A stretch of 64,000 nucleotides of DNA, taken from the IMG/VR virus record IMGVR_UViG_3300031227_000017, positions 1 to 64,000 of that record. One strand, 5' to 3'. Position numbers and translations under genes: made by a program. Below the pieces are notes generated by a model. The model saw only the letters and a list, made by a program, of their open reading frames with translations. It was not told the origin of the DNA and searched no databases. This DNA comes from a virus. Positions 1 to 64,000 of this stretch are shown piece by piece; position 1 is the stretch's first letter, and each line of letters starts with the position of its first letter.

Positions 1-1814
1 GCCGACGACACGATGTTACCAGCCTGCCCCATCTGACTCGGAGCCTTCGCAGCGTTCACGATGTTACCAGCCTGCCCCATCTGACTCGGAGCCTTCGCAG
101 CGTTCACGATGTTACCAGCCTGCCCCAGCGTGTTAGGAGCCGCCCCACCCAGCAATGCTGCCAGCGGCGGAGCCGGCTGTTGTGCCGCGGGTGGCTTGAC
201 TGGCGCCGGTCCGCCGCTCGACGCGATCGTTGGAGTCGGCCCTGTGATATTCGACGGCTTGGAAGCAGCCCCGGACCCTGGGCTCGTGGTCCCAGAGCCC
301 GAGCCTGCAACCTGGGAGGGACGCGACCGGCCTCGGCCACCACGGCCTCCGCCTTTCCCTCGTCCCTTACCTCGTCGGGTAGACTTGGCTGTGGCGGTCG
401 GCGACGGAGCAGCTGGTGATCCGATGCCAGCCGCTGCTGCTCTCGCAGCCGCTGCTGACTGATATGCTCCACCCATCTGATCCGGGGACGGCTTGTTCCC
501 CACTGTCCACGGTGGTGTGGCGCCATCGTCGTTCAAGATGTCTCGATCGCGTGTGGCTTGATTGCGGGCGTCATGTGCCCTGACCAACGCTTCGTACTGC
601 GGCGTGCCCGGTTTGGGAGCCGCCAGCTTCTCAAAGAGCTGTGAGGAGCCACACAGCGACTTAGCTGGTGCTTGCGAGCTGTGAGACGTTTCACAGCCGC
701 TTATCTTCTCACGGAGCTGTGAGGCGTTTAACAGCGTCGAAGCAACGAACACGGTGCTGTCAGAGCTCTCACAGCTTCCTTGGCTCGCTTGCTTGTCTCG
801 CATCGTGCTCAGGAGCCTCTCGCCGTCTCGGCCAGTGGTCATGCCCAACGATGTCAGCAGACCCATCACGCCCTCGGTCGGCAGAGTTGGGTGCTGCGAG
901 GCTACGACTTCACGCAGTTCGCTCTCCACAGTCTTGTCCTGTGACCACGAAGCCACCTTGAAACCCTTGGCCACGCCCGTAGCGTGGTTGCCGTCGATTG
1001 TATTATTCACGGGATCGAGCCCTCCGTTAGAGTCAATGGGGTTAGCCGCGATGGCACTGCCAGCACCAGGAAACGACGGAGCTTTCTGGCCACCTGCCGG
1101 TAGTCCTATCTGCATCGGGCCGAAGCCCGCCATCTGGGGCTTACCACTCGGTGGTTGCAGGAACTGTTGCATTCCTGCCATCGCCTGTGGCATAGCAAAT
1201 GACGACGATTGTGGCGACTGCATATTTGGCGACATTGGAGGCTGCATACCAGGAACTGCCGCTGTCTTGTCGCGGCCCTCCAACTTGGAGCCGTCGGGGA
1301 GCAGGAATGGGAAAAAGTCACGGATGACCCCTGCTGCTTTAAGTCGTGTGCTATCAAGGATTTGCCGCTTATTGGGGCTCGCAGGCACGCTGGCTAAGTT
1401 GCTGTCAGAGCTCTCACAGCCCGTCACAGCAGATAAACCAGGACGTCCCAAGGCACCCAAATCAATAAAACCTGCCTGTTTTGGCACCCTATTGGGGTAA
1501 ACCGTGCCCAAAACACCCCCTGAATCCACTTTACCCCGCGCCGCGTATAACGTACTTAGGTGTCGTGTTTTGGCAAGTTCGCTGTGAGCTTTCTTCTCTT
1601 TCCGCTCCCTGTCGTCCTTTTTATTTGGCAATTTGTCGTGTTTCGTTCTCGCGAAATTGCTCGCGAGATTGCTGGCGCCAGGTGGCTTGATTGACGACGC
1701 AACAGACTTTACAATGGCTGGCGGGTGGGATGGCTCTGCCTTCTGGTGAGCTCGCACCATGCCAAACAACCGCTGCTGTGGTTTAGACTTTGCTGGCATC
1801 CTAGTACCTTTCAT
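1..1814 (-). CDS. Large low-complexity protein, N-terminal part (runs off the left edge)
   Basis: The frame is open for 604 codons from ATG at 1814 to the window edge, so the C-terminus is missing. A second ATG at 1799 is also possible. The N-terminal 100 residues are Lys/Arg-rich. A middle part is rich in Met, Pro, Gln and Gly. Then come a short, more ordered stretch (about 260-330), an Arg-Gly-rich patch, Pro/Ala-rich sequence and finally a 16-residue tandem repeat (NIVNAAKAPSQMGQAG). Five 20-bp DNA palindromes lie inside it. No enzyme motif is visible. The composition suggests a long disordered structural, scaffold or adaptor protein; function unknown. It is divergent from the plus-strand gene at 1901. 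Confidence 0.75.
   Translation of the reverse strand, partial: MKGTRMPAKSKPQQRLFGMVRAHQKAEPSHPPAIVKSVASSIKPPGASNLASNFARTKHDKLPNKKDDRERKEKKAHSELAKTRHLSTLYAARGKVDSGGVLGTVYPNRVPKQAGFIDLGALGRPGLSAVTGCESSDSNLASVPASPNKRQILDSTRLKAAGVIRDFFPFLLPDGSKLEGRDKTAAVPGMQPPMSPNMQSPQSSSFAMPQAMAGMQQFLQPPSGKPQMAGFGPMQIGLPAGGQKAPSFPGAGSAIAANPIDSNGGLDPVNNTIDGNHATGVAKGFKVASWSQDKTVESELREVVASQHPTLPTEGVMGLLTSLGMTTGRDGERLLSTMRDKQASQGSCESSDSTVFVASTLLNASQLREKISGCETSHSSQAPAKSLCGSSQLFEKLAAPKPGTPQYEALVRAHDARNQATRDRDILNDDGATPPWTVGNKPSPDQMGGAYQSAAAARAAAAGIGSPAAPSPTATAKSTRRGKGRGKGGGRGGRGRSRPSQVAGSGSGTTSPGSGAASKPSNITGPTPTIASSGGPAPVKPPAAQQPAPPLAALLGGAAPNTLGQAGNIVNAAKAPSQMGQAGNIVNAAKAPSQMGQAGNIVSS
13..126. repeat. 48-bp in-frame tandem repeat
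   Basis: Two perfect 48-bp copies (13-60, 61-108) and the first 18 bases of a third (109-126). Each encodes 16 residues of the open minus-strand frame, so copy number can change without breaking the frame. The array may continue past the left edge. Confidence 0.95.
638..775. repeat. Four 20-bp palindromes at about 40-bp spacing
   Basis: Imperfect inverted repeats with GCTGT at one end and ACAGC at the other lie at 638-657, 677/678-697, 716-735 and 756-775. Their starts are 38-40 bp apart. The arms are CTGTGAG-like against CTCACAG-like. They fall in two different codon phases of the host gene, which argues that the DNA or RNA sequence rather than the peptide is conserved. Confidence 0.85.
1401..1420. 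repeat. Fifth copy of the 20-bp palindrome
   Basis: Identical over all 20 bases to the copy at 756-775, but about 630 bp away in the same gene. A partial extra half-site (GTCACAGC) follows at 1423. Confidence 0.85.
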
Positions 1815-1900
1815 CGTGAACTGGTATGATCGCTGCCTGCTTGTTATCATTAGTGTAGCCTGATGACCGTCACTATTGCAACCCCGTAAGGAAGAGATTC

Positions 1901-2944
1901 ATGTCAACACACGCAGATCAGCCATTCGCTGATGCTCCCAGTCCCGAAGCGTACGCTATCGCCCCGCCAGAGCCTTTCGCTCAACTCATGCCAGGACTGA
2001 TAGTCATGGAGGGGGACATCCGCCTCGGGCTCGACCACCTGGGTGATGGTTGGAATGAAGTCACCCAAGGGTACGTCGGTATCACCGTGCCTGATGCTCA
2101 GGTGGCTTATGCTCGCTTGATCATGCCCGAGAACTTCTCTCGACTCGTCAATGGGACCTTCGTTCATCCCCGTGATCAGCTCTGGCGGAGTGGTGAGCCT
2201 CGCTGGGTGCCGGTACCGGCTGAGTGGATCGCTCGTGGCATGACCGTTGATGGTATCCGGGAGGAACTCGCGGAAGAAGCCCAGCTCTACATCTGCCGTC
2301 CTGACTTCGATGCTCCTGATCACCGAGTGTTGCCCATTCCGCCCCATCACCGAGCCCTTGCAGCTGCCGAACCGATCCGATATGGCGATAAAGCCATCCA
2401 CGCAGGGCTCGATGACTGGCAAACTGTCGCTGTTGGGCTCCGTGGGCAGGAATGTGGTGAACCGTGCGAACCGAACAAGTTCGTCCGCTACTGCCGGCCT
2501 ATCCACCCCCAAGCCCAGAACTGGTATGTTGACCTTCGACCCGATCGAGGTGACGATACCGGCCCCGGATCAGCCGTCACACCCTTCGCAACGCTCGAAG
2601 GTGGCCAAAATGCGATCGAAAAGGCCTCCCAAGACGCCAATATCACCGTCTATGGCGTGATTTGGGAGGTTCGAGGCACCCCGCTGGTCGCTTATGACCT
2701 CCCTGAGCCTCAAAAACAGGGTTATCAGGCCCCAATACTCGAATGTGACCCTGCTGAAGAGGCCGATCGAGCTCGGCTGAGCGCCCTGGCACCCAAAATA
2801 CCGATCGAACCGACCGGTGCGGCCGAAAAGACCGCTGCTACCCCTAAATTGCAAAAAGAACACATCAAGGCGATGATCCAGAGCCTCGAACAAGCACTTC
2901 TGGTAGCTCATACCATGCTAGCGGAGATTGAGAGCGGAGAATGA
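1901..2944 (+). CDS. Unknown phage protein
   Basis: 347 residues, one of only three plus-strand genes. Start supported by AAGGAAGAG seven bases upstream of ATG. The body (about 20-290) looks like a soluble mixed alpha/beta protein with several Cys (for example around 185-200), followed by a Pro/Ala linker and a short C-terminal helix (about 320-345). I recognise no family. It overlaps the next gene by ATGA, so the two are translationally coupled and share the terminator at 3375-3417. Confidence 0.75.
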   Translation: MSTHADQPFADAPSPEAYAIAPPEPFAQLMPGLIVMEGDIRLGLDHLGDGWNEVTQGYVGITVPDAQVAYARLIMPENFSRLVNGTFVHPRDQLWRSGEPRWVPVPAEWIARGMTVDGIREELAEEAQLYICRPDFDAPDHRVLPIPPHHRALAAAEPIRYGDKAIHAGLDDWQTVAVGLRGQECGEPCEPNKFVRYCRPIHPQAQNWYVDLRPDRGDDTGPGSAVTPFATLEGGQNAIEKASQDANITVYGVIWEVRGTPLVAYDLPEPQKQGYQAPILECDPAEEADRARLSALAPKIPIEPTGAAEKTAATPKLQKEHIKAMIQSLEQALLVAHTMLAEIESGE

Positions 2945-3354
2945 CCATGCGTGACCGAATTATCGACCTAGATGGTGCCGATGACAAGCCTACGCGGGCT
3001 GAGCGGAGCTACACCGTCTATTGCGAGTGCGAAAACTGCGGAGAGCTCGAATATATCGAGATCGAACGCGGTATTCTCATCACCAACGCCGTCTGCCCCT
3101 TCTGTGACTGCATGTCGCTCATCCGAGCGGCTGAACCGGGCAGTCTCGAAGAGTTCGAGGACCTCGAAGACGACCCATTGGACACCGGGGTGGACTTTCA
3201 GACGATTGTGGACTCCCTGGAGCTCCAAAAAGCGAGGGAATCACAAGAAGGCATGCCTCACATGCCGATCAGCCCGTTCGATCGCTCGGTAGCTGAGTTG
3301 GCACGGCAGGTACGTGAGGAACAACGACACGGGAGCAGGCAAGACGCTGGCTGA
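2941..3354 (+). CDS. Small zinc-ribbon protein with N-terminal RDRIIDLD tag
   Basis: 137 residues. Residues 4-10 carry the RxRIIDLD peptide shared by many proteins in this window. It is followed by a charged linker and a four-Cys zinc ribbon (CEC/CENC pair near 28-33, CPFCDC near 54-59), then an acidic and a basic C-terminal half. The zinc ribbon suggests binding to DNA, RNA or RNA polymerase; this is inference. Second gene of a two-gene plus-strand unit. Confidence 0.75.
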   Translation: MTMRDRIIDLDGADDKPTRAERSYTVYCECENCGELEYIEIERGILITNAVCPFCDCMSLIRAAEPGSLEEFEDLEDDPLDTGVDFQTIVDSLELQKARESQEGMPHMPISPFDRSVAELARQVREEQRHGSRQDAG

Positions 3355-3364
3355 GACGCCAAGC

Positions 3365-3379
3365 GGTACTTAGAAACCA
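3365..3379 (+). repeat. Dispersed 15-bp motif, copy 1
   Basis: GGTACTTAGAAACCA, 11 bp after the stop of the plus-strand unit and partly inside the left arm of the terminator stem. Exact copies at 43653 and 57008. Confidence 0.8.
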
Positions 3380-3417
3380 CCTGGATCGGACTTTCCGGCC
3401 CAGGTGGTTCTTTTTTT
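3375..3417 (+). terminator. Rho-independent terminator of the plus-strand unit
   Basis: Perfect 10-bp stem (AACCACCTGG with CCAGGTGGTT), 15-nt loop, then C and seven T on the plus strand. On the opposite strand the tail after the stem is T-poor, so it mainly serves the plus strand, but the stem may also slow minus-strand polymerases entering from 3423. Confidence 0.9.
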
Positions 3418-3422
3418 AGCTA

Positions 3423-4967
3423 TTAGTCAGCTGGGTCGCGAGGAGGTCCGTCCGATTCCCAACCACTCTCTCGCGGAGTCCTGGGCACGTCCATGTAAGC
3501 ACGCGGATCGAGCGTTTCACCAGCTGTCGGGCGGCCTATCGCGGGATGTGAGACGACTTCTCCCCAATTCTCCCTACGATTGGACCTACACACGCCGTGG
3601 ACATCCACATAAGTATCAGGCTCTTGTACAGGTCTTACCGCCGCCCCGCCTACCTCGAACGTGTCAGATCGCACATACTCTGATCCGGCATCGGCCATGA
3701 GCAGCGACGGGTCGTCAGGGTCCCGGGGTCGCCCGGATCGCGTTGGCCGGTTGCCGTTCTGATCCACGGGATGTTCTTCATCCCGATCGGCAGCCGCCAA
3801 CACCGACGGATCGATCCCGCCGGGTCGTTGTGTGACCAGCAACGCCGGATCGACGCCATTTGCTGCCGCATCACGTGCTTCCAGCTGTTGAGCACGACGC
3901 CTCCGGTGCCCCTCCAGTCGATTGTCTTCTGGGGTGCCGCAACCAGGAGGTGGTGTCTCGCCAATGGCCATGCCCGGAGATGGCGTGGGCCGCATCCTGA
4001 CCTGCTCGTCGTGCATCCGCTGCATTTCCTCTTCGAGATCCAAGCCGAGTGACGCCGCCCGGCTGCTAGAAGACATGCCAGGAACGTCCATCATTAGTGC
4101 AGAAGCGCTGTTGGCCGCGGAGAGTGAGGAGGACGAAGAGGCGGAAGAAGACGATGATTCGGCGGTCGGAGGATTAAGCGAAATCATGGCCAACGCCGCA
4201 CTTATGTTGAAATTATAGGCATGTGCAACACTCGCGACAGCATCCGTGCCCATTGCCCGGTAGACCGCCCGGGCCGTCCGCACCAGCTGCCGAGCTTCGC
4301 CGCCGTCAACGTGGCCGCGGTCCTCAATGCTATTTGCGAGCCGCTGCGCCATGTCGTACGCCGCGATGGCGGCCGCTAGGTCTTCGCAGAGTGAGTCAGC
4401 CCACTCATCCTCTTCATTGGGTACCGGCGCCGGGGCGTCTGGATCATGCAGGGAGACCCCTGACGAGCGTATATCGAAGATGCCCTGTTGATGCAACGCC
4501 TCGTCGGCCTCAACAACCGCAGGTATGGTGGGAGCGGTGCTAGGTTGTGTTCCAGGCTCGTCGAGGTCAATCACACGCTCCTGCCGACCCGTGTCAGCCA
4601 CCACAGCGTGAGATAGCCGTATCTCGTCCATCCACAGATGATACCCCTCGAATTCCAGCTCGGTCAAGAGGAGACTAGGGTATGTGTCAGGCCGCTGCCC
4701 GTGAAGCCGTGTGAATATCCCAGAAGCTGCTATGTAGGCCAGTCTCGCCGAGTCCTCTTCGTAGAAGTCACAAAGCGTGACGGTTTGTGCCCTCCTTAAC
4801 ATTATCGGGTCCGTGGGCTGCGGACCTGATGGTTGCGATCGCGCCACCAGCGACCACGGCGGCGTCCTTGCATCGTCCGTCTGCTTCACGTGCTCGACCA
4901 ACTGGATGCTCGTCAGATTGTCATAACTGACAGTGCTGTCCCGCCTGACCACAATGAATGGGTTCAT
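3423..4967 (-). CDS. Unknown protein: small N-terminal domain, RVIDLD tag, long disordered tail
   Basis: 514 residues. Residues 1-125 look folded. RQERVIDLDEPG at 128-138 marks the domain edge, as the same tag does at the C-terminus of other proteins here. The rest is low complexity: a Ser tract near 280, Arg/Pro/Gly/Asp-rich sequence and an internal repeat of the form DPxLL in three copies. The start lies 1 bp after the dTMP kinase stop, so the two are co-transcribed. No known family; a structural or adaptor role is guesswork. Confidence 0.75.
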   Translation of the reverse strand: MNPFIVVRRDSTVSYDNLTSIQLVEHVKQTDDARTPPWSLVARSQPSGPQPTDPIMLRRAQTVTLCDFYEEDSARLAYIAASGIFTRLHGQRPDTYPSLLLTELEFEGYHLWMDEIRLSHAVVADTGRQERVIDLDEPGTQPSTAPTIPAVVEADEALHQQGIFDIRSSGVSLHDPDAPAPVPNEEDEWADSLCEDLAAAIAAYDMAQRLANSIEDRGHVDGGEARQLVRTARAVYRAMGTDAVASVAHAYNFNISAALAMISLNPPTAESSSSSASSSSSLSAANSASALMMDVPGMSSSSRAASLGLDLEEEMQRMHDEQVRMRPTPSPGMAIGETPPPGCGTPEDNRLEGHRRRRAQQLEARDAAANGVDPALLVTQRPGGIDPSVLAAADRDEEHPVDQNGNRPTRSGRPRDPDDPSLLMADAGSEYVRSDTFEVGGAAVRPVQEPDTYVDVHGVCRSNRRENWGEVVSHPAIGRPTAGETLDPRAYMDVPRTPRESGWESDGPPRDPAD

Positions 4968-4968
4968 G

Positions 4969-5619
4969 TTAGAACTCCGTCTTGATAACTCGCCTGAACC
5001 TCTTGTTCTTGTTGCAGGCCGCTCGAACGTCCAGCAGCACCTGCTTCAGAGGCTGATTTCCATCCACGACCGGATAACCTAAGTTCTCAGCAGCCTCCAG
5101 GTAGGCCTCGCGAAGCCGCGTCCGCCACTCAAGGTCTCGAACCTCGAATCGATCGAGCGGCATCCCGCCACGCCCATCTGTATTACGCTTGCGGTGGATT
5201 CCCGTCTCCGGGTCGACGTCCAACACGATGTAGACGTCGGGATTGACGCCAACGAGCCTGTCGTGCAGCCACCGAATGAGGCTTTTGTCCGCGTACTCAA
5301 GCATACCCTGGTACACATAAGTTGACAAGACCCAGCGGTCTGCGACCACGTCACCACCGTCATGCAGATGCGCGATGATCCCTGGGGTAAGCGAGTGACG
5401 TGCTGTCGTGTAGAGCAGAACCTGCTCTGTCGGTGTAAGATCAAGGTCTTGATCTAAGATAATCGGCCGTAGCCGTTTTCCGAGCTCTGATGTCCCGGGG
5501 TCATGTACCAGTTCGACACGAGGCCGCTGGTAAGCTGTCAGACGACGCTTGAGCGCCTCTGCCACAGTTGTTTTGCCGCATCCGTCGATTCCTTCCACAC
5601 AAATAAACAAACCACGCAT
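4969..5619 (-). CDS. tmk: Thymidylate kinase
   Basis: 216 residues, normal length for dTMP kinase, which phosphorylates dTMP to dTDP with ATP. Visible: P-loop GIDGCGKTT at 10-18, the DR[WY]xxST motif (DRWVLSTYVYQG) and a lid-region Arg cluster (RKRNTDGRGG). GGAGG precedes the ATG. With ThyX (29953) and the dUTPase domain (26823) it completes a phage route to dTTP. First gene after the terminator at 5660-5706, followed directly by the 3423 gene. The C-terminus is basic. Confidence 0.93.
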   Translation of the reverse strand: MRGLFICVEGIDGCGKTTVAEALKRRLTAYQRPRVELVHDPGTSELGKRLRPIILDQDLDLTPTEQVLLYTTARHSLTPGIIAHLHDGGDVVADRWVLSTYVYQGMLEYADKSLIRWLHDRLVGVNPDVYIVLDVDPETGIHRKRNTDGRGGMPLDRFEVRDLEWRTRLREAYLEAAENLGYPVVDGNQPLKQVLLDVRAACNKNKRFRRVIKTEF

Positions 5620-5659
5620 TGGATCGATCCTCCATTTCCAATCCCCCCTTGACTAATCA

Positions 5660-5706
5660 AACAAAAAGCAATCGGCTGACACCAATCCCTTGGCAGTCAG
5701 CCGATT
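5660..5706 (-). terminator. Rho-independent terminator
   Basis: 11-bp perfect stem (5670-5680 with 5696-5706) and 15-nt loop. On the minus strand it is followed by GCTTTTTGTTT. It ends the unit that begins at 9993 and separates it from tmk. Confidence 0.85.
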
Positions 5707-5780
5707 ACGCCACTCATTGGCAAAGAGCCGGTAGCATCATGCTACCTTCGTCAGTCCCTTGACGGAGTCCTCCCAGCCAG

Positions 5781-6239
5781 TCAGGCCGGCAGTGTCGATG
5801 GAGGCTGCGTGGCAGGGTCATCCCCAGCACACTCAGGCGCCTCCGATTTATCACTCTCCTCCACAGCACACGGCTGCGAAGCGTCGCAATGATCACATTC
5901 ATCATCGCACGTGTCGAGTGGCGGGTCTTCCGTACCTTCTTCCGCCTTGTCGCAGCTGCACGCCGTCTCGGGCAGCGAGTTAATCGCATCAGCTGCGGCG
6001 GGTGTCGCAACCTCGGCCGGTGGTGCTGGGGAGCTCAGAGGGGGTGCCGGGTTTTCCGCCATCGCTTCTACCCGGAGAATTGCCCGGTGCTCCTGCCCGT
6101 CCGCGTCCCGCACTGTCAGTTTGATGTGATCACCACAACCTGAGGCCGCTACGATATGCGAGCCATCAGGTTGACTGACCCCGGCGATGATACCCTCCGC
6201 AATTGATAAATTGGTGAGGGCGATAAACAATCCTTGCAT
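5781..6239 (-). CDS. Small unknown protein with Cys-rich acidic tail
   Basis: 152 residues from ATG 6239, chosen because AAGGAG lies upstream and the ATG overlaps the previous stop (TAATG); an in-frame ATG at 6260 has no such support. Residues 1-65 look like a small beta-rich domain. The tail is Pro/Ala-rich and acidic, with Cys clusters (CSCDK, CDDECDHCD) that could bind metal. Last gene before the terminator at 5660. Function unknown. Confidence 0.7.
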   Translation of the reverse strand: MQGLFIALTNLSIAEGIIAGVSQPDGSHIVAASGCGDHIKLTVRDADGQEHRAILRVEAMAENPAPPLSSPAPPAEVATPAAADAINSLPETACSCDKAEEGTEDPPLDTCDDECDHCDASQPCAVEESDKSEAPECAGDDPATQPPSTLPA

Positions 6240-6736
6240 TAACCTACTCCTTGTGTACAAATAACCTTGGCCACGTCGTGAAAATAGATGAGCGCCTTGG
6301 CACCGTCACTGAGCGTGAGGTACACTCCCTGCTCTTCATGGGGCTGGCCGGGGCCTTGATAGATGCCGTCCCAATGATTGTTGGCACGATCCGTCGTGCG
6401 GTAACGTAATCCCACTACCATGTTAGATATTGAGATAATCCGCTGGTCATGCGGAGGTGAGTCGTCGCCGCGAACTCGGAAAGAAATGAGTTCGCCGGCG
6501 TCGAACATCGCTTCGATGAGCGGTTCGCCCTTGTCTAAAAGGCCGTTTACCAAACCGAGCGAACCAACCGCAAAGTCTACTGATGGGTTGTCTACGATGG
6601 GTACCACGATAATGGTCTCGTGCTGAGCCAGCTGCTCATTGCACCCATGCCTCGCCTCGATAAGCCGCTGCATCGCTTGCCAGTCACGACGCACTGCGTC
6701 ATTTAGTATCTCCACAACTTTCGATGCTTTGACCAT
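6239..6736 (-). CDS. Unknown phage protein
   Basis: 165 residues. A helical N-terminus (1-50) is followed by a beta-rich domain with no motif I can assign. The ATG at 6736 lies inside the previous gene (38-bp overlap). Member of the 9993-5781 unit; function unknown. Confidence 0.7.
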   Translation of the reverse strand: MVKASKVVEILNDAVRRDWQAMQRLIEARHGCNEQLAQHETIIVVPIVDNPSVDFAVGSLGLVNGLLDKGEPLIEAMFDAGELISFRVRGDDSPPHDQRIISISNMVVGLRYRTTDRANNHWDGIYQGPGQPHEEQGVYLTLSDGAKALIYFHDVAKVICTQGVG

Positions 6737-7067
6737 CGGGCGTATCCCCCTGCTTGCTGGCGTGTGTATCCCTGGCTGCTTCAGCCCTGTGATGAACGGC
6801 TGCTCTTCGTGACGCCGCTTCCGTTGTGGCCTGGGTGTAGAGTTCCTCAGTCCCTAAGGTCTGAAGATGTTCGGCGATGGCCTTCGATTGCTTGTTTAAG
6901 ATAGCAATCGTCGCCGGTCCTTCTTCGGAGACAGAAATGATGTTGTCTTTGTCGACCTCTTGAGGCTCGATCATAAGACTTGCTACGGTACCATCCGAGT
7001 ACATGACACGTGCCAGAAGACTGACCGTGGCCACTTTAGGTTTGGTATTTACTGCTGATTCAGCCAT
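6699..7067 (-). CDS. Unknown small protein
   Basis: 122 residues. GGAGAGGA precedes the ATG. A short beta-rich N-terminal half (10-60) is followed by an Ala/Glu/Arg-rich helical region and a polar tail that overlaps the next gene. No recognised family. Confidence 0.7.
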   Translation of the reverse strand: MAESAVNTKPKVATVSLLARVMYSDGTVASLMIEPQEVDKDNIISVSEEGPATIAILNKQSKAIAEHLQTLGTEELYTQATTEAASRRAAVHHRAEAARDTHASKQGDTPDGQSIESCGDTK

Positions 7068-7112
7068 TCATTCCTCTCCGTTTGATACTTAGATATTACA
7101 TGCAGCAGGTGT

Positions 7113-8234
7113 CTACGTCAATAGTTCTTCGGCAGCTTTCTGTAATTCCTCCGCTAAAACTGCTCGAACCGTCGTAAAATCCCTGACGCCGGTGCCATAG
7201 GTCGTCATACCGGCGATGAAACGATCGAGGACAAACGCCACGTCACCGCCGTAGCTATTCATCAGCTCCCGTGTGGCCAGCGTGAACTCATATTGGGCGC
7301 TATGCTGCGATTGCTCCACTGAACTGGCAGCTGCCCGCTGTAATGCTCTTGCCGACTCTTCGTTGATACCGTGCAACGCTGTCAGTGCGGCCATGCCATT
7401 ATCCGAGGTGGCATCCACAGGGCGTCCCAACCGTGGAACCTCCGGTGACACCTCCGGTGACAGCCCCAACGCCTCCAGCAGCGATCGGGATGATGCAGCT
7501 TGACCCGCCTGGGCGTCATTTATCAGACTCCTAACCTCTGCGGCTGCTTCTGCCTGTCGCTCGGTGTCTGGTGACGCCTGTAAAGCGCCAACCCAATTGT
7601 CCGCAAAGTTGAGGGCTGCGTCTGACCCGGGGATGTTTGAACGCCGCAAGAGCTCAAACACCCGACCGTGGGAGTTGGGTGGTGCGAAGTTGCGAGCCTC
7701 TCTCGCCCTTGCCGCCTGCCGCACAGTCTTCGCTGCCGCATTTAGAGATGGTTCATGGCCACGCAGCACCTGAACGATAACATCCTGCGCCACCTCGTGA
7801 TCCTGCAACCCTGCCACCAACTCCGCTGCCTCTTCATACCTCGCTTCACGGCGTTCCGTCTCCAACCGGTGTGTTACCACCGCACGTTCCGCGGCCTCCC
7901 GCTCACGCACTATGTTATTGGCTACACGCTCCTCTTCTCGCTGTCTCGCCAAGGTCACGTACGCTTCCACCGTCTCCACAACGTGCAGCATCGTGGGCGG
8001 GTTGCCGCGTCTCGGCATTATATGCCCTTGAAGACGAAACTCTTCAATATTGGCAATGGCGTCAGCTAGTCGCGCACCAATATATTCGTTGGCCATGTGG
8101 TCATCGTTAATATCGGCCCACGGCAGCTCCGCCAAAAATGCCTCGGCCTGAGCCTCCGACGTTACGTCTGAAAGCTCAACCCGAAACATGATTTGACGCT
8201 CTGCGCGGTCATTATCATCACTGTTGTGGCTCAT
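7113..8234 (-). CDS. Unknown helical protein with coiled coil
   Basis: 373 residues. Residues about 80-185 are highly charged and heptad-like (runs of Glu, Arg and Ala), predicting a coiled coil; the rest is Ala-rich helix. The start overlaps the previous gene's end by 17 bp. Given its neighbours (membrane-anchored coiled-coil protein at 8941, small proteins) it may belong to a structural or assembly complex; this is inference only. Confidence 0.7.
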   Translation of the reverse strand: MSHNSDDNDRAERQIMFRVELSDVTSEAQAEAFLAELPWADINDDHMANEYIGARLADAIANIEEFRLQGHIMPRRGNPPTMLHVVETVEAYVTLARQREEERVANNIVREREAAERAVVTHRLETERREARYEEAAELVAGLQDHEVAQDVIVQVLRGHEPSLNAAAKTVRQAARAREARNFAPPNSHGRVFELLRRSNIPGSDAALNFADNWVGALQASPDTERQAEAAAEVRSLINDAQAGQAASSRSLLEALGLSPEVSPEVPRLGRPVDATSDNGMAALTALHGINEESARALQRAAASSVEQSQHSAQYEFTLATRELMNSYGGDVAFVLDRFIAGMTTYGTGVRDFTTVRAVLAEELQKAAEELLT

Positions 8235-8598
8235 TCATCCCCCAGGTTGGAGTCGCCACCGTGCTGCCCTTGCCGCCGCGTGGTCGCTTGTCTGGCGTAA
8301 CCGCCATACTGCCGTCGTTGCCGCCCACGCCCGACATGCCCGTGTCAACGTCACAGAACGTCAACGCCGTCCCATCCTGGAACCGCAGGCCGAGGTTACT
8401 GCCGAGGAAATCCAACGCGATCGGCGCGTTCTCGGTAAACAGCTCACGAGCCTTCGCGATGAAGTCGCTAGCCATCAGGATCTGCCCTGGCTTCTCTTCA
8501 GCCAGCTTCTTCATGACAAAATCAAACACGTCGCTGTACACGCCTTCCGTCGCCGGTGCGTTGATAGGGATGCCAGCGTCTGTGGGGTCAATACTCAT
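8218..8598 (-). CDS. Unknown small protein
   Basis: 126 residues from ATG 8598, selected because GAAGGAGG sits 6 bases upstream; an in-frame ATG at 8613 lacks one. The first 85 residues look folded (a helix followed by beta). The tail is Gly-rich (SGVGGNDGS and similar). Overlaps both neighbours slightly. Function unknown. Confidence 0.7.
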   Translation of the reverse strand: MSIDPTDAGIPINAPATEGVYSDVFDFVMKKLAEEKPGQILMASDFIAKARELFTENAPIALDFLGSNLGLRFQDGTALTFCDVDTGMSGVGGNDGSMAVTPDKRPRGGKGSTVATPTWGMNEPQQ

Positions 8599-8944
8599 CA
8601 GAACCTCCTTCAATTACAATGGGTCGCAAAACTTTATGGTACTCGAAACCGTCCAGCTCCTGCTGGATAACGGCATGCACCACATCAATGTCTGCGTTCG
8701 TGCTGCGATCCTTCACGTTCAAGCGAAAGACGCCGGGTGAGTCACAGACCACGGAAACCTCTTCCACGTATTTCCCTACATTATGCGTCATGTCCACGCT
8801 ACGCACTGCACGAATGATGGCCCGTGCCATCTCCGTAATTGCCCTGGTAGCTACGACGTCACGCCCTGCTGCAATATTATTCATCGCATGCGCTGTGTCT
8901 TCGTCAGATGGCCCATCTACTTCTGGATCATACTCTTCGCTCAT
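8588..8944 (-). CDS. Unknown small alpha/beta protein
   Basis: 118 residues, acidic N-terminus, then a helix and a beta-rich half. The C-terminus (LRPIVIEGGSDEY) resembles a degenerate form of the window's C-terminal tag, but too weakly to count. ATGA-type overlap with the gene at 8941. Confidence 0.7.
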   Translation of the reverse strand: MSEEYDPEVDGPSDEDTAHAMNNIAAGRDVVATRAITEMARAIIRAVRSVDMTHNVGKYVEEVSVVCDSPGVFRLNVKDRSTNADIDVVHAVIQQELDGFEYHKVLRPIVIEGGSDEY

Positions 8945-9993
8945 TTTTCCACCTCAATATCATCTAACTGAATAACGCGATGCTCACGCTCCACCGGCAA
9001 TTTGCTGTCTCGTATACTTATCTCGCCATGTGGCTCGGGATCGAAGAACAGCTCCGCCCCGTTATGCACTACCAACCATCTAATCAGCATGGTGCCAGGG
9101 TCCATGCTCTGCACCAACACGAGCTGATCAGAAATCGGGTAACGCATGCGAACGCTGTATCGTTTATCCGTCACACTGGCAGCTTGTGCGAAGTTCATCG
9201 TGAAGTCGAACTCGCCCAGCGACACTGGCTCATCGTGCAGCCGCATGACAGCAGTGTGTAACGCCTGTAGCACGCATTGGAGCCCAAAATCGTGTGTCTG
9301 CATATTCTGCTGCTGCGCGAACAACACCGTTGACGTAAATGCCGCCTTGGTACTGCTTGGCAACCGCATCCCGTGCGTCTCATGCCCTCTCGCGAAGTTG
9401 GCGGTATTGCCTGACCAATGTCTTGGGATATTACTACGCAACTGGGACGGGTCCATGCCGGTCATGCCGGTAGGTCCGTACCCGGAAGGTCCGTACCCGG
9501 AAGCACCCATAGGGCGATCGTAACCTGAACCACCAGCAGCCGCACCCGGGGAATCAGTACCAGACGAACTATCTCCATGCTCAAATGACCAGTCCTCAGC
9601 ATCGGAGTCAAGGTGGTGTGGTCTAGCCTCTTCCGCAGCAGGCACACCGACAGGCCCAGGCTCGCCTACCTCGCCGGTCGGACAGCCTTCAGGTCCCGAG
9701 GGCTCACCCGCTGCCCTGTCGCGTAACGCGTCCACCGTTGCACTCACCGCGTCGTTGATTTCCGTCATTTGTGACTCCACACCTGTCATCCTATCCGCTA
9801 ACTCATCCGACCTCTGATGCCGCTGCCGCTGCTCCTCTCGTAAATTATCTACCTCTCGCGATCGCGTCTCTATATCTGCCAAATCTGCCAACGCCGCATG
9901 ACTACGCCGTCGCTGTATGCGTATCCGCAACCAGTGATACACGATGAATGCACCGATTACCCATAGACACAGTAAAAATGACGTCAAACTCAC
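8941..9993 (-). CDS. Membrane-anchored coiled-coil protein with C-terminal RVIQLDD tag
   Basis: 350 residues, GTG start with GGGAG upstream. Residues 4-22 form one hydrophobic transmembrane segment followed by an Arg cluster (RIRIQRRR), giving an N-out, C-in anchor. Residues about 35-95 are a coiled coil, 100-200 a Gly/Pro/Ser linker with short repeats (GYGPSGYGPTG), and 215-335 a folded domain. It ends in EREHRVIQLDDIEVEK, a clear copy of the shared tag. First gene after the terminator at 10013. It may tether a phage component to the inner membrane; function otherwise unknown. Confidence 0.75.
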   Translation of the reverse strand: MSLTSFLLCLWVIGAFIVYHWLRIRIQRRRSHAALADLADIETRSREVDNLREEQRQRHQRSDELADRMTGVESQMTEINDAVSATVDALRDRAAGEPSGPEGCPTGEVGEPGPVGVPAAEEARPHHLDSDAEDWSFEHGDSSSGTDSPGAAAGGSGYDRPMGASGYGPSGYGPTGMTGMDPSQLRSNIPRHWSGNTANFARGHETHGMRLPSSTKAAFTSTVLFAQQQNMQTHDFGLQCVLQALHTAVMRLHDEPVSLGEFDFTMNFAQAASVTDKRYSVRMRYPISDQLVLVQSMDPGTMLIRWLVVHNGAELFFDPEPHGEISIRDSKLPVEREHRVIQLDDIEVEK

Positions 9994-10012
9994 TACATTC
10001 TCCCGCTACACG

Positions 10013-10049
10013 AAAAAAGGCGGCCGGGCGCTAAGCCTCAGCCGCCTTT
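10013..10049 (-). terminator. Strong rho-independent terminator after the tubulin gene
   Basis: Minus strand: AAAGGCGGC, a 16-nt loop, GCCGCCTTT and a continuing T-run (six A on the plus strand at 10013-10018). Closes the portal-to-tubulin unit. Confidence 0.9.
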
Positions 10050-10082
10050 CCCTGGCGTCCGATTCATGTTTGATTATCTGAA

Positions 10083-11246
10083 TTATACACCAAGGAAGTC
10101 TGCGACGCTATCCCGGGTCTCCCCGGCTTTCACCGCAAGCTCCTGAAGACGTTCCAACGGCATCGGCAAGTTCCCCACCATTGCGAGAATCTTGATGCCG
10201 TCGCCCCCGCTGGCCGGGTAGACGCCTGGGAACACTGCGGAATCGGCCGGAGTAAGGATACGATTCATCATCTCGGTGCCGTGGTCCAGCACGCCAACCG
10301 TGATAGGCTCCGGCCCGGACCAAGCTGCGCCACTCACGACGTAGATGAGCCCGGCGACGTTGCCCTGGGTGAGATCGATCGTAGCCAACACATTCCGGCG
10401 AAGCTGATCACGGATGGGCGTACTGACGTCGCTCGGCTCCGCCCACTTCGTGATATTGCAAGCTGCAAAGGCCACAATTCCACTGTCCATGATCTTGCTG
10501 AAATCGGCCGGATCGAATGTCGTACCACCCACATCCTCGCTCTCCGTGCCGGCGAGCCGGTTGAAGGTATGGAGGATCTGAGCCGTACTCTGGTTAGATG
10601 CCGGTTTCTCTTGTGGTACTGGCACCTTGGCACCATAGAGCGTTTTGAACTTCTCGTTGTCGATGAAGATCACAGGGCTCACCTTGAGCTTGTTCAGCAC
10701 CTTCGCCGAGTGGAGAATGTTCTTTGCGCTACGCTGGCCTTCGGAGTCCTTTGGCATGGCCATGATGACACCAACACGCGGAGGTCGCTTCTTCTCCTGC
10801 ATGTAGCGCTTGGCTACCTGGACCACCTTAGCGAACGCCCCGGCACCCGTACCGCCCGCCCCAGAGAGGCAGACAAACACGTAATCCGGGTCCTCGCCCC
10901 AGCAGCGCTGGAAGAGATCATAGAGATCCTCGTCCTTATCCGCTACCAGTCGAGCCGCCGTGTGCGGATCTTTACCTGCACCCCGCGCCTGCCCCACATC
11001 GAGCTTGGCGGTGTCCGGGAACGTCTTCAGCTCGGCCAAGTCGGCAATCGCCGTGTTGACCGCACAGACTCGGGTGTACCCGATTTCCTGAAACGTCTTG
11101 GCTATCCGCCCGCCAGCTTGTCCGACACCCACAAACGCGAATTTGTAAGCTACCGGATGATCAAACTTGTCGGCGATAGTCATCCCCGTAGGGCTCTCAG
11201 GAACCTCTGGTAGGTCCCCAATGTTGAGATGGATGTCATCACTCAT
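10083..11246 (-). CDS. FtsZ/tubulin-like GTPase
   Basis: 387 residues. The GTP-binding core is clear: GVGQAGGR at 40-47, CAVNTAIADL (61-70, as in the FtsZ VAINTD segment), LDVGQARGAGKDP, and the tubulin signature SGAGGTGAG (128-136). The T7-loop counterpart is FDPADFSKIM (244-253), with two Asp placed for GTP hydrolysis on the next subunit. This pattern is closer to FtsZ/CetZ than I expect for phage PhuZ; a database search is needed. It ends in DSVADFLGV, faintly like an FtsZ C-terminal peptide. Phage tubulins are known to form filaments that centre phage DNA or carry capsids. Last gene of the portal unit. Confidence 0.9.
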   Translation of the reverse strand: MSDDIHLNIGDLPEVPESPTGMTIADKFDHPVAYKFAFVGVGQAGGRIAKTFQEIGYTRVCAVNTAIADLAELKTFPDTAKLDVGQARGAGKDPHTAARLVADKDEDLYDLFQRCWGEDPDYVFVCLSGAGGTGAGAFAKVVQVAKRYMQEKKRPPRVGVIMAMPKDSEGQRSAKNILHSAKVLNKLKVSPVIFIDNEKFKTLYGAKVPVPQEKPASNQSTAQILHTFNRLAGTESEDVGGTTFDPADFSKIMDSGIVAFAACNITKWAEPSDVSTPIRDQLRRNVLATIDLTQGNVAGLIYVVSGAAWSGPEPITVGVLDHGTEMMNRILTPADSAVFPGVYPASGGDGIKILAMVGNLPMPLERLQELAVKAGETRDSVADFLGV

Positions 11247-11266
11247 AATATCACTGGACTCCCTGG

Positions 11267-11809
11267 TTACTCCGGGACCGATGCGATCTGGGTAAGGTCA
11301 AACCCGTCGTCCTCGGCACCAGCATTTTCATCCTGAACGTCGTCGGCTGCCATCTTGTTGAGCTCTACGACGACCTCATTGTACAGAGGCAGATTCGCCG
11401 ATTGCAGCTCGACCAGAGCTGTATTGTAATCATCCGCACCCATTGATGCAAGGCTTTCCGCCGTGACGCGAGCCTGCGAAGGCCTCTCCGAGATGGTGGA
11501 ATCGCCGAGTTGTAGCTCGGCAGTGCCGGCCTGCGCCGGCGCGGGGTCCTGCGTGGCAGGTCTCGCGACGGTTGCCGCAACCTCGGCCGTCACGACCGGA
11601 TCGATGACAATCGCCGGCTCCGGCAACGGCTCCGGTGTCGGTGACGGTGGAGCAACCACAGCCGCCGCAACAGGCTCCTTGGGAAAATGATTCGCGACAG
11701 GCAACGCCCTGGGTTTCGCACCCGCGACGCCGACTGGCGTGAAATTCTTCTGTGAAGACGGTGGCGGCTCTCTGTCCCGCAGTCGCTTACGGTACTTGAT
11801 TTGACTCAT
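11267..11809 (-). CDS. Pro/Ala-rich protein encoded just before the tubulin
   Basis: 180 residues. A basic N-terminus (KYRKRLRDR) is followed by a Pro/Ala/Val-rich disordered middle (25-110) and an acidic, helical C-terminal 65 residues. No recognised domain. Its position 20 bp upstream of the FtsZ-like gene makes it a candidate filament adaptor or regulator, by context only. Confidence 0.65.
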   Translation of the reverse strand: MSQIKYRKRLRDREPPPSSQKNFTPVGVAGAKPRALPVANHFPKEPVAAAVVAPPSPTPEPLPEPAIVIDPVVTAEVAATVARPATQDPAPAQAGTAELQLGDSTISERPSQARVTAESLASMGADDYNTALVELQSANLPLYNEVVVELNKMAADDVQDENAGAEDDGFDLTQIASVPE

Positions 11810-11823
11810 CGCTAAATCTCCTT

Positions 11824-12876
11824 TTAAGCAAATATCCGTCGAATATTAGACCCAAAGGTCTCACGACGGAGGTGAAGGCCCTTCGACACGCTTTGCTGCA
11901 ACGAATACAGCCGCTCCGTGTCTAAGGCGTCATTCCGAAATACATCATCCATGAGAGCATAATCAGGAGCAGCACAAGGCAACCCTATATTATTCTTCTC
12001 TTCGGACGTGTCAACCAGAATCCCGTGAACACCGTTCACAAACATCTCGGACATCGGCTGACAGTTAAATGTCACAACAGGTGTCCCCATTGTCACCGAT
12101 AACAGCCCTACCATACAAGTGCTTTCCCAGTGTGTTGGCCAGAAAGTTACATCATGCTGACGGAAGAGCAGCGGCCGGGACGCTGGATGCACCCCCTTAT
12201 ATAATGAAAGTCGACCCGGGAATTGCTTCTTCAATTGCTTCAGTAAGCGCTTCCCAGGCGACGCAATTGTTGACGAATTATAAACCACGCTGAGCGAGGC
12301 TTTCGGACATCCCTCTAAGGCTCGTCCGGCCACTTCCAGGGCTGTCAATTCTACACGCCTCGCCACGCCGTCGTATATCGGCATGAGTATCTTTGGTGCG
12401 GTCGGCTGGTAGTCCTGCGGCTTCTTGCAGATTGGCAAACCCACGTCCCAAGGAACCACAACCACGTTATCCAGTTTCCATTGATAGCCGAGAAACTGTG
12501 CCGCCGCCATCGTTGGCGCGATCACCATGTCAGCTGCCTGTAAGGCTGCCCGGTCAGCTACCCGCGACTCCATGCTCAGCTCATGCCACAGCACAAAAAT
12601 ACATGTGCGACGCTGCTGTTTCTTCGCATACTTGACTTGCTGCGGGTGCGGGATACTCGTCCACAAGACGATGTCGCACTGTTGCAGCCACTTCGTAAAT
12701 TTAAGGTCACGGCTTCGCCGAACCTGTGCATCCCACTTGTTCGACACGCGACGCGGTGTGTCAGTCATTGTTAATATCGACACGTCATGCCCATGTGCGA
12801 CAGCCGAATCCGCAATGCGTAATCCTGCATAAGTCGCTTCATGAAAACAGTAACGGGTACAGATGCCTAGATTCAC
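11824..12876 (-). CDS. Glycosyltransferase, GT4-like (GT-B fold)
   Basis: 350 residues, the length of a compact GT-B enzyme. N-terminal Rossmann half: residues 1-170, with the Gly-rich acceptor loop replaced by ATYAGLR. C-terminal half: WPTHWESTCMVGLLSVTMGTPVVTF, the GT4 nucleotide-sugar motif with Glu before the helix and GTPVV after, then EMFVNGVHGILV. It probably transfers a sugar from a nucleotide-sugar donor; acceptor unknown. 3 bp from the GT2-like gene upstream, in the portal unit. Confidence 0.8.
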   Translation of the reverse strand: MNLGICTRYCFHEATYAGLRIADSAVAHGHDVSILTMTDTPRRVSNKWDAQVRRSRDLKFTKWLQQCDIVLWTSIPHPQQVKYAKKQQRRTCIFVLWHELSMESRVADRAALQAADMVIAPTMAAAQFLGYQWKLDNVVVVPWDVGLPICKKPQDYQPTAPKILMPIYDGVARRVELTALEVAGRALEGCPKASLSVVYNSSTIASPGKRLLKQLKKQFPGRLSLYKGVHPASRPLLFRQHDVTFWPTHWESTCMVGLLSVTMGTPVVTFNCQPMSEMFVNGVHGILVDTSEEKNNIGLPCAAPDYALMDDVFRNDALDTERLYSLQQSVSKGLHLRRETFGSNIRRIFA

Positions 12877-12879
12877 AGC

Positions 12880-13716
12880 TCAACCCTTGAAAGCCTTCAC
12901 ACTATCTGCCATAGCGTACGGGGGATTGACATAAAAACCAATGCGACCCTTGGAGCCCCGATGCCACGTGCGTCGAGGACGTACCAATGAAACCACACCA
13001 AAATGCTGACACACAAACGGCACCAATAACCCTGCCCAGAGTCCGTTCCGCGATGCTGCTTTCTTCAATTGATCATCAAACTTCTGTTTTGTATTATGCT
13101 TGCGCCTGAAGAAATTATCAAGCGTAGTAAACCCTTCCCGTGTTACGTACAAACACTGCGCGGTGATCCCGCCCTCGCGCACACGCTGCTTATCGCAGTT
13201 CTTTATTTTCTTGTTCAGATGCAGTCCCGAGAGGATTGCCAGCGGTTTAGCGAATAATAACTCATCCGCCGCCACCTGCGTCAAGCGTTCGTACCAATCC
13301 TCTTTGAATATCACATCATCTTGTAGCAAGATGACCCCAGGAGCATCAGGATATTTGTCGAACATGCGACAGACAGCTTGGCAGGACGCATTGACCACGC
13401 CAGCCGGCTTCTTCCCTAGCCGCACGACACCGACACGTCCACGCAATCCTACAGGTGGCTTCGCACTTTTGTTGATTACGTCAAGCCCCAACTTCTTCCA
13501 CATGGCATGTTGTGGCCACTTGTGTTCCGACCCTGTCCCTCGGGCGGTAGTGTAGTACGTTCGGGCCTCCGTGGTGTCGCTGGCATCATCAAACACAGTC
13601 AGCGGCACAGCTTCAGGAAGCCGTGTCGCCGACAATGATCGTAAGGTCACGTCAAGGTAATGAATACGGTTACGTGATATGATGCCAATCGGCACCAGTT
13701 TACCAACTTCTGCCAA
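12880..13716 (-). CDS. Glycosyltransferase, GT2-like (GT-A fold)
   Basis: 278 residues. The N-terminus PIGIISRNRIHYLDVTLRSL is the usual GT-A entry strand and helix, followed by VFDDASD and a metal-binding acidic motif LLQDDVIF. A basic patch follows. Donor and acceptor cannot be told. Being directly downstream of the portal-like gene, it might act on virion proteins or the host envelope; this is inference. Confidence 0.8.
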   Translation of the reverse strand: MAEVGKLVPIGIISRNRIHYLDVTLRSLSATRLPEAVPLTVFDDASDTTEARTYYTTARGTGSEHKWPQHAMWKKLGLDVINKSAKPPVGLRGRVGVVRLGKKPAGVVNASCQAVCRMFDKYPDAPGVILLQDDVIFKEDWYERLTQVAADELLFAKPLAILSGLHLNKKIKNCDKQRVREGGITAQCLYVTREGFTTLDNFFRRKHNTKQKFDDQLKKAASRNGLWAGLLVPFVCQHFGVVSLVRPRRTWHRGSKGRIGFYVNPPYAMADSVKAFKG

Positions 13717-13726
13717 TTCTCTGCTC

Positions 13727-15844
13727 CTAGTTTAAGTCGATAAACCTGCTCTGCTTACCGAATTCCCGTTGAATGTCCGCTTCCTTCCTTCCGTGATACC
13801 ACGCCATGAGCTGCTGCTCCGCGGAGGAGACGTCTCTTGGCGTGTTCTCCTCCAGCACTCGCAACACGGGATTGTCGACCGCCGCGGCCTGCTTCCCATA
13901 CTGCTGCTGCAACACCATCTCTCGCCCTTGCAGTGACGCGTCTCGTTTGATCTCGTCCATCTGGGACTTGACCAACGCATGAATCGTCGGATCTTCCTGC
14001 TTGAGCTGAATGAGGAAGGAATCCTTCTGTGACTCTGGCATGGCTATGGCCTGCTGGGCCAACGTGGACGCCGTGGTATTCATCTCCTCGACAGACTGTG
14101 GCTTGTTAGGCAGCAATGGCTGCCCGGCCATGAACGCATACACGGCACCCTGCGGGCCTTGCGGCTGACCCATAGCGCCCATCGGCGGAGCAGGCTGCCC
14201 ACCCGGGGCAGGTGCGGCTGGAGCGCCACCGCCCGGCATCGCGCCGGGCATTCCCTGCATGGCTGGCATCTGCCCACCCGCGGCTGCCGGATCTCCACCA
14301 GGAGGTGGTTGAGGCAGTGCCATCTCATCCATGACGGCTGACTGCTCCATCTCTTCCTGCATATCCTGCGTGGCCTCGGCCGTGATCCGTTCTTCTTCCA
14401 GCTTGCGTCGCTCTTCTTCGGCGTACTCGATGCCGACGCTGGCGAGCCCGGTGGTTCGACTGACCTGTCCACCCATCATGAGCTGGAGCTTGGCCATCTG
14501 ACGATTCAAGTCGTCCGCATGGGTGACCCGCTGCAATCGAGCGTTCACAGGTTCCCACGACATGACTTGACTGATCTTATCAACGAGCTTGTTGAGGAAG
14601 CGATTCAGATTATGTACGAGGTGACTCCAGTTGGCCTCAAACAGCCGCAGCGCGGCTGGAGCCGACTGAACGCTCAATGAGCCCTTGTAGAGCTCCACAG
14701 GGATACCGATGGACGTCAGCAGCGTATCCATGCCCAATTCCAGCAAGTCCTTCGGAGCGAGCTGTGTAGCGTCACCACCGAGGGCCTGATAATCGATCGG
14801 GAACGGCAAGATGTTCCAGCGAGCTGGATCTCGTCGCCGCTGCTTGAGCATGTTATTCACACGCCCTGTGAACGACCCGAGATTGATGCTTAGGACTGGG
14901 TCATTGACCTCGCCACCCTGGCCTGGGCGTGGCTGCGGAGTGATCACGCGGAACGGGATCACGTAATCCAAGGCGATCGCTTCATTGTAGCGATGAAGCA
15001 CCTGGACGTACCACGCCTGTCGGAAGTTGGCCAGCACACGCGAAATACCCCAGCCGCGATTTCTCACGCCGGCCAAGGCTTGTTCTTTCATGTGGTAGAC
15101 AACGTCGTTGTCAAACAGCAAGGCCTGATTATTCTGCACGGCCTCGACGATCTCCCAACTGGCCCGCTCCAGATGGAACAGATGACCCTTGCGCACCAGA
15201 TTCTGGTAATCCTCGGGGATTCGCCAGATGAACGACGCGTCGTCCGTGTGCGGGTCCCACAGCACGTCTATCTCGTGTGGGTTCCATCGTTTGATCTTGA
15301 TCTGGCCATTCTCGCCAGATCGACGATCGATATGCTCCCAGGCCCCTGTGTAATCACACTCGGGACATTTCGCGTTGAACTGATACCCAGTCCACGAGAA
15401 ATTGAACATGTCCGTGTTGTAAACTCGCTTCAGCGGTAACTCCAGCCCGCAGTCGGGGCAGGCAAGATACCTGCGGAATGGGACCAGCAGACTGGTGAAG
15501 CTGTTACCGTATACCAGATAGTCCAGAGCGACGGTGGCCAGCACGTCCTTGATACCCAGGGTATCGTTGAGGAAATCCTCGTACTTCTTCTTCTCCTCGC
15601 GGCCGATCCGTTCATCTCCGTCACCCGCTGACACGATCTCAATGTCGGTCAGGAAGTATGAGATGATCCGAGCAAGCGCAGAACGATATGGCCCATTGGC
15701 CATAGCGATATACTCACACCAGCGTAATGCGTCCCTGATAGTCGTGGGCATGGCCGTGGAGGCCACATCACAAAACGGGTCAGGAAAACGATCGTCAGCG
15801 TGCGTATTACTCCCTTGTGTGGGAGAACTAAATAGGTTGGCCAT
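13727..15844 (-). CDS. Portal-like protein with zinc-ribbon insertion and tagged C-terminus
   Basis: 705 residues. The portal call rests on order and local features rather than a unique motif: an N-terminal helical region, YLVYGNSFTSL, a long middle domain and the segment TSIGIPVELYKGSLS before LRLFEANWSHLVHNLNRFLNKLV, typical of portal wing/stem regions. Unusually, residues about 128-170 carry two CPxC pairs (CPDC, CPEC), a zinc ribbon. The tail (about 500-590) is Met/Pro/Gly-rich, then helical, and ends in KQSRFIDLN, matching the shared tag. Portals form the dodecameric DNA gate at one capsid vertex. Confidence 0.65.
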   Translation of the reverse strand: MANLFSSPTQGSNTHADDRFPDPFCDVASTAMPTTIRDALRWCEYIAMANGPYRSALARIISYFLTDIEIVSAGDGDERIGREEKKKYEDFLNDTLGIKDVLATVALDYLVYGNSFTSLLVPFRRYLACPDCGLELPLKRVYNTDMFNFSWTGYQFNAKCPECDYTGAWEHIDRRSGENGQIKIKRWNPHEIDVLWDPHTDDASFIWRIPEDYQNLVRKGHLFHLERASWEIVEAVQNNQALLFDNDVVYHMKEQALAGVRNRGWGISRVLANFRQAWYVQVLHRYNEAIALDYVIPFRVITPQPRPGQGGEVNDPVLSINLGSFTGRVNNMLKQRRRDPARWNILPFPIDYQALGGDATQLAPKDLLELGMDTLLTSIGIPVELYKGSLSVQSAPAALRLFEANWSHLVHNLNRFLNKLVDKISQVMSWEPVNARLQRVTHADDLNRQMAKLQLMMGGQVSRTTGLASVGIEYAEEERRKLEEERITAEATQDMQEEMEQSAVMDEMALPQPPPGGDPAAAGGQMPAMQGMPGAMPGGGAPAAPAPGGQPAPPMGAMGQPQGPQGAVYAFMAGQPLLPNKPQSVEEMNTTASTLAQQAIAMPESQKDSFLIQLKQEDPTIHALVKSQMDEIKRDASLQGREMVLQQQYGKQAAAVDNPVLRVLEENTPRDVSSAEQQLMAWYHGRKEADIQREFGKQSRFIDLN

Positions 15845-15866
15845 CCCTAGCTCCTGGATATATTTT

Positions 15867-15881
15867 GGTACTTAGGAACCA
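15867..15881 (+). repeat. Dispersed 15-bp motif, copy 2 (diverged)
   Basis: GGTACTTAGGAACCA, one mismatch to the consensus, covering the stop codon of the small gene at 15872. Confidence 0.7.
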
Positions 15882-16048
15882 GATGGGTCGACGCGTCCCG
15901 CCACTTGATCCGCCAAGCGATGTGTCACGTCGTCATCCAGATTCTGGGTCTGTGAAGCTGCGGTAGCCTGCTTTTCTCCTGGTCGTTGGACATTCCGATC
16001 TTCGACATCGGGTGTCTGACCCGGCTCTACAACGGCTCGCTTTTCCAT
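15872..16048 (-). CDS. Small polar protein before the portal
   Basis: 58 residues from ATG 16048, preceded by AGAAGGAGG; the longer frame from 16114 overlaps the upstream gene and has no ribosome site. Highly polar (Glu, Arg, Gln, Asp), no Cys, probably disordered or a short helix. Function unknown. Confidence 0.65.
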   Translation of the reverse strand: MEKRAVVEPGQTPDVEDRNVQRPGEKQATAASQTQNLDDDVTHRLADQVAGRVDPSGS

Positions 16049-16068
16049 CGGCGTACCCTCCTTCTGGG

Positions 16069-17190
16069 TTACTCTGGCGGCAGCGCACCGGTTTCCGTGA
16101 TCATCAGAGTACAATGCTCCAAATGACCAACGGCGTACTGCACACCCGTTGTTTGTACCCGATAAACCTCCTCCGTACCAGTGACATTCATGGCCAACGG
16201 TGGAGGATTATCACTTTCGGCCACCGGCGGGAACCACCGAGGCCCCTGGTATCGATTGTCGTAAACGAGAATGATAAATCCAGGCTGCACGATCACGTCA
16301 TGGTAATACGCCCTGTTCGTGCCATACCCTTCCATCTCGAAGACGACCTCGATCGTCGGCTGCGCCGGCCCTGCCTGAGCGCGAGAACCAGCTGGGGCTT
16401 CGTCACGCAGATCGATTGCCCTGAGCTCACGAGTGGGTTCGGGTGCTGGCGGCTGCTGGTTAAAGGCTGCCAGAGGAGCTACACGGCGCTGCGGGGCTGC
16501 GTGGGCCGCGGTTTGAAGCGTTGGAGCAGGAATCTCCTGCTGTACCGCAGGTTGCGGTGCAAACTGTTGTACAGCCACAGGTTGCTGTGCCTGCGGCGGC
16601 ATCGGTTGAACGGGTTGTGCAACATACGGCTGCACGGGCTGCTGTGATTGATGGTGCATAACCGGTTGCTGTGCAACAGGTTGAGCCATCTCAAGCGGCT
16701 GCTCTTGCAACGCCGGGCCTGCCCCCGCGACAGTTGCGGCGATACCGTGCATGGTTGCCGCCCCTCGCAGTCGCAACGTCTCGATGCTCGTCGGTTCCGG
16801 TGTGACGTCGCGGGCCATAGCGATCCCAGCGGCCACAGTCTGCTGATTGATGTCGCCAAGCCGGACGCGTGAGCTCTGCCCGGCAATATGCGGATCAATC
16901 ACGACCTCGATGTCGCTGGTTACGTGTGGGGACGTGCCCTGAGGGATGCCTCCCATCGTGGAACGTGGGATAATGGTACCATTCAACCCTGCGGGTCCGG
17001 GTCGCATTACGCCTGTCACAGGCGTGCCAGCAGCCGTACGCTCACCCGCGGCTGGGCGGTACCCATATTGCGTCTCAGGCGTAACAGGTCGGCCGGTGTC
17101 ACGCTGGGGTAGAGGCTGTGCATCTCCATAGCCTCCGGTCTCTCCGTCGAAAAACGGGTCCAGCTGCACAATCCTATTGCGTTCTGTCAT
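16069..17190 (-). CDS. N-terminally tagged (RNRIVQLD) protein with Gln/Pro linker
   Basis: 373 residues from ATG 17190, chosen because AGAAAGG lies seven bases upstream (ATG at 17196 is too close). Residues 3-11 are ERNRIVQLDPFF, the shared tag. There is a polar stretch to 130, a Gln/Pro-rich linker (about 165-255) and a folded C-terminal domain (about 280-365) with aromatic beta strands. First gene of the portal-tubulin unit. Function unknown; possibly structural. Confidence 0.7.
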   Translation of the reverse strand: MTERNRIVQLDPFFDGETGGYGDAQPLPQRDTGRPVTPETQYGYRPAAGERTAAGTPVTGVMRPGPAGLNGTIIPRSTMGGIPQGTSPHVTSDIEVVIDPHIAGQSSRVRLGDINQQTVAAGIAMARDVTPEPTSIETLRLRGAATMHGIAATVAGAGPALQEQPLEMAQPVAQQPVMHHQSQQPVQPYVAQPVQPMPPQAQQPVAVQQFAPQPAVQQEIPAPTLQTAAHAAPQRRVAPLAAFNQQPPAPEPTRELRAIDLRDEAPAGSRAQAGPAQPTIEVVFEMEGYGTNRAYYHDVIVQPGFIILVYDNRYQGPRWFPPVAESDNPPPLAMNVTGTEEVYRVQTTGVQYAVGHLEHCTLMITETGALPPE

Positions 17191-17226
17191 TATCATACCT
17201 TTCTGCGATTACACTGCTTATCTGCT

Positions 17227-17259
17227 CTGACGGGTAACAACTATAGCTTACCCCGTCAG
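17227..17259. promoter_or_regulatory. Inverted repeat over a TATAGT box
   Basis: CTGACGGGTAA and TTACCCCGTCAG form an 11-bp inverted repeat (one bulged base) around a 10-base centre that reads GCTATAGTTG on the minus strand. A TATAGT box between operator-like arms, upstream of the 17190 start and after a terminator, fits the promoter/operator of the portal-tubulin unit. No good -35 is seen (TTTCGT at 16 bp is weak). An mRNA hairpin is the alternative. Confidence 0.45.
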
Positions 17260-17290
17260 CCACGAAAGGGCAACAGGGCTTCCAATAGCT

Positions 17291-17334
17291 AAAAAAAAGT
17301 CTACGACCGACCCGGGGTCACCCCCGAGCCGATC
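17291..17334 (-). terminator. Rho-independent terminator
   Basis: 13-bp GC-rich stem with a few G-T pairs (17322-17334 with 17305-17317), 4-nt loop, then TAGAC and eight T on the minus strand. Ends the long array coming from higher coordinates. Confidence 0.85.
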
Positions 17335-17343
17335 GCACACGTA

Positions 17344-17667
17344 TCATTCCCATGAATCGGGAGCTAGTCCTGGGACCACTCCAGCATCCACAAGTGTCAA
17401 TCTCGGAACGCGGAAAAACAACACACCAACGCTGTCAAGCCCGTGTGAAAAATTACACAGTGCATCGGCCTGGGCTGGTTGAACCAGCACAAACCCACGG
17501 GCGTGGGCCTCGGCATGCGTATCGAAGTCCTCGACAACACAGGCTACCAGTGCCATTCGGCGACCGGGCCATCGCGGTAACACCCGCGGTTTGCCATCAT
17601 ACCGTGCGAGCCACGACTCTACCGGCTCGGCGCCGGTATTGAGTTCGTAGTTAGACGGTGACTTCAT
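17344..17667 (-). CDS. Small unknown protein
   Basis: 107 residues from ATG 17667, inside the end of the previous gene and preceded by AGGAG. The longer frame reaching 18084 is only a shadow of the 17651 gene. Mixed alpha/beta, one acidic loop, no recognised motif. Last gene before the terminator at 17291. Confidence 0.65.
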   Translation of the reverse strand: MKSPSNYELNTGAEPVESWLARYDGKPRVLPRWPGRRMALVACVVEDFDTHAEAHARGFVLVQPAQADALCNFSHGLDSVGVLFFRVPRLTLVDAGVVPGLAPDSWE

Positions 17668-19009
17668 CTCGCTTCTCCTCTTTCTGTTCCTGCTGCTTGG
17701 TCTGCGGCTGGTGGGCCCAACCACTGGACGCCGGCCAGAAATTGGCTGACACCCGCTCACGTTCGAGCGTGTGGCTATCGAACCGCAGGGCGTCCTCCAG
17801 GTCGAGCCGCGTGTCGCGATAGAGCACCTGCAAGCGGTGCATCTTACTCGCGAACAAGGGTTTCCCGGGGCTGCGAGCAGCCGCCAAGAGATCCTCATCC
17901 GTGCAAAGCGGAGAGAGTGCCGGCTTGGTCGTCTCAATATGGTGACGCACCAGCGCGACGGACTCTTTGTCCGACAGGACCGCAAGGAAGCGTGACGGGG
18001 CCTGAAGCGGCTTGTCATGCTCCACGATCGCCAAGTCAATGGCTGCATCGTCGAAGATCGCGGACGCCGGCCCGAGGGCCTCACGCACAGCGATCACCAA
18101 CGCCAAGAGGCGATCATCTTCGCCAGCTCGTTCGAGCTCTTCCCGCAGGTCAAACCCAGCGGCTGCCGCACAAGCGGCGGCAGGGTTCGGGAACTCGAAG
18201 CCCGACATATCCCTGACGGGATTGTGGACCTCTTGCCCCTGAAGATGCCGATGGTCCTCCAGAACCTTCACGGCGCGTGCCACGGACGCGGGGTCCGCCA
18301 CGTACCGATGATCGATCGCCCACAGGTTTGTGGGATTCTCCTCCGACTGCGGGGGGAGCCAAAGCTCCGGCCACTCAGTCTGAGCGAGCATGTTGAGCGT
18401 ATCCCCGTGCATCTGTCGCATCTCTTTGGGCGACTTGCCCATGTGAAGGCGGATGCGTTCAACGATCGCCGGGGTCACCTCTGCGTCGATACTCGACATG
18501 TCCTGATAACACAGGAGGAAATGCGGGAGCTCCGGCACGACGCCGAGCTTCCAATTCTGCTCCGCCGCGCGGACGCGGGCAGCGTCCATGTCGAGGGCCA
18601 ACGACACCCAGTCCCCGTTGGGGCGGTCGCCGGCCTTCACGCCATCCGTCGCGTAACGCGGATCGAGGATTCGACCACGAGCGCCAGGATGCGGGCCTCG
18701 GTGAAAATCATGCGACATCCTGACACAAGCGTAATCAACGCTCGCGCTGTGGACATCCAGTTGGGCTGTGATGCAACCCAGCTCAATAGCCTCGCGGCCG
18801 TCGTTCTCCCAGGACACCTGGATCTGGGCACTTGCCGTGCCGATAGGGACGACCGATCGTCCCTTCAGGTTCCACGTGATTCCCCACACGGGGAACAGAC
18901 GCTTCGCCCGATGATACGGGCGTTTCGTGATCCGGGAGAAGTGGCGCTTGGCCAGGGGGTTGCTGGTCCTTGCGGACTTGCGAGTACGGGTGTTCGTGTT
19001 CTTCGACAT
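17651..19009 (-). CDS. Unknown 452-residue phage protein
   Basis: A strongly basic N-terminus (first 40 residues, many Arg/Lys) suggests nucleic-acid contact or a cleavable leader. The body is mixed alpha/beta, and the last 20 residues are Gln/Glu/Lys-rich. Its size and separation from the replication genes would suit a virion protein, but no motif supports this. Confidence 0.7.
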   Translation of the reverse strand: MSKNTNTRTRKSARTSNPLAKRHFSRITKRPYHRAKRLFPVWGITWNLKGRSVVPIGTASAQIQVSWENDGREAIELGCITAQLDVHSASVDYACVRMSHDFHRGPHPGARGRILDPRYATDGVKAGDRPNGDWVSLALDMDAARVRAAEQNWKLGVVPELPHFLLCYQDMSSIDAEVTPAIVERIRLHMGKSPKEMRQMHGDTLNMLAQTEWPELWLPPQSEENPTNLWAIDHRYVADPASVARAVKVLEDHRHLQGQEVHNPVRDMSGFEFPNPAAACAAAAGFDLREELERAGEDDRLLALVIAVREALGPASAIFDDAAIDLAIVEHDKPLQAPSRFLAVLSDKESVALVRHHIETTKPALSPLCTDEDLLAAARSPGKPLFASKMHRLQVLYRDTRLDLEDALRFDSHTLERERVSANFWPASSGWAHQPQTKQQEQKEEKRDEVTV

Positions 19010-19039
19010 CGTTCGGTCTCCTATGAGAAGCCATATTCA

Positions 19040-19249
19040 TTACGATACCGGGACAAGTTTGCGTAGATCTTCAGCCCTGGTGGACTCGACCTCCTCGATC
19101 GCCCCAAGCTGGTCCCACTCAGCTTGAGAGATAGTTAATTGCCTGCCCGGCTTTCCCTTCTCCCGACTGTAAAGAGTCAGGAGGAGTCCACCGGGTACCC
19201 GTCGCATGCGCTTGACGGGCTTGCCTTCGTAGAATCGTGTTTTAGGCAT
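19040..19249 (-). CDS. Small basic protein with an upstream mini-ORF
   Basis: 69 residues from ATG 19249. Basic N-terminal half (KTRFYEGKPVKRMRR), possibly a small SH3-like barrel. GGAGG lies 8 bases before a four-codon mini-ORF (ATG at 19263) whose TGA overlaps this ATG (TGATG). Translation may therefore reach it by termination-reinitiation. A longer in-frame start at 19312 has no ribosome site. Confidence 0.6.
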   Translation of the reverse strand: MPKTRFYEGKPVKRMRRVPGGLLLTLYSREKGKPGRQLTISQAEWDQLGAIEEVESTRAEDLRKLVPVS

Positions 19250-19390
19250 CAGTTCGCTTTCATGGTACGGTCCTCCATAAAGTAGAATAAGCGAAAATTC
19301 GCACGGGGCCACGGCCTAAATGTGGTAACCCAAAACGTAAGTACAAGTCTTCATGTTATATGACGTGTAATACGCCTGGATTTAGCACCT

Positions 19391-20230
19391 TTAGTCATCG
19401 AACATCGGCGTGTCGCCGGTGCTGACTATCGCAGGTGGCCCCGGCACATTTTCACCATCGACAGCGTCACCGCCGTCGGCCGTCTCGTCTGATTCGTCGG
19501 TCTCTTCGTCGTCGAAGTCTTCTTCCAGCGGATCTGTCGGTGCCACGTTCTTATCCAGTGACGGACCGACCCAGCCGAATTCTTCATCGTCGAGCGAGTC
19601 ACCTTCGGGTATCTCGAATAACGGCAATGCACCCAATGGAGTACGAAGGAATCTATTTGGTCCTCTAGTAACAATCAATCGCTGCCCGAGGAACGGGAAC
19701 AAGTGACACGACGTACCAAGCAGCTCCCGCACTACGGTGATCAGCTCGGTCACACACTCGAACGCTTCCACACGCGGCCAGTCATCCTCGGGAATGACGA
19801 CGAGATGATACATCTGGTCCGTCTGCCGCTGCTGGTTCAACAGTGCCGCCAACAACGTCTGTGCCGCTGGTGGTATCAACGCATCGCCCGGACTTGGCGC
19901 GCGGGGCGGCGGAGTCACGGCCGCAACAGGTTGCTCCCCTGCTTCGACTACCGGTGCCGTCTTAGGTCGAACCCGAGGCTTCGGTTTCGGCGGCATCGAC
20001 GGCGGGGGTGGCGGCGTCCTCTTCTGCTGTGGAGACTGGGACTGCCCGTCGTCCTTCTTCTTCCTCGGACCCCCGCCCGTCAGTGGCGCTCCCACCATTG
20101 CCCCAGGCTCCGGCTTGGACGGTGCCGGAACCCGCGGTGGCATTACCGGGGTCGACACCTTCGCCGGTGCAGTCGGCGTGGGGGATTGGACCGTTTCGGA
20201 GGGCGGCGTCTGTTTGTTGTTGTCCGGCAT
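19391..20230 (-). CDS. Unknown protein: Pro-rich N-terminus, acidic C-terminus
   Basis: 279 residues; GGAG seven bases before ATG 20230. Residues 1-125 are Pro/Lys-rich and disordered, 130-220 look folded (alpha/beta), and the last 50 are strongly acidic (Asp/Glu runs), a DNA-mimic or chaperone-like tail. The first 90 codons overlap the end of the 19962 gene in another frame. Upstream of the 19040 gene, with a 77-bp untranslated gap (19313-19390 if the longer 19040 frame is used) where I see no clear element. Confidence 0.65.
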   Translation of the reverse strand: MPDNNKQTPPSETVQSPTPTAPAKVSTPVMPPRVPAPSKPEPGAMVGAPLTGGGPRKKKDDGQSQSPQQKRTPPPPPSMPPKPKPRVRPKTAPVVEAGEQPVAAVTPPPRAPSPGDALIPPAAQTLLAALLNQQRQTDQMYHLVVIPEDDWPRVEAFECVTELITVVRELLGTSCHLFPFLGQRLIVTRGPNRFLRTPLGALPLFEIPEGDSLDDEEFGWVGPSLDKNVAPTDPLEEDFDDEETDESDETADGGDAVDGENVPGPPAIVSTGDTPMFDD

Positions 20231-20501
20231 TCTGTGGCTCCACGTAAAGTACGGTTAGCCCAAGTGTCACGCACTTGAGCTGGTACGGGTCTTCTTTACT
20301 CCCATGCCATGCTGTGTGCATACCCAGCTGGCCAGGGTGAATAATAAGATAACCTGTCTTGTTTACCCACTCGTTGACCTGGGCATCCAAGGACAGGCTT
20401 TCTTCCTTAGTCTCCTCGCGGGAGACCTCAACGAACACACTGGGTGACTCGCGTCTATACCAGCGGTTCTCTGCAAACGTCTTAGTCCGACGCAGTTGCA
20501 T
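19962..20501 (-). CDS. Unknown protein with long low-complexity overlap
   Basis: 179 residues. Residues 1-90 look folded (aromatic, beta-rich). The last 90 are Gly/Ala/Glu-rich and are read from the same DNA that encodes the Pro-rich start of the 19391 protein (about 269-bp overlap). Either both frames are used or the tail is simply an unstopped extension. Function unknown. Confidence 0.55.
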   Translation of the reverse strand: MQLRRTKTFAENRWYRRESPSVFVEVSREETKEESLSLDAQVNEWVNKTGYLIIHPGQLGMHTAWHGSKEDPYQLKCVTLGLTVLYVEPQNAGQQQTDAALRNGPIPHADCTGEGVDPGNATAGSGTVQAGAWGNGGSATDGRGSEEEEGRRAVPVSTAEEDAATPAVDAAETEASGST

Positions 20502-20844
20502 CTACGGCCTCCTTTTGTGGTTGTTGGTTAGCTCGTCGCGACTGCTGCCCTCGCTTACCAGCGGTTGATCGCCCCTGTCGCTTCTTGGCGAACTCCCCGG
20601 CTGGCATGTCGAAGTCAAACTGTACCGGTGCTCCATCCCGTCGCTGCACTGTGAACTCGCCGGTGTTAGCATTGAATAGCACCACGGCCTTACTCTCCGC
20701 CCCGCCAGCGCCGGTGGCTGTCAGATAAGCAGCCTTGACAATATGCTGCCCCCGTAACGTGACGGGCGTAGCATCAATAGCCCTGACCTGCATCTGCACA
20801 TCCACGACTTCCAGTTCTTGCGGCGGTTCAATCTTGAATTTCAT
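20482..20844 (-). CDS. Small unknown protein with basic tail
   Basis: 120 residues from ATG 20844 (AAGGA eight bases upstream; a GTG directly before is possible). Residues 1-85 are beta-rich; 90-115 are Arg/Lys/Gln-rich (KKRQGRSTAGKRG), suggesting nucleic-acid contact. Overlaps the 19962 gene start by 20 bp. Confidence 0.65.
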   Translation of the reverse strand: MKFKIEPPQELEVVDVQMQVRAIDATPVTLRGQHIVKAAYLTATGAGGAESKAVVLFNANTGEFTVQRRDGAPVQFDFDMPAGEFAKKRQGRSTAGKRGQQSRRANQQPQKEAVDATASD

Positions 20845-20848
20845 CACG

Positions 20849-21577
20849 TCAATCCTTCTTCGGTAACAGCTGCTCTGGCGACGGTGGTGGTCCTATCACG
20901 GACGCACCCTCTAGCACCATATCAGCCTTTGGGTCCTCATGAACAAGGGTTGGTAACCCTGGGTAAACCATCGGCCGGATGTACGAGAACGCTCGTGTGC
21001 TCGACACCCCGAACACCGTCAGTGGTACAGTGGGGATCTGCTCAATTACCGCCATCCGTTTGATCGCAGGAACATCCAGCATCTGCATCTCATAAAAGTT
21101 GACCCTGCCGTAGAAATTGGTAGCCCGCTCCATGACAGCTATGCCAGCCACCGTGTTGCGAAGCAGATCCCACCGCTCTCGCACTATCCCACATAATCGA
21201 TGATCCCAGTTCACGGGTCGACCAGCACACAGGCCGATACCCAACCCCGCGAAAAATGGATCTACATAATCCAATACAAAAGGCAGCTCCGCCGGATTGT
21301 CCGACGGATGCAGCCTATTGAACTCTTCAAGCGGGTCACGGTCGAACCGCCCCGCCGTGCAAATGACAGCAGTGGTAAAGAACTCAAATTCCTGGGCCAT
21401 CTCTGCAAGCGTATAAACCTTGCGGACTTGTGTGCCATCGCCGTCTCCAGGCCTGCCGGCATCATGTTGCTCCACCCCTTTGACAGGAAGACCTTTACGG
21501 CCCATCTGCTCCAGGTTGAACTCCGCCATAAGGTCTTCGTTCACGACGATCTTAGGTTTTTGTGGCTCTTCGGACAT
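20849..21577 (-). CDS. Unknown phage protein
   Basis: 242 residues from ATG 21577. The upstream extension to 21847 is antisense-like sequence inside the next gene and is rejected. Mixed alpha/beta with a central aromatic-rich segment, Pro-rich end and charged C-terminus. No family recognised. Confidence 0.65.
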   Translation of the reverse strand: MSEEPQKPKIVVNEDLMAEFNLEQMGRKGLPVKGVEQHDAGRPGDGDGTQVRKVYTLAEMAQEFEFFTTAVICTAGRFDRDPLEEFNRLHPSDNPAELPFVLDYVDPFFAGLGIGLCAGRPVNWDHRLCGIVRERWDLLRNTVAGIAVMERATNFYGRVNFYEMQMLDVPAIKRMAVIEQIPTVPLTVFGVSSTRAFSYIRPMVYPGLPTLVHEDPKADMVLEGASVIGPPPSPEQLLPKKD

Positions 21578-21593
21578 TACTGCTAATCCTTTG

Positions 21594-22280
21594 CTACACT
21601 GGGAACAAGTTGGCGGCCAATGCGATATGCCGGGCCAAGTCAGCCTGAAGCCGTGGGTCGGTATCGATGTTGGCATCTTGCGGCAACTCAATACCGAGGA
21701 ACTGAGCCAATCCGTCGAACGGGATGTCATTCCGATTCTCGGATGGGATGGCCGCGTCGTACGGATCACACCACGGAGCGGGCGCGAAGGGTCTATGATA
21801 CCACAACCCGACCGGAATAGCCGATGTGGGCAGCCCTTCACCCGCACAATACCGCAGCGCGTCCATAGCCATCACGCGCAACCGGTCACGAATACGCAGC
21901 CCGAACAGGCGGACCTGCACGTCATGATCCGCCGAGTTGCCGGAATAAAAGCCGCCATCGTCGAGCAGTTCAGCGATCTGTCGCATCGCATTCCAAGCGA
22001 CTTCGCCTTCCGGCGTACCGAACCCGGCAGCCAACGAGAATACCTCGTCGCCAGCCTCATCCAGCACGACACAGCTCGATACCGTGCCGGCAACCGGGAG
22101 GAAGTGCGCTGTCTCTTCGCGCTTAGCTTCCTTCTCCGCCACTTCCTTCTCCACGCTCTCCGGCTTCTTGCTCCGTGTCGCCACACACGGGGCGAAGAAC
22201 TGTTCCCAGTTCGTCCGGCGTCCCAGCGTCACTCCCAGGAAGTACCTGGGCGTCTTCTTCAGTTGGTTTATCTGTGTCAT
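21594..22280 (-). CDS. Unknown phage protein
   Basis: 228 residues. The N-terminal 60 include a Lys/Glu-rich helix (KPESVEKEVAEKEAKREE). The remainder has alternating hydrophobic strands and an acidic loop. Its start lies 158 bp inside the gene at 22123. Function unknown. Confidence 0.65.
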   Translation of the reverse strand: MTQINQLKKTPRYFLGVTLGRRTNWEQFFAPCVATRSKKPESVEKEVAEKEAKREETAHFLPVAGTVSSCVVLDEAGDEVFSLAAGFGTPEGEVAWNAMRQIAELLDDGGFYSGNSADHDVQVRLFGLRIRDRLRVMAMDALRYCAGEGLPTSAIPVGLWYHRPFAPAPWCDPYDAAIPSENRNDIPFDGLAQFLGIELPQDANIDTDPRLQADLARHIALAANLFPV

Positions 22281-22647
22281 CCTTCTCTACCTCTTTTTGC
22301 ATTTGGACAAAAATGTCGATGATGGGGACAACAGTATCCAGCACTTGCAACTGGAGCTCTGCCGGTGTCCCCGGTTCCGCCACCGCCATCTCCTGAGCAC
22401 TCATGCCAAGGGTCTGGAGAACAAGCTCGGGACTTTGGATGTCCCAACCCTGCTCCATCTCCTGGGACAGCGCACCCCGGACAAGGAGGAATAGCCGCCG
22501 CGCGATGATGTCGACCATCACGAGCTTCGGTATGATGGGGCTCTCGGCCATGAGGATTCGGGCATCTTCAGCCGCATCCTCTAACTTCTTCTTCGAGAGA
22601 TCCTCAAGATTGGCCCCGACGATCGGGGACGGTGTATTTTCTGACAT
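22123..22647 (-). CDS. Unknown helical protein with Gly/Glu tail
   Basis: 174 residues. Residues 15-120 are mostly helical with a hydrophobic stretch near 45-60. The last 50 are Glu/Gly/Thr-rich and are encoded over the start of the 21594 gene in a different frame. No known motif. Confidence 0.65.
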   Translation of the reverse strand: MSENTPSPIVGANLEDLSKKKLEDAAEDARILMAESPIIPKLVMVDIIARRLFLLVRGALSQEMEQGWDIQSPELVLQTLGMSAQEMAVAEPGTPAELQLQVLDTVVPIIDIFVQMQKEVEKDDTDKPTEEDAQVLPGSDAGTPDELGTVLRPVCGDTEQEAGERGEGSGGEGS

Positions 22648-22687
22648 GACAATTATCCTTACTAAAATCGTACATGAAAATCAACGA

Positions 22688-22927
22688 TCAGGCAATACTC
22701 AATGCTATCGATGGCCTAATCACGGTATGCGGAAACTTCTTAGCGAACGCCTCACGCGCGGCGACTTCTTTAATCGCCCCAGCTTCGGTCTTATGGTACG
22801 TCCGTAGGAACGAACCACCATACGCCTCCCACTGCTGAATGTCAATATATTCGGGCCACTCATGGCCACTGATCGGGTTTTTGTGCCATTTCGTCTTATG
22901 CGACTGACAATAGCCAATACCGGCCAT
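22688..22927 (-). CDS. Small unknown protein
   Basis: 79 residues. Has the pattern CxSHKTKWHKNPISGHEWPEY with Cys and three His that might bind a metal, then a short helix. Starts 2 bp after the GT32 gene's stop. A 40-bp gap with no visible element follows towards 22647. Confidence 0.6.
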   Translation of the reverse strand: MAGIGYCQSHKTKWHKNPISGHEWPEYIDIQQWEAYGGSFLRTYHKTEAGAIKEVAAREAFAKKFPHTVIRPSIALSIA

Positions 22928-22928
22928 A

Positions 22929-23606
22929 CTAATCTCCCAGAACTCGTTTCCAGCTTGCGTCGTAGAAATGGAAGCCGTGGGCCTCCGGGTACTCGGTCAT
23001 CAGGGTCTCAATTGACTTACCCTGCAACCGCTCACGCTCTTCGTAGGTCACCGGCGACATTGCCTCGCGTGGCAACATCCGTAAAAACTCAAAATTACCG
23101 CAGACCCATTCATCGTAAATAAGGGTATATGCCATCCAGTCACGCACCACCGGCGTAAATATCATTGGCCCGCCCCGCAGATGGGGCATACCATTCGCAG
23201 TGCTCTCCCACGTGCTCGCGAGCTTCGCCATCATGGCACCCACCACAGGGTGCTCCGGTACTGATGCGATAAAACTGGTAGCCACGAAATCCTCTGTCTC
23301 GAAAGCCACCACCATCGCGGCGTCACACAGCAGCGACTCAATGTTGCGAACACACAGATGATCCGTATCCAGATACACACCACCATACGTGGACAGCAAC
23401 TCGAACCGCATTATATCAGCTTTTTCTGACGGCGTCCTCGCTACGTCGTACAAGCGTTGCAGCCGCAACGGTGGGCGATTATTCTCCGTCCACAGCCGCG
23501 ACTCCCACCCAGGGTGAAGCGACAACGTCATGTCACGCCACTCTTGGAACTGCGCTGGGAAGGGGTCATCACCAAGCCAAATATGGTGAAATATTTTCGG
23601 AATCAT
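22929..23606 (-). CDS. Glycosyltransferase, GT32 family (DXD sugar-binding)
   Basis: 225 residues from ATG 23606 (AAGGTGG upstream). The start MIPKIFHHIWLGD and the motif ADIMRFELLSTYGGVYLDTD are diagnostic for GT32 transferases (mannosyl-, glucosyl-, capsule- and OCH1-like); DTD binds metal and the nucleotide-sugar. Shorter than most family members but the core is present. Donor and acceptor unknown. Packed against the DNA methyltransferase gene, so a nucleic-acid acceptor cannot be excluded. Confidence 0.9.
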   Translation of the reverse strand: MIPKIFHHIWLGDDPFPAQFQEWRDMTLSLHPGWESRLWTENNRPPLRLQRLYDVARTPSEKADIMRFELLSTYGGVYLDTDHLCVRNIESLLCDAAMVVAFETEDFVATSFIASVPEHPVVGAMMAKLASTWESTANGMPHLRGGPMIFTPVVRDWMAYTLIYDEWVCGNFEFLRMLPREAMSPVTYEERERLQGKSIETLMTEYPEAHGFHFYDASWKRVLGD

Positions 23607-23607
23607 A

Positions 23608-24444
23608 CTAACCACCTTGTGGTAAGGGTCCGTCGAGCGGATCGCCCAGCTTCGCCGCGTCAATACGGCGACGAGCTGCGACCGCGAACTTTTCAGATAA
23701 CTCAAAACCAATATACTGCCGGTCGAGCTTCTTCGCTACCGCCAGCGTCGTACCAGATCCGGCCATCGGGTCCAGCACCACGTCACCGGGATTGGAGCAA
23801 GCACGAATGACACGCCCGACCAGCTGCTCCGGCATCTGATTCGGTGCTCCTTCAATCCGATGCTTGAACGTCCCGCAGATCCTCGGAATGTGCCAAGTGT
23901 CGGCGAACTCCGGGAACGCATCAGCGTCCAGCTCCTGCGGACGAAGTACCCACGTGTCGTCAGGTAGCCGCCCGTCAGGGTTGGCCCGCTTATCCTTGTA
24001 ATGCAATGCTCGCGCACTCGGGACACGGATAGCGTCGTGATTGAACACGAAGCTCTTCGGGTCCTTCACGAAGTAGAGCAGGTGAGCGTGAGACCGCGTG
24101 AACTTCTTCTTGCAGTTGACGCCGAAGGTGTAGTACCAGATGATCCAGCTTCGCATGTGAAAGCCGTGATGTCGGCAAGCTATCTTCATCTCTGCCGCCC
24201 ACTCGTCACCGATGGCCATCCAGAAAGAACCGTCGACGGTCAGACAATCGTAAAGCGCGCTGAGCCAGTCGTCCGACCAGTGGGAATAATCCTGCGGTGA
24301 CATCGCGTCATCGTACTCGCCCTGATAATCAAAGCCGATATTATACGGCGGATCACAGAAAGCCAGATGCACGCTATGTGCGGGCATGTCCCGCATGTAC
24401 TTCACACAATCGCCCGTGTAAACCTTGTTACCAAAAGTCGCCAT
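23608..24444 (-). CDS. DNA methyltransferase (N4-cytosine/N6-adenine, beta-class order)
   Basis: 278 residues from ATG 24444. Catalytic DPPY at 31-34, then the target-recognition region, then the SAM-binding motif DPMAGSGTTLAVAKKL near the C-terminus; this order (IV before I) marks the beta class. No restriction enzyme lies beside it, so it is an orphan enzyme, probably masking phage sites from host restriction. TAATG junction with the resolvase gene. Target base not predictable from this sequence. Confidence 0.93.
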   Translation of the reverse strand: MATFGNKVYTGDCVKYMRDMPAHSVHLAFCDPPYNIGFDYQGEYDDAMSPQDYSHWSDDWLSALYDCLTVDGSFWMAIGDEWAAEMKIACRHHGFHMRSWIIWYYTFGVNCKKKFTRSHAHLLYFVKDPKSFVFNHDAIRVPSARALHYKDKRANPDGRLPDDTWVLRPQELDADAFPEFADTWHIPRICGTFKHRIEGAPNQMPEQLVGRVIRACSNPGDVVLDPMAGSGTTLAVAKKLDRQYIGFELSEKFAVAARRRIDAAKLGDPLDGPLPQGG

Positions 24445-25109
24445 TACTGCATCCCTTCCGAATAGTTTTGAACGCACATGGCACACAGGAACATCGAGTC
24501 GGCGATATTATCGTCACCCGTGTCGTCCTCCAGCCGCAAAGTAGTCCCGAACTGCTCATTGCAGGCTTCGAGCATCTCCCCTTTGTTCGCGTTACCGCGA
24601 CCCGTTGCGTATTTCTTGAGTGTACCAATTGGTACCGACTGACACGGGATACCCCGCTCTTCAGCCCACACTACAAGCGTAGCCTGCAACGAATGGACGA
24701 CCTGCGCCCCGGACACTGCCCGAGCCACCATCGCCGTCAGGTTTGTTTTCTTCATGCCGGGGGCTGACCCCTGCGGCGTGTACTTGACCTCTTCATAGCA
24801 GATCACGTCTGGCTCGGTCACCTCCAGGAAGTGCTTCAACCGGATAAGCCGGATCGACTGCGTATCCCAGTTCCCGATGCTCAGATTCCACTGCCCGCCC
24901 ACCAGCACACCAGACGTCACCGGTTGCCCTGGCATGACATCACAAAACGTGACGCCGCAGTTGCTCGCCAGATCCAGCCCGAGAAAACGCTTATGTCTCG
25001 GCGGTATGATCGGCAGTCGCTTCGCATAGACCCTTGGGTCCTTGATCAGCGCCAGCTTCCCCTTGGGCAGCTCCCCCACTTCCGCTTTGACTGCTTTCTT
25101 TTTTGCCAT
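24444..25109 (-). CDS. RuvC-like Holliday junction resolvase
   Basis: 221 residues. RNase H-fold acidic residues in order: LGLDLASNCGV (first Asp), CYEEVKYTP (Glu), and a C-terminal DDTGDDNIADSMFL (two Asp), as in RuvC and phage relatives. It should cut four-way junctions during recombination-dependent replication or packaging. A basic N-terminal extension of about 40 residues precedes the core. Confidence 0.85.
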   Translation of the reverse strand: MAKKKAVKAEVGELPKGKLALIKDPRVYAKRLPIIPPRHKRFLGLDLASNCGVTFCDVMPGQPVTSGVLVGGQWNLSIGNWDTQSIRLIRLKHFLEVTEPDVICYEEVKYTPQGSAPGMKKTNLTAMVARAVSGAQVVHSLQATLVVWAEERGIPCQSVPIGTLKKYATGRGNANKGEMLEACNEQFGTTLRLEDDTGDDNIADSMFLCAMCVQNYSEGMQ

Positions 25110-25323
25110 CAGCTGTCACTTCCCTCCAATAATCCGCACACTCTTCACATGAATGATCGCGGGGGCACGGGTCGCCCTGGTAATTGTAATAACAATGCGA
25201 ACTGCAAAATGTGTCAGACGGGTAGCTACTCCCTTTATCAAACAACTGGTCGCAGTTCGCGCAGTGAAAACTATTGTCTCCCCCGCGTGTGTCCAGCATC
25301 GGTCGCTGAAAGACTGTTACCAC
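24991..25323 (-). CDS. Small zinc-finger protein
   Basis: 110 residues if it starts at GTG 25323; ATG at 25299 is an alternative. Cys/His pattern HCANC, CSSHC, CPRDHSCEEC spans about 20-65 and could bind two zinc ions (FLZ/MYM-like spacing). The last 40 residues are Gly/Glu/Ala-rich and overlap the resolvase gene by 119 bp. Possibly a transcription or nuclease cofactor; unknown. Confidence 0.6.
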   Translation of the reverse strand: MVTVFQRPMLDTRGGDNSFHCANCDQLFDKGSSYPSDTFCSSHCYYNYQGDPCPRDHSCEECADYWREVTADGKKESSQSGSGGAAQGEAGADQGPKGLCEATADHTAET

Positions 25324-26065
25324 GCGTAGCCTCCGTAAGTTCCTGGAACGTCTGCAAGAGGTGATGAATAAGCACGCAGTCGAAACAGGCCGTGTGCATC
25401 AAGCGCATATCTAAATTGTAGCGTTCGGCAAGGCGGTACTTAGGAGCGCAGTGGCGTTCCATGTTCCACTTCACCCCGCGACATTGCGCGTTGTTGACTC
25501 GCCGCATCCACTCGTCCAGCGTGTCTTCTGGATACGGTGGTCTGCCAGCCTGTATGGCCTTCTCAAGCAATCCGGTATCGAATATCGAGTTAAGCCGCCA
25601 CGGCAACAGATAACCCTGAAGGAACCGCTTCGTATGCCCGTCCAGCATCCGTCGATCAAATCGCCAAAAACCATGACCGACCAATAGGCCGCCCTTGATA
25701 ATGTGATCATAGATCATCGTAATATACTGATGCAGACCTTCCACCGGTGGCATCCCTTCTTTGCAGAGCCTGCCCCACGGATAGTAAAACGGTCGACCTT
25801 CCTTGTTGTAAATATCCGCAAGCCGGATAAGCTGCGACTTTATATACCCGTGATCGGCATGTGGGTATTGAGACCAGTCAAGCAGCAGGCTACCCTGCTG
25901 CTTGACTTTACTGTTCTCAACCAACGCCCATCCGAGATCCACCACGAAATCCTTGTTGTGAGAGAACCCACAGGTCTCCGTGTCAAGCACCAAGTAGTCT
26001 GTCGGGAAATCAAAATGCTCCCCGAAGATTGCAAGGGTCTCATGCTCTTCTGGTGTAAATAACAT
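25271..26065 (-). CDS. DnaQ-like DEDDh 3'-5' exonuclease
   Basis: 264 residues. Exo I LVLDTETCGF (D28, E30), Exo II GHGFWRFDRRML (central Asp) and Exo III HTACFDCVLIHHLL (His-x4-Asp) are all present, so a catalytically competent DEDDh exonuclease. The polymerase at 41239 has its own DEDDy domain, so this one may serve repair, recombination or RNA trimming. The last 20 residues overlap the zinc-finger gene. Confidence 0.85.
   Translation of the reverse strand: MLFTPEEHETLAIFGEHFDFPTDYLVLDTETCGFSHNKDFVVDLGWALVENSKVKQQGSLLLDWSQYPHADHGYIKSQLIRLADIYNKEGRPFYYPWGRLCKEGMPPVEGLHQYITMIYDHIIKGGLLVGHGFWRFDRRMLDGHTKRFLQGYLLPWRLNSIFDTGLLEKAIQAGRPPYPEDTLDEWMRRVNNAQCRGVKWNMERHCAPKYRLAERYNLDMRLMHTACFDCVLIHHLLQTFQELTEATRGNSLSATDAGHTRGRQ
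25435..25449 (+). repeat. Dispersed motif, copy 3 (core only)
   Basis: GGTACTTAGGAGCGC: the 9-bp core is exact but the right half has diverged. Lies inside the exonuclease gene (codons for PKYR on the minus strand). Confidence 0.5.
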
Positions 26066-26068
26066 TGG

Positions 26069-26821
26069 TTACGCCAATTTACTGTTGAAGATGATCTTCC
26101 ACGCGGTCACGGCCGCATCCCGCACACGGCGGAAAAACCCATGATGCGTGAAAGATTGAATTAACGTATAAAGGGGCAACATGATCTCGATCCTGTCGTG
26201 CATCCCACGTAGATCCGTAGACGCCTCCTGCTGCAATTGCCGAAGCTGCTCATGCGCTTGAACCAAGGCCCGGTCGGCCTCCTCGTGCATCGCAGCAGCC
26301 CAGTCGGCATTCAGCTGCGCAGGGGGCGTGTCCTCTTCCTCTTCCGCCGGATGCCCGGATAGTTGCTTGGCCAGTCTGCGACCAGCTGCCACCATCTCAG
26401 CCATGTCGGGGGCTGCCGGTGACATGTGCCCATACATCGTGACGTCACGAAGGGCGACAAAGAAGCCACCCATCACCACCTCGCCAAGACGCTCGAAGAT
26501 CATGATGCGGACAGGATGTGGTAAATCCAGGAACCCAGACTTCGCAAATGCGTCCTCTGGGCAGTCAACCTCGCGATCACGGACAAACAGGCGATTGGCC
26601 TCGAACAGCGCAGTGACGCCCTTTGCGAGGTCCTCGTCAGTAACACCTTCCGCGGTCAGCCAGTCCTTGAAATAATCAGACCAGTTGACCATGTCCAAAC
26701 CGTGAAACACCTCACGAAGCATCGGTAAGTAGATATAAGCTATATCGCGCTGGGGCGCGTAGGGCATACCTCCTGGATCGCTTTTAGGGCGATACTGATG
26801 AATGGTTCTATGGGTCGTCAT
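26069..26821 (-). CDS. Unknown helical protein
   Basis: 250 residues from ATG 26821 (GGAGG seven bases upstream; the longer frame to 26932 is rejected). Mostly helical, with an acidic stretch (AEEEED near 170) and a helical, Gln/Glu-rich region near 190-215. No recognised domain. Confidence 0.65.
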   Translation of the reverse strand: MTTHRTIHQYRPKSDPGGMPYAPQRDIAYIYLPMLREVFHGLDMVNWSDYFKDWLTAEGVTDEDLAKGVTALFEANRLFVRDREVDCPEDAFAKSGFLDLPHPVRIMIFERLGEVVMGGFFVALRDVTMYGHMSPAAPDMAEMVAAGRRLAKQLSGHPAEEEEDTPPAQLNADWAAAMHEEADRALVQAHEQLRQLQQEASTDLRGMHDRIEIMLPLYTLIQSFTHHGFFRRVRDAAVTAWKIIFNSKLA

Positions 26822-26822
26822 A

Positions 26823-28211
26823 TTATTCCTCCGGGAAACCCAACATCTTGAAAGCGACAGCCTGAATGCCTGGAATCGGCCGCAGACTGTCAACATCGAT
26901 CGGGATAGCCAAATCCGCCACGAAGAACTCACGATCTCGCAGCATAAATCTTAACGCTGCCTGCCGATCCACCGTTCTGGAATTTAGCACATTGTTCGCG
27001 TCTGTTGCGTGCATGCCGGTATAGACAAATTCGTCACTGGCGATGTCGTGCTGGATCGCCAATATATGCCGCGTGGCATACAGCGAATCCATCGAACAGT
27101 AACGAGCGATCATAGGCATACGTGCAGCCACGAAATCATCCATCGTGACCAACGGCTTGTCCGTGGACCCGAAGGCCCCAACGTCACGATGCGTCACATG
27201 ATCGAAGTTATCCACGATCGGGCAATCCGCGATGGCGTACTTCTGATACACCACCTGCACGATCTTGGCACCAACTTTAACGACCACCGGCTTATGACTG
27301 TGATTGACCAGTCGGACAAACCACTCGCCGCGATAGTCGTCATCGATCACGCCAGCCAAGCGATGAACCTGCTTGATCGCACCCAGGCCGCCGCGGTCCC
27401 ACAACAAGCCAACATACCCCTCGGGGATAGCCTGCTTGATGCCGGTGCGAAACAAGAACGAGTCACCGGGCTTAATGGTGATCATCCCGTTCGCCCCTAG
27501 CAAGTCCCACCCTGCCAGCGTCTCGTCGTCCCAGTCGCCATCATACAGGTTGGTGCAACCGCCCACGCAGCAGATGTCGTGACCTGCCGCTCCATCGCTT
27601 CCACGCACGGGTACCTGACCGTTCGGGTGCGTCAGCACCGTCGGTACGGTAATGTTGTAAGCTGCACTCATGCTTCCTGGTTGCTGCTCCATCGGAGTCA
27701 CGGCCAGTATCTGCCGCTCCTCGTCAGTCGCATCGTCATAGGCCGCAAGTGCCGCGTCCCACCGTTCCAATACGGCAGGCGGCTGCGTGGCCCGGTTAGC
27801 TTCAGTGACATAGATCCCTGTCTCCAGGTACGCCCACACGATATTCTCGTCCACACCAACACGCAGCATCGCTTGCGCTGTCTGCTGCCGGCCTGCTGGT
27901 GCTGCCGCCGCTTCGGTTGCCGCAGTGACCTCCGAGATCGTGGCACCTGCTACGTAAGGACGCTCCCTCGGACGCAGGTTTGCCGGGCGGTGGTGCGTCC
28001 TGGGCTTGGTCTTGCTCAGACAGCACTTCTTGAACTTCACGCCGCTACCACATGGACATGGGTCATTACGTCCAACACGGCTGTGTCTGCGAGCCTGTGA
28101 TCCGATAACCTGCCCTGGCGGCAGTCGGGGGCCGGGGTTACCGGCCATTGCCGCCATCGTCGCCATTCTCATGACGTCGCGGCTGGTTCCTGGAGGGTTA
28201 CGGGGGTCCAT
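26823..28211 (-). CDS. dut: SEC-C zinc motif / dUTPase fusion protein
   Basis: 462 residues, three times a normal dUTPase. Residues 48-66 carry the SEC-C motif NDPCPCGSGxxxKxCC. The dUTPase core (about 200-365) has all five motifs: GSDGAAGHDI; GIKQAIPEGYVGLLWDRGGLG; GVIDDDYRGEW with the catalytic Asp; AKIVQVVYQ; and DVGAFGSTD with the aromatic lid residue. A roughly 100-residue C-terminal extension is unassigned. Role: dUTP to dUMP + PPi, keeping uracil out of DNA and feeding ThyX. The SEC-C motif suggests docking to another protein or nucleic acid. Confidence 0.88.
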   Translation of the reverse strand: MDPRNPPGTSRDVMRMATMAAMAGNPGPRLPPGQVIGSQARRHSRVGRNDPCPCGSGVKFKKCCLSKTKPRTHHRPANLRPRERPYVAGATISEVTAATEAAAAPAGRQQTAQAMLRVGVDENIVWAYLETGIYVTEANRATQPPAVLERWDAALAAYDDATDEERQILAVTPMEQQPGSMSAAYNITVPTVLTHPNGQVPVRGSDGAAGHDICCVGGCTNLYDGDWDDETLAGWDLLGANGMITIKPGDSFLFRTGIKQAIPEGYVGLLWDRGGLGAIKQVHRLAGVIDDDYRGEWFVRLVNHSHKPVVVKVGAKIVQVVYQKYAIADCPIVDNFDHVTHRDVGAFGSTDKPLVTMDDFVAARMPMIARYCSMDSLYATRHILAIQHDIASDEFVYTGMHATDANNVLNSRTVDRQAALRFMLRDREFFVADLAIPIDVDSLRPIPGIQAVAFKMLGFPEE

Positions 28212-28864
28212 GATATTTTCTTCTCCAAAAGGGTTTCAGCGAAATGGTGAAGTGAGCCGTACAACTGCGTATCAGACTCCAGCCCTGTGTCTTCGGGACT
28301 AATGGCCGCGAGCTGCATGCCCAACGACCGCCCGAACTCCAAGTTGTCAACCGTGTCAACGTGCCAGCTGTCTTTCATCTGCACGTTATAGACCGGTTGG
28401 ATCTCTTTGTACCACAAGCCCAGCTTCGGTTTCCGGCACTCGCAGCCAGCCTCCGGCTTGTGGAAGCAGACAGCTGACCATCCGGGGAAAGTCAACGGCC
28501 CAGCGACATCTGACCTACCATTATAAAAGTGATGCCAGAAATAACTCTCTCGCACCTTGGCCATCAATTCGTAATAGGCATCCTTCGTGAACAAGCCACG
28601 ACCGACGCCTGACTGGTTCGTGGCAATCACCACGACGTAACCTGCCCGTTGCAGCTCGTAAAGAGCCTCGGGCACACCGGGAAGCCATTCCCATTTATCG
28701 AATGACCCAACCTCGCCTCTGTCAGCGGTGTTGATCACTCCGTCGCGAGCCATCACGATAAGGCGTACGTAGGTATCAGGATCAAGTAGCTGGTTCCGCG
28801 TGCGGATCGAGCTGAATGACCCTTTCCCTCCCGTGGCCTGTTTTCTTCGCTTCTTGTTTCGCAT
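28169..28864 (-). CDS. GmhB-like HAD protein lacking the nucleophile
   Basis: 231 residues. Strongly like heptose-1,7-bisphosphate phosphatase (GmhB) and HisB-N: a DGVIN start motif, VVIATNQSGVGRG, the zinc loop CFHKPEAGCECRKPKLGL and a final DTVDNLEFG acidic motif. The first motif reads ARDGVIN (39-45) where GmhB has DRDGxIN: the nucleophilic Asp is Ala (codon GCT), the acid/base Asp41 stays. As it stands it should not hydrolyse phosphate by the usual route. It may be a binding protein or decoy, or use another mechanism. The N-terminus is basic and overlaps the 28782 gene. Confidence 0.82.
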   Translation of the reverse strand: MRNKKRRKQATGGKGSFSSIRTRNQLLDPDTYVRLIVMARDGVINTADRGEVGSFDKWEWLPGVPEALYELQRAGYVVVIATNQSGVGRGLFTKDAYYELMAKVRESYFWHHFYNGRSDVAGPLTFPGWSAVCFHKPEAGCECRKPKLGLWYKEIQPVYNVQMKDSWHVDTVDNLEFGRSLGMQLAAISPEDTGLESDTQLYGSLHHFAETLLEKKISWTPVTLQEPAATS

Positions 28865-29366
28865 AACGCTCCATCAATGTGTTTGCAATCTGAGATAGAT
28901 CAAATTTCGTAAGAACCGGTGGTTCTAGTTGTTCGCTCGTATGCTTCGGGTACGCATTATATATCACAGAGCTGGCGTCCACGCCTAGCGTGTCACACGT
29001 CGTGCGGCCGCCATGCTTTTCGTCTGGTGGCTCGTACCCTTCAGGCATCTCCACCCATTCGCCGCCGTCAATCAGCTCTTCTAGGCCCTGTAATTCATCA
29101 TGACTTAACGACTCACCATCTTCGTAACAATCATCCCACGACGCATAGTAACGTGGCGCGTAGTGAAAGTAAGTCACGCGATGGAATGAGGCTTCTTCAA
29201 TAACCGCAAATGCTTCGGTAAGGCCAATCAGCTTCAGGAGCCACAACGTGTATTCTAACGTCATCGGTATGACAGTGTACGTGAAACCATCCAAATCACC
29301 TGACCCGCTCGTGTAGCCCACAATGTGCATCACTGGCTGGTCAGTTTTCTTCTTGTCCTCCGTCAT
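28782..29366 (-). CDS. Unknown protein with C-terminal RVIQLD tag
   Basis: 194 residues; AAGG upstream of ATG 29366. The body (5-165) looks like a folded alpha/beta protein with an acidic loop. It ends GRERVIQLDPHAEPAT, one of the clearest copies of the shared tag, joined by a Lys/Arg-rich linker. The last 27 codons overlap the GmhB-like gene. Function unknown. Confidence 0.7.
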   Translation of the reverse strand: MTEDKKKTDQPVMHIVGYTSGSGDLDGFTYTVIPMTLEYTLWLLKLIGLTEAFAVIEEASFHRVTYFHYAPRYYASWDDCYEDGESLSHDELQGLEELIDGGEWVEMPEGYEPPDEKHGGRTTCDTLGVDASSVIYNAYPKHTSEQLEPPVLTKFDLSQIANTLMERYAKQEAKKTGHGRERVIQLDPHAEPAT

Positions 29367-29951
29367 TTAATCACCTTCGTCGCATTCCTCCCTGTTGACG
29401 TACTCCACTCGAAACGTGCCCAGTTCGTTCGGTTCGTCGACCATCGACGCCCGCAACATGTCTGCGACCATATCACTGAGCCCGCGGCGTCTGGCGTTCG
29501 CCTCCATCTCTGGAGCCGATGACATTTCGACCGACCACCATATCGCCACGTCGTGGATGCCCCAGAACGAGAGCGGTACACGGGTGAAGCCTCCGATAAA
29601 GCGGAAGCCCATCTCCGTGATAGCCCACATCCCAGAACGATTTAACGGATTATTCGGATTCTCAGAAAACTGCCGAATGAATCCATAGTGCCTCAGCACG
29701 TTAAGCATCTTGTTGTAAGCCTGCCCGTCAGGTGCGAAGTCGCGGCAATGCACCTCGACCCCGACACCAGCAGCGGCCAGTCGTCGCAAGATGGCAAAAT
29801 GCCCGCTGACCAGCTTGTATCGCTTGACGCGATTATGAGCATGGCACACCGGACATACGCAGCCATCGCCACCCACCCGCTCACTCTCCACAAAAGCGCA
29901 GAGCGTCGGGTAAGTGGTTTCATCAGTCGGAATCATGCGGGATGCTGGCAT
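29367..29951 (-). CDS. Zinc-ribbon/winged-helix-like protein
   Basis: 194 residues from ATG 29951, immediately after the ThyX stop. CVCPVCHAHNRVKRYKL near 30-45 suggests a small zinc site. The following segment (GHFAILRRLAAAG...YGFI) has helix-turn-helix-like spacing. It may be a DNA-binding regulator, at low certainty. TAATG-like junction with the next gene. Confidence 0.6.
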   Translation of the reverse strand: MPASRMIPTDETTYPTLCAFVESERVGGDGCVCPVCHAHNRVKRYKLVSGHFAILRRLAAAGVGVEVHCRDFAPDGQAYNKMLNVLRHYGFIRQFSENPNNPLNRSGMWAITEMGFRFIGGFTRVPLSFWGIHDVAIWWSVEMSSAPEMEANARRRGLSDMVADMLRASMVDEPNELGTFRVEYVNREECDEGD

Positions 29952-29952
29952 G

Positions 29953-30894
29953 TTACACTTTCTGGTACTTAGGAACCCAGAAGCCGTTCTCGTCTTCCTC
30001 GAAGTCACCGAAGATCATTGGCTCTTTCTCGGCCATGATCTTGATAACGCGAGAGAAGACGTGCAGGATCTCTTCCTCGGCCGACTCTGAAGTTCGCATG
30101 GCGATGACGTGACGTAACGCACGGAGGTTGCCGGTCCAGACGCCGCCAGTGGCGACACCCATCGGGACGATACGCCGCATCATGGACGTGATCTGCTTCT
30201 TCCCGTGGAACTTCGAGTCCGGGGCAAGCTCTGCGGCCCAGAGGTCCATCAACAACGTATAATTTGCTTCAGTCTGCGCAAACGCTCGACTAAAGATCTC
30301 CCGTGAAAGCTGTTTTCGCTGGTCAAGTGTCAGCGACTCGACAGCGGGCGGCGAGTGAAATACAGAATCGGCCTCCGCATCCGCCTCACTCATACCTTTA
30401 CGTGCCAGCCCGAACTGTGAGGAAACACAGGTCACCTCTTCGCTAGTGTAGACGTCCTCGCCCTTCAGCGAGTCCGGCACCCAGTACGGGATGTCGTCGA
30501 AGCGGATGTACCGCATGGAACCCTCGGAGATCGCCCAGCCGGCCCGGTGGCGGTTCATCTCGCCCGTGAAGACACGGGAGACGTTCTCGAAGCTGAACGT
30601 GTAGACGGCATGCTCCAGGACCGACCCGTGACCGCTGGCCAGGATGTTGTCCAGGTACGCAAGGTAATCCTTACGCACACGCGTAATGTTGGGGTTCAGT
30701 TTGGAATTCACCTCGAAAGCCTTGTAGCATCGCTTGGCCGCTAAGGCGATCAGCAATGCAGGGTTGGTCACTGCCCCGTCTTCGGGCATGTTGTGATCTT
30801 CGACTCCGATGAAGTCAAGCCACTTCTTCACTTCGTCCTTGTCTACTTCGCTTCTGGCGATGTTGAATACGCCAATTTCTACTGGTCCCGGCAT
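29953..30894 (-). CDS. thyX: FAD-dependent thymidylate synthase ThyX
   Basis: 313 residues from ATG 30894, preceded by AGAGGAAACA. The ThyX signature is present as NRHRAGWAISEGSMRY, with SGHGSVLEHAVYTF before it and NLRALRHVIAMR near the end. ThyX makes dTMP from dUMP using methylene-tetrahydrofolate, FAD and NAD(P)H. Longer than the usual 220-250 residues, with an N-terminal extension and an insertion after RY. Works with the dUTPase domain and tmk. Confidence 0.95.
   Translation of the reverse strand: MPGPVEIGVFNIARSEVDKDEVKKWLDFIGVEDHNMPEDGAVTNPALLIALAAKRCYKAFEVNSKLNPNITRVRKDYLAYLDNILASGHGSVLEHAVYTFSFENVSRVFTGEMNRHRAGWAISEGSMRYIRFDDIPYWVPDSLKGEDVYTSEEVTCVSSQFGLARKGMSEADAEADSVFHSPPAVESLTLDQRKQLSREIFSRAFAQTEANYTLLMDLWAAELAPDSKFHGKKQITSMMRRIVPMGVATGGVWTGNLRALRHVIAMRTSESAEEEILHVFSRVIKIMAEKEPMIFGDFEEDENGFWVPKYQKV
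29964..29978 (+). repeat. Dispersed 15-bp motif, copy 4 (diverged)
   Basis: GGTACTTAGGAACCC, two mismatches to the consensus, in the last codons of thyX (VPKYQ on the minus strand). Confidence 0.65.
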
Positions 30895-30905
30895 TGTTTC
30901 CTCTG

Positions 30906-31508
30906 CTATCTCCGATTCCTCTGGCGGCAGTACCGCTCTTGCCAGCAGGCCCGCGCATCGGACCACCGGCGGAATCGACGTTTGAGTTTATCCATTTCCT
31001 TAACATCATCACCCGAGTAACCGCCCCAGATGTCGAACCACGCGTATGAGAAATGACTACCCTTGGGTATCTCCCACTCGTGTATGTCTGACTGGATGAT
31101 CTCCAATCTCGGGTCAATCAGGTGCGGGCTGACGAGCTTAATCACGTCGGGTGAGATCTCCACGACCGTAACACGCTCAACAGCCTTTTCCATCAGCACC
31201 CCGCGAGCCACGACCCCAAGGCCTAGACCCGCGATAAGCACATGCCCACCTTCTTTACTGCAATGCCGTATCGGGGCACTGTTCGTCTCGATCTCTTCAG
31301 CCGTGTCAGACATGATGATCTCTTTGCCGTACATCAGCCGCGTGTAGTTGCCGGCCGGTACGAAACCAAAGCCCTTCATGGCAGCCCGTAGCTTCGTCCT
31401 ATCCGACTCCTCCTCCGATACCGAAAACTTCTCGATCGTCCAATCGCCCGACTTCCCCTCAGGGATATGCGGGACTTGATACTTCAACCACCAAGGGTCG
31501 CTGCTCAA
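30906..31508 (-). CDS. SAM-dependent methyltransferase-like (spermidine synthase-like fold)
   Basis: 200 residues. TTG start with AAGGAG six bases upstream, the stop of the gene before overlapping (TTGA). Motif I HVLIAGLGLGVVARGVL and acidic VVEISPD (adenosine binding), then IIQSDIHEW and FDIWGG, as in class I methyltransferases of the spermidine-synthase type. Short: the fold's last strands may be missing, replaced by a basic C-terminus. Substrate unknown. Confidence 0.7.
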   Translation of the reverse strand: MSSDPWWLKYQVPHIPEGKSGDWTIEKFSVSEEESDRTKLRAAMKGFGFVPAGNYTRLMYGKEIIMSDTAEEIETNSAPIRHCSKEGGHVLIAGLGLGVVARGVLMEKAVERVTVVEISPDVIKLVSPHLIDPRLEIIQSDIHEWEIPKGSHFSYAWFDIWGGYSGDDVKEMDKLKRRFRRWSDARACWQERYCRQRNRR

Positions 31509-32362
31509 GTTTCTCTCCTTAATCGCTGTCGCTGCGCACAGGCTATGCAGGCCGTCGTTGGCTCTTCCGGGTCAAACAAGACCTCGGACTCTCCGCAGAC
31601 GAGGCATGGCCCCTTCTCGTAAGTATGCTGGTGTGTTGCCGCACGGCAGGCCGCAACGCCGACAGCGCACTTGTGGCATTCATGCAACCACCCATGCGGG
31701 CAATACTCGCCAACGCGTAGTCGCAAACGTAACACGTGCTTGCGATTCCACGCAATCATTGAAGTCGAGCATTTCACCTCATGAAACTCAGGAGATCCGT
31801 GGCTCTTAGCCGCCTCAATGCGACCATAGAACCGCAAGCCTAGTAATTGCATCGCGTGGCTGAAGGGGAACTTCCCATACGATCTGGAAAATCCCACCTG
31901 TCTCGCCACGAACCTTATCACGTTAGGCCGCCAGAACACCCGTACCTTCAAAGGGCAAGATGACCCAGCCAACACGCGTATCGTGAACTCAGTTCCCGTC
32001 TTATGGTATTTGTTCTTCGTGAACACGCCACGAAGTACCTCAAGCGGCACCCACTCGTCACGCTGTTGTGACGCCCAAGGGAGCACCGAATGACCAGCAC
32101 GCAATCTCGCTATGTTACCCGATAGCCGCCAAGCCAATCTGTAGGCCTCGACATCGCTTAACGGATAACCCGCGAGGTACCGTACCGATTCGTACACTGC
32201 GTCATATCCAGCACCACTCGGCAAGCGCCGCTGAAGTGCTCGTGCTAACGCATCTACACGTGGTCCCTCCAGCGTCTCGCCGACAAACTGATCAAGCACG
32301 GTGCTCATTAAAACCTCGCGACGCCTGAACACGTCTGACAGGTTATACCGTGTATTTGCCAT
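31505..32362 (-). CDS. Unknown protein with C-terminal zinc ribbon
   Basis: 285 residues. Helical N-terminal 100, a basic beta-rich middle, and a Cys-rich end: HECHKCAVGVAAC, then CLVCGESEVLF and CIACAQRQR, four Cys pairs or singles fit for one or two zinc sites. Start overlaps the histone-like gene (TGATG). Possibly nucleic-acid binding; family unknown. Confidence 0.65.
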   Translation of the reverse strand: MANTRYNLSDVFRRREVLMSTVLDQFVGETLEGPRVDALARALQRRLPSGAGYDAVYESVRYLAGYPLSDVEAYRLAWRLSGNIARLRAGHSVLPWASQQRDEWVPLEVLRGVFTKNKYHKTGTEFTIRVLAGSSCPLKVRVFWRPNVIRFVARQVGFSRSYGKFPFSHAMQLLGLRFYGRIEAAKSHGSPEFHEVKCSTSMIAWNRKHVLRLRLRVGEYCPHGWLHECHKCAVGVAACRAATHQHTYEKGPCLVCGESEVLFDPEEPTTACIACAQRQRLRRET

Positions 32363-32508
32363 CAGCGTGTCTTCAACCCCAGGGGTCCAGCGTGCAGTGA
32401 GACGGCGTTATCCTTCTTGGGTTTTACCACCGCCGTTTTCTTCTTTGCAGCCTTCTTCTTGGCCGTCTTCTTGACCGCCTTCTTCTTTGCTGCCTTCTTT
32501 TTGGCCAT
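32362..32508 (-). CDS. 48-residue Lys/Ala-rich histone H1-like peptide
   Basis: A very short gene: ATG 32508, strong AGGAGG upstream, 48 codons, TGA overlapping the next ATG (TGATG). The first 30 residues are AAKKK/AVKKT repeats (17 Lys), as in histone H1 tails, bacterial HC1/AlgP-type proteins and mycobacterial HupB tails; the last 18 are unrelated. It should bind DNA or RNA by charge, perhaps condensing phage DNA. The zinc-ribbon gene at 32408 is read over the same DNA in another frame. Confidence 0.75.
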   Translation of the reverse strand: MAKKKAAKKKAVKKTAKKKAAKKKTAVVKPKKDNAVSLHAGPLGLKTR

Positions 32509-32611
32509 CAACAGCCTCCTCCGCAATACGAAATTCACCAGCGCCGCACGCCGAGCAGTAGCCTAAGACATTCCGCTCGACGTCGCACCGGTTACAAAGA
32601 TAAATACTCAT
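32408..32611 (-). CDS. Small zinc ribbon with acidic Gly/Glu tail
   Basis: 67 residues; AGGGA upstream of ATG 32611. Residues 6-22 hold two CxxC pairs (CNRC, CSAC), a compact zinc ribbon. The remaining 40 residues (Glu/Gly/Lys-rich) are an alternative-frame reading of the histone-like gene. The ribbon is probably real; the tail may be a by-product of the overlap. Confidence 0.6.
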   Translation of the reverse strand: MSIYLCNRCDVERNVLGYCSACGAGEFRIAEEAVDGQKEGSKEEGGQEDGQEEGCKEENGGGKTQEG

Positions 32612-32625
32612 TACGTCCCTGCCAT

Positions 32626-33039
32626 TTACGGAATCGGTGTGGTGGTCACAGGCTGCGACGGCGGCGGACTCACGGGCGGCTGCGGCGCAGCAGGAGGCAC
32701 GGCCGGCAACCCGTCCACTGCTGCCAGCGCCTGATTACAGTGCTCTGCCGCGATGCCTGCGGTTGCGTGAATCTCGTGCCACGTACACGCGATCTGCTGT
32801 CCGAGAAAGTTCACACCCTGTGATACCCGCTCCAGCAATTGTGCTTCCTCGAACATCGGAACCGGGATAGTCGTGCCGTCCTCGAACAGCATCTGAAATC
32901 CGATGCCGCTGACATCCACGTCCTGCCCAGACGTCAACTGCTCGTGCAGCGCGCGGGCGTGTTCGTACGCTGTGGACTGCTTCGCCGCAGTCTCCAACAG
33001 TGCCACGATCTTGAATCGACAATCATTCAATTGGCTCAT
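32626..33039 (-). CDS. Unknown helical protein with Pro-rich tail
   Basis: 137 residues from ATG 33039 (AAGGAG upstream; the longer frame to 33102 overlaps the previous gene). Residues 1-100 are mostly helical with a short beta hairpin; the last 30 are Pro/Ala/Thr-rich. No recognised motif. Confidence 0.65.
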   Translation of the reverse strand: MSQLNDCRFKIVALLETAAKQSTAYEHARALHEQLTSGQDVDVSGIGFQMLFEDGTTIPVPMFEEAQLLERVSQGVNFLGQQIACTWHEIHATAGIAAEHCNQALAAVDGLPAVPPAAPQPPVSPPPSQPVTTTPIP

Positions 33040-33056
33040 TTGTCTGATACTCCTTG

Positions 33057-33473
33057 TTATTGTTTCCGTAATAAAACAGCGAAACCGACGTAATACTGCC
33101 ACAGCCGTTCTTGCTGCGCTTCGTCAAATACATCATTGACGGGATAACCTGTTGCAATGTGCAACCGCTCAACGCGGCGATCCAAGCTACCGAAACACCC
33201 GCACGCCAGCTGGAGCATAAAGCCCAGGGCTAGGTCAGGTTGACACGGCAACAGATACGGGACCAGCGGCACAAACACCCGCGAGTCCCGTTTGGATATT
33301 CGCCAGTCAGGCGGCTCCGTAAATGAAATAGCCCCGTGCGGCACGTACCAATCCTCCCCCGCCTTCCGTTCGACGGTGTCGTACGGTACGAACGCTAGAC
33401 CGGGGCTCGTCTTACGCGAGTGGTGAAATAGTTCGCTCGCAGCTAGATCTACTCTGTTATAGGTAAGTTCCAT
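33057..33473 (-). CDS. Unknown small protein
   Basis: 138 residues from ATG 33473, coupled to the GT gene by a nearby TGA (TGATG). Mixed alpha/beta with a Cys-containing hydrophobic segment (LQLACGCFG). Family unknown. Confidence 0.65.
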   Translation of the reverse strand: MELTYNRVDLAASELFHHSRKTSPGLAFVPYDTVERKAGEDWYVPHGAISFTEPPDWRISKRDSRVFVPLVPYLLPCQPDLALGFMLQLACGCFGSLDRRVERLHIATGYPVNDVFDEAQQERLWQYYVGFAVLLRKQ

Positions 33474-33477
33474 CAGC

Positions 33478-34284
33478 TCACAATTCAACAATGCGTCGCG
33501 GCGGCATTACCGGCGGCGACTGGATAATAGCTGGCGTGCCAGTAGCTTCATGCAACGTGGCCGCTACGCCCGGATCAAAATCAGCGCCGCACGGGGGCTG
33601 ATCAAATCCACGGCGCGTGGCTGCCCCTTCTCGCCCTAGTGTGTCCGCGTTGACCCGCACACCTGTCTTGAAATTGCAGACCCTCGCGTCCTGCTGTCGC
33701 ATCATCTCACCAAGCATGGTATCTCCACCTCGGTGATCCAGTGCCTTCCACGGATAACTCCAGCGATACAACCACTCGGTGCGGATGGTCCACCAGCCGC
33801 CTGTGATAAACTTGATACGACCAAGGTTGACCGGCTGGCCGTTATACCACGGCTGGGCTTGCACCCACTCACGCTGCTGCCCCTGCCAGTCGATCGTGTA
33901 GACCGAGCCGAGCATGTCCGCGTTGACCATAGACTGCTCCACAAGGTGCAGCCAATAGTCCTTACCCGGTGCGCTGAGCTCATAACCGGTCAGGTACGAG
34001 TCATCATCAAACCACATGAAATACGGCGTCTCGACCGGCTTGATACCGTGGACCATCTGCCGCATCATCGGATACTTATGGATGTTCTCGCTGGATTCCC
34101 AGATGCAGTCATCCGGCACCCACGATTTCACCCAATCGGCTACGTCATCAGATACCTGATTGAGCCCTACCCGAAGATTCAAATGATCCTTGTCGACCGT
34201 GCTAGCAATCGACGTCAGGCACCGCTCCGCAAGTCTGGGGTTATCACCGTAAAGCAGCACCCCGATAGTGAATTTGTCCTGCAT
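33478..34284 (-). CDS. Glycosyltransferase (GT-A, GT2-like) with C-terminal RRIVEL tag
   Basis: 268 residues from ATG 34284 (AGGAG eight bases upstream). The opening KFTIGVLLYGDNPRLAERCLTSI is a GT-A nucleotide-binding start. MWFDDDSYL supplies the acidic metal site, and ITGGWWTIRTEWL matches the acceptor-side region. It ends PPRRIVEL, a truncated form of the shared tag, after a Pro-rich linker. A glycosyltransferase carrying the tag suggests delivery to a particular site or complex. Confidence 0.8.
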   Translation of the reverse strand: MQDKFTIGVLLYGDNPRLAERCLTSIASTVDKDHLNLRVGLNQVSDDVADWVKSWVPDDCIWESSENIHKYPMMRQMVHGIKPVETPYFMWFDDDSYLTGYELSAPGKDYWLHLVEQSMVNADMLGSVYTIDWQGQQREWVQAQPWYNGQPVNLGRIKFITGGWWTIRTEWLYRWSYPWKALDHRGGDTMLGEMMRQQDARVCNFKTGVRVNADTLGREGAATRRGFDQPPCGADFDPGVAATLHEATGTPAIIQSPPVMPPRRIVEL

Positions 34285-34295
34285 AGAAGGCACTC

Positions 34296-34787
34296 CTATT
34301 CTTCTTCGATCTGGTACACCTCAAGTACACGAACAGGCTCAGCAAGCTGATCAAATACCAGCTCCAACGCTGGATTGCTTACTTGCCCACCCAGAATCTG
34401 CCGCACGTGCATCAAGAAGGCGTCACGAGCACGCGGCGTCTTGAACACCATGCGAACAGACGGCAGCGCTGTGGGCTGCCCAACTATCTCCGCAGGTACC
34501 GTAGTCATGTTCCACTCGCCCTTCTGCAAGTACAGAACATGCGACAACACGCCGCCAGCAGAGTAACACAGAAATTCCGTGTTCTCCGTAACCACTGGGC
34601 TGCGCCCGAAAAAATGCGGGATACCCGCCGGTACGGCCGCCATTGCTTGCACTTCCTCCAACGGTATGCGATGCAACGGGGCCCAGTGGTCTTTACTGCG
34701 GTCGTTCTGGTCATCACCCACCTTAGCCTCTAAAACGGCTACGGTGGGTTCAATGACAACGGGGTAATCTACTAATGTAAATACCAA
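34296..34787 (-). CDS. Unknown phage protein
   Basis: 163 residues, TTG start with AGGAAA upstream. Beta-rich, with a C-terminal end (VRVLEVYQIEEE) that only vaguely resembles the tag. No family recognised. Confidence 0.6.
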   Translation of the reverse strand: MVFTLVDYPVVIEPTVAVLEAKVGDDQNDRSKDHWAPLHRIPLEEVQAMAAVPAGIPHFFGRSPVVTENTEFLCYSAGGVLSHVLYLQKGEWNMTTVPAEIVGQPTALPSVRMVFKTPRARDAFLMHVRQILGGQVSNPALELVFDQLAEPVRVLEVYQIEEE

Positions 34788-34812
34788 TTGACTGTTTCCT
34801 AAAATAAGCTAC

Positions 34813-35763
34813 TTATGTAGAAACCGCAGCTGCCTTGCCGCGACGTTTCTTCGAGCTTGGTTTTTTACTATCCAGGTCGATCTGACGTGGCTCTTTACTG
34901 CCCTTCTCCGCCTGGGTTTCTTCTGCGGCCTGCCGCTGTTGCAGCACGGCATTACCGTGCTCAATCACGCGATCAAGCATATCGCCGTTTGCTGTTGTAG
35001 CTTCGCCGATCAGGAACATCAGCGTGCGGACCTCGGCAAGGTCGTCTATCAGGTCCTGATCCAGATCATCCGGTGGAGTGTTCAGCACATTCGTGAAGAT
35101 ATTGTTGGTATCTTCCTCTTCGCCGTCACCATTCCAGATCGAATCATTCTTACGATTCCACTGCTGGCTCAGCGTGAGCATCTGCCGCACCTGCGCTGCC
35201 AGCGTCTTCGGAATCGCGTGCTTCCGGCCGTGTCCAACCGCTCGCTCCTCCCGCTTCTTGATCGCGTCATGCAACGCACCGGGGTCCCACATTTTATCGG
35301 TGGCCTCCCGTGCGTATTTCTCCCGCTCCTCCTGCGATGCCAGCGTGAGAAGATAGGACACATGCCCCCAGTGAAGCTGATAACCTGTGGCATCATTCTT
35401 CATGCTGATCAGTATCTCCAACGCCTCCTCGTCGTACATCTTGGCGAAGGCTGCGGACTTCCGTAACGTGCGGGCCTGCGTAGATAACGCTTGTTCGATC
35501 AACCGCAGTCCCGGCAGTCCGTTGTGTCCGAGATACTTTGTCGCGTCGCCATCGATCTCTTTACAGATCTTCCCAATCTTGTAGTAGTAACGCAGATTCT
35601 CCGCACGTAGATCGTTGACCTGCTTCTCGATCTGATTGAACTTCCGCTTCAACGGTTGATTCATCTGCTCGATTGCGGATTCACGTTGCTCGATCATCTT
35701 CGATGGCGTCACATCCATCGCTTTTTTGCGTTTCTGCTTCGCGTTCGGTGATTGCCGTCCCAT
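34813..35763 (-). CDS. DUF1016/YhcG-N-like helical protein with RQIDLD tag
   Basis: 316 residues; AAGGAG upstream. Residues about 40-170 have the helical pattern of DUF1016 N-terminal domains (YYYKIGKICKEI; LHWGHVSYLLTLASQEEREKYAREATDKMWDPGALHDAIKKR), seen in DNA-linked proteins of uncertain function, without the nuclease half. The C-terminus carries PRQIDLDSKK (shared tag) followed by a Lys/Arg-rich end. Probably DNA-associated; inference. Confidence 0.65.
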   Translation of the reverse strand: MGRQSPNAKQKRKKAMDVTPSKMIEQRESAIEQMNQPLKRKFNQIEKQVNDLRAENLRYYYKIGKICKEIDGDATKYLGHNGLPGLRLIEQALSTQARTLRKSAAFAKMYDEEALEILISMKNDATGYQLHWGHVSYLLTLASQEEREKYAREATDKMWDPGALHDAIKKREERAVGHGRKHAIPKTLAAQVRQMLTLSQQWNRKNDSIWNGDGEEEDTNNIFTNVLNTPPDDLDQDLIDDLAEVRTLMFLIGEATTANGDMLDRVIEHGNAVLQQRQAAEETQAEKGSKEPRQIDLDSKKPSSKKRRGKAAAVST

Positions 35764-35777
35764 ATCTAAAATTCTCC

Positions 35778-36947
35778 TTAAATGAGGAAACGACCTATCA
35801 ACATGTCAAACGCTGCCTGCTCAATCTTCTCGCGACGGGATAAATCCACCCCGCGAGCTAGCCGCAACGTCGGCACAAATAGATCTAGTAACGTACGACT
35901 GGCCAACAGTCGTCCCGGATGTTGTAATGGACTACGCAAGCCACTATCGTTTCCGATAGCCAGCCCCTCCTCGACAATCTCTTTTGCCAAGTTATGCGGT
36001 ATGCCCACGTGACTTACTGAATGAATCAGTTTACTAACGGCAGCCTTCCTGACCGAATTCCTCATCCCTGTTGTAAATCCAAGACTCGTGGTATCGAGCT
36101 TCTTTACGCCGCTAAGGATGTCCGCCTCCGGTATATCGTTGTCCGCTACCGTGGTGAACATCTTCCCAAGACGACTAAGAAAATCTTTACCAGTGTGTGT
36201 AACCCTGCCGCCAAAACGCTTATATGGTCCAAGGCATATACCCTTGGGTGTGAATATCGACAACGTCCCGCGAACTGACGTTCCTGTGGCTTCGCCGTTC
36301 GTAAAATAATACCCGTAGGACATTGGCCACCGCTCGCCACCGACACTAGGGTTGAACATCGGCGCGCGGTTACGAAACCACACGGCAAAACGCCGCCCCA
36401 ATAACTGAGCAGCGTACATTTCAACATCCGGCCGATAAGACTGCAACGTACCAACCGCATCATTGTACAACGTCATGTTTTCCAGATACTGATGCTTCTG
36501 CCCCACGAGCCCTTCTATCGTATTCTCTTCCTCATTACGGATCATACGATGATAACGGAACAACGGGAAACGTAAATCAACCAACTTATTCCATAAGTCG
36601 ATCGCAAGACGCCCATCCACCAGATCCTGCCGCTCGTCGGGGAGCGGCAAGGACCCAGAGATTTCAGGCAAAAGTTTACTTAATCCAGGTGCGATAATCT
36701 GTGCCGTCTGCGCGAAAGCAGAAGAAGTGAACCGGTACCTACCACCCACCTTGCCGTCATCATCCAGCTGAAACTCACGCTCCGTGTGTACCGGATGCAC
36801 AGTGGTGGCTAGGTCAAGATCGCGCAGCGTGTCTATCAACAGCTCACGATCGCCACGACCAAATGTCGTAGCAGCGTGCCGCACAAATAATGACCTGCTG
36901 CAACCAGCTCTTACTGTTAGTGGGGTTGACACAACTCTACTGCCCAA
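35778..36947 (-). CDS. Unknown 390-residue phage protein
   Basis: TTG at 36947 or GTG at 36932 are both possible starts inside the previous gene. Alpha/beta throughout, with several Arg-rich helices and a C-terminal amphipathic helix (REKIEQAAFDMLIGRFLI). No motif assigned. Lies between the recombinase region and the DUF1016-like gene. Confidence 0.65.
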   Translation of the reverse strand: MGSRVVSTPLTVRAGCSRSLFVRHAATTFGRGDRELLIDTLRDLDLATTVHPVHTEREFQLDDDGKVGGRYRFTSSAFAQTAQIIAPGLSKLLPEISGSLPLPDERQDLVDGRLAIDLWNKLVDLRFPLFRYHRMIRNEEENTIEGLVGQKHQYLENMTLYNDAVGTLQSYRPDVEMYAAQLLGRRFAVWFRNRAPMFNPSVGGERWPMSYGYYFTNGEATGTSVRGTLSIFTPKGICLGPYKRFGGRVTHTGKDFLSRLGKMFTTVADNDIPEADILSGVKKLDTTSLGFTTGMRNSVRKAAVSKLIHSVSHVGIPHNLAKEIVEEGLAIGNDSGLRSPLQHPGRLLASRTLLDLFVPTLRLARGVDLSRREKIEQAAFDMLIGRFLI

Positions 36948-37525
36948 TCTGCTCCAACCGTGTCCATGTAACTGCGTAACGACTCGATCACGTAGACAAC
37001 CTGCGGGCTGCCGTACGGACGGATCAGCCGCGTCTCCGCATGCTGCCGCCGTTCTGGATCAACCACCATCATTCCCTGAATAGGCTGATTATGTAATACC
37101 ATCGAAGCGCTTTGATCCGCTCCGGGGGCATTGAACACAAGGGCACAGCGATCGGCGTGGATGTCCCAATCCTCGGCCGCTGCCACCTTCTTATACTCGC
37201 GAAACCACGGGAGCTTCGCAAAACCTGCACCAAACAATGCAGTCCATCCAATCTTCGAGCCCGACGTGAACGCGAGCTTCGATGAAGCCATCTGTGCAGG
37301 GAACGCTGGCACGTTCGCACGCAGCCACGCAAAATCCAATGCGTTGCTGCCAGACATGTGCTCAGCCTGCTTCTTTTCCACACCCACGCGAATTTCCACG
37401 CCAGCATATCGCAAAAGCTGCTTGACAATTCGCTCCTCAAAACGGGCTTGTCTAGTAGCCTCGGTCGCCTCTTGGACCAATGGGTTATCACGCATATTAT
37501 TAAAAAGATTGTCGACGCCACTCAT
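36917..37525 (-). CDS. Unknown phage protein, downstream of the RecA-like gene
   Basis: 202 residues; AAGGAG upstream of ATG 37525, 14 bp after the recombinase stop. Basic helical N-terminal 55 residues, then a mixed domain. Its position suggests a recombination accessory factor, by context only. Confidence 0.65.
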   Translation of the reverse strand: MSGVDNLFNNMRDNPLVQEATEATRQARFEERIVKQLLRYAGVEIRVGVEKKQAEHMSGSNALDFAWLRANVPAFPAQMASSKLAFTSGSKIGWTALFGAGFAKLPWFREYKKVAAAEDWDIHADRCALVFNAPGADQSASMVLHNQPIQGMMVVDPERRQHAETRLIRPYGSPQVVYVIESLRSYMDTVGADWAVELCQPH

Positions 37526-37539
37526 GTACAGCGTACTCC

Positions 37540-38958
37540 TTATTCGTCAACATCGAGACCGTCAGCTTGTCCAGCAGCAACCGCCCGCTCTTCGCTGGTC
37601 GGTCCCACTTCTTCCTCACTGGCCTCAGGCGACGTTTCATCGCGCTCCATTGCAATTTCTGGTAACACTTCCACGTCCTTATACAGATCCGCCGCAGCAA
37701 CTGCTGCCTCTTCCTTCGCGGTCTCCATTAGGTCCCGATAATCTACACCGGGTTGGAATGGTCGACGACACGTGATGCCGAGCACCTGATACATCTGTGA
37801 AAGCAGGTCAGGCCGCTTCTCGATCGCCGCCCCGAGTATTCGATACGGCTGCGGATCACTTTCCGGGATACCGAGCGTCCGTGACCAACCCAGCCGCCGG
37901 CTTCTGGACACGTTGACATCACAAATATCCATAAGACGCTTGTAAATCGTCTTCTTACCCTTAGCGTTCTCGAAACTGATCAAGAGGTCCACAGTGGACG
38001 TATCCCAATCCCACGCCGTCTGCTGCTTGATAGTACCAGTTCCATCATCGGCGTACCACCACAACATTTCAGCCGTAATTGATTTACGACTCGGCCCGAG
38101 GCTATTCTTCTTACAGATAAGCCTGAGACGCAACCCGCCGTACTCCAGCAGGTCAATGTCGCACTGGGCTGCTCGTCGCATCTCGATCTCGAACGACTCC
38201 ATGAACTTCACAGCTTTACCACCAGGGATACTCGCCGTTGGTAGTCCTCGCTGATCAGTGCCGGGCTTCAAGTGGTTCGTCCCGACCACCGAGAAAGGAT
38301 ACCGCTTGATCCGATCAGGCATCGTCCGCATGTAGCGAGCGATCAAATTCGCAGCCAATGCGTACCCCCGACTAGCGTGCCCTGACGCCTGCACGGCTTC
38401 AATCTCCGCTAACGGCGCGGTAGCCATCAACGAATCGATACCGAAAATGACCGGAATCGTACGACCCGGCCCAGCTGGGTCATCCTGTTGCTTGATTGCC
38501 ATATCGACAAACGAAGTGAGCACATCTTGCCATTGTTCGAGATAATGGGTCGGAGCTACGATCAACCGTGACAACCACGAGGGGTTCCACTGAAGGATAG
38601 ACTGACGAAGTTCAGGACTGTCCTTGTTCTCGTTCTCTGCCAAGACGGCCCCGCCGCCGTATACGGCATGCCAACGGAACATCTCATAAAGCAACGCAGA
38701 CTTGGCTGAACCCTCTTCACCAGTGATTTGAGTAATCCGCGAAAGCGGAAAAGTAGTCGATTGAAATAGGTAACGCAGGCAGAGTGCCGGTAATGGCAGT
38801 CCCACCAACATTGCCTCGGCTTCGCTACCGATGCTGATGTCCAGCCCTAAGTCATGCTGGGCCTTATCTTGCATCGCAGAGAATAAACCGTCGAGATTCG
38901 CATCTCGCTGTTCGCCGGTCCACATTTGCTGTGTCCGGCTGCTACGTCGCTTAGCCAT
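37540..38958 (-). CDS. RecA/UvsX-like recombinase
   Basis: 472 residues from ATG 38958. ATPase core: Walker A GEEGSAKS at 80-87, the Glu-containing AENENKDSPEL segment, Walker B PVIFGIDSL, and VVGTNHLKPG as the switch region. An extended acidic C-terminus (last 50 residues) is like that of UvsX and RecA. Promotes strand exchange in phage recombination and replication restart, with the Rad50/Mre11 pair and RuvC-like resolvase. Follows a terminator. Confidence 0.85.
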   Translation of the reverse strand: MAKRRSSRTQQMWTGEQRDANLDGLFSAMQDKAQHDLGLDISIGSEAEAMLVGLPLPALCLRYLFQSTTFPLSRITQITGEEGSAKSALLYEMFRWHAVYGGGAVLAENENKDSPELRQSILQWNPSWLSRLIVAPTHYLEQWQDVLTSFVDMAIKQQDDPAGPGRTIPVIFGIDSLMATAPLAEIEAVQASGHASRGYALAANLIARYMRTMPDRIKRYPFSVVGTNHLKPGTDQRGLPTASIPGGKAVKFMESFEIEMRRAAQCDIDLLEYGGLRLRLICKKNSLGPSRKSITAEMLWWYADDGTGTIKQQTAWDWDTSTVDLLISFENAKGKKTIYKRLMDICDVNVSRSRRLGWSRTLGIPESDPQPYRILGAAIEKRPDLLSQMYQVLGITCRRPFQPGVDYRDLMETAKEEAAVAAADLYKDVEVLPEIAMERDETSPEASEEEVGPTSEERAVAAGQADGLDVDE

Positions 38959-39002
38959 GTAACTTCTTTCCGCCAAGAAGGTGATGCGTCAAAACGCAAG
39001 GT

Positions 39003-39034
39003 AAAACGAGCCCGACCACAAGGGCCGGGCTCGT
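39003..39034 (-). terminator. Rho-independent terminator
   Basis: 9-bp perfect stem (39026-39034 with 39006-39014), 11-nt loop, then TTTTACC on the minus strand. The T-tract is short, so it may attenuate rather than stop readthrough into the recA-like gene. Confidence 0.75.
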
Positions 39035-39065
39035 CATTCATTCTAAACCAATAACCGCCCGACGT

Positions 39066-40784
39066 CTACTGCTGGGGTGGCGGCGGCGTCACGCCAGCGG
39101 CGGACTGTGCCGACTGAAGCGCCAACTGCGCCCTGGTCATCTGCTGACCAGTGACAGGAGCTCCGGGTGGTTGAGCGAACCCACCTGCTGGCGGGGTCGG
39201 CACTTGCGGAGCCTGCTGGGCCGGTGGGGCCTGCTGGGGCACCTGTTGCATCGGCGGAGCCTGCTGAGGCACCTGTTGCATCGGCGGAGCCTGCTGAGGC
39301 ACCTGCTGGGGCACCTGTTGCATCGGCGGAGCCTGCTGCGGCACCTGTTGCATCGGCGGCTGCGCCGGAGGAGCCTGCGGCGCGAGCTGCGCCTGAGCTG
39401 CACCAGCTGCCGGGTTCTGCGATGCCATCCAACTACCCGCAGCCGGAGGAGGTCCACCGGTCGGGCCTTCAGCCGGAGCAGCAGGCGGTGCTGCTTGCGG
39501 CAACGGCTGCGGCGGTGGGGCTTGCTGCGTCACAGGCATCGTTGCCCCGGCCGGCGCCGGGAAACCACCCTGGAAAGCATCAGCTGTGGGCGCTTGGGCC
39601 GGCGGCTGCTGCTGTTGCGGCGGCGGACCGACCGGCATTCCGGCACCCTGCTGCCCTTCAGCAGCCGGAGCGCCTCCAACTCCCCAACCAGCATCAGGCG
39701 GAGCCACAACCGTCTGAGCGACGGCACGGTTCCGAATACTGTCGGGAATCCACTCGGGACGATCCCGGAACGCATACATCACGGCATCAGCCGGGAACTT
39801 GTCCGCGATCAGGTGAGCCTGCTCTTCGACGGTCGGGAACCACAGGACCTCGTCCCACGGCTTGACCTTCTGAGCGATCACTTCCTCGTACTCTTGCAGC
39901 CTCGCCGGCATGCCGTTGAACGTCGGGTCCAGGTAGCACCCGTAACCGATCGGCTCTTGCTGACCTGCGCCGCCACCACCCTGGTTGCCGAAACTGCCGC
40001 CCTGCGCCTGCTGGTTCCACCCAGCCGCACTGGCTTGATTCCGTTGTCGCGGGTCACCATCGGCCAGCTTATAGAACGTGACGAAACGACCGTTGTCAAG
40101 AGCGAGCGGGTCGCCATTGACCATCTGATGCTCCCAATCGCCCTCGGGAGCGTTGGAGCCTTCGACCACCTTATCGAGCTCGCCAATGAACGCATTGCCG
40201 GCCGAAGACGACAACTCCATCATGACCAGCCGGTCCTCGGGACCAAAACCCTTCGGTGGGGCGTAGATCTGCGCCTTGTGCTGCATGATCGCACACTGCA
40301 CCAAGTAGATCTCGGAAGGTCGCGGAAGCTGAGCACCACGGCCGCGGCCGCCACGGAGCAAGCCGGCCCAGCCACGCTGGTCCTGCTTATTCTGCACTGC
40401 TCGGTCGATCGCGTTGAAGAGCACCCACGGCGGGAGCATCTGCGGATCTTCCATCGTCGGGTCGCTCGGGTCAGCCATGATGAACGTCACGCCGGGGTCG
40501 CCGAAATTACGGACAGCCGGGTACATTCGCATGAAATCGCCGAAATCGCGAGGATCGGACGAAAAGCGGTACGGGTCCCACGTCTGCCCGGACGCGGGGT
40601 CCAGACTCAACTGTGGGAAGATTCGGATCGTGGTAACACCGTCACCGTATGTCGGATTCCAATGATCCGCCATATTGTTCTTGATGACGTGCTTACCTTG
40701 TCGCTGACCTGTCGTGGTGTTGCCGTGGTCAGCGAAACTGTAGCGGCGATTGCCGCGTTGCCTGAGAGACGGGTCTCGTGCCAT
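39066..40784 (-). CDS. Possible ssDNA-binding protein with repeated Gln/Pro tail
   Basis: 572 residues from ATG 40784 (GAGGAG eight bases upstream); ATG 40856 is in frame and also has AAGGA. Residues 1-320 are folded with many aromatics and a basic start (RQRGNRRYSF). The rest is Gly/Gln/Pro-rich, including five or six units of the type PMQQVPQQAP (39230-39360). Abundant-looking, next to recA and polymerase, with a long disordered tail: this fits an SSB, but no OB-fold motif is provable here. Confidence 0.55.
   Translation of the reverse strand: MARDPSLRQRGNRRYSFADHGNTTTGQRQGKHVIKNNMADHWNPTYGDGVTTIRIFPQLSLDPASGQTWDPYRFSSDPRDFGDFMRMYPAVRNFGDPGVTFIMADPSDPTMEDPQMLPPWVLFNAIDRAVQNKQDQRGWAGLLRGGRGRGAQLPRPSEIYLVQCAIMQHKAQIYAPPKGFGPEDRLVMMELSSSAGNAFIGELDKVVEGSNAPEGDWEHQMVNGDPLALDNGRFVTFYKLADGDPRQRNQASAAGWNQQAQGGSFGNQGGGGAGQQEPIGYGCYLDPTFNGMPARLQEYEEVIAQKVKPWDEVLWFPTVEEQAHLIADKFPADAVMYAFRDRPEWIPDSIRNRAVAQTVVAPPDAGWGVGGAPAAEGQQGAGMPVGPPPQQQQPPAQAPTADAFQGGFPAPAGATMPVTQQAPPPQPLPQAAPPAAPAEGPTGGPPPAAGSWMASQNPAAGAAQAQLAPQAPPAQPPMQQVPQQAPPMQQVPQQVPQQAPPMQQVPQQAPPMQQVPQQAPPAQQAPQVPTPPAGGFAQPPGAPVTGQQMTRAQLALQSAQSAAGVTPPPPQQ
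39230..39360. repeat. 30-bp tandem repeat in the Gln/Pro tail
   Basis: Repeats of about 30 bp (GCACCTGTTGCATCGGCGGA core) encode PMQQVPQQAP units in frame. One unit is shortened, suggesting slippage or recombination between copies. Confidence 0.85.
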
Positions 40785-40893
40785 TATCAAAACTCCTCTA
40801 CTAGAACATTTGCGGGCCTGCGGGGGGCTTCCCCATGACGGCCCAGTGGGTAGCATCTACGAGGTCCTTCCTCTTGCGATGCTTGATTCGTAT

Positions 40894-40923
40894 ATTCTAC
40901 CATCCCGCCCTGGATGGCACCAA
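40894..40923 (-). promoter_or_regulatory. Candidate sigma70-type promoter with internal inverted repeat
   Basis: Minus strand: TTGGTG (40923-40918), 18-bp spacer, TAGAAT (40899-40894). The spacer is itself an inverted repeat, CCATCC-6-GGATGG, an operator-like arrangement. It would drive the 39066 gene from a start near 40887 with a leader of about 100 nt. The region 40785-40951 otherwise holds no gene. Confidence 0.45.
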
Positions 40924-40951
40924 CCCTATCGTTGGATTTTGTAAGATTCAG

Positions 40952-41218
40952 CTAAATTGCGTGATCGTGCTGCAAACACTCCAGCGCGGTATCAAAATTC
41001 AACCCCGGGCGATCGTCCATCATCGCTGTGGCACTCTCCGCAATAGGTGCGGTGTCCAAAAATCGCACAGCCGCACCCGTAAGACGTTTTGCTGCTTCCC
41101 CGCGAGATATGTCATACAATTCCGCAAACTTAACAATCTGCACGCCGAGCAACGGCCCTGGACGAAACTGAATGGTCTCCAGCGGTGAAATTTCACTCGC
41201 TTTCTTCCTTTTTGGCAT
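40952..41218 (-). CDS. Small possible DNA-binding protein
   Basis: 88 residues. A basic start MPKRKKASE is followed by a beta-like stretch and helix ELYDISRGEAAKRLTG, reminiscent of ribbon-helix-helix or copy-control folds. Between the polymerase and the candidate promoter at 40894, so it could regulate that promoter. Weak family evidence. Confidence 0.6.
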   Translation of the reverse strand: MPKRKKASEISPLETIQFRPGPLLGVQIVKFAELYDISRGEAAKRLTGAAVRFLDTAPIAESATAMMDDRPGLNFDTALECLQHDHAI

Positions 41219-41238
41219 ATTATCTGCCTTTCAATCTA

Positions 41239-44200
41239 TTATGCTGAAATTGCGGCGTAAACTTCTTCCGGCATGCCTTCACGTTCGGCCTGCGCAGACG
41301 AGATACCTTCTCCCCAGTTAATCTGGATGTCCTGGTCGATCCCAAAGAAATAAGGTTCCTTCACCGGCATCGGCGTGTTGTCTAGGTATCTTGGCCATAT
41401 CGGCACACGATTAACCATAGTTTCACGAATAACGCTAGGTCGAGTGATTTCACCCGTCGCATTCGTCTTGTCGATGGCGAACGGGATAACCTGCTCGAAC
41501 GGAACCTCGAACAACAGGGCATCATGAATCTGGAGCAGCATGCGGAAGGGTACCTCAGGGCTCGCGATACGGAACTGCTGCACATTGTAGATTGCCTGCC
41601 ACACCGCGTCAGCCACGGTGTTCTGAATCGGGAAGTTCTGAGCCTGTCGCTGCTGCTCAGCAATTACGCTACGCTCCTTGCTTGTGATGAAACGACGAAA
41701 CCTCCCAAACGCGCCGACCATCCACTGTTCGTTCTGAGACCTGTGCCGGCACGCTTCCAGAAACGCACCAACGCTAGGATACTGCTCGAAGTAGAACGCG
41801 ATCATCTGCTCACACTCAGCCACCGATACGTCAACACCTTCTTCACGGCATTGTCGTGCGATAGCCTCGGCACTCCGACCATACGGGATACCAAAATTCA
41901 CGTTCTTAGCTGCAACACGTAATGGCGAATGCCCACTCTCCTTCAACCCGCGTTTCGTCGCCGGGCAGTCGAGTTGGAATGTTCGGACAGCCGTATTGCT
42001 GTGAATATCATGATGATCAGGATGATTCTCCGGCAACGTGTTACGCCGGACATGTTCAATCATGTTCCGATCGTTCGCGAGCCATGCGATGGCCGCAAGC
42101 TCCGCACCAGTGTAATCCGCTTCGATCAATACGTGACCGGGTGATGCCCGGAATATCGTACGTACCGGCGCCTTATATAAAGGCTGCGGGAAGATCCGGC
42201 GATAATCGCCGTGAGCTTCCATCTCTCCAGTCTCCTTGTTCTTACGGCGATAGCCGAGAATTCGGGAGTAGTCGCCTTCTCGCCTCTTGGAGATGTTCTG
42301 CAACGGGGGTCTGGCACTTGAGCCTCGGCCCGTCTCTTTGTTCTGCGAGATATGCGTGTGAACACGACCATCCGTCATTACGCATGCTGCAAGACCTTTA
42401 CCGTAAACACGGTTTCCGTCGTCATCTTGCACGTAGGCCGTAGCATCCTCAGTCATCAAGGGCGGGCGCAATGACATCTTGAGAACTTGAGTGATAAACT
42501 TCAAATCCCGCAGCTGCATCGCCAACGGGTGGTGGTGGCCAAGTATGCCCAGCACCTCTTTATCCGTCGACGGACTATACTGGTGTGTTTCGCCTCTTGC
42601 TACCAGATCATGCCACAAGCGTGGCCGCTTCCCTGTCGATTTAATTGGGGTCAGCCCAAGGGATAGCGCGTCAGGTGGTCGAATCGCAATACACTGCCCT
42701 GTCGCCTTGTCGCGTTTGAATGCGTACTCGTCCCCAAACAGGAACGCCACACATTGCTTCGGGCTTTCGGGATTGAAAGTCGGCCAATTGATCTGCTGCC
42801 GAAAATCTTCGAGCAACCGCACACGGCCGTCCATAAATATCGACGTTAGTTCGTCGACACGTTCACGGTCAAGCATGATGCCCGTCATTTCCATTTCCAG
42901 CACGCCAAGACTAGCCAAGTGATTGCGCCAATACGGCTCCCAACTACTGTTGTCGTACCAATCACTGTCCAGCAAGCCCCCATCGTCGAGATGGGCCATA
43001 GCTATACGCCGCGTGACGTCTGCGTCATACTGCGCATAATTCTCACCCCATTCGGGATCGCGCGACCCTGGGTGCAGCACCCATTCGGGCAGGAATCCGA
43101 AACCTTCAAGGTCCTCCTTCTTTAGACTGTGCTGTTTACAATACCCTTCGATCGCCTTCTTCAAGCCGGCATCATAGACCGGCGCTTGTGTCAGTCGCAC
43201 CGTCATATCAGTCAGTCGGTAGCTCGCCGTCTCATTGACCGCGTGGTACATCAGCCCGGTATCGAACCCGCCCTGCGCCCGACACAGCTCCACCGCTGGA
43301 GCCGCTTCATAGGACTTACGGACGTCGATACCCTCGTGTATCAGCCACGGAAGGTCAGCACGAAAGAAGTGACCGCCTACCCTCGGGCGATACTCGGTCG
43401 CTGGATCTGGTTGCAGCAAACGGTTAAGTTCGCTGACGGCGTGACCGATCGATGGTTTGAACGCGTCAGAGCCGCCCTGGTGCCGCAGCACGACGCAGAT
43501 GCCCTCCCCGTGGGAAGAACTAAACTGCACCGTCCGCAGGTACGCACCGGGCTCTCCTGGGTTCTCTCCATGCCATTCCGCATCTACCGCTATTATCCGC
43601 CGTTTAGGGTCAGGATCAGCGATAATCTCATCCACGATGTTCTGCAACTCGCGGTACTTAGAAACCACTCGGTGGTCAATAAATGTCTCGCGTCCACCGA
43701 TTTCCGCACCGTTCACCAGACTGAGAAACAGCGCAACCTGGGCTAGGAGCTCGGGATAGAGCTCCGTACGCCTGTGAACGGCTGCCGGATGCGTGGCCGC
43801 CATCACCTTGCACGTGTGATACTGCGGGTCCTCCCCACGCTCAAACGTCGGGAAAGTGTATTCCTCCACACGCCCTACCATAGCATTTACGCCATAGTTC
43901 GTGCCGAGAAGCCACTTAGACGCGTCCGAGCCGAGACACAGGATGTAGTCAGGGCGTACCAGCCGTAACTCCTGCTGCAATAGGATTTCGCAATCCTTCT
44001 TGTGTGCAATCGGCAGGCCGTCAGCCTGCACGTCCAGCGTCATGAACTTGACCAAATTGGTGCAATACCAGTCGAAGCTCTCTGTCTGCGGGACGCCCAG
44101 CTCTGTTAGGACATCAAAGAAGATCTGTGCCGCGGGCGACACAAGGTTCTGCTGGTGCTCTACCTCGTCACGTAGCGGATTCTTTCCGATAATCATGACC

Positions 44201-44580
44201 TTCGCTGGTCGCGGCCCGCCATTCATGTTCTGGGTCTGATCACCGATAAGGTGCCCCGGGACGAAGCTGGCGTGGGTAGGTACGCCGCGAACATTGACCG
44301 GCATCATAAACTGTTCGTCATACAATGCCCGTCTGTAAAGGTAGTGCAGATTAGGCCCGTGCGATTCTACGGTTTTGACACTGCCGAGCTTTCCGTACTC
44401 CGGCATCGGGTCACCCATCGCACAAGCCATCCGCACGAAATCCTCTCCCGGCAAAGGCATGCCTGGAGCGTCAAGCGGATAGAACGGAAACTGCTCGTCC
44501 ACGTCAGGTGGCAGTACCGCGTTCGGATCACGGAGAATCTGAAACAGATCACCCGCGTGTGTGTTTAACCCGTTGTCCAT
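41239..44580 (-). CDS. polA: DNA polymerase I with N-terminal UDG-like domain
   Basis: 1113 residues. About 123-290 resembles the family 4/5-type uracil-DNA glycosylase fold (VMIIGKNPLRDE, CLGSDASKW, ATHPAAVHRR). DEDDy exonuclease: AVDAEWHG (D333, E335), HFFRADLPWL, YAQYDADV. Family A polymerase: motif A LIEADYTGAEL, motif B KNVNFGIPYG, motif C QIHDALLFEV. Motif C reads HDA where PolA has HDE: the second acidic residue is lost, the essential Asp kept. In the UDG domain KNPLRD replaces the usual GExPG, so catalysis is doubtful and it may only sense uracil or modified T. The replicative polymerase of this phage. Confidence 0.93.
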   Translation of the reverse strand: MDNGLNTHAGDLFQILRDPNAVLPPDVDEQFPFYPLDAPGMPLPGEDFVRMACAMGDPMPEYGKLGSVKTVESHGPNLHYLYRRALYDEQFMMPVNVRGVPTHASFVPGHLIGDQTQNMNGGPRPAKVMIIGKNPLRDEVEHQQNLVSPAAQIFFDVLTELGVPQTESFDWYCTNLVKFMTLDVQADGLPIAHKKDCEILLQQELRLVRPDYILCLGSDASKWLLGTNYGVNAMVGRVEEYTFPTFERGEDPQYHTCKVMAATHPAAVHRRTELYPELLAQVALFLSLVNGAEIGGRETFIDHRVVSKYRELQNIVDEIIADPDPKRRIIAVDAEWHGENPGEPGAYLRTVQFSSSHGEGICVVLRHQGGSDAFKPSIGHAVSELNRLLQPDPATEYRPRVGGHFFRADLPWLIHEGIDVRKSYEAAPAVELCRAQGGFDTGLMYHAVNETASYRLTDMTVRLTQAPVYDAGLKKAIEGYCKQHSLKKEDLEGFGFLPEWVLHPGSRDPEWGENYAQYDADVTRRIAMAHLDDGGLLDSDWYDNSSWEPYWRNHLASLGVLEMEMTGIMLDRERVDELTSIFMDGRVRLLEDFRQQINWPTFNPESPKQCVAFLFGDEYAFKRDKATGQCIAIRPPDALSLGLTPIKSTGKRPRLWHDLVARGETHQYSPSTDKEVLGILGHHHPLAMQLRDLKFITQVLKMSLRPPLMTEDATAYVQDDDGNRVYGKGLAACVMTDGRVHTHISQNKETGRGSSARPPLQNISKRREGDYSRILGYRRKNKETGEMEAHGDYRRIFPQPLYKAPVRTIFRASPGHVLIEADYTGAELAAIAWLANDRNMIEHVRRNTLPENHPDHHDIHSNTAVRTFQLDCPATKRGLKESGHSPLRVAAKNVNFGIPYGRSAEAIARQCREEGVDVSVAECEQMIAFYFEQYPSVGAFLEACRHRSQNEQWMVGAFGRFRRFITSKERSVIAEQQRQAQNFPIQNTVADAVWQAIYNVQQFRIASPEVPFRMLLQIHDALLFEVPFEQVIPFAIDKTNATGEITRPSVIRETMVNRVPIWPRYLDNTPMPVKEPYFFGIDQDIQINWGEGISSAQAEREGMPEEVYAAISA
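43653..43667 (+). repeat. Dispersed 15-bp motif, copy 5 (exact)
   Basis: GGTACTTAGAAACCA inside the polymerase gene, between the UDG-like and exonuclease domains (VVSKYR codons on the minus strand). Confidence 0.8.
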
Positions 44581-44581
44581 A

Positions 44582-45637
44582 TTAACCGTCCCAGGGATTT
44601 TCTGTCATTATGGAATCTTCCGCATCGCAAGCATCCATAGCTTCACGGATGTTAGTGAGTACGTTCGTCTCGGTGTCGAAGTCGTCCAAGTAGTCAAGGA
44701 CGTCCTGACGCCGCAGGTCGAATCGAGTCTGGGCATCCGGCCCGAGGTACTCTTCGATAGCCGTCGTGCATAACGCGCGAGCTAATGGCGGCTGCGTAAC
44801 GAGAACATTCGCCTCACACTTGCGGGCACCAAAATCGCGGATGTACGTCTGCACGTACTCCGTCTCGTGGTGTCGGTGCGCTGGGCTGGACAAGTCCTGC
44901 CCACCACCGGTGATCAGATTATCGATCCACGTAAACCCGTGCTCCTGAATGAACTCGTGATTCAAGCCGAAGCGTCGAATTGTCAAATTCGTAGGATCGT
45001 AACCGTCAGTACCATCCGCCCACTGCACGCCTTGGAGGTCGCGCAGGTTCTTACGGAGGAAGTTACTGATCTGTAGGCCGGCAGGGTCATGATCACCGCA
45101 GTACAGCAAGACGCATTGCATCCCGCGGGCTTCGGCTTCCTTGAACCTGCGAGAATACTCCGCCCGCTGTAGCATACTCGACCAACCCTTAGAGTTAGCG
45201 ATCGGGATATGGTACGTCTCGCACACGGGTGAGAACAACGTCACGAGGTCAATCTTCTCCACGACCATCTGAACGTAGACTTCCTCAGTCTTCCACCAGT
45301 CGACCGCGTACAGATCACCGGAGCGTCGAGCATGGTCAAGCCACACCTTCAGATCTGCAACAGGTGTACCAGTAGCTGGCGTCTCCACGCCAGAGAATTC
45401 ACGGGACGCTTCCTCGGCCACGAAATCGATAGCCAGCATCCCGGAGCGGCGGCAACGATTGACCCACGTCTCGACCTTGTCGAACTGGTCCTTGTTGATC
45501 GCGCCGCTTTGCTCAAGTAGATAACACCAACCTCGGGAAGATACCCGGAAGCCGATCTGCTCAGACATCTCAGTGAGCAGCCCAGAAAAGTCCTGCAACC
45601 GCTGCTGCGTCATCGTCTGCGTAAAATCAAACGCCAT
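44582..45637 (-). CDS. TOPRIM-domain protein (topo VI A/Spo11-like TOPRIM)
   Basis: 351 residues. VEKIDLVTLFSPVCETYHIPIANSKGWSS followed by CVLLYCGDHDPAGLQIS is the TOPRIM core (Glu, then DHD) with the GDxDPxG wording of topoisomerase VI A. The catalytic-Tyr winged helix of Spo11 is not evident. Sits 1 bp after the polymerase start codon region, between polymerase and primase, so a replication or DNA-cleavage role is likely; exact chemistry unknown. Confidence 0.75.
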   Translation of the reverse strand: MAFDFTQTMTQQRLQDFSGLLTEMSEQIGFRVSSRGWCYLLEQSGAINKDQFDKVETWVNRCRRSGMLAIDFVAEEASREFSGVETPATGTPVADLKVWLDHARRSGDLYAVDWWKTEEVYVQMVVEKIDLVTLFSPVCETYHIPIANSKGWSSMLQRAEYSRRFKEAEARGMQCVLLYCGDHDPAGLQISNFLRKNLRDLQGVQWADGTDGYDPTNLTIRRFGLNHEFIQEHGFTWIDNLITGGGQDLSSPAHRHHETEYVQTYIRDFGARKCEANVLVTQPPLARALCTTAIEEYLGPDAQTRFDLRRQDVLDYLDDFDTETNVLTNIREAMDACDAEDSIMTENPWDG

Positions 45638-45659
45638 CGTAATCTCCTGCTCCCCACAG

Positions 45660-46754
45660 TTAGCAAAGTGGAAGGGTTATTCCACAATCCCTCGCCCGAC
45701 CGTGGATGATGTTAAGTAACGTCGTGCCGTCATAGTCGCCAGGATCGTAACCCGGCGGCAATTCCACTGGCACGATCGGATTGGTTCCCATGTTGGCCAA
45801 GTCGTTCAACGCCGCTCTACTCTCTTCAACTGCCTCGGGATCGAGCAACAGCACAATTGGCTTGTGCTCCCACGTCGCCACCAGCATGTTGATCTGATAC
45901 TGTGTAATATGCTTTCCGAGCAACGCTATGGCCGTATCACCGACAGAGTGAACGTCAGTAGCGCCTTCGGTCACGACCACGTAAGGCTTATCCTTGGCGT
46001 TGTCGTAATTATAAAGCATGAACCGCTTACGCATGCCCGGCAGTCCGTAATACTTTGGAGTCACGTGCCAGTTGGCTTCGCCGATGTATCGACCCTGCCA
46101 TCCGACCAGTTTACCGTGCATGAAGACCGGGAATATGATGCGATCCTGCGCCGTGGCCCAGCGTGAGTTAGACACCACCCGGCAATAGCACACCCGATAA
46201 TGATCCAACACCGCCAGCGAATTCCGCCGGTCGTTGACCATGTACTGGTAAGCCTTGTGCGACGGGGGTAATGACGTAACCGGTGGGCAGTCGCCCGGCA
46301 TCTCTACGATGTCCAGCGTCGGATCAACTGACACGCCCTCTCGGACGGCCATATCCGTTGCTTGGTCACGATGATGCTTGTTACGAAAACCCAGTATAGA
46401 ATCACAAAACGTCTTCCACTTCACTTGATCAGACAAACAATCTTCGTTGTAGCAGCAGACGAGGAATCGCATGGAACGGCCGTTAGCGTCAGGCTGGCCA
46501 AACATGTGATTCACCCACAGCCGCTGGCGGGTATCGTTGCAAAATGGGCAGTTCACGCGATAATACTCGCCTGAGTGAACGACGAAAGTGTGATACTGTC
46601 CTCGCGAAGGATCAAACTGCGAAGAGCACACCATCGCCTCACCCTGATTTGCAACTACGATACCTCCTGGCATGTACTTATTCAACAGCCCATAAAGGGT
46701 TGGACAAAGCGCTTGGCTTTGAGAACTCGCGGCAAATACCGGGTCAGTGCTCAT
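45660..46754 (-). CDS. dnaG: DnaG-type DNA primase
   Basis: 364 residues. Zinc-binding region CPFCNDTRQRLWVNH with a second Cys pair (CCYNEDC), a connecting domain with the basic SRWATAQDRIIFPV and GWQGRYIG strands, and a TOPRIM core VVVTEGATDVHSVG / IVLLLDPEA. Shorter than E. coli DnaG, lacking the helicase-binding C-terminal domain. Makes RNA primers. ATGA overlap with the helicase gene. Confidence 0.88.
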   Translation of the reverse strand: MSTDPVFAASSQSQALCPTLYGLLNKYMPGGIVVANQGEAMVCSSQFDPSRGQYHTFVVHSGEYYRVNCPFCNDTRQRLWVNHMFGQPDANGRSMRFLVCCYNEDCLSDQVKWKTFCDSILGFRNKHHRDQATDMAVREGVSVDPTLDIVEMPGDCPPVTSLPPSHKAYQYMVNDRRNSLAVLDHYRVCYCRVVSNSRWATAQDRIIFPVFMHGKLVGWQGRYIGEANWHVTPKYYGLPGMRKRFMLYNYDNAKDKPYVVVTEGATDVHSVGDTAIALLGKHITQYQINMLVATWEHKPIVLLLDPEAVEESRAALNDLANMGTNPIVPVELPPGYDPGDYDGTTLLNIIHGRARDCGITLPLC

Positions 46755-48424
46755 GTGTCATACCTTGATCCTGCTGCCGGGTGTGCTAAACCTGCCGGCC
46801 CTGCTTGCGACTGCCTATTTTCCACGACACCGACACCGCCGACCTCGCGAACTTCGTCAGCAGTAAGGAAACGACCTCCGGTCTCGTCGACCGAGTATCT
46901 AGCCGTAACATCGTTCATCGTCGCAAACTGGTCGTCGATACGTAGCGTAACCGGTGGTAGCGCCTCATTCGCACGAAATCGCACCTTTGAGGGATTCAAC
47001 CGCCGGCAACCCGTGAGCGGGTCGGGTGTGCCAAGACATAGGCACACGGCTAGATTATTTGCAAAGTCCTTGGACTCGCCAGCATCCGTGTGGTGCATCA
47101 GTTTATGCGGGCGAACCTTACCGGCGTCGCCGCGTAGCTGATGCAGTAACCAAGCAGTGCATTTGAATCGTTCCGCGATCTTCTGTCTCGAATCGTCGGC
47201 AAATCGCTTCAACGCCCACCTGTAGTTAGACTCGTTCATGCCGTTGGCCTGCATGAAACGCTCACAAAGAATACCCGCGTAGTCAATGTAGACAGACCTG
47301 ATAGGCTGCTTCCGCTGTTCGCTCACGCGAGCAACTACAGATACCAGTTCGTCGACACCGCCGCTGCCGCAATTGGGGAAATCCTCTGAACCAGATAGAT
47401 CGACGATCTCCATGCTTCCGCCAAGCCACTCTCGACCCATCTCGTAACGATCACGTTCCGATAGGATCAATTCCTGGCCAGATTGCATCACGCGTTCATA
47501 CTCCGCGATGTTATCTTGCGTGGTCAACTGACTCCAGTCACTCATGCACTCCAGCTTGGTGCGGGGGATTTGTAAAGCGGCTGACCAGATGCGCGGCCGG
47601 ACCTTGCGAGCTGACTCTTCTGCGGTCACGAATATCACGACGCCTCGCTCACGACCGCTGGCCTCTGCGTCATTCCATTCCTGCTTGGCAGACATCACTG
47701 CCATGCCAATACCAAGCGTCGTCTTACCGCCGCCGGTCGGGCCTAGCAGCCCATTAGCGTCACCAACGCGGTCACCGCCCAGCAGATTGTCCAAGAAACT
47801 GACACCCGTGAGTCTAAACTCGTGGGGTACAAGCAGTTCCGTGCCAATCTCTGGCATTACCGGCAACACTGGGAGTTCGTTAATTGAGCTGGCACGATCA
47901 ACTTGTACGTTCATCTGTGTCAGGAACTCACCAATATCGCTAGGGATACCAGCGGGCTGATTCACCACGCGCCGAAGTGGCGCTACAATCGTTCGTTCGT
48001 AAACAAAGCGTTGGAGCACCTGCCGACCGAGAGAGATGTTTCCATCATTCATCTCAGCAGATGGTTCCGCCACGCTGTCCAACATCCCGCCATCGCCAAA
48101 AATAGCTCTCTGCTGCTCTGGGCCGAGCACCAAGTTCGGGTTACCACGCATTTGTTCGTGATACGAGAACTTCAAATTCTCCGGCGTAACCTGCCCGTGA
48201 TGCAAAATCACGTCACATATAGCCAGATAAAGAATGCGAAGAGGCTCTTCATTAGGAAGAAAATGATGCGATCCGATTAAACGAGACGCATCATCAAAAA
48301 GTTGGCGATCCGCGGCCAAGCATATCATCAACCACTCTACCGCTTGCGGTTCGAGTGGAAGCTGTGTTGGCTGCGGGCGTTGAGCTGTAAGCGCAGGGTC
48401 AAGGGATTCTCCTTGGAGCGACAT
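46751..48424 (-). CDS. dnaB: DnaB-like replicative helicase
   Basis: 557 residues. N-terminal helical domain (about 25-180), linker, then the RecA-fold motor: Walker A GPTGGGKTTL, VIFVTAEES, Walker B SVYIDYAGIL, WLLHQLRGDAG (motif H3-like) and a C-terminal Arg-rich region. 5'-3' helicase of the replication fork, partner of the primase next door. The C-terminal 60 residues are a disordered extension. Confidence 0.88.
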   Translation of the reverse strand: MSLQGESLDPALTAQRPQPTQLPLEPQAVEWLMICLAADRQLFDDASRLIGSHHFLPNEEPLRILYLAICDVILHHGQVTPENLKFSYHEQMRGNPNLVLGPEQQRAIFGDGGMLDSVAEPSAEMNDGNISLGRQVLQRFVYERTIVAPLRRVVNQPAGIPSDIGEFLTQMNVQVDRASSINELPVLPVMPEIGTELLVPHEFRLTGVSFLDNLLGGDRVGDANGLLGPTGGGKTTLGIGMAVMSAKQEWNDAEASGRERGVVIFVTAEESARKVRPRIWSAALQIPRTKLECMSDWSQLTTQDNIAEYERVMQSGQELILSERDRYEMGREWLGGSMEIVDLSGSEDFPNCGSGGVDELVSVVARVSEQRKQPIRSVYIDYAGILCERFMQANGMNESNYRWALKRFADDSRQKIAERFKCTAWLLHQLRGDAGKVRPHKLMHHTDAGESKDFANNLAVCLCLGTPDPLTGCRRLNPSKVRFRANEALPPVTLRIDDQFATMNDVTARYSVDETGGRFLTADEVREVGGVGVVENRQSQAGPAGLAHPAAGSRYDT

Positions 48425-48453
48425 AGCGCAAGTCCTTTCCGTACATCACCTGA

Positions 48454-49182
48454 TCATGCACATCCCAATAGTGACCGTAATTTTCTAGCCTCGGTATGAA
48501 GAGTCGCCGGCACGACGTCTCCCCATTCCGCATCGTAGAGATCACACTGGAACACATACTGTAACAAAGCTGCGTCATGAAAGGAAGCCGAATCTTCGAC
48601 AAGTCCTTCCCGCAGCGACACTATGTAACGGTACAACGCGGATGCCGAAACACCGCGATCCCGTAACGCGTACTGATAAGCTGCCTGTCGTGACAGCTTC
48701 AACACTACTATCATAGGCTGGACACCATTGCGTATTGCATTCATGTCCGAGCACAATTGACGTCGCACAGCCGCTACGGCGTGCAATTTATATTCTTCCC
48801 ACCGCTCTACCGCTGCATTGCTCATCAGATAGTTTGGTGCAGGCGCTTTCGCCCCTGGTATTCTATTACCGTGAAACTGTGCGCGAATGAATTCCATAGG
48901 ATCGGCCTTCATCGCCAGCAAAAACTGAGCCACCTTAGCCCACACTGACCGATGCTTCACGCCAAACTTATCTTCCCCGCCGTCCCAGGACGCCATGTGC
49001 TTCTTCCCGTAACTATAGTTACCCGTGGCGTCTCGATGACACAACACATAGACTACCCGCACACGTTTTGCCATTCTTTCAAGCAACGCATCTTCCGGCG
49101 GAGGAGGTAAATCCTCAACACATTCTACCGCTGGCGGGATCGGGGTATCCGGCCAGAGGTTAATTTCACGATGTTCACGCAT
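48454..49182 (-). CDS. Unknown protein with N-terminal REHREINL tag
   Basis: 242 residues. Starts MREHREINLWPD, a variant of the shared tag, followed by a Pro/Glu-rich linker (to about 33) and a mostly helical, basic domain with aromatic residues. Between two helicase genes; may be a loader or single-strand-binding accessory. No family recognised. Confidence 0.65.
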   Translation of the reverse strand: MREHREINLWPDTPIPPAVECVEDLPPPPEDALLERMAKRVRVVYVLCHRDATGNYSYGKKHMASWDGGEDKFGVKHRSVWAKVAQFLLAMKADPMEFIRAQFHGNRIPGAKAPAPNYLMSNAAVERWEEYKLHAVAAVRRQLCSDMNAIRNGVQPMIVVLKLSRQAAYQYALRDRGVSASALYRYIVSLREGLVEDSASFHDAALLQYVFQCDLYDAEWGDVVPATLHTEARKLRSLLGCA

Positions 49183-50680
49183 TGCTTATTTGCCTCTTCC
49201 CGGATAAGCCCTCCTGGGTCCAGCCGAGGTTCTTGTAATGCCGTTTACGCGTATCCGATTTGCGTTTCAACGCAGTATCAAACGCGTCATAACAATCCAT
49301 CAGCAGTCCGCACTCCTTACCCTCGCAAATACGGCTGACGCGTCCAGGTGCCTGCGTATCAAGAATCTCCGATTCCCTGGCATCTACACGATACAACACC
49401 TCAAGCTGCGCGAAGTCCACACCCGTGGCCCATACGTCCGTGGCTATGACCTTCTTCAGCGTTCCGGCCTCAAACCCTTGCCGCAGGTGCTCTCGCCTAT
49501 CTGCATCAGTGGGAATGAAGGTATTTGGTAGCATACCGTTTTTCCGGTAGCGAGCCAAGTCCTCTGGGTCAATACTACCATAACAAAGGTCGAATTCTGG
49601 CAACATATTCCACAGATGAATCGCATGATCCACTGTAGCACAAAGGATTAACACCTGTGTATTCGGATCTCCAAAATTTTCCCGAACATCGTTGGCGACT
49701 GTCTGATTCCTGAATTCGTTTCTCCACACACCCCACCGCATGCGGGGTACGCCACTTTTCCCGCTCGCGGGATTATGCTGCCCGCGAATCGGCAACCACC
49801 GCACGTGGATCGGGACAACCAGCCCCAACGCCACCGCTTCATCGTACGGAAGATGGAATATCTCGCGACCGAACAGCATCTCAAGCTGCGCGTGCGCTCC
49901 ATCCATCCGGCCTTCAGGCGTAGCGGTAAATGCGAAATTCCTGGAGAATCTGTAAGCCCTGCCGAGTTCGTTCGCGGCTGCCCCTGTCATCAGCATGTGG
50001 GCCTCGTCTGCCAGCAAAATGTCGCAGTCGCCATCGGACCGGTGCAAGCTGCCGGCGGTAAAGACCGTAACACGGTCACCAATGAACGACTTGCCACCAC
50101 CAACCTGTCCAACATTCGGAATAGTTCGAGACAACTGCCGCACGATACGTGCAGCCACGTCTTTTGGCCTTACCACGATATGTATCTTGGCTCGCGGGTA
50201 CGCGTGGGCAATCGCCGCAAACATGTACGTTTTACCGAAACCGGTAGCGGCATTGATCAGCCCCAGTTCATTCTGCGCTATCAACTGAAGACACTCTTCT
50301 TGCCGTGCCCGAAATTCAATATGCCTGCCAGCTGCTACCATGTCGAGTTCGTAACAGTCAGGTCGCGCCCGTGCCGGGCTCAGATCTAGGTATTGCAGTA
50401 CGTAACCGTGCTGCTGGAGCCGATGGGTTATCGAGGTGAGAAAACCGAAACCCGTCGTCAGCCGCCCTTCCTCGATCCCATACATATTGCGAGTCTCAAT
50501 ATCGATCGACCGAGCCTGTCCGTCCGGTCCATATCGTTGATGTCCCTGCAATATTGTCTTGTGATCGTAAGTAAGTAACGGCCGAAGCAACTCTACAACT
50601 CGCATATCCAGCGGGCTGTGTCCGTCCGGGCTGATGTCAATCAGCGAGCCAGACCGTCGTACGAGTAAAGTTTGTGACAT
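49175..50680 (-). CDS. SF2 DNA helicase (UvsW-like)
   Basis: 501 residues. N-terminal accessory domain of about 120 residues, then motif I ATGFGKTYM, motif II LLADEAHML, motif III FTATPEGR, and in the second lobe DVWATGVDF and motif VI APGRVSRICEG. The order suits UvsW/RadD-type helicases that unwind branched recombination intermediates. Works with RecA, Rad50/Mre11 and RuvC-like proteins. Confidence 0.87.
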   Translation of the reverse strand: MSQTLLVRRSGSLIDISPDGHSPLDMRVVELLRPLLTYDHKTILQGHQRYGPDGQARSIDIETRNMYGIEEGRLTTGFGFLTSITHRLQQHGYVLQYLDLSPARARPDCYELDMVAAGRHIEFRARQEECLQLIAQNELGLINAATGFGKTYMFAAIAHAYPRAKIHIVVRPKDVAARIVRQLSRTIPNVGQVGGGKSFIGDRVTVFTAGSLHRSDGDCDILLADEAHMLMTGAAANELGRAYRFSRNFAFTATPEGRMDGAHAQLEMLFGREIFHLPYDEAVALGLVVPIHVRWLPIRGQHNPASGKSGVPRMRWGVWRNEFRNQTVANDVRENFGDPNTQVLILCATVDHAIHLWNMLPEFDLCYGSIDPEDLARYRKNGMLPNTFIPTDADRREHLRQGFEAGTLKKVIATDVWATGVDFAQLEVLYRVDARESEILDTQAPGRVSRICEGKECGLLMDCYDAFDTALKRKSDTRKRHYKNLGWTQEGLSGKRQISNA

Positions 50681-50695
50681 ATCATCCCTTCGTAA

Positions 50696-51205
50696 TTACC
50701 AAGCCCGACCCTTTGGTTTAAGGCTTCTAACCGCTGGTCTAACCGACACCACCTCGAACGTCCCGTAGGTCTCCCGATCGTCCTGGAACGGTGAGATACC
50801 CTTGTAGGTACCAACCACCGAGAGCAGTTCAATGAAAGCATCCACGGACAATCCGTAAGGCAGCACGGCATTGACCCCTATCGTGTCGCCAGGACGAAAT
50901 GCCTCGTGTAAGGCATATCGCTCACGGCCATTTTTGTCGTCGTTGGCTGCGACGACCACGCGACGCCACTTCCCAGTGCGTCCATCAATAATTGGGTCCC
51001 ATGCGATCTCCTGCACCAGTTGCTGATACCGATTGACCACCTTAGCGGCATAACGTAACCGCCGTCGCCACCACGACACCAAGAACATAACACGCCCGTT
51101 GTTGTCCCGCGGCATCCTGTAGATCACATTATTCCGTACTGTCTGCTGTCTAGCAAAACCCAAGCATTCGCGATTGAAACGAAGTCGGGCAGTAACCTCC
51201 TGCAT
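50696..51205 (-). CDS. Unknown phage protein
   Basis: 169 residues. Basic N-terminal half with a Trp/Arg-rich stretch (WWRRRLRYAAKVVNRY), suggestive of nucleic-acid binding, and a beta-rich second half. Sits between SF2 helicase and Rad50 genes. No recognised family. Confidence 0.65.
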   Translation of the reverse strand: MQEVTARLRFNRECLGFARQQTVRNNVIYRMPRDNNGRVMFLVSWWRRRLRYAAKVVNRYQQLVQEIAWDPIIDGRTGKWRRVVVAANDDKNGRERYALHEAFRPGDTIGVNAVLPYGLSVDAFIELLSVVGTYKGISPFQDDRETYGTFEVVSVRPAVRSLKPKGRAW

Positions 51206-51245
51206 GGTATCCCTTCCGCACTGAACGGTTAAAAGCTACACGTGG

Positions 51246-52172
51246 TCAAGCGACTGCCCGGGCCTGTGCGTGCTTCTTGTACGCCGGAATCTCTGACCCC
51301 TTCAATAGGTTCTCCGGTAAAAACATGTCCCACTTCGCAGACGTGGCAGCCACAATTTGCTGCAACCACGTCCTGCCAAGGTAGGATATAAAAGCATGCG
51401 ACGCCCGTAGGTCCCCCTGCCAGCCTCCGCCGGCATGCTGCCAGCGTCGCCACAGAAAATTACTTGGTCGCTCCATATCGCTGTCTGACGGACGCCCTGC
51501 GCCCTGCCAGCAGCTACGAACTGTGTTACATAGCGTGTCCCGGTCAGTTACGACCGTGCCACGTGACACCCGTTGCATCGTCGACGGCGTCAGGCCTAAG
51601 GCCATTCGCAGTTTAGACAACCGCTCCGGGTGTTGCTGATCAACGTACCAGCGAGGGTCAAGGATGTAGGCGAGTAAACAAGCCACACGATCACGATCGA
51701 TTGTCGGAATAAATGACAAATCATGCCACGCTGGGTGTATTGCCAGCACCTCCCGCACGTGATCATCTACTTTCCCTGTCTTATGTAGGATAGCGGCCAT
51801 TGAGTAGGATGGATAGTCCACCGCGGTAACGCGGTGCCACCCACCCAAACTTGGTGGCAGTAAACACTGTCTCATGCGATAAAGCGCTACCTCCGGTTGA
51901 TCCCGCTCCTGCTCCGTCTCACACACCAGTGGGCTGGCCACTTCAAGTATGCCATCTTTCCTCAATGCGCAATAACGCGGATACAGTGCCGCAATCAACG
52001 GAGCATTATTTCGAGTACCCAGCATGCGAATGCGGATACCCTGCCTTGCGTCCAGTCGGCCTACAAAATCCCTCTCTGCTGCCCGCGGCGTGTCCATGCC
52101 GTCGGCATACCACACAGCCCCATGAGGATCTGTGTGAAGTTTCAAAGTCGTAATTTCTGTCATCGTACTCAC
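51246..52172 (-). CDS. Unknown phage protein
   Basis: 308 residues from GTG 52172 (overlaps the Rad50 stop) or ATG 52163. Mixed alpha/beta, Trp- and Arg-rich C-terminal half. No motif assigned; co-transcribed with the Rad50/Mre11 genes. Confidence 0.65.
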   Translation of the reverse strand: MSTMTEITTLKLHTDPHGAVWYADGMDTPRAAERDFVGRLDARQGIRIRMLGTRNNAPLIAALYPRYCALRKDGILEVASPLVCETEQERDQPEVALYRMRQCLLPPSLGGWHRVTAVDYPSYSMAAILHKTGKVDDHVREVLAIHPAWHDLSFIPTIDRDRVACLLAYILDPRWYVDQQHPERLSKLRMALGLTPSTMQRVSRGTVVTDRDTLCNTVRSCWQGAGRPSDSDMERPSNFLWRRWQHAGGGWQGDLRASHAFISYLGRTWLQQIVAATSAKWDMFLPENLLKGSEIPAYKKHAQARAVA

Positions 52173-54301
52173 AGTTGAATCACCGAATCAAATAAGGGTG
52201 CTAGGTCCCGTTCATGCGTGACAATAATGCACTGTAGGCCGCGGGTGGCTGAGAATGTTCTCAACTGCCCTAATACTGGCTCGAACCCACGGATGTGGTG
52301 TTCGTCGAGGTACGCTGTCGGCTCATCAAGGTAAAGCGCACCTACATTATCCGCGAACATCCGGTTCAACGCCATACGGAAAGACAACGCCAATACGACT
52401 TTTTGTCCTTCCGACAGCCTTTCAGCCGGTTGTACCGTACCGCTCTCGAATGATGCCGTGAACGAGAGTCCCTCGTCCGCAGCCACCCGATATGGCGTAC
52501 CAAACATCTCCAAATACTCATTCATGCCCACCTGGAGACGTTGCAGATTACGTTGTGCCACAAATCGCGGAGCCCCGTCTTTGCCGACGATCTCCCGCAT
52601 GCTCGCAGCATGATCAACCCAGCCCCTGAGCATTTCGGCCTCTTCAGCTACCTCCGTAGCCCTGGCCAATTCACCCTGGATACGGGTAATCGTGGCCTCT
52701 GCGGCCCCAATACTGGTTTCCGCGTCCTGCCGAGTGCGAACCGTTCGCTCCCACCCTGCCTTGTTCTCGATCGCCTGCGCGACCTGCTCCGTCGTGTACG
52801 GTACCAACTTCACCAGCTGGTCATTGTACCCTGTGAGCTGCTGCTCCATCTGCTGGTACCGTCCCTGCAATCTTGCAAGTTCCCGATCATGCTCCCCGAG
52901 ACTTGCCTCGGCGGCCTTAACGCTATCCAGCATAGCCGAATGTTGCGAGATGGTGGATTCCAGGACTTTCTCGTCCAATTCCTCCACCGGCTCGTCCGGG
53001 AGTGACCTGAGCGTCTCCATCGCCTGGGTCTTTCTCGCCTCGATCTGCTGGATCGCGTTATTATATACGCCCACAGCGTCATTATACATAAAACTATGGC
53101 TAAGTCGATTCGACAACGTGTCCGAATTCGCCCTGAGCGTCGGAAGTCGCCTGATCGCTTCTTCCCGTTGTCCCTGCAACGCGGCAGCGGCCGTACCGCA
53201 AGTGGGGCATTTAGCCGCGTCAGCGTCAAGCGCGTCGACAAATATGGTCAACGCACTTATCTCACCACTGAGGTTCTCCTTTTGACGCTGAGCTGCCTCC
53301 ACCCCTTCGGCGTCCAGATAGTCTGCCCGGGGCGTCGGCACATCCACGGCTGCTGCCGCATCTGCTGCTTCTTCGATAATCGCAGTCTGGGCTTGTCTCG
53401 CCTTCTGGTTGCGTCTCGCCGCACCCATCCTGCTCAGCGTAAGTGACGCTGCGTGAGAGTCTGCTGCTCCACTGTCACGAATAGTCCGAACAGTTACAAG
53501 AGACGCCGCCGTACCTTCCCGTGACCGCCGCTGATAATCAATATCGGCGGCGGTACCGGCCATCGTCGTCGCCAAGGTATCCCGCTGGGTTTCGATCTGT
53601 ACGCGACGATTATGCGTCGTAATGACATCGTTGTTCGCGTCAATCTGTCCCAGGCAGTGCTGAAGCTCGGGCCAGTCAACAAGCGATGCCTGCGCTGCCG
53701 CCAACTTCAGCGTTTGTCCTTCCAGCTCCTGCGTGAGTTCGTCAATATCGACACCCACGGACGGGATCTGCACGTCCTTCAGCTGCGTACCGATCGCCGA
53801 ATGTACGACGCCGGCCTTCTCCGTGTGGAAGAGCTTCTGGAATTGTGCAGCCCGTTGGGCCGGCTTCTTGTCGAGGAACCCAAAAATATCACTCTGGGCC
53901 ACAACCACGATGTCGTTGATGATGTCGGTAGACACGCCGAGGATCTGCTCGATCATCGCCGTAACTTCCTTGTCACCTTCGATCGTCACACCATTCTGAA
54001 TTTGTAACGTCGCCACCGGGCGAGACGGTCGCAGGTTTCGCTGCACTGTAGCGCGCACGCCGGCATGGCTGAACACGAGCTTCACATAGGAGCTCTGTGA
54101 CGGCTCCGCTCGATCGTAAATATTCGCAGACTTGTTGCCTGCGTTTGGATTGTCTCCGGTAAGCGCGAAACGTATTGCCCCAAGACAATTACTCTTCCCG
54201 CTGCCATTCTGTCCGAGTATTGCCGTGAGGCCGTCCCGTAATGGCAAATCCCGCCACGCGTGCTGGCAGAAATTCAGCATCGTTAGATGTTCACACTTCA
54301 T
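52169..54301 (-). CDS. sbcC: Rad50/SbcC-like ATPase (gp46-like)
   Basis: 710 residues. Walker A ILGQNGSGKSNCL in the first 40 residues, Q-loop VVVAQSDIF, a central coiled coil interrupted by a zinc-hook CPTC (about residue 365), ABC signature LSEGQKVVLALSF, Walker B LYLDEPTAYLDE and the H-loop VTHERD. Shorter coiled coils than bacterial SbcC, as in T4 gp46. Forms an end-processing complex with the Mre11-like protein at 55857. It ends DSVIQL, natural for the family and not counted as a tag. Confidence 0.92.
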   Translation of the reverse strand: MKCEHLTMLNFCQHAWRDLPLRDGLTAILGQNGSGKSNCLGAIRFALTGDNPNAGNKSANIYDRAEPSQSSYVKLVFSHAGVRATVQRNLRPSRPVATLQIQNGVTIEGDKEVTAMIEQILGVSTDIINDIVVVAQSDIFGFLDKKPAQRAAQFQKLFHTEKAGVVHSAIGTQLKDVQIPSVGVDIDELTQELEGQTLKLAAAQASLVDWPELQHCLGQIDANNDVITTHNRRVQIETQRDTLATTMAGTAADIDYQRRSREGTAASLVTVRTIRDSGAADSHAASLTLSRMGAARRNQKARQAQTAIIEEAADAAAAVDVPTPRADYLDAEGVEAAQRQKENLSGEISALTIFVDALDADAAKCPTCGTAAAALQGQREEAIRRLPTLRANSDTLSNRLSHSFMYNDAVGVYNNAIQQIEARKTQAMETLRSLPDEPVEELDEKVLESTISQHSAMLDSVKAAEASLGEHDRELARLQGRYQQMEQQLTGYNDQLVKLVPYTTEQVAQAIENKAGWERTVRTRQDAETSIGAAEATITRIQGELARATEVAEEAEMLRGWVDHAASMREIVGKDGAPRFVAQRNLQRLQVGMNEYLEMFGTPYRVAADEGLSFTASFESGTVQPAERLSEGQKVVLALSFRMALNRMFADNVGALYLDEPTAYLDEHHIRGFEPVLGQLRTFSATRGLQCIIVTHERDLAPLFDSVIQL

Positions 54302-55253
54302 TCTTACCTTCCCTCAATTCGACAACTCGGTGTTCTCGGGTCTTCGCCTCCACGATCGGAGGATTGTAATTCGTCAATGCCCATTGATTATAATGCCGCT
54401 TAATTGCCTGAAGCGGATCAATCCGAAACCTATGGTAATCCGGCACAGCGACAGCTACGAGCTGCGGCAACGGATACTTCCAATCCACGCGACACTGCGT
54501 GACCGGATTCTCAACAGCCGCCCCGCAGAAGTGACAAGCACGAAGCCCAACACCGCCGCCACAATAGGCACAGTTTATAGCCAGTGTTGCCTGCGCCCCA
54601 CCCAGCCACTCTGCCATGCCTGCGAGATTACTAGACAACCCGATAATCGCTCGCTCCATCGTCTCAACAAATGGGTGATTAGTGTCTGGGCGTTCTGGGT
54701 CATAATCGTCAGATATTAGCTTCTGATCCAGGCCCGCCATGACAGAGCATATCTTACGAAAACCACCAACGGTAGTACGGTGATCCGGCTCCACGATTCG
54801 GAACTCCACAGTCTGCCGCGAGCTGTCCCACGCCAGTCGACTGCCCCACTCCACTTCCGCGTAATTTGCAACACGTTCACGATAATCAAATAACGGCTCC
54901 CGGTCGGAACCGACACGTATGTGCTCCCGCGCTGGGCCGTCATCACCGATCCCGGCTACATACGACTCTTTCCGCCGGTTGGCGTAATGATAGAACAACC
55001 TGCGAAGATTGCCGGGGCCGCCGGATCGAAGCCGGAAAACATGCTCTGCACCCCGTACAGCGATAGGCGGCGAGATGAACGGAATACCACCCACGGTATC
55101 CTCCGCCGACTGTTTCCATAATTCCTGCACCTCACTACCCGCAAGATGCGGACACAGACACGACAGATCAAGCGGTCCTCGAAGCGTCGAGGCACCTTTA
55201 TCTATTGCGTCCCGCAATTTTGTTGCGTAAGTCTGAAAGTTAGGTGGCATCAT
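54291..55253 (-). CDS. Zinc-ribbon protein with C-terminal REHRVVEL tag
   Basis: 320 residues between the Rad50 and Mre11 genes. Helical and beta N-terminal two-thirds, then a double CxxC ribbon (CAYCGGGVGLRACHFC, about 225-240), a short domain and the tag TREHRVVEL at 304-312. Its overlap with both nuclease-complex genes suggests a third subunit or adaptor of that complex; this is inference. Confidence 0.7.
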   Translation of the reverse strand: MMPPNFQTYATKLRDAIDKGASTLRGPLDLSCLCPHLAGSEVQELWKQSAEDTVGGIPFISPPIAVRGAEHVFRLRSGGPGNLRRLFYHYANRRKESYVAGIGDDGPAREHIRVGSDREPLFDYRERVANYAEVEWGSRLAWDSSRQTVEFRIVEPDHRTTVGGFRKICSVMAGLDQKLISDDYDPERPDTNHPFVETMERAIIGLSSNLAGMAEWLGGAQATLAINCAYCGGGVGLRACHFCGAAVENPVTQCRVDWKYPLPQLVAVAVPDYHRFRIDPLQAIKRHYNQWALTNYNPPIVEAKTREHRVVELREGKNEV

Positions 55254-55906
55254 TGCAGCCCCGTGGGGTTGTGATCGCTAAGATGTAACGTGATCCAATC
55301 GTACACTACCTGTGTGACCTCAAACTCTACCCGCTGATCCACAGCAGACGGTCGCACGGTGAAGGCCTTCTTGCCGTTTGTCAGTTCTACCATCAACGCA
55401 TTCGCTGCCAGTAGATCACTTAACATGAACGACACTGTCAGCTCTTCTGGTTCCTTTGCCGCGGATGCGGTAACTTCCCATTTACCGTACATCCCAAGCC
55501 ATCCGTCATCCAGCGTGCGGTCAAGCACCCGTTTGTAATCATCAGGTAACGCGTCCAATGGTCTCGAACGCGTGTTCGCCACTACGTACAACTGGTCAGC
55601 ATTGTCGTTAATGCTGGCCGCCGCTACCTCCAGCGGAATATCCGCGTAAATACCGGCAAATGCCCCATTGGTCCACGTCGTGACAATCCGTGGCCCATCC
55701 CGGTACATCAAAATCTGATCGTCGCACGTATGCGTGTCATACGACGCGAGGTTTCGTAACGTGAACAGCTGCGGATCAACGACTTGATGCGGACCCATCG
55801 CCCGCCCGTCGCCAGCCTGAAGGTAGACGACTTCGTTGACCCCTACCTTATCCCAACTAACCGGCCGAAACCCCGCTGGGATCTTCTCCATGTTGTGGCC
55901 GCGCAT
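55250..55906 (-). CDS. Unknown protein between Mre11- and Rad50-like genes
   Basis: 218 residues from ATG 55906 (AAGG six bases upstream); ATG 55891 is an alternative, and the frame to 56017 is shadow. Beta-rich, acidic, no Cys ribbon. Overlaps the Mre11-like gene by 50 bp. Possibly an inhibitor or accessory of the end-processing complex, by context. Confidence 0.65.
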   Translation of the reverse strand: MRGHNMEKIPAGFRPVSWDKVGVNEVVYLQAGDGRAMGPHQVVDPQLFTLRNLASYDTHTCDDQILMYRDGPRIVTTWTNGAFAGIYADIPLEVAAASINDNADQLYVVANTRSRPLDALPDDYKRVLDRTLDDGWLGMYGKWEVTASAAKEPEELTVSFMLSDLLAANALMVELTNGKKAFTVRPSAVDQRVEFEVTQVVYDWITLHLSDHNPTGLQ

Positions 55907-57005
55907 AATTCGCCTTATATTCCTCAAACATATTTGTGATCTCAGCAAGCGGATCAGGTGCTGCAAGCAGCCGCTGCACGCCGTGATAGACCGGAGAATC
56001 CGTAGGAACAAGCTCACCCACTGCCGTGAGCAGGTTATCGAACGCCCCTTCGGGCGTATTCACCATGTCCACCTCCACCGTCTCCTCGTTACCGAGATTT
56101 CGTGGTTGGTGGAACAGATGGAACTTGTCCCCGAGTGCCGCTATCAAGCGAGTGTAAGCCTCCGGGATCATGTCATAGTAAGTTGCGCGTAGCATAGGCT
56201 TCGCTATGTGCGGTGGCAGATCGTGCCGCTGATCCACGGGCAGCGCCAACTTCCTAAGACACTCCGCGAACGCTTCCTCCGTCGTGACCGTGAATTCGGT
56301 GTACCCACGAGTAGCCAGCTGGACCCGCTTCGCAATGAACTGATCCTTGGCCTCATCAACCTCCAGAATGTAGAAATACTTGTGAGGCGGCTCATCGATA
56401 GCCTGCATGCTCGTGGAGCCCGGCGAATACAGCGTGACAGGGTCTCCATTGGCTGCTACGCCCGCGTACTGCTTGGTGACATGGAAGTCGCCAGAGAACA
56501 CCGTGAGCTCACGGGGTAGCTGCGAGAGGCTTCCATCAGTGTGCCCAATAGGCTGCACCTCCGACCAAGACTGATGCGATAGCAAAATCTCCGCGTCAGG
56601 AGGTATCACCGCCAGCTTTTCGCCCAATTTGTCAGATGGGCAGTAATCCAGCCCGTAGAATTCGACCCCGTTGACCTCGAACATCTGCTCGTTCACGTGA
56701 CACGGCCACGGATGAGCTGAACACCACGGCGGATCAGCCTTGTCATGATTACCTTGAATAAAGTACACAGAGAGCCTCGCGTGCTCCATGCGGTTCATTT
56801 CCGTCGTAAAAGCAGTCACAGACGCAGAATCAGGACGATCCTGGTCGTACATATCGCCGAGAAGTATCAACGGCAACGACTGATGCACGCACGCGTCAAC
56901 GAGCTGCGTCAGACTGTAAAAAGCATCCCCGGCGAGTTCCGGGTGCTTCGCCCACGTGTGGAGCCGGAGATGATTATCCCCAGAAATCAAGGCAATTTTG
57001 ATCAT
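55857..57005 (-). CDS. sbcD: Mre11/SbcD-like nuclease (gp47-like)
   Basis: 382 residues from ATG 57005 (the longer frame to 57143 is upstream noise). Calcineurin-like metal motifs: SGDNHLR, LLGDMYDQD, QGNHDKA, LLSHQSW and SGDFHVT. The last is normally GHxH; here the first His is Asp, a metal-ligand change. C-terminal capping domain present. Two-metal nuclease that trims ends with the Rad50 partner. The 15-bp repeat lies directly before the ATG and no Shine-Dalgarno is seen there. Confidence 0.88.
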   Translation of the reverse strand: MIKIALISGDNHLRLHTWAKHPELAGDAFYSLTQLVDACVHQSLPLILLGDMYDQDRPDSASVTAFTTEMNRMEHARLSVYFIQGNHDKADPPWCSAHPWPCHVNEQMFEVNGVEFYGLDYCPSDKLGEKLAVIPPDAEILLSHQSWSEVQPIGHTDGSLSQLPRELTVFSGDFHVTKQYAGVAANGDPVTLYSPGSTSMQAIDEPPHKYFYILEVDEAKDQFIAKRVQLATRGYTEFTVTTEEAFAECLRKLALPVDQRHDLPPHIAKPMLRATYYDMIPEAYTRLIAALGDKFHLFHQPRNLGNEETVEVDMVNTPEGAFDNLLTAVGELVPTDSPVYHGVQRLLAAPDPLAEITNMFEEYKANYARPQHGEDPSGVSAG

Positions 57006-57007
57006 TT

Positions 57008-57022
57008 TGGTTTCTAAGTACC
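57008..57022 (-). repeat. Dispersed 15-bp motif, copy 6 (exact, reverse)
   Basis: GGTACTTAGAAACCA on the minus strand, ending 2 bases before the sbcD-like ATG. This copy and the one at 3365 share four extra bases (AAGC) on the left. Confidence 0.8.
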
Positions 57023-57040
57023 GCTTGGGTGTTAAATTTG

Positions 57041-57364
57041 TTATGGTATAAACCCTGCATCCTTGAGCGCCTGTACGAGCGACGGGGAGAGAATCGTAAC
57101 CGGGACGGCCCCAGTACAATGCGAGAGCCCGCAACACGGGCAACGCATTTCTGGACTGTTTCGGAGCATGTCATTGCGAACTGCTATGCCGTGGATCGTG
57201 TCCTCGAATAGCCTGTCGGATTCTACCAACTTATCCGCCAGACCTGCACGTTCAACCGTGCTACTTACGCCAAGTGACGACGTTAAGTGGTTGACCGTGT
57301 GTAACATAGGGCAATCCAACTGGAAAGCCTTGTGATACAGATCATGAAATAGTTCGGATGCCAT
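57041..57364 (-). CDS. Small zinc-site protein divergent from csrA
   Basis: 107 residues from ATG 57364; the longer frame is antisense to csrA. Helical N-terminal 70, then CPCCGLSHC as a compact metal site, and a helical end. No Shine-Dalgarno is seen; leaderless translation is possible. 31 bp separate it from csrA on the other strand. Function unknown. Confidence 0.6.
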   Translation of the reverse strand: MASELFHDLYHKAFQLDCPMLHTVNHLTSSLGVSSTVERAGLADKLVESDRLFEDTIHGIAVRNDMLRNSPEMRCPCCGLSHCTGAVPVTILSPSLVQALKDAGFIP

Positions 57365-57395
57365 TTTATTGCAACCATAGGAAGGAGCCAGAAGA

Positions 57396-57611
57396 ATGTT
57401 AGTGCTATCTCGCAAACGCGGAGAAAGAATCTTAATTGGTGACAACATAACAGTCACCGTGGTTGACCTCCGAGACGACAAAGTGCGTCTCGGCGTCGAA
57501 GCCCCGCGAGAGGTACCGGTTAATCGACCGGAAGTTCTCCAAAAAAAGAACGCGGCCAAAGCTGCCGCCGCGGCTACCCAGACACCGCAGGACCAGTCAC
57601 AGTCGGACTGA
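57396..57611 (+). CDS. csrA: CsrA translational regulator
   Basis: 71 residues: the standard CsrA core (1-50, MLVLSRKRGERILIGD...) plus an Ala/Gln-rich tail. RNA-binding residues L4, R6 and R44 (VPVNRPEV) are kept. CsrA dimers bind GGA motifs in hairpin loops or ribosome sites and block or stabilise mRNAs. Here it is the only gene on its strand in this region, with GGAAGGAG before the ATG, itself two GGA sites that could give autoregulation. A phage CsrA may redirect host translation. Confidence 0.95.
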   Translation: MLVLSRKRGERILIGDNITVTVVDLRDDKVRLGVEAPREVPVNRPEVLQKKNAAKAAAAATQTPQDQSQSD

Positions 57612-58419
57612 ATGGTGTCACCGTCCTCGCGGGCTCGCCACGCTGGCGTTTGAACAGCTCGCGAATGTCACTCTCGCTATTACCTAGCACCTCTCGAACA
57701 GACGAGAACACGAGGAATCGCTGTGCGAGTATTGTAGGTGACGGCAACGGAACGCCGGTATTGATGTAAAACGGCGGAAGCGTTTTGTCCGTGGCTCCCC
57801 AGCTGACCATGTAGAAGCCAAGCATGGTGCAGAGCCACGACAGATACTCACCAAAGCCCCCTGGCCACTCGTTACACCGTGTTGGTGTCAGCAGCTTACG
57901 TTGGTATAACACGCCGACAAACTGCGGACTCAACGCCATGAACGCGTCGGCCAGTGCGGGCGGTGGGGTCTCGACATTCTGATGCGGGATCTCCCATTCA
58001 TAGAACAGGTTGGTTGCGGCATGAAAGGCCTTGGCGTGACCACTGGTAGTGTCTTGCACTCCCAGCAACCCTACACCCTCCTTGCTAGTCTGATCTAGCA
58101 GATACGCATCGAATGGTTGACCCATCACGAGACACGAATCATCCAAGAAGATGACCTGCTTGTACGAGATACCCTTATCGATCGCCCACTTGAGCCCGTG
58201 CATGCGATGGAACCCGGAACAGGCATCCTTGTCGACGGAGGTATGAATCACTTCATGAGCGCCCTCGGCCGAAAGAGTTTTGATGGTGTTCGTCTCGTCG
58301 ACGGCCACCGTGAATGTCGAACCACCGGGGCACGACCATTGAATCGAAGAGATCAGATCATTCAGGACGTACTCGCCCCGGGCAGAACTGATCACGAATA
58401 ACGTGTCAACATCGTACAT
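57574..58419 (-). CDS. Glycosyltransferase-like protein (GT-A)
   Basis: 281 residues from ATG 58419 (GGGAG five bases upstream). TLFVISSARGEY entry strand, then VIFLDDSCLVMG as the DxD-like metal site, an insertion with TTSGHAKAFHAA and an aromatic acceptor region. Family assignment is looser than for the GT32 enzyme. Its 3' end overlaps the csrA 3' end by 38 bp (convergent), so the transcripts are complementary there. It follows the leader/terminator at 58434-58533. Confidence 0.65.
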   Translation of the reverse strand: MYDVDTLFVISSARGEYVLNDLISSIQWSCPGGSTFTVAVDETNTIKTLSAEGAHEVIHTSVDKDACSGFHRMHGLKWAIDKGISYKQVIFLDDSCLVMGQPFDAYLLDQTSKEGVGLLGVQDTTSGHAKAFHAATNLFYEWEIPHQNVETPPPALADAFMALSPQFVGVLYQRKLLTPTRCNEWPGGFGEYLSWLCTMLGFYMVSWGATDKTLPPFYINTGVPLPSPTILAQRFLVFSSVREVLGNSESDIRELFKRQRGEPARTVTPFSPTVTGPAVSG

Positions 58420-58433
58420 AACTGCTCCCATTA

Positions 58434-58471
58434 AAAGCAAACAGTCCAGCGATGTGACTCGCTGGACTGTT
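58434..58471 (-). terminator. Rho-independent terminator or attenuator
   Basis: 13-bp perfect stem (58459-58471 with 58440-58452), 6-nt loop, then TGCTTTT on the minus strand. The next gene starts 15 bp later, so readthrough is needed for that gene unless it has its own promoter. Confidence 0.85.
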
Positions 58472-58533
58472 GCCGATCAGGTAATGTGCGCTCGTAAAAA
58501 CGTGCCGGGCTGAGCGCGAGAACTTCCATCATT
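58434..58533 (-). ncRNA. Candidate 100-nt leader or small RNA
   Basis: Bounded by the promoter at 58540-58568 and the terminator at 58434. No ORF of sense length inside. It carries one AUGGA and one CUGGA site, so CsrA binding is possible. Either a free small RNA or the 5' leader controlling the gene at 57574. Confidence 0.4.
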
Positions 58534-58539
58534 CACTGC

Positions 58540-58568
58540 ATAATAGGCAATTATGCAATGGTTGTCAA
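58540..58568 (-). promoter_or_regulatory. Sigma70-type promoter
   Basis: Minus strand: TTGACA (58568-58563), exactly 17 bp, TATTAT (58545-58540), the best consensus promoter seen in the window. An 8-bp inverted repeat (58537-58557) covers the -10. The -35 overlaps the stop codon of the hldE-like gene. Start expected near 58533. Confidence 0.75.
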
Positions 58569-60022
58569 CTCTTCTTCGTAGAGTTCTTTGCATTATCGTC
58601 CCCGAGCCGTGACGAGCTTAAATTGAAAATAATAGGGGTCAACGACAGTTTTCCGCCGTGTGACGCCACATAATCTGCACCTGGGATAGGTTCTGCGGCC
58701 GCGTCTTGCCCCTTCACCAGAACATCTGGCTTCAACTGACGCACAAGCGATTCGACATCCCCATCGAACAAAAATACGGTGTCCACAACATCCAACAACG
58801 CCAGATGTGACAGTCGATAGCTCTCGCCAACGAGCGGTCTATTGTCGCCTTTGAGCTCCCGCAAACTGGTGTCATCATTACACGCCACCACAAGACAGTC
58901 GCCTTGCCGTACTGCTGCGCGGAGCAGTTCGATATGTCCAGCATGCAACCCGTCGAAGCAACCATTGGCTAATACGATTGACTGTCGTCGCCGACGCCGT
59001 CGCCGTACAAAGGCCAAGGCGTCATCACGATCCATACATTTGGCAGCCCATCCGGTAGCCTCGTATCGAAATTCGTCGACGGCGTCACGATGAGCCGGCA
59101 CGACACCGCGATGACGCACCACCATGCCCGCAGCGTACATAGCAAACTGCACGCAAGTATCAAACGACTTGCCTTCCAAGTACCCGACGGCCATCGCCGC
59201 CATCACAGTATCACCAGCGCCGCACACATCATAAATCTGTTGCGGACTGGACTGAAAACTGTGGATCTGGTTATCCCAGGGATTGAAATACATGCAACCG
59301 TCCGACCCCTGCGTCATGAGCACGGAGCCAAAGTTACCAGCTCGCCTCAACTCCTGCAAGATGGACTCAGGCTCCCCAGCGAACACACCAGGATGCACGA
59401 CGTTGTAGCGATCCACCATATCACGCGCTTCGTTGCTGTTGGGCTTCAGCAAATCCACGTTCTCGTATTGTTCAACGCAGTCCGGGCGGCAGTCTACGAA
59501 AATCGGTATGGCGAGTTCCTGACATCGCTGCCGAAGCGCACTCCACACCGCGTCCGTCATCACGCCTTTCGCGTAATCTGCCACACATACCAATCGTACG
59601 GCCGTGCCCTCTGCGAGCCCGTAATTGAGCCCCGCTATCACGGCTTTGTCATTGCTCAATGGCAGCGTCTCATCATCCGCACGACACAGATACTGACCAC
59701 CGGCCATGATCCGCGTCTTCACGCTCGTGCGTGTACCGTCCGGCCCTTGCGGCAAACACGACACTACACCAGCTTCGTTGAGGAGTTCCCCAACCCTTCG
59801 CCCGGCAGCGTCGTCGCCTACCACGCCAAGCAGCTTCGCATGTCCGCCGAGCGTAACTATGTTGTGGGCGACGTTACCCGCACCACCTACCGATTCCGTG
59901 AAGTCGTCTTGGGCTACGACAGGAGCCGCTGCCTCGGGCGATACACGGGTCATTTCCCCGCATACCGCCCTATCCAGCATCACGTCACCGATCACCAATA
60001 CCGTAGGTTTCGGATCACTCAT
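58565..60022 (-). CDS. hldE: HldE-like heptose-7-phosphate kinase / ADP-heptose synthase
   Basis: 485 residues from ATG 60022, close to E. coli HldE (477). Domain 1 (1-320), a ribokinase/PfkB kinase: VGGAGNVAHN at 45-54 and the catalytic GAGD at 268-271. Domain 2 (about 345-470), a nucleotidyltransferase: GCFDGLHAGH (354-363, HxGH) and a GESYRLSHLALLD-like end. Makes ADP-heptose precursors of LPS core in Gram-negatives. A six-Arg run (341-346) joins the domains. The isomerase and epimerase partners are not in the window. Confidence 0.92.
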   Translation of the reverse strand: MSDPKPTVLVIGDVMLDRAVCGEMTRVSPEAAAPVVAQDDFTESVGGAGNVAHNIVTLGGHAKLLGVVGDDAAGRRVGELLNEAGVVSCLPQGPDGTRTSVKTRIMAGGQYLCRADDETLPLSNDKAVIAGLNYGLAEGTAVRLVCVADYAKGVMTDAVWSALRQRCQELAIPIFVDCRPDCVEQYENVDLLKPNSNEARDMVDRYNVVHPGVFAGEPESILQELRRAGNFGSVLMTQGSDGCMYFNPWDNQIHSFQSSPQQIYDVCGAGDTVMAAMAVGYLEGKSFDTCVQFAMYAAGMVVRHRGVVPAHRDAVDEFRYEATGWAAKCMDRDDALAFVRRRRRRRQSIVLANGCFDGLHAGHIELLRAAVRQGDCLVVACNDDTSLRELKGDNRPLVGESYRLSHLALLDVVDTVFLFDGDVESLVRQLKPDVLVKGQDAAAEPIPGADYVASHGGKLSLTPIIFNLSSSRLGDDNAKNSTKKS

Positions 60023-61361
60023 TTGCCTTGACTTCCACGTTGATGACACCGTCAGGTGTCGTGAAATTGTAGGTACCGATAATATTCTCGCGGGGCGGAA
60101 GCTCCGCTACCGGATGCTCCATGTCCTCGCCACGAATGACGAACGGATCAACGTAAGGACCCTGCTCGCCATTCACCACGTCGATACGTGCCATCAGCCC
60201 TTCCGCGACGGGCACGGAGAACGGATAGATTGCATCGCCAATCGCGACATTACCCATCGGTTGCCCTTTCACGGCAAGTGCCGACATGACCGACTGGTAC
60301 TCGGCTTTACGGATCGTGATCGATCCAACACCGATCTCCGCCAACGCTGCACCTTCCGGCGTCTCGGGCGGTGTCGGCAACGAGTCGTCGATCACCTCGA
60401 ACTTCTGGATACCGAGCCCCTGCATCTGCTCGCCGGTGTCGGTTGTGAAGTCCACATAACTCTTGCCAGCCGCATCAGGCGCGGTGATGGCGTCCACGAC
60501 GCCGCGAAACTGCCGCTCGTTTGGGCCGTCATACCGCACACGTTGCCCGGCTGCGGACGGTCGAACCGCGTTCGCCGCTTTCTTCTTCCCTCCGCCGCCG
60601 CCAGTCTTGCCCGTCCGTGGCGCTCTGGGCGCCGGCTCCTCCTTGAACGCACCAGCAAGGAATTGCTCCTTCATGGCGTCATTCACGAGGAACTCCTGCA
60701 ACGTCATGGGCACGGGCGTATTCTGACTCTCCGCCTCGCGGATGATGTCAATATACAACGCCGTGTACTCGACCACCTCCTTGGCCGACCACTGGTGACA
60801 GCTTTGCTCCTCTGCCGCCTTCTTCGTGCGGGGCAGCAGTGCCTTGAGCGCGTCGTTCGGGTGCTTGAGGTTCTCGCCGTCGAAGTCCGCGATCGTCGCG
60901 TACAACGTCAAGAACGTCTCGAACGGCAGCGTGGGCGTCAGCTGACGCATCCACAGGTAGTCGACGACGAGCTTGATACGCTCACCGTCACCCTTGTACC
61001 GCTCACAGCCGCCCTGTTTCGGGAATTCCCGGAGACATTGCAGGATCGACGGCTTCTCGTCCGCGATGGCCGCGTGTTGCTCCGCCACGGTCGTCTGCTC
61101 CGCCAGCCCGGCCTGCTGCACCTGAACCGGTGGAACGGACGTAGGCTGCGGCGGCACGACAGCCGCCACGGGGCCTGTAGGCGCCGGGGTCGGCGGCGGG
61201 GCCGTCGGCATCGGTGGAACCTGCGTCGGCCCGGAACCGGCCACTGGCGACCGCGCCGGCGGCTGTGCCGGCGGTTGGGCCGGCGGCTGCGCTGGGGGCT
61301 GCTGCCCTGGTGCCGTCTGAGTCTGCGGGGGTACGCCCCAATTCGCTTGATGCTGCGTCAT
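60015..61361 (-). CDS. Unknown protein: Pro-rich start, two folded regions
   Basis: 448 residues. Residues 1-95 are Pro/Ala/Gln-rich with AQPP repeats, 100-230 a helical domain with three Cys, 235-270 a Gly/Lys linker, 275-445 beta-rich. GGAG upstream of ATG 61361. Overlaps hldE by 8 bp. The 91-bp gap to 61453 holds only a weak short hairpin. Function unknown. Confidence 0.65.
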   Translation of the reverse strand: MTQHQANWGVPPQTQTAPGQQPPAQPPAQPPAQPPARSPVAGSGPTQVPPMPTAPPPTPAPTGPVAAVVPPQPTSVPPVQVQQAGLAEQTTVAEQHAAIADEKPSILQCLREFPKQGGCERYKGDGERIKLVVDYLWMRQLTPTLPFETFLTLYATIADFDGENLKHPNDALKALLPRTKKAAEEQSCHQWSAKEVVEYTALYIDIIREAESQNTPVPMTLQEFLVNDAMKEQFLAGAFKEEPAPRAPRTGKTGGGGGKKKAANAVRPSAAGQRVRYDGPNERQFRGVVDAITAPDAAGKSYVDFTTDTGEQMQGLGIQKFEVIDDSLPTPPETPEGAALAEIGVGSITIRKAEYQSVMSALAVKGQPMGNVAIGDAIYPFSVPVAEGLMARIDVVNGEQGPYVDPFVIRGEDMEHPVAELPPRENIIGTYNFTTPDGVINVEVKANE

Positions 61362-61452
61362 TCTAAATTTCTCCTTCAGTTGTCATCGTCGGAAACGATG
61401 GCCTTCCAAAATAAAGTAAGGTACAGTAAGTTTCTGAGTCCTATCAATTTTT

Positions 61453-62409
61453 CTATATCGGCTGCTCGTTCGTCTGCTTGCGACGACGTAACGCCCCGAA
61501 GTCCGCCTGTAATCGCATACGGTAGGTGCGTCTCGCGTCCAACCACTGTAGCGTGCGATCAACGTCGCCACGCAGCAACAGAACTGGATACCGGCAAACA
61601 CGCGCTACCGCCCCAAATATTGCCGCCCGCGTGGGGCACTCATGCCGGGTCACCTTGCCGTGTATAATGTCTTCGGGTGTCGGGTAATCTGCCAGCACCT
61701 TGTATAACCGACGATGACATACCCGCCAGCCCCGCGGCACTGGTTCTACAGTCGTCAACGAAAACGCGCCATGATGCTCCACCCTGCGAAATATTGCTGC
61801 TTTCCGCCGTGATACCAAATCCTTCATATAGACGCCGATCCACTTTGCTTCACTCCATTGAGGCGAGAATGTTTCTGGAACCGTCGAAACGTACGTCGTG
61901 TGCTTCTGCTCAATCAGATGAAACGGGAAAACAGTATCGTCTATCTCATCTAACTGAATTGCCCGCAAATTGCGACCATCGCAGTGCGCGACCACCGCAT
62001 CCACCTGAGCCTGTAAACCTCTCCGTGTGTTATGAAATAGTGAATCCACACCCAGCCATACCTTACGCGCAGACCGGGCCCAGCAAAACGGACACAAGTC
62101 ATTAAGTCGACAAGACCGTGTGAGTGGTTTGACCGCTACAAACGTAGGCATGCAATTTCTGCAATATCCGACAGCGTGCGGGTTCGCCGTGCCATGCGGT
62201 GTCCAACCTAACGCCGCCAACGCCCCCAACCGTGCCCGCCACACAGCCACGAGCTGTTGAGTCTTCTTCCGAATCGACGCCTGCGCTCTCACCTGCGTCG
62301 ACCCCTTGGCGGGGCCCACCAACGGATAAAGCACCGTGGCCCGCTGAATCGCATCAACGAGTCGCATCGGTACAAATCCGTTAATGGAGAATCTCGTATC
62401 ACTTATCAT
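61453..62409 (-). CDS. Unknown zinc-containing protein, possibly replication-related
   Basis: 318 residues. YCRNCMP and CRLNDLCPFCWARSA (about 82-110) recall the Cys region of rolling-circle Rep proteins, but the HUH and catalytic Tyr motifs are not convincing. About residue 148 reads LRAIQLDEIDD, like the tag but inside a domain. C-terminus Arg-rich (FGALRRRKQ). Family not assigned. Confidence 0.6.
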   Translation of the reverse strand: MISDTRFSINGFVPMRLVDAIQRATVLYPLVGPAKGSTQVRAQASIRKKTQQLVAVWRARLGALAALGWTPHGTANPHAVGYCRNCMPTFVAVKPLTRSCRLNDLCPFCWARSARKVWLGVDSLFHNTRRGLQAQVDAVVAHCDGRNLRAIQLDEIDDTVFPFHLIEQKHTTYVSTVPETFSPQWSEAKWIGVYMKDLVSRRKAAIFRRVEHHGAFSLTTVEPVPRGWRVCHRRLYKVLADYPTPEDIIHGKVTRHECPTRAAIFGAVARVCRYPVLLLRGDVDRTLQWLDARRTYRMRLQADFGALRRRKQTNEQPI

Positions 62410-62418
62410 CAGAATGTC

Positions 62419-62700
62419 CTAACCTTCTGCGGCCACCTGGAGTTCGCGGATACGCTCGGCGACGGCATGGAGCTGCTGCTCCGCAGAGCAGCAACGACCC
62501 GCAAGCTCATTCATGCCACAGTCATCGTCCTTGTCGCACAGTTCGCGGCACAGGAACAGAAACAACGTATCACCAATACCGCCCGACTCTGCGTCCGCCG
62601 CTTCGATGTCTGCAAGCGTTGTACCACCACCCACACTGATCGGAATCAGGTCCGCCCCAGGGTAGGCGTCGTAAAGCTGTTTAATTGTCAACATGCTCAT
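62419..62700 (-). CDS. Small Cys-rich protein
   Basis: 93 residues; the ATG overlaps the previous stop (ATGA). Cys pattern CRELCDKDDDCGMNELAGRCC around 51-70 may bind metal or form a compact fold; helical end. Function unknown. Confidence 0.6.
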   Translation of the reverse strand: MSMLTIKQLYDAYPGADLIPISVGGGTTLADIEAADAESGGIGDTLFLFLCRELCDKDDDCGMNELAGRCCSAEQQLHAVAERIRELQVAAEG

Positions 62701-63071
62701 TCGCCGCGAAGCGGCCCTCCTTTATGTTCAATTGCCACGCCAAACCACGCTACCAGCGTAGAGCGCATCTGCTCTATTGTCTCGTAATCAAAACGATGCG
62801 AACTGTAACAAACACCGTCCCCGTGAAACCGAAGACGCATATAATACAAGCCACGATCGATGTCCTTGGTAATGTCCAGCATCTCAAAACGCCGTAACTT
62901 AGCCGTCGACATACCGAGATCAAACAACGGCATGTAGATCACGTCAAGACAATCAAAGATATTCGGCGGCTTCCAGGGATGCGGTGATGGTTCTGCTATC
63001 TCCACCGCCGACATATCCTCCCGGTCCACGGCAATAACGCGTTCACGTTGCGAGTTGGTACCTAATGCCAT
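62697..63071 (-). CDS. Tagged small protein, paralogue of the 63071 gene
   Basis: 124 residues. Residues 8-17 QRERVIAVDRED carry the tag; 35-120 are a folded domain. It aligns with the 63071 protein: shared IF start, YYxxLR strand, G-C-x-x-S turn and a GG near the end. The two genes abut by TAATG, so a tandem duplication. Function unknown. Confidence 0.7.
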   Translation of the reverse strand: MALGTNSQRERVIAVDREDMSAVEIAEPSPHPWKPPNIFDCLDVIYMPLFDLGMSTAKLRRFEMLDITKDIDRGLYYMRLRFHGDGVCYSSHRFDYETIEQMRSTLVAWFGVAIEHKGGPLRGE

Positions 63072-63466
63072 TACACACTCCTTGCATAAAGACCCCCGCG
63101 GGCATCCAGGATTCCGTTAAGTAGTATCACGAGACCGGCTTTGATTTCCTCGGCTTCTTCACGTGTTTCCACGTCATGATCCGATGACCACGTCATGCAG
63201 CCTTCGCCACTCCGCTCGTCCCAGCAACGAAGCTGGACATAGTACGTATTCGCGTGGACACAGTGCTGGAAAACCGAAAATGTATCGAACAGTTTAAGCC
63301 GTTCGATCGAAAACCCGTGAGCGAACCCGGGCAGCTCAAAAATATGCGTATTCGCCCAATTTCTTGTTGGTGGTTCAGGATTATCCTCAACCGCTGGGGC
63401 GTCCACGTCAATCACCCGCTCCCGTTTATCGGTCTGCCGGGTCGTTTCCCGTTTCTTCTTTGCCAT
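63071..63466 (-). CDS. Tagged small protein, paralogue of the 62697 gene
   Basis: 131 residues. A Lys/Arg-rich start (MAKKKRETTRQTDK) leads into RERVIDVDAP (15-24, the tag), a Pro/Glu linker and the same alpha/beta domain as its neighbour. The ATG lies inside the end of the 63426 gene. Function unknown. Confidence 0.7.
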   Translation of the reverse strand: MAKKKRETTRQTDKRERVIDVDAPAVEDNPEPPTRNWANTHIFELPGFAHGFSIERLKLFDTFSVFQHCVHANTYYVQLRCWDERSGEGCMTWSSDHDVETREEAEEIKAGLVILLNGILDARGGLYARSV

Positions 63467-63920
63467 CGTCGCTATCCTGCCGATTCGTTTCGGCTGCTTT
63501 GGTCAGCGGAATAATATGCGTGGGGTCATCGCTATTGATGTCCGCCCACACGATAAGCCGGATCTCGCCATCCCAGACCTCCAGCATAACAGGTCGACCC
63601 TGCCCTGGGTACGCTTGCGGTTCGCCGAGACCTTCGACACCCAGGTAAATGCTTCCACTCACCTGCTCGATGATCACATCACGATGCGACGCCCGCTCCG
63701 CCTTGGGGCAGCTGCACACAGTCTTGATCGCCATCGTAACAGCTTCAGTAGCCTGCTCGCAAGCCTCCATCCCCTCCGGGACCCGTGTGTCGCTACGGGC
63801 CTCGGTGAGGATCTCTCCGATGTCCACGGCGCTGAACTGTTTGAACGCCGTATAATCGTTGGATCTCCCAGGCCGCTTAGCCAGCAGCTCCAGTAATTTC
63901 TTCCCAGTTGACACTGTCAT
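63426..63920 (-). CDS. Unknown phage protein
   Basis: 164 residues. ATG at 63920 overlaps the previous stop (ATGA) with AGGAGG upstream. A helical N-terminal half with two Cys, then a beta-rich region with acidic loops and a Glu/Asp/Arg end overlapping the 63071 gene by 41 bp. No family. Confidence 0.65.
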   Translation of the reverse strand: MTVSTGKKLLELLAKRPGRSNDYTAFKQFSAVDIGEILTEARSDTRVPEGMEACEQATEAVTMAIKTVCSCPKAERASHRDVIIEQVSGSIYLGVEGLGEPQAYPGQGRPVMLEVWDGEIRLIVWADINSDDPTHIIPLTKAAETNRQDSDDGKEETGNDPADR

Positions 63921-64000
63921 GCCTCCTGTTTATCAAGGTTAATCGACCGTAAGGGCCCCCGCTCGACTTCGGCACTTTCCATGTTGGTCAGTGCCTCCGT
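63917..64000 (-). CDS. C-terminal end of a protein with RSINLD tag (cut by the right edge)
   Basis: Only the last 27 codons and TGA are inside. They read an acidic stretch followed by PLRSINLDKQEA at the C-terminus, another version of the shared tag. ATGA junction with the 63426 gene confirms that this is coding. Confidence 0.7.
   Translation of the reverse strand, partial: TEALTNMESAEVERGPLRSINLDKQEA

Follow-up and report, generated by a model that had tools for sequence, protein, structure and literature searches.

A predicted phage tubulin family with recurrent linkage to portal and terminase genes

What does a tubulin-like GTPase do in a transcription unit that also encodes a phage portal? 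Known phage tubulins are tied to DNA partition (TubZ) or to nucleus-forming phages (PhuZ). The question is raised by a gene at 10083..11246 (minus strand) of the window, the 64,000-nucleotide stretch analyzed here (positions 1 to 64,000 of IMG/VR virus record IMGVR_UViG_3300031227_000017). The gene starts with ATG and encodes 387 amino acids on the minus strand; frame 1 of the plus strand is broken by a stop in the same interval. Its product is a member of the tubulin/FtsZ superfamily, both by the Pfam cut-off (Tubulin, PF00091: 44.4 bits, cut-off 33; E 3e-11) and by fold. Solved structures matched by the sequence are those of TubZ/RepX (E 4e-11), CetZ2 (3e-9) and FtsZ. The AlphaFold2 model (pLDDT 86, pTM 0.87) finds TubZ 4ei7 as its best Foldseek match (E 1e-20), followed by CetZ2 (6e-20), with TM values of 0.74-0.77 against TubZ. 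The FtsZ equivalog NCBIfam TIGR00065 is not reached (35.8 bits vs. 295.2 required), and PhuZ surfaced only via weak PHROG matches from two relatives.

The GGTGAG signature and the T7 loop with two aspartates, both singled out in the original prediction, are present. The T1 nucleotide-binding loop reads G-V-G-Q-A-G-G-R (11106..11129, minus strand), the T4 signature loop G-G-T-G-A-G (10839..10856, minus strand; in fuller form S-G-A-G-G-T-G-A-G-A) and the T7 loop F-D-P-A-D (10503..10517, minus strand; in fuller form T-T-F-D-P-A-D-F), with D245 and D248 as the two catalytic-type residues. Conservation was counted over 83 full-length family members, and all 83 keep G40, G42, Q43 and G45 in T1, G131, G132, G134 and G136 in T4, and F244, D245 and D248 in T7. 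The GTPase site of the window tubulin is predicted to be intact. The first 35 residues (11142..11246, minus strand) form an acidic, low-confidence tail (pLDDT <50 for residues 1-20) containing D-L-P-E-V-P, which is the variant found in its clade of a P-D-I-P-x-P-type family motif. Across the family, the N-terminal tail is 60 residues long on average, with a high content of D, E and P; the strict motif [PG][DEN][ILM][PLM]xP occurs in 54 of 83 tails vs. a shuffled-tail mean of 0.4, a difference that is somewhat overstated because the pattern was picked after inspection. C-termini are short and a long C-terminal tail is absent, so that a contact through the C-terminal tail, in the style of TubZ or PhuZ, is unlikely.

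Relatives of this protein are abundant in uncultured phages. A single-protein scan of viral contigs with the window tubulin returned nothing, and alignment-based scans were needed; these pattern-based scans of IMG/VR, a redundant collection with many partial contigs, yielded 24 loci at first and at least 109 later, from which 89 distinct genes were gathered. Among 50,697 phage records only Bacillus phage G matched (tblastn), as a distant relative. No cellular relative appeared in 84,980 species genomes (two scans with family patterns, which limit their reach), and no description of the family was found in the literature.

In the tree (LG+F+R5, 74 sequences, 362 columns) the family forms its own clade with support of 100, and this clade is firm. 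It groups with TubZ and PhuZ, apart from CetZ and FtsZ (support 99), and its most likely sister group is TubZ and PhuZ together, with phage G on their side (support 75); this deep placement is tentative because path lengths reach 4-9 substitutions per site and some reference tubulins are incomplete sequences read off alignments in print. The search and tree proposed with the original prediction uphold the superfamily assignment and its exclusion of PhuZ, the GTP-binding residues being intact and the family lying outside the PhuZ clade; the judgment by eye that the protein is nearer FtsZ/CetZ than PhuZ is not supported. Membership of CetZ is not supported by the same tree either (support 99, with two partial CetZ sequences as the only references), and membership of TubZ fails since the family lies outside it. 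Identities to the family are 22-23% for CetZ, 20-22% for TubZ, 18% for FtsZ and 12-18% for PhuZ, which seems remote only because its branch is long. Judged from its sequences, this is a previously unrecognized phage tubulin family, marked by its own clade, the P-D-I-P-x-P-type tail and linkage to the portal.

The gene neighborhood bears directly on function. Co-transcription with a portal-like protein and with the Pro-rich neighbor at 11267 had been proposed, and it is supported by the layout of the unit, all of it on the minus strand: a terminator, the gene at 16069-17196, a small open reading frame, the portal, two glycosyltransferases, the Pro-rich protein, the tubulin and a second terminator. 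From portal to tubulin the intergenic gaps are 10, 3, 14, and 20 nt. The upstream intrinsic terminator (17302..17337) has a 16-pair stem and a T run (-34.7 kcal/mol, z -6.9), and the one directly after the tubulin (10015..10049) an 11-bp stem and a T run (-30 kcal/mol, z -4.0). Given the two flanking terminators and the tight gaps, the tubulin closes a portal-containing unit. In two related loci, L005 and L036, a terminator 3′ of the tubulin is not obvious and the next gene begins at once. The first gene encodes a Pro/Gln-rich protein (16069..17196), whose homologue precedes the portal gene in most of the portal relatives, and the small frame (15872..16114) has a similar counterpart in L036; both are small and structural-looking. 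The Pro-rich protein of 180 amino acids (11267..11809), immediately upstream of the tubulin, is homologous to the neighbor protein in L005. A group 1 glycosyltransferase (11824..12876; PF13692 4e-8, PF00534 2e-7) is preceded by a probable family-2-type enzyme (12880..13716), called by eye and without a match in Pfam, PHROG, or NCBIfam, whose homologues lie beside the portal in L018, L019, L023, and L036. Glycosyltransferase-like genes, again by eye, are unusually many in this phage (11824-13716, 22929-23711, 33478-34293, 57574-58440 and record positions 105652-109998); together with an HldE-like fusion (58565-60049), they suggest that it makes or modifies glycans. A long collagen-like GPTGPTG repeat protein lies at the contig end (record positions 110002-111543).

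The portal itself (13727..15844, minus strand; 705 amino acids), at first a guess, is supported by structure comparison: the 50 best Foldseek matches are all phage portals, headed by T4 gp20, with a model whose mean pLDDT is only 57. With the protein annotated as portal in Salmonella phage Arash it shares 26.6% identity (E 1e-56), and it has no Pfam match. A Zn-ribbon-like insertion carries C129, C132, C160, and C163 with zinc-ribbon spacing, invariant in 18 portals of the window lineage. The terminase of this lineage was not found in a PF03237 search. A C-terminal module of 66 residues (13910..14107, minus strand) recurs as a diverged copy in the protein directly upstream of the tubulin in L036 (E 1.5e-8) and L005 (E 1e-6). 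The Pro-rich protein of the window did not itself score for the module (the region in question is about 11351-11470), and the module is not specific to tubulin loci because a small protein of the tubulin-less L019 and L023 has it too.

The portal also shares a terminal motif with many proteins of its phage. R-x-[IV]-[DNQE]-[LV]-[DN] ends, or sometimes begins, 20 of 131 otherwise unrelated proteins (shuffled mean 2.1, maximum 8), all encoded on the minus strand, among them those at 8941-9993 (ending in HRVIQLDDIEVEK), 13727-15844 (ending in SRFIDLN), 28782-29366, 33478-34293, 54291-55253, and 63071-63466 and, beyond the window, at record positions 71702-72853, 74963-75526, 93540-94700, and 95415-96587. 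With the pattern held fixed, 22 of 200 proteins carry it in the relative G001, the phage of L005 (vs. 3.5), and only 10 in the relative G022 (vs. 3.8). The motif, which the tubulin does not have, resembles a tag for recruitment or sorting used throughout the phage.

The link to the packaging vertex, drawn in the original prediction from one genome, recurs in distant phage lineages and is far stronger than a single genome could show. Of 89 loci, 36 have the tubulin no more than 60 nt from a portal gene (directly after the portal in 31, between terminase and portal in five) and eight more have it at 0.7-4.4 kb, giving 44 near-portal loci in addition to the window. These comprise at least three arrangements, two very distant portal families and separate groups of uncultured phages. 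In one distant lineage the order is terminase-portal-tubulin, the last two no more than 60 nt apart and structural genes next, or terminase-tubulin-portal; the neighbors there are a T4-type large terminase (PF03237 5e-11, PHROG 1e-24) and a portal (PHROG 7e-9). Treated as a character on the tubulin phylogeny, proximity to a portal requires four changes vs. at least 11 in shuffles. Direct profile comparison connects the two portal families only weakly, and because they are barely alignable, a single stretch of similar DNA passed down by descent does not account for the linkage. No portal was detectable near about 42 of the 89 loci. Among 25 loci with portal relatives of the window, the tubulin follows in L005 (71%), L016, and L017 (both about 50%), and that of L036 (69%) was picked up by the tubulin scan; about 20 portal relatives are without a tubulin, also when whole records are searched, many of these records being fragments. 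Tubulin is present in only eight of 80 distant-portal loci and absent from 40 with full flanks, which makes it an accessory gene, most portal relatives being without it. Comparison of distant portals with and without tubulin gave no clear interaction signature and no tubulin-specific signature beyond phylogeny.

A reading that falls a little short of probable, and that is preferred here, is a GTP-hydrolysing tubulin made late with the portal that polymerizes and serves head assembly and packaging as a positioning cytoskeleton. The protein very probably polymerizes, and its protofilaments would bring procapsids to the phage DNA or hold them there, contact being made through the portal vertex or through an adaptor to which the P-D-I-P-x-P tail at the N-terminus binds; alternatively, the filaments may keep the packaging or replication site in place. 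The fold, the invariant sites, the two-terminator unit, the recurrent linkage and the portal module in the neighbor protein of two relatives argue for a positioning role; the portal-free loci, the clade found in a replication cluster (below), the portals without tubulin and the missing interaction signature argue against it. There are precedents for both parts of such a process: capsids travel to DNA along PhuZ filaments (PMC13282480), and SPP1 procapsids are initiated on the portal at the membrane and later shift into the DNA compartment (PMC13212656).

A filament that positions genomes, by centring as in PhuZ or by segregation as in TubZ, is possible though on the unlikely side. It would move DNA or replication factories, and proximity to the portal would reflect late-gene clustering only. 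The tree-nearest relatives, TubZ and PhuZ, do move DNA, and in one family clade (L103, L117, L102, L097, L118) the tubulin sits between RecA-like/endonuclease genes and DnaB/primase/PD-(D/E)XK genes, which keeps DNA positioning alive as an explanation. However, the neighbors of the window tubulin (portal, glycosyltransferases, Pro-rich protein) include no TubR-like partner gene, the region 8900-16100 around it holds no iteron (tubC-like) repeat array, and in about half of the loci the tight linkage that recurs is with portal and terminase rather than replication genes. Procapsid and DNA positioning become one job if the filament organizes the site where DNA is both made and packed.

More doubtful is a stronger form of the preferred positioning role, in which the family represents a third class of phage tubulin: its filaments would attach to the portal vertex and carry procapsids to the sites of packaging, in phages with no phage nucleus gene detected. 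Attachment, in this proposal, would be direct or would run through the tail at the N-terminus and an adaptor carrying the portal module. A separate family of this size, common among uncultured phages and with recurrent portal and terminase linkage, would mean that virion assembly driven by a cytoskeleton is not confined to phages in which a nucleus has been seen, and how procapsids reach the DNA, a long-standing question, would become testable with one gene.

It is improbable that the tubulin merely occupies a variable, often swapped slot beside the portal without any functional tie to packaging. In the window lineage the glycosyltransferases between portal and tubulin do lie in a variable region, and the interval from portal to thymidylate kinase varies, is often without tubulin and is also filled by glycosyltransferases, a sulfotransferase and others; against this, lineages whose portals are unrelated and which have no slot of this kind show tight linkage independently, with the tubulin on either side of the portal gene. 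Still less probable is an inhibitor or re-user of host division that acts on host FtsZ or its partners by co-assembly or titration, since the FtsZ-type active site and a D-I-P-x-P tail that could mimic the FtsZ C-terminal peptide (consensus D-I-P-x-F-L) are outweighed by an identity to FtsZ of only about 18%, a gene that belongs to the portal unit, a tail without the aromatic/basic end of that peptide and the fact that phage inhibitors of FtsZ are, to our knowledge, small unrelated proteins.

Compared with known systems, the family is closest to TubZ, the plasmid and phage partition tubulin (RepX/TubZ, 4ei7), with which it shares the best sequence and fold match, the T4/T7 chemistry and the broad clade (99). 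It differs from TubZ in its separate clade (100), the lack of TubR and of a tubC-like array, the adjoining portal and terminase genes, and a tail that is N-terminal instead of long and C-terminal. PhuZ, the spindle tubulin of Chimalliviridae, is likewise a phage tubulin, and it sets the precedent for moving capsids and centring DNA. Unlike PhuZ, at 12-18% identity, the family falls outside the PhuZ clade, and chimallin gave no match in the 16 tubulin-bearing records searched, the window record and 15 others (a single-sequence search of records that may be fragments). The only cultured-phage match by tblastn, the putative FtsZ-like gp138 of Bacillus phage G, has 21-23% identity to the family and groups with TubZ/PhuZ; its surroundings at 79 kb are concerned with nucleotide metabolism, and the phage G portal gene is a long way off at 12.6 kb. 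CetZ and FtsZ resemble the family in fold and nucleotide site, and the T1-loop Q is common to CetZ2 and the family, but both stand outside the clade formed by TubZ, PhuZ and the new family.
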